A stretch of 34,053 bases of DNA from Candidatus Dormiibacterota bacterium. GTDB taxonomy: Bacteria > Acidobacteriota > Polarisedimenticolia > Gp22-AA2. The DNA lies in contig DASQAT010000036.1 of NCBI GenBank assembly GCA_035635555.1, positions 1 to 34,053 on the forward strand, in the 5' to 3' direction. The notes under the pieces were generated by a model. The model searched no databases. It saw nothing but the letters and a program-made list of their open reading frames with translations, and was not told the DNA's origin. Every line of letters starts with the position of its first letter. The first letter of the stretch is position 1. The translations under genes and the position numbers were made by a program. This document shows, piece by piece, positions 1-34,053 of the stretch.

Positions 1-2
1 CC

Positions 3-830
3 GAGACCTGGGCCGTGATCCACGACGATTACACGCTTCCCGAGGACCAGCTCAAGACGTGGCAGGCGGAGCGCGACTCGTTCGTCGACGGCAAGCAGCT
101 CATCGACAAGTATCACTGGGGCATCGGCGACCGGATCCAGATCAAGGGCTCTTACATCACCGGGACCCTCGACCTGGTCCTGCGCGGCGTGTACAAGGGG
201 CCGGACGAGTCGAACATCTTCTTCCACAATAAATATCTGGAGAACTCCTCGATCGGCCGGCTGGAGCGGACCGGCATCTTCTTCCTGCGCACGAAGACGC
301 CCGAGCAGGTGCCGGTCGTCTGCGACGCGATCAACAAGATGTTCGAGAACAGCGAGGCGCCGGTGAAGGCGATGCCGGAGAAGCAGTTCATGCTGCAGTT
401 CGCCGAGATGATGGGGAACGTCAAGCTCCTGATTCGGAGCATCGCCCTCGTCGTCCTGTTCACGGTCGTCCTGATCGTCGCCAACTCGGTGGCGATGAGC
501 GCGCGCGAGAGGACGACGCAGATCGCCGTGATCCGCGCCCTCGGCTTCAGGCGGGGTCAGGTGCTGGGGCTGGTCCTGTCCGAGGCGATGGTCCTGGCCC
601 TGCTCGGCGGCCTGGTCGGCGTCCTGTTCTCCATACCGTTCACCCACATGCTGGTGGAGGGGATGAAGCACTCGCCCGTGGCGCCGCTCGCCTACAACAT
701 CCACATCTCGGCGGCCACGCTCCTGACCGCGTTCGTCGCGGCGGTCGCCATCGGCATCGTCTCCGGATTCGTGCCGGCCATCCGCTCGGCGCGCGTGTCG
801 ATCGTCGACGGTCTCAGGCAGGTGGCGTGA
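3..830 (+). CDS. ABC transporter permease, FtsX/MacB type (5' truncated)
   Basis: The reading frame is open to the left window edge, so the N-terminus (first TM helix and part of the periplasmic domain) is missing. What remains is the end of a periplasmic MacB_PCD-like domain (about the first 130 residues) followed by an FtsX domain with three hydrophobic segments: around LLIRSIALVVLFTVVLIVA, VLGLVLSEAMVLALLGGLVG, and the C-terminal TLLTAFVAAVAIGIVSG. The ERTTQIAVIRALGFRR loop after the first helix and the C-terminal PAIRSARVSIVDGLRQ are characteristic of FtsX-family permeases. Such proteins form lipoprotein-releasing, MacB-like or substrate-translocating ABC complexes with a separate ATPase, which should lie upstream of the window. 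The stop codon overlaps the next permease start (TGATG), so the two permeases are translationally coupled and probably form a heterodimer. Substrate unknown. Confidence 0.85.
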   Translation, partial: ETWAVIHDDYTLPEDQLKTWQAERDSFVDGKQLIDKYHWGIGDRIQIKGSYITGTLDLVLRGVYKGPDESNIFFHNKYLENSSIGRLERTGIFFLRTKTPEQVPVVCDAINKMFENSEAPVKAMPEKQFMLQFAEMMGNVKLLIRSIALVVLFTVVLIVANSVAMSARERTTQIAVIRALGFRRGQVLGLVLSEAMVLALLGGLVGVLFSIPFTHMLVEGMKHSPVAPLAYNIHISAATLLTAFVAAVAIGIVSGFVPAIRSARVSIVDGLRQVA

Positions 831-2011
831 TGTGGATCCCGATCAAGTACAACCTGCGCAATCTCGTCGTCCGCAAGGTCTCGACGGCGATGACGGTGCT
901 CGGGATCGCCCTGGTCGTGACGGTCTTCCTGCTCGTCATGTCGCTGGCCGAGGGGGTGCGCAAGACCCTCAGCACCACGGTGTCGGCGAAGAACGTCATC
1001 GTGCTGCGCGTCGGAGCCCAGTCGGACGTGCAGAGCTACGTCAGCTTCGACCAGTTCGAGGCGATCCGCACGCTCGAGGGGATCGAGCGCGGCAAGGACG
1101 GCCAGCCACTGGCGTCGCCGGAGACGGTGGTCCTGATCAACATTCCGCGCAAGGACGGCAAGCGGACGAACGTCATCGTGCGGGGCGTCGGCCCGGAGGC
1201 GTTCACCCTGCGCGGGGACAATGTGCGCGTCGTCGAGGGGCGTATGTTCCAGAGCGGGACCGCCGAGGCGATCGTCTCGACGCGTCTCAAGGAGCGCTTC
1301 GCCGACATGGTGATCGGCCGCACCATCACGGCCGGCTCGGAGCACTGGACGGTGGTCGGGGTGTTCGACGCGGCCGGGTCGCCCTACGACTCGGAGATGT
1401 GGGCCGACCTGCACAATGTGCAGGACCAGGCTCACCGCAACACCGGGTACAGCAGCGTCCTGGTGCACGCGACCGACAGCGGCAGCGGGCGTGATCGGGT
1501 GATCGCCGCGGTGAAGGACGACCAGAGGATCAAGCTGGAGGCCAAGCCCGAGACCGAGTATTTCGAGAAGCAGATGGGGACCGCCAAACCGATCCAGTTC
1601 CTGGCCTACTTCGTCGCCGTCATCATGGCGATCGGCGCCTCGTTCGGCGCCATGAACACGATGTACGCGCAGGTCTCGGCCCGCACGCGCGAGATCGCCA
1701 CGATGCGGGCCCTCGGCTTCTCGCGCACGGTCGTCCTGACCTCGTTCGTGCTGGAGTCGACGACACTCGGCCTGCTCGGCGGTCTGTGCGGCGCCCTCCT
1801 CGCCGCCCTGGTCGTGCGCTCGATCCTGACCGCGCCCACCGGCACCAGCAATTTCGCGACCTTCGCCGAGATCATGTTCAACTTCGAGCTGACCGTCCCG
1901 CTGATCGTCTCCGGCGTGATCTTCTCCCTCGCGATGGGATTGTTCGGCGGGCTCCTGCCGGCCGCCCGGGCCGCGCGTCTGAAAATCGTCAACGCACTTC
2001 GCGAAGCCTAG
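830..2011 (+). CDS. ABC transporter permease, FtsX/MacB type
   Basis: A complete 393-residue permease when started at ATG 830; a GTG one codon upstream is possible. The N-terminal TM helix (TAMTVLGIALVVTVFLLVMS, about residues 19-38) is followed by a periplasmic MacB_PCD-like domain (roughly 45-260) and a C-terminal FtsX domain with three TM helices. The cytoplasmic coupling loop reads ARTREIATMRALGFSR and the end reads LPAARAARLKIVNALRE, both typical of the family. It overlaps the preceding permease by one base, and its stop codon overlaps the GTG of the following glycosyltransferase (TAGTG), so the four genes at the left edge look like one transcript. It probably pairs with the upstream permease in an exporter or lipoprotein-trafficking complex. 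The substrate cannot be deduced. Confidence 0.88.
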   Translation: MWIPIKYNLRNLVVRKVSTAMTVLGIALVVTVFLLVMSLAEGVRKTLSTTVSAKNVIVLRVGAQSDVQSYVSFDQFEAIRTLEGIERGKDGQPLASPETVVLINIPRKDGKRTNVIVRGVGPEAFTLRGDNVRVVEGRMFQSGTAEAIVSTRLKERFADMVIGRTITAGSEHWTVVGVFDAAGSPYDSEMWADLHNVQDQAHRNTGYSSVLVHATDSGSGRDRVIAAVKDDQRIKLEAKPETEYFEKQMGTAKPIQFLAYFVAVIMAIGASFGAMNTMYAQVSARTREIATMRALGFSRTVVLTSFVLESTTLGLLGGLCGALLAALVVRSILTAPTGTSNFATFAEIMFNFELTVPLIVSGVIFSLAMGLFGGLLPAARAARLKIVNALREA

Positions 2012-3729
2012 TGGACCAGCACGGCGCGACCGCGCTCGAGCCGATCACCACCGCCGTGGTCCCCGACGCGCGCCCCCGCCTGAATGCGCTCTCCCGCGCG
2101 GAGCCCCTGACGCTCGTCGCGCTCTTCGGGGCGATGGTCATTCTGCGCATCGCATACGCGTCCGCCTACCCCATCGATTCGGACGAGCCGCAGCACCTGC
2201 ACGTCGCCTGGGCCTGGACGAAGGGGCTTCTCCCCTATCGCGACGTCTTCGACAACCACGCCCCCCTCTTTCACATCCTGAGCGCGCCGCTGGTGGCGCT
2301 GATCGGGGAGAACCCGCGCATCCTGGTGTTCATGCGGCTCGCGATGACGCCGTTGTTCGCGGCGGCGCTCGCCGCGACGTTCCTCGTCGGCCGGCGCCTG
2401 TTCGGCGGGCGCGCCGGGCTGTGGGCCGCAGCGATCTGCGGACTGAGCCCGACCTTCTTCTTCAAGTCGCTGGAGTACCGCACCGACGTCCTGTGGGCCG
2501 CCGTCTGGGTCCTGGCGATCGCGTTTGTGCTCTGCGGGCCGCTCGAGGCGCGGCGCGGCTTCGGGGCCGGGATCCTGTTCGGCTGCTGTCTGGCCGTGTC
2601 GCTGAAGAGCGTGATGCTCTTTTCGTCCCTGGCGTTCGCGGCGGTGTCGGTCCTTCTGCTCCTGCCCCGGGCCGGCGGGGGCGCGCGCCGCCGCGCTCTC
2701 CCGTACGGCCTGTCGGTCCTGGCCGGCGCCCTCCTGCCGCCCGCGGCGATCGTTCTGTACTTCGCGTCGCGAGGCGCGCTCGGGGCGCTGGTCGACTGCA
2801 CGATCCGGCACAACCTGCTGCCGGGGGTCGGGCGATGGGGATATTCGATCAGGATCTACTTGCTGGTGCCGATCCTCGGCCTGCTCCTCGCCGCCGCCCG
2901 CTTCATCATCAAGCGCTTCCCCGGCGATGGAGCACGCGCGGCGTTCCTCCTGCTTCTGGCGGGCTCGCAGTACGTGCTCCTTTCGACCGTCTGGCCGGTG
3001 CACACGCGCCAGGACCTCCTGCCGTTCTATCCGCTGTTCGCGCCGCTTCTCGCCGGGGCTCTGCTGGCGGGCGGTGCGTGGATCTGGACGGCACGGCGCG
3101 CGGCGCTCGTCCCCGGACTCCTCGCATGCCTCGAGCTCGTCCTCCTGCCGGCCCTCTCGCCGGTGGCGGCGCACGCCACGGAGCCGCAGGAACGGCGGCT
3201 TCGTGAGGTCCTGGCCCTGACCGGCCCGCAGGACTTCGTGCTCGACCTGAAGGGGCAGGCCGTGTTCCGAAACCGTCCCTTCTACTATGCTCTCGAGACG
3301 ATGACCCTCGAGCGGATGTCGCGGGGACTGATCCGGGACACGATCCCGGAGCGCTGCATCGAGACCGGCACCTGCGTGGCCCCGGCCGACATCGCGGGGT
3401 TCCCGCCGCGGGCCCGTCGCTTCCTGCAGGACTATTACGTCGTGGTGGGTGCCTGGAGGGTGGTCGGGGCCGTGGTCGACCCCGCGACCGCGCCCGCAGG
3501 CGCGCCGCTGCGCTTCGACATCCCGATGCGCGCCCGCTACGCGGTCGTGGCGGAATCGGGCGGCCTCCCCGGGGCGATCGACGGCCTGCCGTACGATCGC
3601 CCGCGCGATCTTCTTCCCGGCCACCACGAGCTGCGGCCTGCCCCCGGCACCGGCCGCGTGGCGATCCTGTGGGCGCAGGCGACGGAGCGGGGCTTCTCCC
3701 CCTTCGCTCCAGCCGGAGCGGCACGATGA
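2011..3729 (+). CDS. GT-C fold glycosyltransferase, PMT/ArnT-like membrane protein
   Basis: A polytopic membrane protein of 572 residues if begun at GTG 2011, whose G is also the last base of the preceding stop codon. A short cytoplasmic N-terminus leads into TM1 (LTLVALFGAMVILRIAYASA). The first luminal/periplasmic loop carries the acidic DSDEPQH motif and DVFDNHAPLFH, the usual position of the catalytic aspartate in GT-C enzymes that use lipid-phosphate sugars. Roughly ten more hydrophobic segments follow, then a soluble C-terminal domain of about 180 residues. The family (GT39/GT83-like) transfers a sugar from a polyprenyl-phosphate donor to protein or lipid on the periplasmic face. The following PIG-L deacetylase overlaps by 4 nt, so a joint role in glycan or glycolipid modification is plausible. 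Donor and acceptor are unknown. Confidence 0.8.
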   Translation: MDQHGATALEPITTAVVPDARPRLNALSRAEPLTLVALFGAMVILRIAYASAYPIDSDEPQHLHVAWAWTKGLLPYRDVFDNHAPLFHILSAPLVALIGENPRILVFMRLAMTPLFAAALAATFLVGRRLFGGRAGLWAAAICGLSPTFFFKSLEYRTDVLWAAVWVLAIAFVLCGPLEARRGFGAGILFGCCLAVSLKSVMLFSSLAFAAVSVLLLLPRAGGGARRRALPYGLSVLAGALLPPAAIVLYFASRGALGALVDCTIRHNLLPGVGRWGYSIRIYLLVPILGLLLAAARFIIKRFPGDGARAAFLLLLAGSQYVLLSTVWPVHTRQDLLPFYPLFAPLLAGALLAGGAWIWTARRAALVPGLLACLELVLLPALSPVAAHATEPQERRLREVLALTGPQDFVLDLKGQAVFRNRPFYYALETMTLERMSRGLIRDTIPERCIETGTCVAPADIAGFPPRARRFLQDYYVVVGAWRVVGAVVDPATAPAGAPLRFDIPMRARYAVVAESGGLPGAIDGLPYDRPRDLLPGHHELRPAPGTGRVAILWAQATERGFSPFAPAGAAR

Positions 3730-4802
3730 CCTGGGACGGGCCCGCGGCCGGCGAGCGCGTGCTGCTTCTCGCACCGCATCCCGACGACGAGACGCTCGCC
3801 GCGGGAGGCCTCGTGCAGAGGGCGCTGGCGCGCCAGGGGGAGGTCGTCGTGGTCTTCGCCACCGACGGCCAGAACAATCCCTGGACTCAGCGTCTGGTGG
3901 AGAGGCGTCTGCGGGTGGGGCCGGAGGACTGCGCCCGGTTCGGCCAGAGACGGCGCCGGGAGGCGCTCGCGGCCCTGGCCGAGCTGGGAGTCCCCGCCGA
4001 CAACGCCGTCTTCCTCGGTCTTCCCGACGGGGCGATCACCGACGTCCTCCTGGCGGGCGGGGAATCGGCCGTCGACCGGATCGAGGCGCTCCTCCTCGAG
4101 AGGCGAACGACCCTTCTGGTCGCCCCCTGCCTGTTCGATCTGCATCCCGATCACAGCGCACTCGCGGTCCTCGTGCGGCTGGCCCTGGCCCGTCTCGAGC
4201 CTGCACGACGCCCGGCTCTTTTCAGCTACCTGATCCATTGCGTGCGCCGGTCACCGGACGCGGGCGCGCCAAACGGCCCGGCGGCCGTGCGATTCGAGCC
4301 GAATGAACAGGAGAAGGAACGAAAGCGCCGCGCCATCCGCTGTCACGCCACGCAGCTCACCGTGCATCGTCGCAAGTTCCTGTCGACCACCGAACGATCG
4401 GAGATCTTCTACCGCGGCGAAGCCGCTCCCGAGCTGGACGGTCTCCACCCCGTCCGCCGTGTGCGGCTGGACCCGGATGTCCTGCATCTCGATCTGGTGC
4501 TGCGCCCGCGCCTGGGCGCCTTCGGACGCCCGACTCTGCGTCTGGCGGCCGGCCGGCCAGGACAAAGACAGAGCCTGTCGTTCCCGCTGCGCTGGAGGCG
4601 CGGGGGGGCCGACGTGAAGGACCTCCTGACCGACGCGACGCGCGGACGGGCCTCCCTTCGAGGCGACCGGCGCGGCGGGATCGTCGAGGTGCCGGTCCAG
4701 GCGCTGCCCGGAGCGGGTCCGATCTACGTCAAGCTGGAGCGACGATTCGGGTTCTTCGACGAGGGGGGCTGGCTCGAGGTCGGGGATCCGCACCGGCCCT
4801 GA
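3726..4802 (+). CDS. PIG-L / LmbE family deacetylase
   Basis: The start is ATG 3726, overlapping the preceding stop codon (ATGA). The N-terminal half is a PIG-L domain: a short strand LLLAPHPDDETLAAGG with the zinc-binding AHPDDE-type motif (here APHPDDE, about residues 17-23), a FATDG strand, a REALAALAELG helix, and the second metal motif HPDHSA. These are the zinc ligands and catalytic Asp of the family, which removes N-acetyl groups from GlcNAc-type sugars (PIG-L, MshB, BshB, LmbE). A C-terminal extension of about 130 residues beyond the usual domain is not recognised. The natural partner would be the overlapping GT-C transferase upstream, suggesting deacetylation of a lipid- or protein-linked amino sugar. 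The gene ends at a strong hairpin shared with the convergent neighbour. Confidence 0.85.
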   Translation: MTWDGPAAGERVLLLAPHPDDETLAAGGLVQRALARQGEVVVVFATDGQNNPWTQRLVERRLRVGPEDCARFGQRRRREALAALAELGVPADNAVFLGLPDGAITDVLLAGGESAVDRIEALLLERRTTLLVAPCLFDLHPDHSALAVLVRLALARLEPARRPALFSYLIHCVRRSPDAGAPNGPAAVRFEPNEQEKERKRRAIRCHATQLTVHRRKFLSTTERSEIFYRGEAAPELDGLHPVRRVRLDPDVLHLDLVLRPRLGAFGRPTLRLAAGRPGQRQSLSFPLRWRRGGADVKDLLTDATRGRASLRGDRRGGIVEVPVQALPGAGPIYVKLERRFGFFDEGGWLEVGDPHRP

Positions 4803-4807
4803 GCGGG

Positions 4808-4831
4808 CCCGGTCGCCGGTCAGCGACCGGG
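4808..4831. terminator. Bidirectional hairpin between convergent genes
   Basis: A perfect 9-bp inverted repeat, CCCGGTCGC (4808-4816) against GCGACCGGG (4823-4831), with a 6-nt loop. It lies directly after the PIG-L stop codon and contains the stop codon of the convergent gene (TCA on the plus strand, 4820-4822) in its loop. There is no T-tract on either side, so it would be a GC-only terminator or a 3'-end stabilising structure. Confidence 0.6.
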
Positions 4832-5584
4832 ATGCGAGGGCCTCTCGATGCGGCAGGCGCGCGCCACGCCGTCGCGGTACAGGAGCCAGAGGTCGAGGCT
4901 TCTCGAGAGCACGCGCCTTATACGGTCGGCCACCGTCGGCGAGCCGGCGTGATCGAGCACCATCTTCCAGGCCATCTTGCGATGACCGGTCTCGACCATG
5001 TGATGCGCCCGCTTCAGATCGAGGAAGCGCGGGTCCACTCCGTAGTGCTTCACCAGGGCGTTGCTCCGGAGCTCGGCTTCGAGGTCGACCGGATCCTCCG
5101 GCTCGGGCGCGCCGATCCTGCGTCGATCGTCCACGCTCCCCTCGATGAAGATGGTCACCAGCGCGGCCCCCTCGATCCAGGGACGGCGCGTGGTGACCTG
5201 GTCGATGAAGGCGCGGTAGGCGGCCGCTTCCGGCAGGAGATCGATGCCGCTGAAGCGGGAGCGCGGGAAGCCCAGTCCTTCCATCATGACGACGAACAGC
5301 TCGGGGTGGGGCACCCCCTTGCTCAGCTTGCCGGTCTCCTCCTCGTACATGTTCTCCGCGAGGTCCTGCCGGACTTCGGGGTGCGGGCAGCGCGAATGGA
5401 CCCGGCTCAGGAACACCGGGAAGTCGCGCACGTAGACATCGAACTCCTGCTGGAAATGAAGGAGGAGCTGCGGACGGGTCGCGTGACCCTCGTTGAAGTG
5501 GGGCCAGGCCCAGTGATTCTTCCTGTCCATGATCGACAGGAGATCGTCCTGCAACTCATGCAACCGGGCGACGGCAAGGGGCAT
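4820..5584 (-). CDS. Iron-containing redox enzyme family protein (TENA/PqqC/heme-oxygenase-like fold)
   Basis: ATG 5584 is preceded by GGGAG at good spacing, giving 254 residues; a GTG at 5599 would add five. The all-helical protein has the family's scattered metal-ligand pattern: HFNEGHATRPQLLLHFQQEF, AENMYEEETG followed by HPELF, and a late DLKRAHHMVETGHRKMAWKMV helix, supplying Glu and His residues as in PqqC and the heme-oxygenase-like di-iron oxidases (HDO). Such enzymes oxidise small molecules or fatty acids at an iron or di-iron centre; some relatives are cofactor-free TenA thiaminases. I cannot assign a substrate: no PQQ or thiamin genes are adjacent. It is the last gene of the minus-strand block and ends in the bidirectional hairpin. 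Confidence 0.75.
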   Translation of the reverse strand: MPLAVARLHELQDDLLSIMDRKNHWAWPHFNEGHATRPQLLLHFQQEFDVYVRDFPVFLSRVHSRCPHPEVRQDLAENMYEEETGKLSKGVPHPELFVVMMEGLGFPRSRFSGIDLLPEAAAYRAFIDQVTTRRPWIEGAALVTIFIEGSVDDRRRIGAPEPEDPVDLEAELRSNALVKHYGVDPRFLDLKRAHHMVETGHRKMAWKMVLDHAGSPTVADRIRRVLSRSLDLWLLYRDGVARACRIERPSHPGR

Positions 5585-5646
5585 GGGCGCTCCCGACACA
5601 CCAAAGGCGCGACGCTCTCAGGCCGCGCGCCCGGGGATCATGGTGC

Positions 5647-5678
5647 CCGCCCGGCTCGAAATCAAGAGACCCGGGCGG
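5647..5678 (-). terminator. Possible hairpin terminator downstream of the YkuD cluster
   Basis: A perfect 8-bp inverted repeat CCGCCCGG / CCGGGCGG (5647-5654 and 5671-5678) with a 16-nt loop, lying just beyond the stop of the minus-strand gene ending at 5686. No T-run follows, so it may instead be a chance GC structure. Confidence 0.3.
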
Positions 5679-5685
5679 CGCGATC

Positions 5686-6666
5686 TCACGACGGGGGCGT
5701 CTGGGCCGGTGGGTCTTCCGGCGGCGGAGTCGGGGTGGGCGCCGCTTCCGCCGGCGGGGCCGGCGCCTCCTCGGCCGCGTGACCCGCGGCGCCCTCCGCA
5801 CCGTCCCCGGCAGACGCGGGGGACGCACCCTCGGCCGGCGTCTCCGCGACCGGCGGCGGGATCCTGAACGGCACACCCGCGGGGGTCAGGCCCGGCGGCG
5901 GGGCCGGGGGCTTCGCCGGCCGGCCCTGACGGACGCTGCGCGGCGCCTCCTGTCCGGCGTCCGGAAGGAGGAATCCCGGCGGCGGCACGACGATCAGGCG
6001 CTCCCCCGGCAGGAGCGAGCGGTACACCTCCTGCGCCGGGGTCTCGTCGAGATGGACCGTGACGCTCAGGAGGATCTCCCCCCCGCCCGCCGTGCCTCGA
6101 GACCACGAACGAGGCCACCACGACAGGACGCCGCGCACGCCGGTCTTCTTCTCGGGGATCCCCTCGATCCTGACGACGACAGGCTGCTGGAACGTCAGCG
6201 CGTAATCGGCCGGCGCCTCCGGCGGCAAGGCGTCGGCCACGTTCTCGTCCGCGGCCCCCTGCTCGATCTGCTCGGGTGTGAGCGGCGACAGGCGCGGGTC
6301 TTTATCCTTCTCCTTCAGAGTCACGATGCCGGCGAGGGACAGCGGTCCCGGAACGCCTCCTTCCCCGGTGCGTCGCAGCCCGTCGATGTCGATCTCCCGC
6401 ACCGGGATCTCGCGCAGCGTCATCCCAAAAAGCTCCTGGCGCAGTCGCTTCGATTCTGCGTCCACCACGAGGTACGGTTTGCGCGATCGCGCCAGGGCGA
6501 GCTCGCTCTCGAGGAGCGCGACCCTGCGCCGCAGCGCCGCGAGATCGGCGCGGGTGAACTGCGGGGCGGGGCGGGCGGCTCCCGTGCCGGCCGCGCTCGA
6601 GTCCCCGGAATCCGGCGGCGCCGCCAGGAGAGCGACCAGGGAGAGGGCGAGCGCGGTCCCCTTCAC
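5686..6666 (-). CDS. Exported protein with a non-catalytic YkuD-like segment and a proline-rich tail
   Basis: The start is GTG 6666, four nt after a GAGGAG Shine-Dalgarno that overlaps the previous stop codon; this gives 326 residues beginning with a signal peptide (VKGTALALSLVALLAAP). A short helix (ADLAALRRRVALLESELALAR) precedes the segment KPYLVVDAESKRLRQELFG and TLREIPVREID, which resembles the opening strands of L,D-transpeptidase domains such as the two encoded just upstream. However, no HGxxx..SHGCVR catalytic motif follows. The C-terminal 100 residues are Pro/Ala-rich with many PAP and TPPPE stretches, consistent with a wall- or periplasm-spanning linker. I do not recognise a named family. 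It is the third gene of a tight operon with two YkuD enzymes, suggesting an accessory or regulatory partner in peptidoglycan cross-linking. Confidence 0.7.
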   Translation of the reverse strand: MKGTALALSLVALLAAPPDSGDSSAAGTGAARPAPQFTRADLAALRRRVALLESELALARSRKPYLVVDAESKRLRQELFGMTLREIPVREIDIDGLRRTGEGGVPGPLSLAGIVTLKEKDKDPRLSPLTPEQIEQGAADENVADALPPEAPADYALTFQQPVVVRIEGIPEKKTGVRGVLSWWPRSWSRGTAGGGEILLSVTVHLDETPAQEVYRSLLPGERLIVVPPPGFLLPDAGQEAPRSVRQGRPAKPPAPPPGLTPAGVPFRIPPPVAETPAEGASPASAGDGAEGAAGHAAEEAPAPPAEAAPTPTPPPEDPPAQTPPS

Positions 6667-6674
6667 GAGGCTCC

Positions 6675-7358
6675 TCAAAAGATGTACACCTGCGTCCCGA
6701 TCCGCACCGTCTTGTACACAGTCTCGAGATCCCGGTCCCCCAGCCGGACGCAGCCATGGGTGATGCTGAGCCCCAGCGCCCTCTCGTACAACGTTCCGTG
6801 GACCAGGTAACCGTCGCCCAGGTCCATGGCGTAGGCGCCCAGCTCGGTCGGGGCGAGCCGGGCCGCGAGATCCCGCGGGATCGGCTCCCCCTCCTCCAGG
6901 AACGCCCAGTCCGGCTTGACCCAGACCGGGTTCGGGTACTTGGCCCGGATGGTGAATTCGCCGCGAGGCGTGTCGAACACCCACATGCGGCGGCGGACCG
7001 GGTCGGAGAGGGCCCGACCGCTGCCGGTGGAGCAGACCGCCTCGTGCACCTTCTCGCCGTTCTTGTAGATCGACAGAAGATTCCGCCCCGTGTCGATCAC
7101 GATGTAGGTCCCGGTGGGACGGAACGCCGCGATCTGGCTCGAGAGAGACTCGGCGCGCTGCTGCAGCGCGCGATACTCCCGCTGCTCCGCTGCGGTCAGG
7201 GGCGTCGTGTCGGGTGGAGGGGTCTCGTGCCGCAGGAGGTGCATCCGGTACACGAGGGCGAACAGAAGGAGGATCAGGAGAAGTGTTCCGGTCACGACGC
7301 CGGCCCGGCGCAGCCGGACGCCCTGCGAAGGCGGCGCGTCCATGGGGAACCGGCTCAC
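6675..7358 (-). CDS. L,D-transpeptidase (YkuD domain), membrane-anchored
   Basis: The start is GTG 7358, in GTGA overlap with the upstream stop and preceded by GGAGG at 7 nt; the product is 227 residues. Order: cytoplasmic tail, one TM anchor (GVVTGTLLLILLLFALVYRM, about residues 19-38), a short coiled region (AEQREYRALQQRAESLSSQI), then the YkuD domain starting at TYIVIDTGRNLLSIYKNG. The catalytic signature is complete: HGTLYE, then GLSITHGCVRLGDRD with the nucleophilic Cys, preceded by the conserved His. The family forms 3-3 meso-DAP cross-links or attaches proteins to peptidoglycan in the periplasm. The upstream gene encodes a second YkuD enzyme and the downstream gene a YkuD-like protein without catalytic residues, all translationally coupled. 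Confidence 0.9.
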   Translation of the reverse strand: MSRFPMDAPPSQGVRLRRAGVVTGTLLLILLLFALVYRMHLLRHETPPPDTTPLTAAEQREYRALQQRAESLSSQIAAFRPTGTYIVIDTGRNLLSIYKNGEKVHEAVCSTGSGRALSDPVRRRMWVFDTPRGEFTIRAKYPNPVWVKPDWAFLEEGEPIPRDLAARLAPTELGAYAMDLGDGYLVHGTLYERALGLSITHGCVRLGDRDLETVYKTVRIGTQVYIF

Positions 7359-8443
7359 GGAAGGACCTCCACGGGGATCGTCCCGACGATCGTCACCGCG
7401 GTCCCGACACGCACACGCGGGACGAGGTCGTCCATGTCGTCGTTGTCCAGGGCCACGCACCCCTTCGTCCAGTCCTGGCTGCGGCCGCCGTGCCCATGGA
7501 TCTCGATCAGACTGCCGATGTCGTCGCGGCGCGACACGCGACCGGCGCGCTTCAGCCTCTTGAAACGCGCCAGATCCTCGGCGTTGGGGTAGTCGAGCAT
7601 CAGGGCACGATAGTAGTGCGTCTGGCTCGGGCCGCGCACCTCGGTGATCCGGTAGCGCCCCTCAGGCGTCGCATCGTCGCCGGCCCTCACCTTGCTGTTC
7701 ATCGCGCCGATCCCGAGATCGACCGGATAGATCGCCAGCTCATCCTGCCGGCGGTACACCAGGAGCTCGCGGCGCAGCTTGTCCACCAGGATGACCGGCT
7801 CGCCGGTGCGCCCGCTGTCGCGCAGCGTCTCCTTCACCCAGCGTCCCCAGTCGGCGCGCCGGGGGCTCGTCGTGTAGGAGTCGAACAGCAGATTGATCGC
7901 CGCCACCGCCTGGGCGAGACGGGCGCGGCCGCGCTCGGCCGCCGCCTCCGACCTCTCGAACTGGCTTCTGTCGAAGGCGCTCCTGGCTTCACCGAGCGCG
8001 ATCTCGACCTGCAGGAGGTCATCGACGCGATCGGAGTCGCCGACGTGACGCGCCAGCGTCGAGGCGCGCGGCAGGGCCGCGGCGAGGTCGTCGATCGCCG
8101 CGCGCGCCCGCGCGCGCGTCCTGGCCCGCATGGCACCCGCCTGGAAGGCGCAGCTTTCGGCGGCCAGACGGGCCTGGAAGGCGAGACGGGCGGCTTCGTC
8201 ATAATCGCGTCGCAGCGCCGACCGGTGGTCCTGCACCCGCACCTCGGTCTCGGCTCGCAGGAGGACCGAGCGGGCGGCGGTGCACAGGTCGTGAGCGCGC
8301 TCCACCCCCTGCACCTCGCCCGCGCGCGTCATCGCCGAGCGCGCCACCTCCAGATCGTCCTGAGGGGGCCGCCCGCAGGCGAACCCCAGACCGCCCAGGA
8401 GGGCGAGGGCCAGGCCTGTGAAACGGACCCGAGAGGACGACAC
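7355..8443 (-). CDS. Lipoprotein with DUF4398-like helical domain fused to L,D-transpeptidase (YkuD)
   Basis: With GTG 8443 as start (no clear Shine-Dalgarno; the choice is based on signal-peptide position) the product is 362 residues. It opens with RVRFTGLALALLGGLGFAC, a signal peptide ending in a Cys that could be lipidated, although GFAC is a weak lipobox. A long alpha-helical region (about 25-190), rich in Arg and Ala and starting CGRPPQDDLEVARSAM, follows; it closely parallels the stand-alone lipoprotein encoded immediately upstream. The YkuD domain begins at PVILVDKLRRELLVYR and has IEIHGHGG, then DWTKGCVALDNDDM, containing the catalytic Cys. The likely role is periplasmic L,D-transpeptidation or a related hydrolysis while tethered to a membrane. 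It overlaps the next gene by 4 nt. Confidence 0.85.
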   Translation of the reverse strand: MSSSRVRFTGLALALLGGLGFACGRPPQDDLEVARSAMTRAGEVQGVERAHDLCTAARSVLLRAETEVRVQDHRSALRRDYDEAARLAFQARLAAESCAFQAGAMRARTRARARAAIDDLAAALPRASTLARHVGDSDRVDDLLQVEIALGEARSAFDRSQFERSEAAAERGRARLAQAVAAINLLFDSYTTSPRRADWGRWVKETLRDSGRTGEPVILVDKLRRELLVYRRQDELAIYPVDLGIGAMNSKVRAGDDATPEGRYRITEVRGPSQTHYYRALMLDYPNAEDLARFKRLKRAGRVSRRDDIGSLIEIHGHGGRSQDWTKGCVALDNDDMDDLVPRVRVGTAVTIVGTIPVEVLP

Positions 8444-8481
8444 GAAGGATGTGCGCGGGAGGATCGTGGGGGGAGGCAGGA

Positions 8482-8508
8482 CCCCGGCCCGCGTCACGCG
8501 GGCCGGGG
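8482..8508 (-). terminator. Strong GC hairpin after the DUF4398-like lipoprotein gene
   Basis: A perfect 12-bp stem, CCCCGGCCCGCG (8482-8493) with CGCGGGCCGGGG (8497-8508), around a TCA triloop, 18 nt beyond the stop codon at 8526. It lacks a U-tract. It sits between the lipoprotein gene and the YkuD operon, so it may attenuate rather than fully stop transcription. Confidence 0.6.
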
Positions 8509-8525
8509 CACCACCCAGGACAGGC

Positions 8526-9134
8526 TTACGCCTTCTTGGGGTGGACGCCACTTCGCTTCTTCTTCGCCTCCTCCAGCTTGTCGGCGATCGAGGTCGCCTT
8601 CTCCTTGACCGAGTTGGCGCTCTCGAGGGCCTTCTTGTAGTCCTCGGACGCGAAGCCCTGCTTGGCCTGCTCGAGCGTTCCGCGGAGCGTCTCGAGATCG
8701 CTCTTGTACAGCGCCAGATCGGCCTTCGAATCCTTGCTCACCGGCGCCACCTTGAGGTTCCCCTCGGCCGTCTGCAGCGCGGTGTCGGCCGCCGCGATCG
8801 ACGCTTCGGCGTCCTTCTTGGCCTGCTCCTTGTTCGCCGCCGCCGCCGTCGTCGCCTTCGCCGCCTCTTCCCTGGCCTTGGCCAGAAGCTCCTTCGCCTT
8901 GTCGTAGTTCTTCATCCACTTGCCGTTCTGCTCCTGGATTTCGGCGTCCGCCGCGGTCATCGCCTGATCGGCGGCCTGGAACTCGTTCGGGGACCAGGTC
9001 TCCGCCTGGACCTGCCTCGCCTTGTCCATGTCGGCCTTGGCGGCGTCTATGTCCTCCTGCGGGGCCTTGGCACAGGCGACCGCCGCGACGGCAACCAGCG
9101 CAACGATGGAGATGATGCTCAAGCGTCTGTTCAT
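8526..9134 (-). CDS. DUF4398-like coiled-coil lipoprotein
   Basis: A 202-residue exported protein from ATG 9134, with GGAG 10 nt upstream; an in-frame ATG at 9152 is the alternative. The signal peptide MNRRLSIISIVALVAVAAVAC ends in a plausible lipobox, followed by AKAPQEDIDAAKADM. The mature protein is almost entirely helical with Ala/Lys/Glu-rich heptad-like repeats (KAKELLAKAREEAAKATTA, KKDAEASIAAADTALQTAE, DLETLRGTLEQAKQGF). These features match the small DUF4398/Lpp-like periplasmic lipoproteins of Proteobacteria and Acidobacteria, which are probably structural or peptidoglycan-associated. The downstream YkuD lipoprotein begins with an evidently related domain, so the pair probably acts at the same site in the envelope. 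Exact function unknown. Confidence 0.75.
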   Translation of the reverse strand: MNRRLSIISIVALVAVAAVACAKAPQEDIDAAKADMDKARQVQAETWSPNEFQAADQAMTAADAEIQEQNGKWMKNYDKAKELLAKAREEAAKATTAAAANKEQAKKDAEASIAAADTALQTAEGNLKVAPVSKDSKADLALYKSDLETLRGTLEQAKQGFASEDYKKALESANSVKEKATSIADKLEEAKKKRSGVHPKKA

Positions 9135-9222
9135 AGTGTGGATGCTCCTCATGGAAGTGTTTTCCGCCTCCTTTCTCGACTCAGGAGGGCAGAGGATATC
9201 AGAAACGGGACGTCCAGTGTCC

Positions 9223-10044
9223 TCAGCCGTGGATCAGCTCGGCCGCCCTGCGGGTCGCGCGGACCACGGCCTTGATGAGGGTCACGCGCAGCCCTCCCTC
9301 CTCCAACTCCAGGAGCCCGTCGATCGTACACCCGGCGGGTGTCGTGACGATGTCCTTCAGCTTGGCGGGATGCTCGCCCGTCTGCAGCACCATCGAGGAC
9401 GCCCCCAGGACCATCTGGGCGGCCAGGATGGTGGCCACGTCGCGCGGCAGCCCCACCTTGACGCCCCCTTCGGCGAGCGACTCGATGACCACGTAGATGT
9501 ACGCGGGCCCCGAGGCCGACAACCCCGTCACCGCATCCATGTGACGCTCGTCCAGGATGATGCAGCGCCCCAGCGGCTCGAAGATGCGGCGGGCGATCTC
9601 GAGGTGGTGGGCGTCCGCGAAGCGCCCGCGGCACACGGCCGTCATCCCCTGGCGCACGAGACACGGCGTGTTCGGCATGGCGCGCACGACCGGCACGCGC
9701 GGGCCGAGCCGCTTCTCGATGAAGGCCGTGTCGACCGAAGCGGCGACCGACAGGACGAGCTGCCGGCGCGTCACCCGCCCTCGGATCGCACGCAGAACTT
9801 CCTCCATCGCCTGCGGCTTCACCGCCAGGATGACGACCGCCGCCCCCCGCACGGCGCCGGCGTTGTCGAGAGTCGTCGCGATCTTCAGGCGCGATGTCAG
9901 CGATTCCAGGCGCTCCGCGTGCTTGGCCGTGGCGACAAGCTGATCGCGTGTGACCAGTCCGGAGTCGATGATCCCGGCGATCAGACTCTCGCCGAGCTTC
10001 CCCGCGCCCAGGACGGCGATCCGGCCCAAACCCTTCTGTTTCAT
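9223..10044 (-). CDS. proC: Pyrroline-5-carboxylate reductase
   Basis: Catalyses NAD(P)H reduction of 1-pyrroline-5-carboxylate to L-proline, the last step of proline synthesis, in the cytoplasm. The product from ATG 10044 is 273 residues, the normal family length. It begins with the Rossmann motif IAVLGAGKLGESLIAGI, continues with the second nucleotide-binding strand VVILAVKPQAM, the MPNTPCLV motif, and the C-terminal dimerisation domain with TGLSASGPAYIYVVIESLAEGGVKVGLPRD split over the usual helices. Near the end it carries the signature DIVTTPAGCTIDGL. No other proline genes are nearby. A weak GGGGTTGG lies at Shine-Dalgarno distance and an extended -10 element lies about 27 nt upstream. 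Confidence 0.95.
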   Translation of the reverse strand: MKQKGLGRIAVLGAGKLGESLIAGIIDSGLVTRDQLVATAKHAERLESLTSRLKIATTLDNAGAVRGAAVVILAVKPQAMEEVLRAIRGRVTRRQLVLSVAASVDTAFIEKRLGPRVPVVRAMPNTPCLVRQGMTAVCRGRFADAHHLEIARRIFEPLGRCIILDERHMDAVTGLSASGPAYIYVVIESLAEGGVKVGLPRDVATILAAQMVLGASSMVLQTGEHPAKLKDIVTTPAGCTIDGLLELEEGGLRVTLIKAVVRATRRAAELIHG

Positions 10045-10070
10045 CGCGCCAACCCCGCAAAAGTCCGCAT

Positions 10071-10079
10071 AGTCTAGCA
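10071..10079 (-). promoter_or_regulatory. Extended -10 promoter element upstream of proC
   Basis: The minus strand reads TGCTAGACT, i.e. TGn followed by a TAGACT hexamer, 27 nt before the proC ATG. No convincing -35 is present, which an extended -10 can tolerate. The start site would give a leader of about 20 nt. Confidence 0.35.
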
Positions 10080-10092
10080 CCTGGGAGCGCCC

Positions 10093-10115
10093 GGGCGCGC
10101 AATTCCGGCGCGCCC
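10093..10115. repeat. Inverted repeat in the proC / Cys-rich gene intergenic region
   Basis: A perfect 8-bp palindromic arm pair GGGCGCGC / GCGCGCCC with a 7-nt loop, located between the two divergent promoters. It could be an operator or a chance GC-rich structure; there is no T-tract. Confidence 0.3.
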
Positions 10116-10184
10116 AGCCTCGCGTCGACGTCCGGACAGGGCCGTTCCCGCGCGCCGAAGACTCTGGCGTTCAGTTTGCATGAT

Positions 10185-10213
10185 TTGTCAGTCAGGGTCG
10201 GGCCATGTATATT
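10185..10213 (+). promoter_or_regulatory. Near-consensus sigma-70-type promoter of the metal-efflux group
   Basis: TTGTCA (10185-10190), a 17-nt spacer, then TATATT (10208-10213). Each hexamer has one mismatch to consensus and the spacing is ideal, which is notable in such GC-rich DNA. The predicted start site coincides with the A of the ATG at 10220, six nt after the -10, so the transcript would be leaderless. No metal-regulator gene or obvious MerR-type dyad in an elongated spacer was seen. Confidence 0.65.
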
Positions 10214-10219
10214 CAACGT

Positions 10220-10600
10220 ATGCACACAGCCGGTCGCCTCCTTGCGGTCCTGACCGTAACGGCCCTCCTTTCGCCCTGGGTTCCCTCGATACTCTGCGCC
10301 CGGCCCGGGGCGGCGGCGATGCCCTGCTGCAAGACCCAGGCGCCATGCCATTCCCAGATGGGGGCGAAGAGTTGCTGCTCGGTCGAGCGCGCACCGGCCG
10401 CTCCGGGTACGTCGCCTGGAACTCCGGCTCCTCCGGCCGCCTCCGGGCAGGGCAAGCGGGCGCAGCCGGTGCATGCCGATCGCCCCGGGGTCGATCTTTC
10501 CTCGGGCTTCGACCGGGCGCGGACCGACCGTCTGTGGTACCTCCCGGCTCACGATCGGTCGGCCCCTGTGTTCCTCCGTAACGTTTCGATCCTGCGCTGA
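10220..10600 (+). CDS. Small exported Cys-rich protein preceding the Cus efflux genes
   Basis: A 126-residue product from ATG 10220, chosen because the promoter -10 lies six nt upstream and an earlier ATG (10205) would lie inside the promoter spacer. It starts with a signal peptide (MHTAGRLLAVLTVTALLSPW), followed by a cluster of potential metal ligands: MPCCKTQAPCH, QMG and SCCSVE (five Cys, one His and two Met within about 25 residues), then a low-complexity Pro/Ala/Gly stretch and a basic tail. No known domain is recognised. The position, 105 bp upstream of an outer-membrane factor, CusB and CusA in the same direction, suggests a periplasmic copper/silver-binding or sensing role. This is inference from residues and context only. 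Confidence 0.65.
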   Translation: MHTAGRLLAVLTVTALLSPWVPSILCARPGAAAMPCCKTQAPCHSQMGAKSCCSVERAPAAPGTSPGTPAPPAASGQGKRAQPVHADRPGVDLSSGFDRARTDRLWYLPAHDRSAPVFLRNVSILR

Positions 10601-10705
10601 TCTCGCTTCTCCTCGGCCTCCAATCCACCGACTGACGATCTGAATCTCCGATTTCGCGCGTGTCGTCCCGAGGCAAGGGCGACTCCGCGCCGTTCGAGGT
10701 GTTCC

Positions 10706-12010
10706 ATGAAAACTTTCCTGCCGGTTCTGCTGGCGGTCCTGCCCGCGCTGAGCACGGCGGCCGGGGCCCCGGACAAACCCGTCTCCGCGGACCTGGCGGA
10801 CCTGCTCCGCCAAGCGGAGTCGTCGAGCCCGGCGATCCGGGCCGCGGAGGCGCGGGCCCTGGCCGCCCGCCGGGGGCCGTCCCAGGCGCAGGCGCCCCCC
10901 GATCCGGAGGTCAGCCTGTCGTACCTCAACGATGGGATCTCGCGCTTCACTCTCGGTCAGAGCGAGTTCTCCACCCTGTCGATCACCTGGACCCAGGAGT
11001 TTCGTTACCCCGGGAAACTGGCGGGCGCCGGTGAGGTCGCCACCCTGGACGCGGAGCGGGCGGGGAAGGAATTCGAACGCGCGCGACTGCTGGTCGCGGC
11101 CGCCGTCAAGACCGCCTACGCCGAGTTGTACCGGCTCGATCGGACGCGCTCCATCCTCGAGGAGAGCCGCTCGGTGCTCGAGACGTTCTCGCAGTCGGCC
11201 CGGAAGCGTTACGAGGTCGGCGAGGGGATCCAGGAGAGCGTCCTCAAGGCGCAGACCGCGGTCCTGCGCCTCGAGGCCGAGATCGCCCGCGTTGAGCAGG
11301 ACCGGAGGACGGCCGAGGTCGGCTTGAACGCCGTCGTCGGCCGCGCCGCCGACCTGCCGGTCGGTGAGGCCACTTTTCTTCCGGAAGGAACCCTGCCCGC
11401 CGACGAGATGGATCTGGCCGAGATCGCCGTGACCGCGTCGCCGGAAGTCGCGACCCTTGACACGGCGGAACGGCGCCAGGAAGCGAAACTCCGGTTGGCG
11501 CGCCTCGACCTGCGACCCGATTTCATCTGGTCGGCTTCCTACCAGAATCGCGACGGCCTCGATCCGATGGTCATGGGATCGTTCGGCGTTCGCCTGCCGC
11601 TGCACAGAGACAGGAAGCAGGCGCAGGCGGTGGCGCAGGAAGAATCCGAGCTCCTGGCGGCGCGTCAGGACCTGGCCGGCGGCAAGGTGCGCACGCGCGC
11701 CTCTGTCCTCGAACTTGTCTCGCGCGTCAGGCGCGCCGATCGCCTGCTCTTCCTCCTCGGGCAGGGTGTGCTCCCGCAGGCCGAAAGCACCCTGGAGTCG
11801 GCGCGAGCGTCGTATTCCTCGGGGCGGATCGGCTTTCTCGACGTGCTCGACGACCTCAGAGCGCTTCTGAACGATCGCATCGAGATCGCGACCCAGGAAG
11901 CGGAGCGGATGCAGGCCCTCTCCGCGCTCGAGCCGCTTCTGGTTCGCGAGCTCATCCACATTCCGGCGGCTGACGCCGAGGCGGGAGGTCCCCGTGCCCT
12001 CGACCGCTAG
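10706..12010 (+). CDS. cusC: Outer-membrane efflux protein, TolC/CusC family
   Basis: 434 residues with a signal peptide (MKTFLPVLLAVLPALSTAAG) and GAGG at Shine-Dalgarno distance from ATG 10706. It contains two OEP repeats: long helices such as FERARLLVAAAVKTAYAEL and TVLRLEAEIARVEQDRRTAE, the beta-hairpin motif WTQEFRYPGKL, and in the second repeat GSFGVRLPLHRDRKQ and FLDVLDDLRALLNDRIE. This is the trimeric outer-membrane channel of tripartite RND pumps. The heavy-metal (CusC/CzcC) subtype is inferred from the adjoining membrane-fusion protein with a copper-binding N-terminal domain and from CusA. The last 17 bases overlap the start of the next gene, so the two are coupled. Confidence 0.88.
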   Translation: MKTFLPVLLAVLPALSTAAGAPDKPVSADLADLLRQAESSSPAIRAAEARALAARRGPSQAQAPPDPEVSLSYLNDGISRFTLGQSEFSTLSITWTQEFRYPGKLAGAGEVATLDAERAGKEFERARLLVAAAVKTAYAELYRLDRTRSILEESRSVLETFSQSARKRYEVGEGIQESVLKAQTAVLRLEAEIARVEQDRRTAEVGLNAVVGRAADLPVGEATFLPEGTLPADEMDLAEIAVTASPEVATLDTAERRQEAKLRLARLDLRPDFIWSASYQNRDGLDPMVMGSFGVRLPLHRDRKQAQAVAQEESELLAARQDLAGGKVRTRASVLELVSRVRRADRLLFLLGQGVLPQAESTLESARASYSSGRIGFLDVLDDLRALLNDRIEIATQEAERMQALSALEPLLVRELIHIPAADAEAGGPRALDR

Positions 12011-13430
12011 GTACCGCTTCGCCTCGATCGTCGTGGCCTTCATTCTCGGCGGGCTGACGGCTGTCGGCGTGGCCTCGCTCTACCGGGGCCGCCACCAGTC
12101 GGGCCTGGTCGCTTCGTCCGGCGTGAAGGCCGTCTATCACTGCCCGATGCACCCGAGCATGCAGTCCGACCGGCCGGCCGATTGTCCGATCTGCGGCATG
12201 CGGATGGTTCCAGTGGAGACGGCGGGGGCCACGCGCGCGCCGATGCCCAAGAGAGTGATCTACCGATCCACGATGAACCCTTCTGAAGTCTCGGACAAAC
12301 CGGGCAAGGATTCGATGGGAATGGAGATGGTGCCGGTCGAGATGCAGGAGCAGCCGGAGGAGACACCGCGGGTCGAGGGGCACGCGGTCGTGTCGATCCC
12401 GGCGACCAGGCAGCGACTCATCGGCGTCAGGACGCAGGTGGTCGAGAAGGCTCCCTTCATCCGCGAGATTCGCGCGCTGGGACGGGTCGCGGTCGACGAG
12501 ACCCGTCTGCATCACGTCCACACCAAGGTCGGCGGCTGGATCGAGACGCTCTACGCCCACGCCACAGGCGAGAAGGTCGTCCAGGGACAGCCTCTCCTGA
12601 GCATCTACAGCCCCGAGCTCGTTGCGTCGCAGGAGGAGTTCCTCGTCGCCCTCAGGGGCCGGAATGCCCTGGGGGAGGGGGTGCCTCCGGAGGCCGTGCA
12701 GCGGGCTGACGAGCTCCTCGAGAGCGCCCGCCGACGTCTGCTTCTCCTGGACCTGACGCCGGGGCAGATCCACCACCTCACCGAGACCGGGGAGGCATCG
12801 CGGGACCTCACCCTGTACGCCCCCATGTCCGGATACGTTCTGGCGCGCAATGTCACGCACGGCGAGCGGATTGAGGCGAATACGGCGCTCCTCGACATCG
12901 CCGACCTGTCGCGGGTCTGGGTGCTGGCGGCCGTCTACGAATACGAGGTCCCGTTCGTGAAGGTGGGACAGCCTGCGACCATGACACTTTCCTATCTGCC
13001 CGGGAAGGTACTGCGCGGTCGCGTGGGGCTGGTTTATCCGGTCCTCGACGCGGCCACGCGGACGGTGCAGGTCCGCCTCGAGTTTCCCAATCCCGGTCTG
13101 CAGCTGAAACCCGAGATGTACGCCGACGTGGAGCTCGAGAGCGACCTGGGACAAAGGCTGATCGTCCCCGAGACGGCGGTCCTTGCCACAGGCACGCGGG
13201 ACATCGTCTTCGTGGATCGTGGCGACGGAGCGTTCGAGCCGCGCGAGGTCCGCCTCGGGCTGCGTCTGCCGGAGGCCGTCGAGGTTCTGGCGGGGCTGGC
13301 CGAGGGGGAACGGATCGTGACCTCGGGCAATTTCCTGGTCGATTCAGAGTCGCGCCTCAAGGCGGCCCTGGAGAGTGCGGCCCGGCCCGCCCCGTTGGCG
13401 TCGCCGGAGGGCGGGACGAAGGAGCCGTGA
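11994..13430 (+). CDS. cusB: Efflux RND periplasmic adaptor subunit with heavy-metal-binding domain, CusB-like
   Basis: The start is GTG 11994, preceded by GGGAGG five nt away, inside the end of cusC; 478 residues. A TM/signal anchor (FASIVVAFILGGLTAVGVAS) is followed by a heavy-metal-binding domain with YHCPMHPSMQSD and CPICGMRMVPV (about residues 45-75), then a second module with IYRSTMNPSEVSD and GKDSMGMEMVPVE. The Cys, His and Met residues of both are typical Cu(I)/Ag(I) ligands. The remainder is a standard membrane-fusion protein: lipoyl halves (GGWIETLYAHATGEKV, LYAPMSGYVLARNVTHGE), a helical hairpin and beta-barrel domains. It links CusA to CusC and is thought to pass metal to the pump. 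Its stop overlaps the cusA ATG. Confidence 0.92.
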   Translation: MPSTARYRFASIVVAFILGGLTAVGVASLYRGRHQSGLVASSGVKAVYHCPMHPSMQSDRPADCPICGMRMVPVETAGATRAPMPKRVIYRSTMNPSEVSDKPGKDSMGMEMVPVEMQEQPEETPRVEGHAVVSIPATRQRLIGVRTQVVEKAPFIREIRALGRVAVDETRLHHVHTKVGGWIETLYAHATGEKVVQGQPLLSIYSPELVASQEEFLVALRGRNALGEGVPPEAVQRADELLESARRRLLLLDLTPGQIHHLTETGEASRDLTLYAPMSGYVLARNVTHGERIEANTALLDIADLSRVWVLAAVYEYEVPFVKVGQPATMTLSYLPGKVLRGRVGLVYPVLDAATRTVQVRLEFPNPGLQLKPEMYADVELESDLGQRLIVPETAVLATGTRDIVFVDRGDGAFEPREVRLGLRLPEAVEVLAGLAEGERIVTSGNFLVDSESRLKAALESAARPAPLASPEGGTKEP

Positions 13431-16400
13431 TGGTCGAGCGCATCATCGAGTTCTCGGCGCACAACAAGTTCATCGTTCTGGTGCTGACGGTCGTGGCCGT
13501 CGGCATGGCGCTGTACGCCATGCAGAACGTCCCCCTCGATGCCATTCCCGATCTGTCGGACACCCAGGTCATCGTTTACTCGCGCTGGGACAGAAGCCCG
13601 GACATCATGGAGGACCAGGTCACCTATCCGATCATCACCGCACTTCTGGGGGCGCCGAAGGTCAAGTCGATCCGTGGCCTGTCGGACTTCGGATTCTCGT
13701 ACGTCTACATCATCTTCCAGGACGGGACCGACATCTACTGGGCGCGCAGCCGGACGCTCGAGTACCTGAGCAAGATCATGCCGCGTCTGCCCGAGGGGGT
13801 GCGCACCGAGCTGGGGCCGGACGCCACCGGTGTCGGGTGGGTCTATCAGTACGCCCTGGTCGATCGGAAAGGTCTCCACGACCTCGCCGAACTGCGCTCC
13901 TTCCAGGACTGGTACCTGCGCTACTGGCTGCAAAGCGTTCCCGGCGTCGCCGAAGTCGTTTCGATCGGCGGCTTCCAGAAACAGTATCAGGTGAACGTCG
14001 ACCCGAACGCCCTCCTGGCGATGAAGGTCCCTCTGCAGCGCGTGATCGAGGCGATCCGTCAGGGGAACAACGATGTCGGCGGCCGGCTGGTGGAGTTCTC
14101 GGGCGCGGAGTACATGGTCCGCGGACGCGGTTACGCGCGCTCCGTCTCGGACCTCGAGAACATCGTGGTGGGGGGAAACGACCGTGGGACGCCGGTTCTG
14201 GTGCGGGACGTGGCGCGGGTGGCCCTCGGCCCGGACATCCGCCGGGGCGTGGTGGACCTCGACGGCCAGGGGGACACGGTGGGCGGGATCGTCGTCATGC
14301 GCAGCGGCGAGAACGCGCTCAACGTCATCCACAGGGTGAAGGAGAAAATCGAGAGCGTCCGTCCCTCTCTTCTCCCCGGGGTCGAGCTGGTGACGACCTA
14401 CGACCGCTCCGAGCTCATCCAGCGCTCCATCGACACTCTCAAGGAAGAGCTGCTGCTGGAGATGATCATCGTCAGCCTGGTCATCCTGGTCTTCCTGTGG
14501 CACATCCCTTCCGCCATCGTGCCGATCGTCACGATCCCGGTTTCGGTCGTGCTGGCCTTCATCCCGATGTATTTCATGGGACTCACCTCGAACATCATGT
14601 CCCTGTCCGGGATCGCGATCTCGATCGGCGTCCTGGTGGACGGCGCCATCGTCGAGGTCGAGAACGCCTACAAGAAGCTGCAGCTCTGGGTGGCCTCCGG
14701 GCGCGTGGCGGACTTCCACCGGGTGCGGCTGGACGCGCTCAAGGAGGTCGGCCCGTCGGTCTTCTACTCTCTTCTGGTCATCGCCGTGGCCTTCATGCCG
14801 ATCTTCACGCTGGTCGACCAGGAGGGGCGCCTGTTCAAGCCGCTCGCCTACACCAAGACCCTCGCCATGGCGATCGCGGCCGTCCTCGCGGTCACGCTCG
14901 ATCCGGCGATGCGGATGCTGTTCACGCGCATGGACAGGATGGACTTCCGGCCGCGCTGGCTCTCGCGGCTGACGCACCAGGTCGTGGTCGGCACCTACCA
15001 CCCGGAGGAGAAGCACCCGATCAGCCGGATCCTGTTCAGGGTTTACGAGCCGGCCTGCCGTCTGGTCCTGGAATTCCCGAAGACCACGATCGCGTCGGCG
15101 CTGATCCTGGTCGTCCTGACGATACCCGTGTACGTCCTCCTGGGGTCCGAGTTCATGCCGCCGCTCGACGAGGGGTCGCTCCTCTACATGCCGACGACCA
15201 TGCCGGGATTGTCGGTCACCGAGGCGGAGAAACTCTTGAAGACGATGGACGCCCTCATCGTCGAGGTGCCTGAGGTGGAGCGCGTGTTCGGGAAGGCGGG
15301 CCGCGCCGACACATCGACCGACCCCGCACCCCTGTCGATGTTCGAGACCACCATCCTCCTCAAGCCGCACGATGAGTGGCGCAAGAGACCACGCTTCTAC
15401 TCCCGCTGGCCGGAATTCCTGCAGGCACCCCTGCGTCACATCTGGTGGGACCGGATCAACCGGGAGGATCTGGTCGACGAGCTGGACCGGAAGCTGCGCT
15501 TCCCCGGCGTGCCCAACATCTGGACGATGCCGATCAAGAACCGGACCGACATGCTCAGCACGGGCATCCGCACGCCCGTCGGCATCAAGATCTTCGGTTC
15601 GGACCTGGCGGTGATCGAGCGGATCGGCGCCGAGGTGGAGGGCGTCGTCAGGTCTGTGCGGGGGACGCGCAGCGTCTTCGCGGAACGTACGGCGGGCGGC
15701 TACTTCCTCGATTTCGACTTGAAGCGGGAGGCGCTGGCGCGCTATGGCCTGACGATCCAGGACGCCCAGATGGTGATCCAGTCCGCCATAGGCGGCGAGA
15801 CCATCACGACGACGGTCGAGGGGCGCGAGCGTTATACCGTGAACGTCCGCTATGCCCCGGAGTTGCGGGACAGCCTGGACCGCCTGCAGCGGGTCATGGT
15901 GCCGACGATGTCGGGGGCGCAGATCCCGCTCGGCCAGATCGCCGACATCCGGTTGACTTCAGGGCCGGCCATGATCCGCGACGAGAACGGATTGCTCGCC
16001 GGATACGTCTACGTCGACGTCGCCGGCCGTGACATCGGCGGGTACGTCGAGGAGGCACGGCGCGCCGTCGCGGACAGGGTCCGGGTCCCGACCGGATACG
16101 CCCTCCAATGGAGCGGACAGTACGAGAACATGCTCCACGTGAGGGAGCGTCTGAAGATCGTCGTGCCGATCACCCTCTGCCTGATCTTCATCCTCCTGTA
16201 CCTGAACATGAAATCGGCGGTGAAGGCGGGGATCGTGATGCTCGCGGTGCCGTTCTCGCTCGTCGGCGCGGTGTGGCTCCTGTACCTGCTCGGCTACAAC
16301 GTTTCGGTCGCGGTCGGTGTCGGGATGATCGCCCTGATGGGCCTCGACGCCGAGACCGGCGTCTTCATGCTCCTGTTTCTCGACCTCGCTTACGACGACG

Positions 16401-16687
16401 CGGTCCGTGCCGGGAGGATGCGGACGCGCGGGGACCTGCGCGAGGCGATCGTCCACGGCGCGGTGAAGCGCATCCGTCCGAAGATGATGACCGTGACGGC
16501 GGCGTTCATGGGCCTCATGCCGATCATGTGGTCGCTCGGGACCGGGGCCGACATGATGAAGCGCGTGGTCGCCCCGATGGTGGGCGGATTGGCCACCAGC
16601 TTCATCCTCGAGCTGCTCGTCTACCCGCCGATTTATGAGATCTGGAAGTGGCGTCACCTGCGTGGCGCAGCCAGGAGCTACCCGTGA
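13430..16687 (+). CDS. cusA: Heavy-metal efflux RND transporter, CusA/CzcA family (HME-RND)
   Basis: 1085 residues from ATG 13430, overlapping the cusB stop (TGATG). It is the inner-membrane proton-driven pump of the tripartite system. Family features in order: an N-terminal TM helix then NVPLDAIPDLSDTQVIVYS, the TM4 motif GVLVDGAIVEVENAYKK, the central porter segment VFGKAGRADTSTDPAPLSMF and MPIKNRTDMLSTGIRTPVGI, and the C-terminal TM group with RPKMMTV. Met residues in SMFETTI and TDMLSTG align with two of the three copper-site methionines of E. coli CusA as I recall that alignment; the third position (MPGLSVTEA here) is Leu, so monovalent copper/silver is likely but not certain. The last 10 bases overlap the convergent neighbour. 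Confidence 0.93.
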   Translation: MVERIIEFSAHNKFIVLVLTVVAVGMALYAMQNVPLDAIPDLSDTQVIVYSRWDRSPDIMEDQVTYPIITALLGAPKVKSIRGLSDFGFSYVYIIFQDGTDIYWARSRTLEYLSKIMPRLPEGVRTELGPDATGVGWVYQYALVDRKGLHDLAELRSFQDWYLRYWLQSVPGVAEVVSIGGFQKQYQVNVDPNALLAMKVPLQRVIEAIRQGNNDVGGRLVEFSGAEYMVRGRGYARSVSDLENIVVGGNDRGTPVLVRDVARVALGPDIRRGVVDLDGQGDTVGGIVVMRSGENALNVIHRVKEKIESVRPSLLPGVELVTTYDRSELIQRSIDTLKEELLLEMIIVSLVILVFLWHIPSAIVPIVTIPVSVVLAFIPMYFMGLTSNIMSLSGIAISIGVLVDGAIVEVENAYKKLQLWVASGRVADFHRVRLDALKEVGPSVFYSLLVIAVAFMPIFTLVDQEGRLFKPLAYTKTLAMAIAAVLAVTLDPAMRMLFTRMDRMDFRPRWLSRLTHQVVVGTYHPEEKHPISRILFRVYEPACRLVLEFPKTTIASALILVVLTIPVYVLLGSEFMPPLDEGSLLYMPTTMPGLSVTEAEKLLKTMDALIVEVPEVERVFGKAGRADTSTDPAPLSMFETTILLKPHDEWRKRPRFYSRWPEFLQAPLRHIWWDRINREDLVDELDRKLRFPGVPNIWTMPIKNRTDMLSTGIRTPVGIKIFGSDLAVIERIGAEVEGVVRSVRGTRSVFAERTAGGYFLDFDLKREALARYGLTIQDAQMVIQSAIGGETITTTVEGRERYTVNVRYAPELRDSLDRLQRVMVPTMSGAQIPLGQIADIRLTSGPAMIRDENGLLAGYVYVDVAGRDIGGYVEEARRAVADRVRVPTGYALQWSGQYENMLHVRERLKIVVPITLCLIFILLYLNMKSAVKAGIVMLAVPFSLVGAVWLLYLLGYNVSVAVGVGMIALMGLDAETGVFMLLFLDLAYDDAVRAGRMRTRGDLREAIVHGAVKRIRPKMMTVTAAFMGLMPIMWSLGTGADMMKRVVAPMVGGLATSFILELLVYPPIYEIWKWRHLRGAARSYP

Positions 16688-17856
16688 TGGTGGTGCTCCA
16701 TGCCCTTGGAGCCGAAGCGCAGTCTCAGAAACAACTGGGCCGACACCGGCCTTTCGCCGTAGACCGTGTCGAGCCTGTCGTCGAAGCGGTAGACGGTCAC
16801 CCCTGCCCCCAGGGCGGTCTCCGCTTCCGTCAAGAGCGGCAGGTCGCGCATGTAGCCGAGAGTCAGCGCGTCGACCGCGGTGCGGCGGGCCGGCACCGAT
16901 TCGGGGCGCTGCTCCTTGTTCAGGAGCTCGAACAGATCCCGATCCACCCTTTCGAGACGACCGTACACCGTGTGCTTCGTGGCGAACTTCCATGTCGCCT
17001 CGAGCGTGTTCCCCCACTCCACCAGGCCCCCCTCGAGGAGGTTGCGGCCGGCCACGAGCGTGGCCGCGACGAACCCCGCCGGGGCCGTCCGTTCATATTC
17101 GATCGAGGCGGTCTGACGGGTCTGATCCCCCTCCTCCAAGGCCTCGGGATGCTTCCGCCGCGCGGCCGAGACCTGGATGCGCAGCCCCGGCGCCGCCCGG
17201 AACCACACCCGGCCCGAGTAGGAGTCGAGACTCCCCTGCTCGATGTCCCAGCGGTTTTCGTCCGGCTCCTTTCCGTGGAAGATCGATCCCTCCGCGCTCC
17301 AGGGGCCGAGATCGATCCCGGTCGTGAGGACGTCGGCGGAGATGTGAGTCGAGTCCTGGTTGTGGTGTCCGAGGGGGGCCAGCGGATCGGCCGAGGCGGA
17401 CAGTCGGTGCACGTAGGTCGTCGGTCCCACCGCGGGCTCCCCCCAGGGGGCCACGTACACCCGGAATCTTGACCGCTTCGTGAGATCGCGGCTCCACTCC
17501 GCCGCGAGCTGCACGAAGAGATCGTGCGGATGCTGGCGGTCGACCAGCAGGACGTCCTTGTAGGTCTCGCCGCGCTGGAACAGCTCGGGCGACCCCTGCG
17601 GCGGCACGGTCAGCGGCTCGGCCGTGAACGTGCCGAGGAGCGTCAGGGTCCACTTCCCCGCCGGTCGCGTGGCGATCAGCATCAGGTGATTCTGGGATTC
17701 GAAGTCCTGGTCTCCCGAACGCCCTCCCTGCCGGTTGGAGGTCAGGAACGCCCAGCCGTGCATCATCAGAGTGAAGCGCGAGCCGCCTGTCGCGGCGCGG
17801 ACCCCGGCGCCGCCGGCCAGGAGGATCACGAGCGCGGCCACGACGGCTCGTCTCAT
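16678..17856 (-). CDS. Outer-membrane beta-barrel-like protein ending in a His cluster
   Basis: 392 residues with a signal peptide (MRRAVVAALVILLAGGAGVRA). The mature part is made of alternating amphipathic beta strands (FTLMMHGWAFLT, WTLTLLGTFTAEPL, RVWFRAAPGLRIQVSAAR, VSAQLFLRLRF) typical of a porin-like barrel. Several His-rich loops are visible (DRQHPHDLF, LGHHNQDSTHIS) and the extreme C-terminus is GMEHHHHG. I recognise it only as an uncharacterised type found near metal-efflux genes in related bacteria. The His clusters and its convergent 10-bp overlap with cusA suggest metal contact at the outer membrane, but this is inference. It is co-transcribed with the GT-C gene upstream (ATGA overlap), which is an odd pairing functionally. 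Confidence 0.65.
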   Translation of the reverse strand: MRRAVVAALVILLAGGAGVRAATGGSRFTLMMHGWAFLTSNRQGGRSGDQDFESQNHLMLIATRPAGKWTLTLLGTFTAEPLTVPPQGSPELFQRGETYKDVLLVDRQHPHDLFVQLAAEWSRDLTKRSRFRVYVAPWGEPAVGPTTYVHRLSASADPLAPLGHHNQDSTHISADVLTTGIDLGPWSAEGSIFHGKEPDENRWDIEQGSLDSYSGRVWFRAAPGLRIQVSAARRKHPEALEEGDQTRQTASIEYERTAPAGFVAATLVAGRNLLEGGLVEWGNTLEATWKFATKHTVYGRLERVDRDLFELLNKEQRPESVPARRTAVDALTLGYMRDLPLLTEAETALGAGVTVYRFDDRLDTVYGERPVSAQLFLRLRFGSKGMEHHHHG

Positions 17857-19547
17857 CGCCCCGGCGTCTCCGGGATGTCGTAGACATAGTAGGCGTGCCC
17901 GACGATCGCCGACAGCCGGGCGTGCAGCAGCCAGTTCTCCGGTCCGTCACCGTGCAGCTCGCGCAGTCGGGCGCGCGCCCGGGCCAGGATGTGGGCGCTC
18001 AGGACGTAGACGCCCGGCTGGGGAGGCGCGAGCAGGTCGTCCACCCGCACCCCCATCGCCTCAACACCGTAGGTCTCGGGACGGATGCTGCCGAAGTAGC
18101 CGAGCCGCAGCGGACCCTGCGGCGGATGGGCGGCGAGCCACGTTCTCAACTGCTTCATCCCCTGTCCCCAGTCGACGTTGCTGTCGTCGAGCCAGCGCGG
18201 ACCGCAGCGCCAGCCGCCGTCGAGGCCGAGACGCGACGGCTCCGTCACGCAGGCCAGCTCGTTGAAGTATGACAGGTGATCGGGGTAGATGGCGGTCCCC
18301 GCCACGACCGCCCAGACCGACAGGACTGCGGCGACGGCCCTTCGCCAGACGCCCCCCTCCCGCACCAGGAAGGCGAGACCCGCGCCCCCGGCCAGATGCA
18401 GAAAAGGGAGCACCGGGATGAGGTAGCGGAAGCCGAGATTGTCCGAGTAGATCGAATAGGCGAGGAAGAGGGCCAGCGGCGGGAGGAACAGGAAGGCACG
18501 GTCCATGTCCGGCAGCGCTCCGCGGCGCAGCACCGCCCACCCCCCGATCGCGGCCAGTGCTATCGCCGGCAGCGGCTCCTTCACGAGGTAGCAGACGAGG
18601 TAGTAGGTCAGGAAGTGCGGCTTGAAGGCGCCGGCCATGAACGCCTGATACGTCGGGTCGTGGTCGGCGTTGATGCGGCGGACCCCTTCGACGTACAGGA
18701 ACGGGTTGCGCGGGAAGAGGTAGACGGCCTCGATGACGAGCGCCGCCAGGACAGCCATCGCCAGGAACGCATAGACGCACCAGACGAGCCGCTGACCGCC
18801 GTCCTCCGAGGCGAACGGGTCGACCAGACTCGAGGATCGGATCGGCGCCTCGGCCGGGATCCACCGTGTCGCCAGGATCAGGAGCGCCAGCGCCACCGGC
18901 AGGAGGATCAACGCCGAAAACTTGGTCGCGAGCATCAGCCCCAGAGCGAGGCCGCACAGGACGAGACGCTTCGGGCTGCGGTGATTGAGATACCACCACA
19001 GCGCGAACAGGGACAGGACCGTGAACGCGGCGAACCCGGAGTCCGTGGCGACCAGCGGAGCGTGCGCCAGGATGTTCGGATCGAAGACATACAGGAGGAG
19101 CGCGCCGGTCGCCGCCGTCGCTCCCAGGAGTCTCCTGCCCCAGGCGAAGATCAGGCCGCCGAGCAGGACCGCCAGCAGGATGAACGGCAGACGCGCCCGG
19201 AACATCACGCTGTTCGGATTGTTCCCGAAGATGACATCGCGGCCGAGCTGCCACTGGAAGAACACCGGCGGCGGGTCGCCGACGTTGTCCCAGTCCGCTC
19301 GCGTCATGGGAAAACGGGCTCCGGTCAGGACGAGCGGCAACGCGCCCAGCTCCTTGAGGAGGGGCGGATGCTGCGGGTTGACCCTGAAGTCGCGCATCGT
19401 CCAGTACGACAGACCGGCGCCGATGTGCGCCGGCTCATCGAAGGTCGGGGACTTGATCGGACTGGCCGTGATCATCTGCAGGAAGAAAACGGCGAGCAAC
19501 AGCCACAGCAGCAGCGGGTGCCCCTGACCCGCGGAACGCCTCGTCAT
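17853..19547 (-). CDS. GT-C fold glycosyltransferase, PMT-like (divergent paralogue A)
   Basis: A 564-residue polytopic membrane protein from ATG 19547. A short basic N-terminus precedes TM1 (LLLWLLLAVFFLQMI); the first periplasmic loop has PTFDEPAHIGAGLSYW and VNPQHPPLLKELGALP, where the acidic DEP and the HPP motif are characteristic of dolichyl/undecaprenyl-phosphate-sugar-dependent GT-C enzymes. About ten TM helices follow, with HLSYFNEL and WLDDSNVDWGQGMKQL near the C-terminal soluble part. It is clearly homologous to the divergently transcribed gene at 19631, sharing these motifs in order. Likely activity is transfer of a lipid-linked sugar at the periplasmic face; the acceptor is unknown. 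An extended -10 (TGCTAGGAT) ends seven nt before the ATG, so translation is probably leaderless. Confidence 0.8.
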   Translation of the reverse strand: MTRRSAGQGHPLLLWLLLAVFFLQMITASPIKSPTFDEPAHIGAGLSYWTMRDFRVNPQHPPLLKELGALPLVLTGARFPMTRADWDNVGDPPPVFFQWQLGRDVIFGNNPNSVMFRARLPFILLAVLLGGLIFAWGRRLLGATAATGALLLYVFDPNILAHAPLVATDSGFAAFTVLSLFALWWYLNHRSPKRLVLCGLALGLMLATKFSALILLPVALALLILATRWIPAEAPIRSSSLVDPFASEDGGQRLVWCVYAFLAMAVLAALVIEAVYLFPRNPFLYVEGVRRINADHDPTYQAFMAGAFKPHFLTYYLVCYLVKEPLPAIALAAIGGWAVLRRGALPDMDRAFLFLPPLALFLAYSIYSDNLGFRYLIPVLPFLHLAGGAGLAFLVREGGVWRRAVAAVLSVWAVVAGTAIYPDHLSYFNELACVTEPSRLGLDGGWRCGPRWLDDSNVDWGQGMKQLRTWLAAHPPQGPLRLGYFGSIRPETYGVEAMGVRVDDLLAPPQPGVYVLSAHILARARARLRELHGDGPENWLLHARLSAIVGHAYYVYDIPETPGR

Positions 19548-19554
19548 GGCGCGC

Positions 19555-19563
19555 ATCCTAGCA
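19555..19563 (-). promoter_or_regulatory. Extended -10 directly before GT-C paralogue A
   Basis: The minus strand reads TGC-TAGGAT with the hexamer ending seven nt before the ATG at 19547. No -35 is recognisable. If used, transcription would begin at or next to the A of the start codon. The AGGA inside it could alternatively act as a weak Shine-Dalgarno at 8 nt spacing. Confidence 0.4.
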
Positions 19564-19575
19564 TGGGCTCCGCGG

Positions 19576-19604
19576 TTGACGGTCCCGGGGCCGTGCAGTA
19601 GCAT
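19576..19604 (+). promoter_or_regulatory. Sigma-70-type promoter of GT-C paralogue B
   Basis: TTGACG (19576-19581), a 17-nt spacer and TAGCAT (19599-19604). The -35 differs from consensus at one position. The predicted leader is about 20 nt long before ATG 19631. The -35 lies next to the opposing -10 for paralogue A, so the two genes share a very short control region. Confidence 0.55.
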
Positions 19605-19630
19605 CGCGCGTTTCCGGACCCTGCGCGCTC

Positions 19631-21466
19631 ATGGCGAAAGAACAGCCGAGTATCCAGAACGAGACCGGGGCTCCGGGCGGCGGCGACCCCTGGGAGAAGC
19701 GCGCCGGTCCGGCCGCACTGGCTCTCCTGGCGCTCCTCGCCCTGCAGGGCCTTCTGTTCATCGGCGAGTCGTCGCAGACGAGCGACGAAGCGGTGCACAT
19801 CGCCGCCGGCTACTCGTACCTCGAGAGCGCGGATTTCCGCCTCAATCCCGAGCATCCGCCGCTCATCAAGGAGTGGGCGGCGCTGCCCCTCCTCCTGCTC
19901 CGCCTGCAGTTTCCCTGGGGACCGCTCTGGGACCAGGCGGAGGAATGGAACATCGGGCGGATCTTCGTTCACGAGAACCGGATCCCGAACGACATGATCC
20001 TTTTGGTCGGGAGGCTGCAGGTCCTGATCCTGTCCGGTCTGCTCGGATGGTTCCTGTTCCGCTGGGGCCGGGCCCTGTTCGGCGCGCGCGGCGCCCTTCT
20101 CGCCCTGGCGCTCTACGTCCTCGACCCGAACGTCGTGGCGCACTCGTCGCTCGTCACGACCGACCTCGGTGTGACCCTGTTCATATTTCTCGCCGTCTAC
20201 GCGCTGTGGGCCTGGTCGGAGCGACCCGGCCCGGCGCGTGTCCTGTGGTGCGGTCTGGCGGTCGGCGGCGCCTTCGCGTCGAAATTCACCTCCTTCTGGC
20301 TGCTGCCGATTCTCCTCCTCCTGCTCGTGGTCCTGTTCGCGCTGCGCACGCCGCTCTCCTCCCGGTCCCGGGTCCTCCCCCTGCTCGTCCTGGCGGCGTG
20401 CGTGGCCGTCGTCGCGTTCGCGGTCGTCGCGGTCACCTATGCGGGCGTGGGCATGAAGGCCTACGTCGTCGGCCTGGAGCGCGGTCTTCATCACTCCGGA
20501 ATGGGACACAAGGCCTACATGATGGGTCAGTACTCCGAGGACGGATGGTGGTACTACTTTCTCTATGCCTACCTGGTCAAGACACCGATCGGGACCCTTC
20601 TCATCGTGGCCGCCTCGATCGCGGCCTTTCTCCTGGGCCGGCGGGGCCGTCTCAAGGACGAGCTCTTCGTGGGGATCCCGATCGTCGTTCTCGTGCTGAT
20701 CACCTGTCTGTGGAAGGTGAATATCGGTCTGAGGCATCTCCTGCCGGTCTATCCATTTCTGTACCTCGCCGCCGGACGGCTCCTGGCGCCGCCGGGCGGG
20801 GCGGCGGCGCGCCGGCCCCGTGCGGCATGGGCGATCGCCTCGGGGGTCCTCGCCTGCCTGGCGTGGAACGTGGTCGAGGCGGCGAGCATCGCCCCCTACC
20901 ACCTCGCCTACTTCAACGAGCTGGTGGGCGGACCGCGCCAGGGTCACCTCTATCTGCTCGACTCGAACCTCGACTGGGGACAGTCGTCGAAGGCGCTGCG
21001 CCGGTACGTGGAGTCCGAGAACCTGCCGATCATCTACTGCGCCTACTCGGGAAACGGCGACCCCTGGTACTACGGCGTGCGCTACCAGTACGCCCCCGGG
21101 TCGGGGAACCTGGACAACGCCAAGGAGCGGCCCGTGCGGGTTCCGGATGGCCTGCCGCGCGAGGTCCTGGCGGTGAGCGCCATGGTCCTGCACTCGGTGC
21201 ATTTCAGCGACACCGAGGTGTGGGCCCCCCTGCGCCGGCAGAAGCCGATCGCCATGCCCGGATACTCCTACTTCGTCTTCGACATCACCCGCAACGCCGA
21301 CGCCCACGCTTACATCGCCGCGCTCTACCTGAGCTTCGGGATGGACGATCTGGCCGACTACGAGGCCCACCGCACGCTACGGCTCGACCCGAAGAGCGCC
21401 GTGGCGCTCGCCGTCCTGGACAAGCTTAAGGAGAAGACGGCACCGCCCGGCGCGCCCGGCGGTTAG
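19631..21466 (+). CDS. GT-C fold glycosyltransferase, PMT-like (divergent paralogue B)
   Basis: 611 residues. TM1 (AALALLALLALQGLLFIG) is followed by QTSDEAVHIAAGYSYLES and LNPEHPPLIKEWAALP, the counterpart of the acidic and HPP motifs of paralogue A. About ten further TM helices follow, and the C-terminal part contains HLAYFNEL and LLDSNLDWGQSSKALRRY. A C-terminal extension with a TPR-like pair of helices (AYIAALYLSFGMDDLADYE, HRTLRLDPKSAVALAVLDK) distinguishes it from paralogue A. The expected role is periplasmic transfer of a sugar from a polyprenyl-phosphate carrier to protein or glycan. It faces the TMTC-like gene with only 8 nt between stop codons. Confidence 0.82.
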   Translation: MAKEQPSIQNETGAPGGGDPWEKRAGPAALALLALLALQGLLFIGESSQTSDEAVHIAAGYSYLESADFRLNPEHPPLIKEWAALPLLLLRLQFPWGPLWDQAEEWNIGRIFVHENRIPNDMILLVGRLQVLILSGLLGWFLFRWGRALFGARGALLALALYVLDPNVVAHSSLVTTDLGVTLFIFLAVYALWAWSERPGPARVLWCGLAVGGAFASKFTSFWLLPILLLLLVVLFALRTPLSSRSRVLPLLVLAACVAVVAFAVVAVTYAGVGMKAYVVGLERGLHHSGMGHKAYMMGQYSEDGWWYYFLYAYLVKTPIGTLLIVAASIAAFLLGRRGRLKDELFVGIPIVVLVLITCLWKVNIGLRHLLPVYPFLYLAAGRLLAPPGGAAARRPRAAWAIASGVLACLAWNVVEAASIAPYHLAYFNELVGGPRQGHLYLLDSNLDWGQSSKALRRYVESENLPIIYCAYSGNGDPWYYGVRYQYAPGSGNLDNAKERPVRVPDGLPREVLAVSAMVLHSVHFSDTEVWAPLRRQKPIAMPGYSYFVFDITRNADAHAYIAALYLSFGMDDLADYEAHRTLRLDPKSAVALAVLDKLKEKTAPPGAPGG

Positions 21467-21480
21467 CGGCGGCGCTACCG
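21460..21480. terminator. Bidirectional hairpin formed by two convergent stop codons
   Basis: An 8-bp stem with one bulged T: CGG-TAGCG (21460-21468) pairs with CGCTA-CCG (21473-21480) around a 4-nt loop. The TAG of the plus-strand gene and the TAG of the minus-strand gene (CTA on plus) pair with each other inside the stem. There is no U-tract. Confidence 0.45.
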
Positions 21481-23658
21481 GGGAGGGTGTTCGCCCTTGG
21501 CACCGCGGCGCAGCGAACCGAGGAGGGAGAGCGCGGTCGCGTCCATCACGCTCCCCTTGGAATCGAGGGACGCGGCGCGCTCGAGCGCTTCGAGCGCGCC
21601 GGTGCTGTCGCCCAGGCGCGCCAGGAGCAGACCGAGTCCCTTCATGGGGAACGGGGCGGTGGGGGCCAGGCGGATCGCCACGCGGTACTGCGCTGCAGCG
21701 TCCTGAAGTTTGCCCGACTGCTCGAGCCCGCGCGCGAGGTGGTAGCGGTAGACCGGGTGCTCCGGACGCGTCGCGATCGCCTGCCGGAGCGCGGAGATCC
21801 CCCCCTCCGTGTCGCCGGCATCGAGGAGGGCCAGACCGAGGGCGTCGAGGAGATCCGCATCTCCTGGACGGACGAGGAGCGCGCTCCGGAAGGTCGCGGC
21901 GGCGCCCGGGTCGTGCGCTTCGAGCTGCGCGACGCCGAGATTGCGCAGGTAGTCGGCGTTCGCCGGCTCCAGCCGCACGGCCTCGGCGTAAGCGGTGAGG
22001 GCCGCCCGGGTGTCGCCGGCGGCCAGCTCGACCGCCCCCAGGTCCGTGTAGGCGAGGACGCTCCGGCGATCGAGGCCGATGGCCCGGTGCAGGAACTCGC
22101 GCGCCTCGTCCCGCCGGTCGAGAGCCGCCAGACTGTGGGCCAGGTTCACCAGGTACTGCACGTTGCCGGGCTGCTGGCGCAGCGCCTCCCGGTAATGATC
22201 GATCGCCGCCGGCAGCATCTTCCGCCGCGCCAGGACGCCGGCGAGGTTGTAATGCGCGTCGGCGTAGTCGGGCCAGACCGCGATCGCCTTCTCGTAGGCG
22301 TCGATGGCCGATCCGTCGTCCCCCCGCTCTTCGCAGGCCGCCCCGAAATTGAACAGGACCCTGACGCTTTCGGGCGCGACCCGGAGCGCCGCCTTGAAGA
22401 TCGTGTAGTCGTCGCGCCAGTCCCGCAAGCGCACGACGCTTTGGACCGAGAGCGCCACGACGACGAGCCCCGCCGCGCACGACGCGGCGACGGCAAGTGC
22501 CTTGACCGGCGCGCGCCGCGCGGCGGCCAGCGCGGACGCCAGCGCGATGCAGACGCCGGCGGACGGAAGGTAGAGGAGACGCTCCGCCATGATCGTGCCG
22601 ATCGGGACCACGAGATTCGCGACCGGTGCGAATGCCACACCCGCGAAGGCCAGCGCGAAGGCCGAGCCGGGCGCGCCCTTGCGCGTCCGGGCAAGGAGAA
22701 CGGCCCAGGCGAGAATGCACGCGGCGCCGACGAGAGCCCCGGGGTCGAGCGGACCCGTGGCGGGCGGGATCGTGCGGAACGAATAGTCGATCGACAGCCG
22801 CGCGGGCCACGCGAGGAGTGAGGCGTAGCGCGCCAGGACCGCGAGCGCGGTCGATTTCGCCTGCAGGAACGGCAGGTGCGCGATCGGATTATCGACGAAA
22901 TGGATGGGACCGGGATTGAGCCCCCCCAGGACGGCGAAACGCAGAGCGAAGAGGGACGCCAGGACGGCGCACGAAACGGCGTGGAACCCCCAGGCGGGCC
23001 GTCTCCGCACGACCCACAGGTCGGCCAGCAGCAGGAGCGCGGGCGCGACCACCCCGTTCTCCTTCGACAGGAAGGCGAGAACGAACAGCGCCAGCGACAT
23101 CGCGGCCAGGCCGGGGCGGACCACGGCCCCGCCTCCCGCTACCTCCGTCTCCCGGGCGCGCAGGAACACGAGAACCGAGCCGAGGAGGAAGACCGCCGCC
23201 AGGAGCTCCGCCCGTCCGACGATCTCGCCAAGGACCTCCGTGTGCACCGGGTGGACGGAAAACAGGAGCGCCGCGAACACGGGACCGTCCAGGACCGCTC
23301 CAGGCGCCGGGCCCGTCTGCGGCAGCACCCGCCGGGCCAGGATGAGGACCAGGATGGCATTGAGCGTGTGCAGGAGAAGGTCGACCAGGCGGAAGCCGAG
23401 CGGTCGCAGGCCGTGCACGGTCCGCCCGATCGCGAACGACAGGATGGTGACCGGCCTGTACAGGTTCGGCACCTGCACGTCGCCGGTGCTCCAGTAGCCG
23501 CTCCTGAAGATCTCCGGCACGTGCCTCAGGTCGGAGGTCAGGCCGTTCTGCTCGATGATCCGATGATCGTCGTGGATGAAGCCGGGACGGAGAGCCCCCA
23601 GGTTCACCAGGACGCAGACAACCGCGATGAGAAGGACCTGGCGCGAGCGGACGCTCAC
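21475..23658 (-). CDS. TMTC-like GT-C glycosyltransferase with C-terminal TPR repeats
   Basis: 727 residues from GTG 23658, which overlaps the sulfatase-like stop (GTGA). The N-terminal half is a polytopic membrane domain; the first loop contains FIHDDHRIIEQN with the paired acidic residues seen in TMTC/PMT-type GT-C enzymes, followed by NLYRPVTILSFAI. From about residue 415 the protein switches to eight or nine tandem TPR repeats (for example VRVLFNFGAACEERGDDGSA, YADAHYNLAGVLARRKMLP, PVYRYHLARGLEQSGKLQD). This matches bacterial relatives of TMTC protein O-mannosyltransferases, where TPRs bind substrate protein on the periplasmic side. It is the last gene of a fully overlapping three-gene operon with a DUF362 protein and the sulfatase-fold lipoprotein. 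Confidence 0.85.
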   Translation of the reverse strand: MSVRSRQVLLIAVVCVLVNLGALRPGFIHDDHRIIEQNGLTSDLRHVPEIFRSGYWSTGDVQVPNLYRPVTILSFAIGRTVHGLRPLGFRLVDLLLHTLNAILVLILARRVLPQTGPAPGAVLDGPVFAALLFSVHPVHTEVLGEIVGRAELLAAVFLLGSVLVFLRARETEVAGGGAVVRPGLAAMSLALFVLAFLSKENGVVAPALLLLADLWVVRRRPAWGFHAVSCAVLASLFALRFAVLGGLNPGPIHFVDNPIAHLPFLQAKSTALAVLARYASLLAWPARLSIDYSFRTIPPATGPLDPGALVGAACILAWAVLLARTRKGAPGSAFALAFAGVAFAPVANLVVPIGTIMAERLLYLPSAGVCIALASALAAARRAPVKALAVAASCAAGLVVVALSVQSVVRLRDWRDDYTIFKAALRVAPESVRVLFNFGAACEERGDDGSAIDAYEKAIAVWPDYADAHYNLAGVLARRKMLPAAIDHYREALRQQPGNVQYLVNLAHSLAALDRRDEAREFLHRAIGLDRRSVLAYTDLGAVELAAGDTRAALTAYAEAVRLEPANADYLRNLGVAQLEAHDPGAAATFRSALLVRPGDADLLDALGLALLDAGDTEGGISALRQAIATRPEHPVYRYHLARGLEQSGKLQDAAAQYRVAIRLAPTAPFPMKGLGLLLARLGDSTGALEALERAASLDSKGSVMDATALSLLGSLRRGAKGEHPPR

Positions 23659-25130
23659 GGCTTCTTGCCGCCCACGTAACCCAGGGACCGGAGGTCGTCC
23701 TCAAGTCCGGGCGGCACGGGCGGCTCGTCCCGATCGTCCTTCGAGGGGTCGCCCGCCACGAGATCGAGCAGGGCGCGGCGGAGGGCCTGCTCCTCCACGG
23801 GGAACTTGCCGAGGACATTCGCCGTCTCGCCGGGATCCGACTGGAGATCGTAGAACTCCCAGATCGGACCGGAGGATTTCGCGGGGATCATGATGAGCTT
23901 GAAGCGGTCGCTCCTCATCATGCGCCACTTCCCGGCAATACCGTCGACGTACTGCCGCGGGTTCTCCCGGTAGAAGTTCCGGCCCGATTCCGAGTACGCC
24001 GGCGGCGCCGGTCCCGTGGTCCTCCCGAGCATCCTCGGCAGGAGACTCGCGCCCTGCAGTCCGGCCGGGATCGGGATACCCGCGATGTCCAGGACGGTCG
24101 GGACGATGTCGATCGTGCGGGCCTGCGCCGCGACCACCTCGCCCGCCGGCAGGGACGGCGGGTAGCTGAGGATGAGCGGCACACGCACGGTCGCCTCGTA
24201 GAGATAGGCCCCGTGCTCGAAGAAATAGTCGTGCTCCCCGAGACTCTCGCCGTGGTCGGCGGTGAGGACCACGAGTGTTGTCGACAGGAGGCCCATCGAT
24301 TCCAGATCGCTCAGGAGCTCCCCGGTCGCCTGGTCCGCGCAGGCCACCTCGCCGTCGTAGTGGGCCACGGCATGCGCGACCTCGCGCTCCGGCAGGCGCT
24401 TCTTGCCGAAGATGATGTCACCGCGCTCCACCCCGGGCCCCGCCTCCTCGTTGAACGTGTGCGCCCCCTTGTACTGCGGGTCGAACATCTCGGTGTAGGG
24501 GGCGGGGGCGATGTACGGCCAGTGCGGCGCGTTGTAGCGCAGCCACAGGAAGAAGGGGGCGTCCTTGCGCTTGCGGTTCCGCAGCCATTGCGCCGCCTTG
24601 CGCGTGGCGTCGCTGTCGCTCTTCGTCGGCAGGTAGACTTTTTTCCCGTTCGGATCGATGTAGATGTCCGGATCGTACATGTCGAAGTCGCGGTGCAATC
24701 CCACGTTGAGACCCTGCGTCACGGCGAACGACTCGTAGCCGTGATCCTTGAGCACGCGGGTCAGCGTGAGGCGATCCCCCAGGACTTCGTAGCTCTGCCC
24801 CTCGTAGCGCAGACCGTGCGTCATCGGATAGACCCCCGTCAGGATCGACGGGAACGACTGCACGGTCCGGCCCGCGGCCGTGATGGCGGTCCTGAACACG
24901 ACTCCGCGCCGGGCCAGGGTGTCGATGGACCGGCTCGTCGGTCGCGTGTAGCCGTAGCAGCCGAGGTGGTCGGGGCGCAGGGTGTCGACGGTGATCAGAA
25001 GGACGTTCGGCCTGCCGCCGGGCGCGGGCGCGGCCGGCGCGCGGCCGCAGCCGGCGAGCGAGAGGAGGAGAGTCGCCGCGACGACGAGCCGATCGATGGA
25101 GCGGCGTGCCGCGCTTTCTTTGTCAGGCAT
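23655..25130 (-). CDS. Sulfatase-fold (alkaline phosphatase superfamily) lipoprotein with Thr at the nucleophile position
   Basis: 491 residues with a clear lipoprotein signal: LLLSLAGC, Cys28. The sulfatase domain starts at PNVLLITVDTLRPDHLGCYG with the metal-binding Asp49. The second metal site is TADHGESLGEH and the C-terminal part has the family's FKLIMIP and DLQSDPGETAN motifs. In classical sulfatases the segment before LTG is CxPSR with a formylglycine Cys; here it reads TVQSFPSILTG, placing Thr89 at that position. This matches Thr-using relatives such as phosphoethanolamine or phosphoglycerol transferases rather than true sulfatases. It probably modifies a periplasmic or surface substrate. 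Its ATG overlaps the DUF362 stop by 8 nt and its stop overlaps the TMTC-like GTG. Confidence 0.85.
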   Translation of the reverse strand: MPDKESAARRSIDRLVVAATLLLSLAGCGRAPAAPAPGGRPNVLLITVDTLRPDHLGCYGYTRPTSRSIDTLARRGVVFRTAITAAGRTVQSFPSILTGVYPMTHGLRYEGQSYEVLGDRLTLTRVLKDHGYESFAVTQGLNVGLHRDFDMYDPDIYIDPNGKKVYLPTKSDSDATRKAAQWLRNRKRKDAPFFLWLRYNAPHWPYIAPAPYTEMFDPQYKGAHTFNEEAGPGVERGDIIFGKKRLPEREVAHAVAHYDGEVACADQATGELLSDLESMGLLSTTLVVLTADHGESLGEHDYFFEHGAYLYEATVRVPLILSYPPSLPAGEVVAAQARTIDIVPTVLDIAGIPIPAGLQGASLLPRMLGRTTGPAPPAYSESGRNFYRENPRQYVDGIAGKWRMMRSDRFKLIMIPAKSSGPIWEFYDLQSDPGETANVLGKFPVEEQALRRALLDLVAGDPSKDDRDEPPVPPGLEDDLRSLGYVGGKKP

Positions 25131-26265
25131 GCCGAGCGGGGACGCCGGCGGAACCGGGCACGACGCCCGCCTTGTCCCGGGGTCCGCCGTAGCGTTCGTC
25201 GAACAACCGGCCCCATTCCGTCCCGCGGAAGCGGGCGATCTTGGCCCGCCCGATGGTCGGGTACCACAGGAGATCGTGATAGAAGTTGGACGCCGCCGGC
25301 GCCCAGACGACGAGCGGAGAGTGCAGGGCGATCTTCTCCAGGAAGCGCAGCGGCCCCTTCCGGAGCATCTGGTCTCCCCAGATCACGAGCGAGCGCGACA
25401 CCTTGAAATGCAGGTTCAGCCCGCTGATGTCGTCTCCGACCAGATCGATCTCGCGCGGGTCGGCCACGCCGAGCCGCTTGTCGTGGCACATCCGGAGATA
25501 CGGGATCGACATCGGATCGAACCCCATGATGCGGGCCGCCACGGAATCGATCGCCACCGAATCGGCGCCCGCCAGGATGACGTTGCCGACCACCGGGTCC
25601 ATCGTGCGCGGCCCTGCGCCGTTGCCGCAGACCGTGCCGTCCATCGCCGTGAAGATCCCCGGGTGCAGCTCCTTCTGCATCGACACCAGGTCGACCAGCA
25701 CCTCGTGCATGTGCTTGTGGGCGTAGTGCCGGACCTCCTTCAGGAGACCGCCGAAGGAGTTCTTGATCGACCCCGTGGTGATCGCGTGTCCGTGGGTCTT
25801 CACCGTGGGCAGGTGGACGATGTTCTTGCCCGGGTACATCGCCGGGATCTGGATCCCTTCCGGGAAGATGTCGTTCAGCTTCAAGAGAGGCGTCTTGAAC
25901 TTGAAGACGCGCCACTCGACCTCCGGGAGCGCCGTGAACCGGAGCCCGAGCGAATCGAGCACCGGGAGCCAGCGATTGTTCCGGGCTCCCTTCCACGGAT
26001 CGGTGACCACGGTCTTGTTCTCGGCCGGCAGGATACGCGCCCGGTCGTAGCCGTCCTCGAGCATCGCCTTGAGCACCCCCTCGACCTGCCACGGCTGGCT
26101 GGAGCAGGCCGGGAAGTACTTCGTCCAGGAGAGATTGAGCTTGATGATCGTCGGGATGGCCGGGTCGATGACGGATCGGTACGAGGCCAGCCGCATGAGA
26201 CGGCCGTAGTCCTCGACGACCGTTTGCGGCCGGGTGCGCAGGACGGCGATTTTCGGACGGGGCAT
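25123..26265 (-). CDS. DUF362 domain-containing protein
   Basis: 380 residues from ATG 26265, with GGGAGGA upstream. The protein shows the DUF362 pattern: IIKLNLSWTKYFPACSSQPW near the start, NIVHLPTVKTHGHAITTGSIKNSFG (positions about 165-190) with the conserved Lys/His, DLVSMQKELHPGIFTAMDG, and VILAGADSVAIDSVAARIMG. Many DUF362 proteins carry a ferredoxin-type cluster domain; none is present here, as the few Cys residues are scattered. The biochemical role of the family is not established. The gene overlaps the downstream sulfatase-fold lipoprotein gene by 8 nt and thereby links to the TMTC-like enzyme, so a role in modifying or supplying a surface glycan is possible but unproven. Confidence 0.8.
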   Translation of the reverse strand: MPRPKIAVLRTRPQTVVEDYGRLMRLASYRSVIDPAIPTIIKLNLSWTKYFPACSSQPWQVEGVLKAMLEDGYDRARILPAENKTVVTDPWKGARNNRWLPVLDSLGLRFTALPEVEWRVFKFKTPLLKLNDIFPEGIQIPAMYPGKNIVHLPTVKTHGHAITTGSIKNSFGGLLKEVRHYAHKHMHEVLVDLVSMQKELHPGIFTAMDGTVCGNGAGPRTMDPVVGNVILAGADSVAIDSVAARIMGFDPMSIPYLRMCHDKRLGVADPREIDLVGDDISGLNLHFKVSRSLVIWGDQMLRKGPLRFLEKIALHSPLVVWAPAASNFYHDLLWYPTIGRAKIARFRGTEWGRLFDERYGGPRDKAGVVPGSAGVPARHA

Positions 26266-26350
26266 GACCGTTGTCCTCCCCGACATTATAGGCCGTAAGG
26301 CGCCGGCGGGCACGGCCGCGCCCTCCCGCAAGGGCCGTCGCGCGGCGCTC

Positions 26351-27274
26351 CTAGGCCGAGGTCCGGCCCAGGTAGAGGAGGACGATGACGGTCAGGGACC
26401 AGAGGCCGACGCACAACAGGAGAGGCCGGTCGGACAGGAGGGCCTGCGTCGGGTTCCCGCCGGCCCCCTTCTGGTGGACGAGAAACAGGTAGCGGAAGAT
26501 TCCGTACAGGACGAAAGGGACCGTCAGGTAGAGGTGGCTCGTGCCGAGCTTCTCCTGCACCTCGGGCGAGACGGAGTAGAGGATGTAGGTCACGAGCGTC
26601 GAGGGCGTCACCACGTTGATCATCTGGTCGATGAACTCCAGCGAGTAGTCCCGCAGGCTCGACCGATGGCTCGGCGCGTTCGCGAGGCTTTCCAGCTCCT
26701 GGCGTCTCTTGCACAGTGCCAGGAAGAGTGACAGCAGGATCGTGCACATGATGAGCCAGTGGGAGATCGGCACGTCGATGATCAGGGCGCCGCCGACGGC
26801 GCGCAGGACGAACCCGGAGGCGATGACCATGACGTCGATGATCACGACCTCCTTCAGCCAGAACGAATACACCAGGTTGACCACGACGTAGGCCAGGAGC
26901 ACCGCTCCGAACGGCGGGGACAGGGCGAACGCCGCCATGAGCGCACCCGTGATGAGGAGGATGGCGGCGGTGACGGCGGGCAGCGTGCCGAGCGCCTTCG
27001 AGGCGATCGGTCGCCGGGCCTTGACCGGATGCTTGCGGTCGCGATCGGCGTCGAACAGATCGTTGACGATGTACACCGCGCCGCTGGCGCAGCAGAACAG
27101 CCCGAACGCGGCCGCCGCGCGCTCCAGGGACGGCAGGAACATCAGCTTCTTGGCGAAGATGAGGGGCGCGAACACGACGAGGTTCTTGATCCACTGGCGC
27201 GGGCGCATCGACACGACGATGCCGGCCAGGACGGACGCGCGGGACGTCCAGAAATCCACGGCTCTTTTCGGCAC
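26351..27274 (-). CDS. UbiA-family prenyltransferase, decaprenyl-phosphate phosphoribosyltransferase-like
   Basis: 307 residues from GTG 27274, with GGGAGGA eight nt upstream. The protein has about eight TM helices. MRPRQWIKNLVVFAPLIFA opens the domain; the first Asp-rich motif is VNDLFDADRDRKHPVKARRP and the second region YSFWLKEVVIIDVMVIASGF contains the second acidic motif. The KNLVVFAPL opening and the RKHPVKARRPIA sequence are those of the DPPR synthase (Rv3806c-like) branch of UbiA, which joins phosphoribose from PRPP to a polyprenyl phosphate as the first step to decaprenyl-phosphoryl-arabinose, a donor for GT-C arabinosyltransferases. No epimerase genes (DprE1/2) are visible here. It is divergent from a GT2 enzyme and lies 85 nt upstream of the DUF362 operon on the same strand. 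Confidence 0.82.
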   Translation of the reverse strand: MPKRAVDFWTSRASVLAGIVVSMRPRQWIKNLVVFAPLIFAKKLMFLPSLERAAAAFGLFCCASGAVYIVNDLFDADRDRKHPVKARRPIASKALGTLPAVTAAILLITGALMAAFALSPPFGAVLLAYVVVNLVYSFWLKEVVIIDVMVIASGFVLRAVGGALIIDVPISHWLIMCTILLSLFLALCKRRQELESLANAPSHRSSLRDYSLEFIDQMINVVTPSTLVTYILYSVSPEVQEKLGTSHLYLTVPFVLYGIFRYLFLVHQKGAGGNPTQALLSDRPLLLCVGLWSLTVIVLLYLGRTSA

Positions 27275-27345
27275 GACTCCGTCCTCCCCGGGGGGACTGC
27301 GCGACGGCGTGAAGGGCGGAAATCTTAGCACAGGGGGCAAGATGG

Positions 27346-27351
27346 TAGAGT
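27346..27351 (+). promoter_or_regulatory. -10 element immediately before the GT2 gene
   Basis: TAGAGT ends seven nt before ATG 27359, and no Shine-Dalgarno precedes the ATG. A possible -35 (TTAGCA) is 15 nt upstream, which is short spacing. The arrangement predicts a leaderless transcript. Confidence 0.35.
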
Positions 27352-27358
27352 CGGCGGC

Positions 27359-28069
27359 ATGCAAGTCGCCGTCGTCATCCCCGCCCGCAACGAAGCCGCG
27401 TCGCTTCCGCTGGTTCTCGACGCGATCCCGAGGCACCTCGTGGACGAGGTCGTGGTGGTGGACAACGCCAGCACGGACGGCACGGCGGAGGCCGCGCTGG
27501 GGCGCGGGGCGATCCTGCTGCGCGAGCCGCGGCGGGGTTACGGCTCCGCCTGTCTGCGCGGTCTCGAGCACCTACGGGCGAGGCGGCCGGACGTCGTCGT
27601 GTTCCTGGACGCAGATTACAGCGATCACCCGGAGGAGATGGCGCTCCTCCTCGAGCCGATCGAGCGCGGCCAGGCCGACCTGGTGATCGGATCGCGCGTC
27701 CTCGGAACCAGGGAACGCGGGGCGCTTCTTCCCCAGGCCCGCGTCGGGAACTGGGTGGCGACGCGCCTGATACGCGCTTTCTACGGCGGACGCTTCACCG
27801 ACCTCGGCCCGTTCCGGGCGGTCCGCTTCGAGGCGCTCGAGCGTCTCGGGATGGCCGACCGCGATTTCGGCTGGACGGCGGAGATGCAGGTGAAGGCGCT
27901 TCTGGCCGGGCTGCGCGTGCGCGAGGTGCCGGTCTCCTACAGGCGCCGCGTCGGCACCTCGAAAATCACCGGGACCCTGTGGGGAACGCTGCGGGCGGGG
28001 GCCAAGATTCTGTGGACCATCGGCAGGAACCTGTTCCCGCGACAGGCCAGGCCCGGAAGCCCCGTCTAG
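27359..28069 (+). CDS. Family 2 glycosyltransferase (GT2)
   Basis: 236 residues. It is a single cytosolic GT-A domain: VAVVIPARNEAASLPLVLDA at the N-terminus, VDNASTDGT nucleotide-sugar contact, VVFLDADYSDHPEEM with the metal-binding DxD, IGSRVLG, then DLGPFRAVRFEAL and the acceptor-side motif DFGWTAEMQVKAL. The basic C-terminal part (YRRRVGTSKITGTLWGTLRA) resembles that of DPM1-like polyprenyl-phosphate glycosyltransferases but without a TM tail. It probably builds a polyprenyl-phosphate sugar or glucosylates a lipid carrier, which could feed the several GT-C enzymes in this window. The 3' end overlaps the convergent xdhC-type gene by 4 nt. Confidence 0.85.
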   Translation: MQVAVVIPARNEAASLPLVLDAIPRHLVDEVVVVDNASTDGTAEAALGRGAILLREPRRGYGSACLRGLEHLRARRPDVVVFLDADYSDHPEEMALLLEPIERGQADLVIGSRVLGTRERGALLPQARVGNWVATRLIRAFYGGRFTDLGPFRAVRFEALERLGMADRDFGWTAEMQVKALLAGLRVREVPVSYRRRVGTSKITGTLWGTLRAGAKILWTIGRNLFPRQARPGSPV

Positions 28070-28950
28070 GAGGAGGGGCGCGCCCGGCGGCCGAACGGTT
28101 CCGCCAAAACCGGGAGCTCAAGCGCCCGGACCTCGTGGGCGCTCCGCCTGGGGGCGCGGGCGGCCTCGGCCGCCGGCGACGCGTGACGCACGGCGATCAT
28201 CTCGGCGGCGATGCTCACGGCGATCTCCTCGGGCGATTCCGCGCCGATCGCCAGGCCGATGGGCCCGCGGACTTCGCGCAGGTCCTGGGGGGACGCCCCC
28301 ATCTGCCCGGCCCGCTCGAGGACCGTCCTGACCTTGCGACGGCTGCCGATGAGACCGACGTACGCGGCGCCCCTGCCGACGGCGTGGCGCACCGCCGCGA
28401 GGTCCGTCTTGTGGCAGCGCGTCACGACCGCCACGTACACCCCGGGAGGTATCTCGGGAAGCCCGGCCGAGAAGTCGTGCCCGGCGCGCAGGAGACGCAC
28501 CCCGCCCGGGTAGCGCTCCTCTTCCAGATACGACGGTCGATCGTCGACCACCGTCACCTCGAACCCCAGACGCGCTGTCAGGTGGGCCAGCTCGCGGCCG
28601 ACGTGCCCCCCGCCGAAGATGAAGAGCGGCAGAGGCGGAGTCACCAGCTCGAACAGCACTCGCGCCAGCCCGCCGCACACCATGCCGGTGGCCTCGTCCC
28701 CCTGCTCCGTGAACCGGTACTCCTTTTCGAAGCCGCGCCCGGTCTTCATCACCTCTTTGGCATCCTCGATCACCAGCGCCTCGAAGGCGCCGCCGCCGAT
28801 GCTGAAGAAGGTCTCCCCCGAGTCGCACACGATCATCTTCGCTCCGGTGCGGCGCGGCGTGGATCCGTGGCTCGAGCTCAGCGTAGCGACGACGAGCACG
28901 CGTCCGGCGCGCAGGAGCCTGGCCACCTCGTCGTAGAACGCGAGCGTCAC
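28066..28950 (-). CDS. XdhC/CoxI family protein
   Basis: 294 residues from GTG 28950. The N-terminal XdhC domain has VLVVATLSSSHGSTPRRTGAKM split across the usual strand-loop and GMVCGGLARVLFE with the conserved Cys that in XdhC is linked to molybdenum-cofactor handling. A C-terminal Rossmann domain begins LFIFGGGHVGRELAHLTARLG, with EVTVVDDRP, and YVGLIGSRRKV follows. XdhC proteins bind sulfurated molybdopterin and deliver it to xanthine dehydrogenase or CO-dehydrogenase-type enzymes. No xanthine dehydrogenase, CoxL or moa/moe gene is present in the window, so the client enzyme is elsewhere. It follows the HEAT-repeat gene closely on the same strand (stop and start one nt apart). Confidence 0.88.
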   Translation of the reverse strand: MTLAFYDEVARLLRAGRVLVVATLSSSHGSTPRRTGAKMIVCDSGETFFSIGGGAFEALVIEDAKEVMKTGRGFEKEYRFTEQGDEATGMVCGGLARVLFELVTPPLPLFIFGGGHVGRELAHLTARLGFEVTVVDDRPSYLEEERYPGGVRLLRAGHDFSAGLPEIPPGVYVAVVTRCHKTDLAAVRHAVGRGAAYVGLIGSRRKVRTVLERAGQMGASPQDLREVRGPIGLAIGAESPEEIAVSIAAEMIAVRHASPAAEAARAPRRSAHEVRALELPVLAEPFGRRARPSS

Positions 28951-28951
28951 G

Positions 28952-29902
28952 TCAGTGTCTCGCGGCGGACGACTTCTGGCTGGTCTGCCACCAGCGCGAC
29001 CATTCCTCGGGGCGCGGTCCGTACGGCTGGCCGCTCACCTGGCGCAGCGCGTCGAGCGCCACCTGCCGATTCCCCTCGTCCTTGGTCTTGAGCTGTTCGA
29101 TGAGGAAGGGGACCGGCGAGGGGTTCTTGAACCGGCTGAGCTGGCCCAGCGCCGCGCTGCGGAGATCCTTGGACGGATCGGACGAGGCCATGGTCTCGAT
29201 GAGCCCCTCCACGGAGGGGTCGTCCTGAAGCTGCAGCGCCGAGAGGACCTCGCTGCGTACCTCCTCGGAGGGGTGGGTCAGGAGCGCTTTCAGACCGTCG
29301 AGGGACTCGCGGGTGCGGAACATCCCGAGCGCCTGCGTGGCGGCGCGCGCCACGTCGATCTCCTGGCTCGCCGACGCCGTCTTCAGGAACGGGATCCCTT
29401 TCGGGTCGCGCAGCGCTCCCAGCGCGTAGCAGGTGGCGGCGCGGACATCGGGCGGCTGTCCATCCATCCCCTTGACGAGCAGGTCGAGGCCCTCCGGGTC
29501 GCCTCCATTGAGTGCTATCAGGTGGGCCACCAGGATGCGGCTGTCGCTCTCCTCGCTCGTGGCCTTCATCCGGATGGGGTTGTACGGGATCATGCTCCTC
29601 TTCTCGATGCGGAGGAGATCGCGCAGCGCGGCCTTGGCCTCCGGCTGCGTCATGCGCGCCAGGTAGAGGATCGACGGCGCGCGGTGGGTCTTCACCGGGC
29701 TCTCGACCCCGCGCAGGAAGACGTCGTACCTCCCCTCGTGGATGATCTTCTCGATCTTCTCCTCGGCGTCCTGGCGCTCTTCACTGTCGTTGCTCTGGAG
29801 TTTGCTGTACAGGTCCTGGACGTCGTAGGCGGGGGCGCAGGACAGACATGCGGCCGCGAGGCCCGCCAGCGTCCACGCGACGAACGCCGCCCGCGTCTTC
29901 AT
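28952..29902 (-). CDS. HEAT-repeat lipoprotein
   Basis: 316 residues. The signal peptide MKTRAAFVAWTLAGLAAACLSC has two candidate lipidation Cys residues (LAAAC and CLSC); the mature start is APAYDVQDLYSKLQS. The body consists of HEAT/PBS-lyase-like helical repeats: SPVKTHRAPSILYLARM, PDVRAATCYALGALRDP, IDVARAATQALGMF, EEVRSEVLSALQLQDD, KDLRSAALGQLSRFKNP and GNRQVALDALRQVSG. Such solenoids are scaffolds for protein-protein contacts; no catalytic residue pattern is visible. It sits between greA (ATGA overlap at its start) and the XdhC gene. Location is probably periplasmic and membrane-anchored, function unknown. Confidence 0.8.
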   Translation of the reverse strand: MKTRAAFVAWTLAGLAAACLSCAPAYDVQDLYSKLQSNDSEERQDAEEKIEKIIHEGRYDVFLRGVESPVKTHRAPSILYLARMTQPEAKAALRDLLRIEKRSMIPYNPIRMKATSEESDSRILVAHLIALNGGDPEGLDLLVKGMDGQPPDVRAATCYALGALRDPKGIPFLKTASASQEIDVARAATQALGMFRTRESLDGLKALLTHPSEEVRSEVLSALQLQDDPSVEGLIETMASSDPSKDLRSAALGQLSRFKNPSPVPFLIEQLKTKDEGNRQVALDALRQVSGQPYGPRPEEWSRWWQTSQKSSAARH

Positions 29903-30375
29903 GTGCGCTCTTTCTCGTGCACGGTCGACAGGCCGACGATCTCGTACTCCCTGGTCCCGGCCGGGGTCTTGATCACCACGTCGTCCCCGACCCTGTGCCC
30001 CACCAGCGCCTTGCCGATCGGCGAGGTGACCGAGACGAGTCCCTTGGAGAAATCGGCCATGTCGGGGATGACCAGCTCATAGGTCATCTTCTTGCCGGAG
30101 TCGGCATCGACCAGCGACACGGTCGACCCGAGGGCGATGCGGTCCTTGGGGAGCGAGCTCAGATCGACGAGCGACAGGTCCTTGAGCTGTTTCTGCAGCT
30201 GTCCGATGCGCGCCTTCACGAACTGCTGCCGGTCCAGGGCCGAGTGGTACTCCGAGTTCTCGCGCAGGTCGCCCATCTGGAGCGCGCGCTGGATCTCCTT
30301 GGGAAGATCGACGCGGTATTCCTTCTCCAGCCCCTTCAGCTCCTTCTCCAGCTTTTGGATCGCCTCGTCGAGCAC
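29899..30375 (-). CDS. greA: Transcription elongation factor GreA
   Basis: I chose GTG 30375 because AGGAG lies seven nt upstream, the product is then 158 residues (the usual GreA length), and a promoter at 30417-30446 would leave an upstream ATG (30426) outside the transcript. The N-terminal coiled coil (QKLEKELKGLEKEYRVDLPK) ends in the tip motif MGDLRENSEYHSALDRQ with the conserved GDLxENxEY acidic residues that coordinate Mg in the RNA polymerase active site. The C-terminal FKBP-like domain has IALGSTVSLVD and VTSPIGKALVGHRVGD. GreA rescues backtracked RNA polymerase by stimulating transcript cleavage. Its 5' end is overlapped by the recombinase reading frame of the adjacent element. Confidence 0.9.
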   Translation of the reverse strand: MLDEAIQKLEKELKGLEKEYRVDLPKEIQRALQMGDLRENSEYHSALDRQQFVKARIGQLQKQLKDLSLVDLSSLPKDRIALGSTVSLVDADSGKKMTYELVIPDMADFSKGLVSVTSPIGKALVGHRVGDDVVIKTPAGTREYEIVGLSTVHEKERT

Positions 30376-30416
30376 CGGCACGCTCCTGGTCGGGATCTCG
30401 TGAAAGTGGCGTGAAG

Positions 30417-30446
30417 AGAGTAGCATCCGAATTCTCGCAAAGTCAA
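30417..30446 (-). promoter_or_regulatory. greA promoter
   Basis: On the minus strand TTGACT (30446-30441), an 18-nt spacer and TACTCT (30422-30417) form a reasonable sigma-70-type promoter, giving a leader of about 35 nt containing the AGGAG Shine-Dalgarno. It lies inside the end of the recombinase reading frame, which marks the likely chromosomal side of the element junction. Confidence 0.5.
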
Positions 30447-30475
30447 AAAGCGGCGTGTTGCGGGGAAGGCGGGTG

Positions 30476-30493
30476 GGGGGCCTTTCGGCCCCC
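30476..30493 (-). terminator. Hairpin near the 3' end of the recombinase frame
   Basis: A perfect 7-bp stem GGGGGCC (30476-30482) / GGCCCCC (30487-30493) with a TTTC loop. On the minus strand a CTTTTTG run follows about 25 nt later. It could end recombinase transcription before greA, although the reading frame continues through it. Confidence 0.4.
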
Positions 30494-31565
30494 GCGTCTG
30501 GGGCTCATCTGGGCGCATCGGAGGCGCATCAGGAGCGCCAGTGCCCACCACGGCTCCACCGGCCAGGAGCTCCCGATCCAGGGTGGACACCGCTGGCCGG
30601 AGATGCTCCGGGAGCACATCAGCGTAGACCTGGGCCGTGAGGGTCGGCGATGAGTGCCCGAGGATCTTCTGCACCTCGTAGATCGGCACTCGGGCTTGGA
30701 TCATCCACGATCCCGCGCACTTACGCAGGGTCTTGAACGAGACTGCCCTGACCCCGGCCTTCCGCATCGCCCGACGAGTAGCCTCGCTGATGCTCTTCCG
30801 GGCGGCATCGGTGCCGAGGGGGCGATCGGATGCCAGCACCGCCCGGAGCGCGTCCTCGGCGACCCTTGAGAGCGGCAGGACCCGATAGCCGGTCTTGGTG
30901 TCCTCGGGGACGTGGAGGATCCTCGCATCCCAGTCGATGTCTTCCGATCGCAGGAGGGAGATCTCCTTCAACCTCATCCCGGTCGTGACCGCCAGTCGTA
31001 GCACGGTACGTAGCCAGATCGGCGCGGCGATCTCGACCTGGCGGTACTCCTCGGGCCTGAGGAATCTCGTTCGGTGCCGCACCGAGGGGGGCATCTCCAG
31101 TCCTGCCGCTGGTGACGACTCGATCAGGCCCCACCGAACTGCAATCCGGAACATCCGTGAGAGGGCGCGGAGGGTCATCCTTGCGGTGGATGGGCTCACC
31201 TTCTTGAGCAGTGCGAGCCGCAGGCGATCGAGGTCGGAGCGGGTGATCTCACCGATCGGGATCGTCTCCAGGTGCGGGAGCAATCGGGCGATGCACTTGG
31301 GGTAGTGGTTCGAGCGCCGGGAGCCTGGGTGATCCGCGAGGAACCTCTCCCCAGGGCTCCGAACGTGACCGGACCAGGTGGGGGCTTCAGGATCGGGAAT
31401 TGCTGTCGTTGCCGCTCGACGACCTTCTGCGCCAGGACGATCTCGGCCTCGGATTTGGTGCCGACGAGAAAGCGGACCCGACGTCCATGGCGCGTGGGGG
31501 GAACTCGGAGATCGACGCCCCACCTTCCGGAGCGCCGATCCTGGTAGAGCCCCATGGGGGTCGAC

Positions 31566-31748
31566 CTACTTCTTGCTCGCCTTCTCGACGGCCGCCATCA
31601 CCGCGTCATGCACGAACCGTTGGAGCCCTCCCCACCCGGCAGCCGCACGGATCTGATCGCGTTCGGTGACGGTGATGCGCGTGGTGAGGACCACCATCTC
31701 GGGCTGGGACTTGCCGGTCACCTGCTTCGGGGTCTTCTTCTCGCTCAC
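31566..31748 (-). CDS. Small ribbon-helix-helix-like protein upstream of the recombinase
   Basis: 60 residues from GTG 31748, with a strong AGGAGGAG Shine-Dalgarno and a GTGA overlap with the previous gene. The N-terminal 16 residues are basic and polar; then VVLTTRITVTERDQIRAAAG suggests a beta strand and helix, and FVHDAVMAAVEKASKK a second helix, the order expected of an RHH (CopG/Arc-like) DNA-binding protein. Ten bases separate its stop from the recombinase ATG, so it is a plausible directionality factor or repressor of the recombinase. The family is not identified with certainty. Confidence 0.55.
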   Translation of the reverse strand: MSEKKTPKQVTGKSQPEMVVLTTRITVTERDQIRAAAGWGGLQRFVHDAVMAAVEKASKK

Positions 31749-31951
31749 GTTCTCCTCCTCCTCTCGGCCGCCCGCAGCCGCGCCAGGGCCACGATAAGAT
31801 GCTGCGCGACGAGGACCGGGTCCTCTTCGGGGCTCAGGTCGAATTCCCCCTCGACCGGATGTTCATCGTCGTCGAAGGCCAGGGTGACCCGGACCTTGCG
31901 GATCCGGTCGACCGGGGTCGGGGCGGACTTCCCCTTCGTCGGCTTGCCCAT
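31745..31951 (-). CDS. Small protein of the recombinase operon, unknown function
   Basis: 68 residues from ATG 31951, preceded by GAGGAGG at short spacing. The sequence is a basic N-terminus (MGKPTKGKSAPTPVDRIRKV), a beta-rich acidic centre (VTLAFDDDEHPVEGEFDLSP) and a C-terminal amphipathic helix (VLVAQHLIVALARLRAAERR). No family is recognised. It is the first gene of a three-gene minus-strand operon ending in the recombinase and overlaps the RHH-like gene by 4 nt, so it may be an accessory DNA-binding or regulatory protein of the element. Confidence 0.5.
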   Translation of the reverse strand: MGKPTKGKSAPTPVDRIRKVRVTLAFDDDEHPVEGEFDLSPEEDPVLVAQHLIVALARLRAAERRRRT

Positions 31952-32131
31952 CGTGCCTCCTCGCGCCCGAGGGTCGGGCGGTCACGTGTTCATGGGCTGG
32001 GGTGGGGGGGAAGTCCAGGGGAATCTTCGAGCGGTCATCGGGTGGCACCATACGGATCGGATAAGATGGCTGAGATCACTGGACGATCGCTTGATTCGGG
32101 ATGGGCTAGAGGAGATTGAGGCAGCTCACTG
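31952..32131. other. Divergent intergenic region between recombinase operon and cargo genes
   Basis: 180 bp separating the divergent operons. It contains a G-rich tract (around 32000-32010) and an AGGAG at 32110-32114 that is poorly placed for the ATG at 32132. I found no convincing -35/-10 pair for either direction and no clear dyad. Confidence 0.4.
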
Positions 32132-32401
32132 ATGAGATGTTACGTAGTGACGTTTGAAGTCGCCTCTCCAGCGATTCGTCAGAAACTCCACGATCGCCTG
32201 AAAACATACCGTACGCGCTGTCCGATCCACAAACATTGCTGGGCAATCGTGACAGACCAAACTGCCAGGGAGATCCGAGACTACCTCAAGCAAGTTCTTC
32301 TTCCACGGGACCGTCTCTTCGTCGTTAGATCCGGAACGGAAGCGGCTTGGCGAGGTAGTTATGGGCCGACACATGACGACTGGCTCAAGAAGTACCTCTA
32401 G
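32132..32401 (+). CDS. SinR family protein (Cas2/VapD-like ferredoxin fold), not the Bacillus SinR regulator
   Basis: 89 residues from ATG 32132. The start MRCYVVTFEV is a beta-1 strand, followed by a helix (SPAIRQKLHDRLKTYRT), a second strand with HCWAIVTDQTAREIRDYLKQ and a third, RDRLFVVRSGTEAAWRGSYG, ending WLKKYL. This order (strand-helix-strand with CWAIVT, helix, strand, then the SGTEAAWRG tail) matches the small Cas2-like proteins that databases call 'SinR family'; Cas2 and VapD share the fold and can be nucleases. No CRISPR array or cas1 is present. It is 2 nt upstream of a two-TM gene and begins a three-gene lower-GC operon. Biochemical activity unknown. Confidence 0.75.
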   Translation: MRCYVVTFEVASPAIRQKLHDRLKTYRTRCPIHKHCWAIVTDQTAREIRDYLKQVLLPRDRLFVVRSGTEAAWRGSYGPTHDDWLKKYL

Positions 32402-32403
32402 CC

Positions 32404-32826
32404 ATGACTACTGAGGCTAAAGATCCCGCCGAAGACCAGACGTTGCTTAAGGTACGCCGAGGACGAGTGGACTCCGTGGATCTGTACGAAATCAAAGACA
32501 GCGAACTGGACTTGCTGGAAAAGGGATCTCCGGCAGGCTTGCAGCTGAATTTCGCTATCTTCCTCTTGTCGTTGGCCTTCTCGGCGATCTGTGCATTAAC
32601 TACGGCGACCTTCGCGAGTTCGAAGATCGAGACTGTGTTCATACTTGTTAGCGTGGTTGGGATCATCGGGGGGTGCTACCTCTTGATTTCGTGGTGCCTG
32701 ACACGACGGTCGGTTAATGACCTGTGCAAGAGAATCCGGGATCGGATTCCACCTGAGGCAATTCCGCCCGACTCTGAGGAGACCCCTCACGACGCAGGCG
32801 ATGACGGTGGAGAACCAGCAGGCTAA
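32404..32826 (+). CDS. Two-TM membrane protein coupled to the Cas2-like gene
   Basis: 140 residues; its ATG lies 2 nt after the Cas2-like stop codon. A hydrophilic N-terminal region with VDLYEIKDSELDLLEKGSPA (about 25-44) is followed by two TM helices: LQLNFAIFLLSLAFSAICAL (about 46-65) and ETVFILVSVVGIIGGCYLLI (about 77-96). A basic stretch (TRRSVNDLCKRIRDRIPPE) and an acidic tail rich in Asp, Glu and Gly end the protein. It has no enzymatic motif that I recognise. Small two-TM proteins are common effectors in toxin and defence modules, where they permeabilise or anchor to the membrane, and the tight coupling suggests that the Cas2-like protein acts with it. That is inference. Confidence 0.7.
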   Translation: MTTEAKDPAEDQTLLKVRRGRVDSVDLYEIKDSELDLLEKGSPAGLQLNFAIFLLSLAFSAICALTTATFASSKIETVFILVSVVGIIGGCYLLISWCLTRRSVNDLCKRIRDRIPPEAIPPDSEETPHDAGDDGGEPAG

Positions 32827-32849
32827 CACATAGGCAAGTTAAGGCGGGA

Positions 32850-33494
32850 GTGAAGGACGCAGCGTGTGTGCTTGGCAAAACAGAGGATGCTCCTGTGAAG
32901 GAACAGATCGACCAAGCGCTCGATGGCTTCGCCGCAAACGTTGAGACCCACCTCAACAAAATCCGTAGGGTAAGACATGAGATGGAGAAGGCAGGCGATC
33001 AGGATCTCGTGGCCGTCGCCAACCTAGTTCAATTCATGGAGCTGTTTATTCTCGATTTCACATTTATCTGCATGGACCATTCCGACGGGAGGCACAAGTG
33101 GCGCCAGGGTCTGTACGGCCGGATCATCAGCTTGATGATCGTCGAATGCTTCGAGGACTTCGGTGAGCTGTTGGCCGGAAAGTTGCGAACGACTATCAAC
33201 TCGCTCGACTATGCTCCCAGCGTCCTCACTAACCTGGGGACGTTACACGGGGACCTTCATCAGCTACGCACGAGGCACGAGAGTACCCTCCGCGAGATCA
33301 GGAACAACGTCTTCGGACACCGCGATCACAACGCTGCTCACCAGATCGAGATGATGGAATCGCTCGATAGAACGCGGCTCGTGCGGGTGCAGCGGGATCT
33401 GATGAAATGGCTTCTTCAGCTTCAGGACTTCTTGTACACCCTGGTCAAACCGCTGCCCGGTTTCGTGAAGTCCCGGCGATCACAACGGACATGA
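32850..33494 (+). CDS. HEPN-like protein (AbiU2-type), candidate RNase
   Basis: 214 residues from GTG 32850; AAGG five nt before the GGGA-GTG region may serve as Shine-Dalgarno, and the start is uncertain by about ten codons. The protein is predicted all-helical. The key feature is STLREIRNNVFGHRDHNAAH (about residues 148-167), containing R-N-N-V-F-G-H, an RX5H form of the HEPN RX4-6H active site, in a context (IRNNVFGHRD) typical of AbiU2-like and related HEPN proteins. Upstream helices include LVQFMELFILDFTFICMD. HEPN proteins are often metal-independent RNases in abortive infection and toxin-antitoxin systems. It lies 23 nt after the two-TM gene on the same strand; no MNT or other classical partner is adjacent. 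Confidence 0.65.
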   Translation: MKDAACVLGKTEDAPVKEQIDQALDGFAANVETHLNKIRRVRHEMEKAGDQDLVAVANLVQFMELFILDFTFICMDHSDGRHKWRQGLYGRIISLMIVECFEDFGELLAGKLRTTINSLDYAPSVLTNLGTLHGDLHQLRTRHESTLREIRNNVFGHRDHNAAHQIEMMESLDRTRLVRVQRDLMKWLLQLQDFLYTLVKPLPGFVKSRRSQRT

Positions 33495-33548
33495 TCATGG
33501 TCATGTTGGCAGCTTCCCGCTGCCCGAGCCGGCGAAGAAGGACACACG

Positions 33549-33725
33549 ATGCCGAAGTTCGAATGGTATTGCCAGAAGTGCAAGAAGTTCCGGCCAGGAT
33601 CCTTCGCGCCCGCGACTAAGCCCATCGTCCCTGGAGAGGATCCACCTCGACCCGCGAATCTGCTGTGTCCGGTCTGTCGGACGATGATGATGCCGAGGAT
33701 CGCCCCCCCGCCGCCACCGACGTAG
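33549..33725 (+). CDS. Zinc-ribbon microprotein
   Basis: 58 residues from ATG 33549. It has two Cys pairs, WYCQKCKKF (Cys8, Cys11) and LLCPVCRTM (Cys40, Cys43), spaced as in a treble or ribbon zinc-binding fold, with a Pro-rich linker (KPIVPGEDPPRPAN) and a run of prolines at the C-terminus. It follows the HEPN gene by 54 nt. Phage-like elements frequently carry such small ribbons; function is unknown. Its last 61 bases are overlapped by a second open frame. Confidence 0.55.
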   Translation: MPKFEWYCQKCKKFRPGSFAPATKPIVPGEDPPRPANLLCPVCRTMMMPRIAPPPPPT

Positions 33726-33808
33726 TCCTCCCCGTCGATGCGGATGCTCCGGCGGCAACACTCAATAGGCTTCTGCTGATCGCCCGCGAGGTTGAAGCCA
33801 CCGGGTGA
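33665..33808 (+). CDS. Possible 47-residue protein overlapping the zinc-ribbon gene
   Basis: From GTG 33665, in another frame than the zinc-ribbon protein, a 47-residue product starts SGLSDDDDAEDRPP and ends LNRLLLIAREVEATG, with a credible amphipathic helix. No Shine-Dalgarno is present. It might be a real overlapping small gene or the continuation of a frameshifted zinc-ribbon reading frame. No family is recognised. Confidence 0.25.
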   Translation: MSGLSDDDDAEDRPPAATDVVLPVDADAPAATLNRLLLIAREVEATG

Positions 33809-33820
33809 TCGGGACTGCGA

Positions 33821-33913
33821 TCAATCCTCCCCGGTCTCGAACTCCTCTTGGCGTAGCCGGATGATCTCCTGCTTCGCGAGAGAGACATCCTCCTCGGGGA
33901 GGTTCTGAGTCCT
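33821..33913 (-). pseudogene. 3' remnant of a minus-strand gene truncated by the IS
   Basis: On the minus strand the frame ending at TGA 33823-33821 reads RTQNLPEEDVSLAKQEIIRL then RQEEFETGED, a coherent charged C-terminal helix. Read upstream it enters the IS end at about 33913 and soon meets a stop codon. The simplest reading is that the IS inserted in the gene and left its last 30 or so codons here. The family cannot be identified from this tail. Confidence 0.4.
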
Positions 33914-33930
33914 AGCAGGGCGCGGAAAAA

Positions 33931-33953
33931 GTCACGACTTCACGGTTCGTGAC
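33931..33953. repeat. Hairpin in the IS left end
   Basis: GTCACGA (33931-33937) pairs with TCGTGAC (33947-33953) around a 9-nt loop, just inside the putative terminal repeat. It may limit read-through transcription into the transposase or bind the transposase. Confidence 0.45.
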
Positions 33954-34001
33954 TGGATCGAGTGACGTACGATGCGTCTCAACACATCGGAGGAGCGCGC
34001 G

Positions 34002-34053
34002 ATGCGTGGAGACGACCGACAGCAAAGCTCGATGTTCAGCTACGTCGCACCGG
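34002..34053 (+). CDS. IS5/IS1182-type transposase, N-terminal fragment
   Basis: Only the first 17 residues are in the window: MRGDDRQQSSMFSYVAP. This opening (MRGxDxQQxSxFSYV) is the standard start of DDE transposases annotated as IS5 or IS1182 family in many Acidobacteria and other soil bacteria. AGGAG lies six nt before the ATG. The catalytic domain lies beyond the window edge, so completeness cannot be judged. Confidence 0.8.
   Translation, partial: MRGDDRQQSSMFSYVAP

Follow-up and report, generated by a model that had tools for sequence, protein, structure and literature searches.

The window, i.e. the entire 34,053-nucleotide stretch of DNA that was analysed (contig DASQAT010000036.1, assembly GCA_035635555.1, Candidatus Dormiibacterota bacterium), contains a run of three overlapping genes on the minus strand. 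The first (25123–26265, with an ATG start at 26265 and the ribosome-binding site GGGGAGG) encodes a DUF362 protein of clade A (P0001; Pfam DUF362, 79.9 bits) with a predicted LarA fold and without a ferredoxin domain. The second (23655–25130) encodes a sulfatase-fold lipoprotein (Pfam Sulfatase, 167.5 bits, and SGSH_C) with Thr89 at the nucleophile position and a lipobox, LAGC, read by eye. The third (21475–23658) encodes a TMTC-like GT-C membrane protein with clear Pfam TPR repeats and a TMTC_DUF1736 match of 26.9 bits against a cut-off of 27. The overlaps measure 8 nt between the DUF362 and lipoprotein genes (ATGCCTGA) and 4 nt between the lipoprotein and TMTC-like genes (GTGA), in agreement with an earlier note on this DNA that described a three-gene overlapping operon. 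Short gene overlaps are frequent in bacterial operons, so the overlaps alone add little. A further gene, absent from the earlier note, lies 85 nt upstream of DUF362 on the same strand (26351–27265, exact start uncertain) and encodes a UbiA-type polyprenyl-phosphate phosphoribosyltransferase (PPPRS/DPPRS; NF008977, 285.6 bits, cut-off 234). Also in the window are two PMT_2-type GT-C proteins identified by family match, one encoded by a convergent neighbour (19631–21466, plus strand) and one at 17853–19604 (minus strand), and an AglJ-like GT2 glycosyltransferase (27359–28069, plus strand; 126.6 bits, below the cut-off of 325).

The UbiA-type protein matches PDB entry 8j8j at 1.1e-38 and is identical to Rv3806c at nine of the 11 PRPP-contact residues, the other two being substituted (Q135N and Y157F); both the family model and these residues assign it as a putative polyprenyl-phosphate phosphoribosyltransferase. 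Of 80 named DUF362 loci, 45, spread over about eight phyla (a quick tree was used), have this gene directly upstream of DUF362 and in the same orientation, as do 19 of the 20 clade A genomes among 120 relatives, including the window's own genome and the contig-split G005. UbiA, counted as present at 200 bits or above, occurs in 44 of 49 genomes with a clade A/B DUF362 (more than 290 bits; G005 counted from two halves and the partial G033 left out) versus 19 of 71 genomes without, on hand-compiled presence lists. The deeply conserved unit is the UbiA–DUF362 pair, not the triplet. At the remaining 35 of the 80 named loci, the gene next to DUF362 is not UbiA; 16 of these loci have an XrtA polysaccharide deacetylase instead, and none of 21 loci of more distant DUF362 relatives (42–50% identity) has UbiA nearby. 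EPS genes adjoin DUF362 in relatives. No 5′-phosphatase for the UbiA product was identified, and clustering, without family models, of 39 UbiA loci from genomes without an adjacent DUF362 gave no consistent enzyme as a phosphatase beside UbiA. As a candidate DprE1 in the window's own genome, PF04030 retrieved one protein, which is encoded on another contig, reads like a sugar-lactone oxidase and was not taken as DprE1. Known PPPRS systems function without DUF362 (accessible part of PMC11127046).

The DUF362–lipoprotein–TMTC triplet is retained in all eight genomes of the window's own family; it occurs in none of the four genomes of the sister family and is also missing from the other clade A loci fetched. 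Being confined to one family, the triplet is rejected as the deeply conserved unit (the earlier note had named a lack of conservation in relatives as a ground for refuting its reading), and the genes for the lipoprotein and the TMTC-like protein represent a local addition. In an alignment with solved sulfatases, Thr89 of the lipoprotein occupies the nucleophile column, as had been proposed, and precedes the glycine of the TG motif by ten residues, which favours a place next to the metal site; it is no special mark, however, because six of the seven strong sulfatase-family matches in this genome are of the Thr type. The region reads T89-V-Q-S-F and does not contain the Cys/Ser of the C/S-x-P-x-R motif, and a formylglycine (S1) sulfatase is ruled out by the motif (no CxPSR). 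NCBIfam phosphoethanolamine-transferase models match the lipoprotein far below their cut-offs. The structure model of the lipoprotein, built from five sequences, was poor (pLDDT 51) and was not used.

The DUF362 protein is predicted to share its fold with LarA, a racemase that depends on the nickel-pincer nucleotide (NPN): in a fold search with its model (pLDDT 83.8), LarA-family entries (Z scores of 14.8–16.2) were the sole rows above 6, and the next unrelated entry scored 5.9. A broad DUF362 profile aligned with LarA in hhalign (E value 2.1e-5, probability 77), with His158, Lys168 and His183 of DUF362 placed on His174, Lys184 and His200 of LarA (Lp numbering, counted on the alignment). The same profile did not match a sulfatase alignment used as a control (E value 0.65), and a narrow clade A profile did not match LarA. 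In LarA, His174 is catalytic, Lys184 tethers NPN and His200 is a nickel ligand (PMC7583248, as far as its text was available). None of the three DUF362 residues varies across 27 diverse DUF362s, 42 clade A rows or 23 A+B rows. The first catalytic histidine of LarA (His108) aligns with Thr88, such that DUF362 does not have both catalytic histidines, and Arg75 of LarA is not conserved by position. Some LarA homologues also have one catalytic histidine missing, but it is the other one compared with DUF362 (in the available portion of PMC12611868).

The window's own genome encodes one DUF362, LarB (291 bits), LarC (218 bits) and LarE (280 bits); LarA is absent and no PF09861 (Lar_N) match was found. 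Among the 120 relatives, LarC is present in 30 of 35 genomes with DUF362 and without LarA, 13 of 15 with LarA and without DUF362, 40 of 44 with both and four of 26 with neither, according to presence lists compiled by hand. The association of LarC with DUF362 gives p = 4e-8 within LarA-less genomes and p = 0.003 by family, values that overstate independence because the genomes are related; the family-level table, likewise compiled by hand, omits genomes without a printed family code, all of which fall in the neither cell. LarC was found in 39 of 50 clade A genomes, mostly from other phyla, and LarB in 39 of an overlapping set of 50, with neither in six of the 51 genomes of both sets together. 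DUF362 occurs without LarC in nine of 79 genomes, among them G052, G107 and G112, which are 99–100% complete. Of the control genomes, Synechococcus elongatus and Haloferax volcanii contain larB/C/E and DUF362 with no larA, and Bacteroides ihuae contains DUF362 with LarC and LarB not over the cut-off.

On the basis of the residue alignment and the predicted fold, DUF362 probably binds NPN. That it is an NPN enzyme working with the PPPRS is the reading we propose, tentatively and with somewhat less than even confidence. Counting against it are the absent PF09861 match, Thr88 opposite His108, the unconserved Arg75 position, the failed match of the narrow profile, the genomes that have DUF362 and lack LarC, the loci at which UbiA does not adjoin DUF362, the PPPRS systems that lack DUF362 and the absence of an identified 5′-phosphatase. 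The functional core would be the UbiA–DUF362 pair. The UbiA enzyme, judging from its family and conserved PRPP residues, would transfer ribose-5-phosphate from PRPP to polyprenyl phosphate. The fold, alignment and invariance suggest that Lys168 of DUF362 carries NPN, that His183 coordinates the nickel and that His158 serves as the acid/base. Conceivably, DUF362 would take a hydride off a sugar carbon and return it, inverting one centre of the lipid-linked pentose, and GT-C enzymes would then use the modified lipid-pentose on the outside; in the window's own family, the lipoprotein and TMTC-like genes added downstream may encode extracytoplasmic users or editors. The clade might then comprise hidden-redox epimerases of polyprenyl-phospho-pentose, a one-enzyme counterpart of DprE1/DprE2. 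Action on a polyprenyl-linked pentose is a possibility that we regard as doubtful. Slightly more doubtful is the wider proposal that DUF362s overall are the missing NPN clients of genomes with larB/C/E and without larA, and that members of this clade act as NPN-dependent polyprenylphosphoryl-pentose epimerases in place of DprE1/DprE2.

It is unlikely that DUF362 is an NPN enzyme of a soluble sugar acid or hydroxyacid, with UbiA adjacent through a shared surface-glycan region and not through one pathway; the action of known NPN enzymes on α-hydroxyacids (available part of PMC7583248), the XrtA EPS deacetylase in place of UbiA at 16 of the 80 loci and the distant relatives with no UbiA nearby argue for this reading, whereas the direct adjacency of UbiA on the same strand in about eight phyla argues against it. 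We give the same low probability to a DUF362 in which the LarA fold and H/K/H triad persist without use of NPN, for example as the missing 5′-phosphatase or some other factor that processes the UbiA product. A stand-alone UbiA requires a remover of the 5′-phosphate, for which none was found, and LarC is missing from some near-complete genomes that encode DUF362; however, it is exactly the NPN-binding lysine and the nickel-ligand histidine that are invariant, LarC follows DUF362 as closely as it follows LarA, and no phosphatase motif was seen. A surface glycoprotein pathway as in the earlier note, with protein glycosylation by the TMTC-like enzyme, phospho-decoration by the Thr-type enzyme and DUF362 as an integral component, is very improbable: the tight overlaps, family-wide triplet and aligned Thr89 favour it, but the triplet is missing from the sister family, most sulfatase-family enzymes of this genome are of the Thr type and the phosphoethanolamine-transferase matches are weak. 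The part of it that has support is a polyprenyl-linked surface-glycan setting, with a phosphoribosyltransferase upstream, GT-C enzymes around and EPS genes by DUF362 in relatives; a phospho-decorated glycoprotein pathway coupled to DUF362 is not supported.

That DUF362 has no established role, as previously stated, holds in the literature searched, but the present results allow a specific function to be put forward. This literature, with subscription papers and preprints outside its scope, did not connect DUF362 with NPN or with polyprenyl; DUF362 appeared only as a LarA outgroup (PMC11770544) and in a paper containing both words, DUF362 and polyprenyl (PMC10892978). According to the accessible portion of a 2024 paper, larB, larE and larC occur without larA in about 15% of genomes, and the NPN of cyanobacteria probably ends up in a protein that is yet to be identified (PMC11796402). 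DUF362 is a concrete, widespread and testable candidate user of NPN, a rare cofactor, with named residues. If the proposal is correct, a large domain of unknown function gains a role, nickel-pincer chemistry reaches beyond hydroxyacids, possibly to lipid-linked sugars, and, in cell-envelope biology, a substitute for DprE1/DprE2 would be indicated, the latter being known as an antituberculosis target.

Among known systems, eukaryotic TMTC1–4 share the GT-C and TPR layout of the TMTC-like protein, whose TMTC domain match lies just under the cut-off. The lipoprotein has in common with EptA and LtaS, which are Thr enzymes of the alkaline phosphatase superfamily, an aligned threonine at the nucleophile position, but differs in its poor matches to transferase models. 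DUF362 resembles the LarA superfamily (PF09861) in predicted fold, NPN lysine, nickel-ligand histidine, second catalytic histidine and co-occurrence with LarB/C/E, and differs in having no PF09861 match, Thr88 for the first catalytic histidine, an unconserved Arg75 position and no hydroxyacid context. Like the three-component pentofuranose systems, the window combines a PPPRS with GT-C enzymes; unlike them, it has no recognized flippase beside the UbiA–DUF362 pair, which in relatives is flanked by DMT-type transporters (NCBIfam matches below cut-off), and no mention of DUF362 was found in the accessible part of the paper describing these systems (PMC11127046). Finally, the UbiA-type protein, which passes the NCBIfam cut-off and retains nine of 11 PRPP-contact residues, resembles the mycobacterial DPPR synthase Rv3806c and the PPPRS of C. 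youngae (UbiA family), but its next gene is DUF362 and not a phosphatase with DprE1/DprE2 or a fused HAD phosphatase.

The DUF362 protein (positions 25123–26265, minus strand) yielded an AlphaFold model of good quality (pLDDT 83.8). The LarA family of nickel-pincer nucleotide (NPN) racemases tops the Foldseek/VIA-align comparison, with Z scores of 14.8–16.2 over 209–241 residues versus 5.9 for the next unrelated entry, and by this prediction DUF362 has the LarA fold. According to the accessible text of PMC11770544, one Pfam clan already includes DUF362 and the LarA domain, and DUF362 has served LarA workers as an outgroup; the residue-level match is new. Twelve residues are invariant in a broad alignment of 27 DUF362 sequences, including the triad H158, K168 and H183. 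When the profile of this alignment was compared with that of 18 LarA proteins (E value of 2.1e-5, probability 77), these three fell on LarA H174, K184 and H200 (residue numbers of the L. plantarum protein, counted along the alignment), which the available portions of PMC7583248 and PMC12611868 describe as a catalytic base, the cofactor-tethering lysine and the nickel ligand, respectively. LarA H108 aligns with T88 of DUF362, which therefore retains just one of LarA's two catalytic histidines; LarA R75 has no positional match in the profile comparison, with invariant K42 and N44 nearby. As a control, the broad DUF362 profile gave an E value of 0.65 against an unrelated alignment. A narrow profile of clade A, the DUF362 clade that includes the window protein, did not match LarA, which we attribute to its low diversity.

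We infer that DUF362 binds NPN. The window's own genome encodes a complete NPN pathway (LarB, 291 bits; LarC, 218 bits; LarE, 280 bits; all above cut-off), a single DUF362 copy and no LarA. Among 120 relatives profiled for LarC, LarA and DUF362, LarC is present in 13/15 genomes with LarA only, 30/35 with DUF362 only, 40/44 with both and 4/26 with neither; the link of DUF362 to the cofactor is thus as tight as that of the known client LarA (30/35 versus 13/15). The DUF362–LarC association has a p value of 4e-8 in LarA-less genomes and 0.003 by family, both inflated by genome relatedness. Against this reading, nine of 79 genomes with DUF362 have no LarC, and of these G052, G107 and G112 are near-complete; LarC is likewise missing from six of 59 LarA genomes, so that the exception rates are alike. 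Four relatives (G017, G061, G087 and G098) carry LarC with neither LarA nor DUF362, and a further NPN client may exist there. In two overlapping sets of 50 clade A genomes, most of them from other phyla, 39 of the first set showed LarC (38 above cut-off) and 39 of the second showed LarB; six of the 51 genomes in either set showed neither. In a set of 14 controls, LarC accompanies DUF362 but not LarA in S. elongatus and H. volcanii, and both proteins in T. maritima and M. acetivorans; it occurs with neither of them in C. glutamicum and M. jannaschii, and B. ihuae carries DUF362 but no LarC. The parts of PMC11796402 available to us place LarA plus the pathway in ∼9% of genomes and the pathway alone in ∼15%, and those of PMC8305020 already list a possible, as yet unknown nickel-pincer enzyme in H. 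volcanii as an open issue.

Directly upstream of DUF362 lies a UbiA-type polyprenyl-phosphate phosphoribosyltransferase gene (UbiA; 26351–27265, minus strand), and this pairing is widely conserved. UbiA is near DUF362 in 17 of 19 fetched loci with at least 62% DUF362 identity, in the window and in G005, where a contig break splits the genes; G099 is the exception. It is nearby in none of the 21 fetched regions at 42–50% identity (L051–L071). No common neighbour was found for these distant relatives, and those that were aligned read ISWHFFFP or ISWHFFYP in place of LSWTKYFP. Scanning named genomes gave 80 DUF362 loci, of which 45 have UbiA as their immediate upstream same-strand neighbour; these span Acidobacteriota, Aminicenantota, Myxococcota, Krumholzibacteriota, Latescibacterota, Elusimicrobiota, Pseudomonadota, Zixiibacteriota and Actinomycetota. 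An XrtA-system polysaccharide deacetylase (335 bits against a cut-off of 276 for the one protein run) takes its place at 16 exopolysaccharide loci (L082, L084, L085, L087, L089, L092, L099, L103, L112, L114, L116, L127, L129, L130, L132 and L146), mostly from Zixiibacteriota; a tyrosine autokinase and an export protein are frequently encoded upstream. Neither gene precedes DUF362 at the other 19 loci, several of which include little upstream sequence. A quick tree requires 11 changes of the UbiA label (shuffled mean 28.8). One contig labelled Acidimicrobiia (L109) is probably mis-binned, its DUF362 nesting in Acidobacteriota on a very short branch. Against the proposed link, UbiA also occurs in 19 of the 71 relatives' genomes lacking DUF362 of clade A or B. 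Upstream of UbiA on the same strand, XdhC-family and HEAT-repeat proteins (28066–29902) are conserved in the window's own family, f1, and its sister family, f2.

The earlier note had proposed an overlapping operon of DUF362, a sulfatase-fold lipoprotein (23655–25130) and a TMTC-like protein (21475–23658). The overlaps are real (8 nt between the first two genes and 4 nt between the last two, all on the minus strand), and Thr89 of the lipoprotein occupies the alignment column of the nucleophile of solved sulfatases, as claimed. Conservation of the triplet proved narrow: in 40 regions fetched around DUF362 relatives and searched with the window's proteins, it occurs in 8/8 f1 genomes (the window and G001–G007, with G004 and G005 represented by short contigs) and is absent from all four f2 genomes (G008–G011). 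The stretch AAGRTVQSFPSILTG is identical in all five aligned lipoprotein orthologues. The C-x-P-S-R motif is absent, and we therefore rejected a formylglycine sulfatase. Thr-type proteins are the norm in this genome, with Thr at the nucleophile position in six of seven strong sulfatase-family matches and CAPSR in the other (L153; G000 C39:65046–65996). Two PMT_2-type GT-C proteins, one per strand (17853–21466), lie near the operon in several f1 genomes, and an apparent heavy-metal efflux set, recognized by eye (10706–17856), comprises an outer-membrane factor, a membrane-fusion protein with a YHCPMHP motif and an RND pump.

We infer that clade A DUF362 acts on the UbiA product by hidden-redox epimerization, in which a hydride would be removed and then returned. 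The chemistry fits: DprE1/DprE2 invert ribose to arabinose through an oxidation and a reduction, and NPN enzymes invert carbinol centres by abstracting a hydride and giving it back. The substrate is the weakest step of this proposal, which is unpublished as far as our literature search reached. Acting outside the cell, the sulfatase-fold and TMTC-like proteins would consume or modify this product.

UbiA scores above the NCBIfam cut-off for decaprenyl-phosphate phosphoribosyltransferase, and the only solved structures related to it in sequence at an E value of 0.001 are M. tuberculosis 8j8j/8j8k. Of the eleven PRPP-contact residues named in the available text of the structure paper (PMC10994848), nine are identical and two conservatively replaced (Q135N and Y157F). 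Against the proposal, a search for a phosphatase for the 5′-phosphate found none. DMT-type transporters lie upstream of the UbiA–DUF362 pair in seven loci of Aminicenantota and relatives (L096, L101, L110, L121, L134, L138 and L140) and downstream of DUF362 in f2 and G018 (L039, L041 and L042); they are possible lipid-sugar flippases, the two that were compared with NCBIfam matching amine/amino-acid exporter models below cut-off. Three-component pentofuranose systems, as outlined in the accessible part of PMC11127046, combine such a phosphoribosyltransferase with a flippase and a GT-C enzyme, epimerases being optional; the window has three GT-C-type proteins beside the pair.
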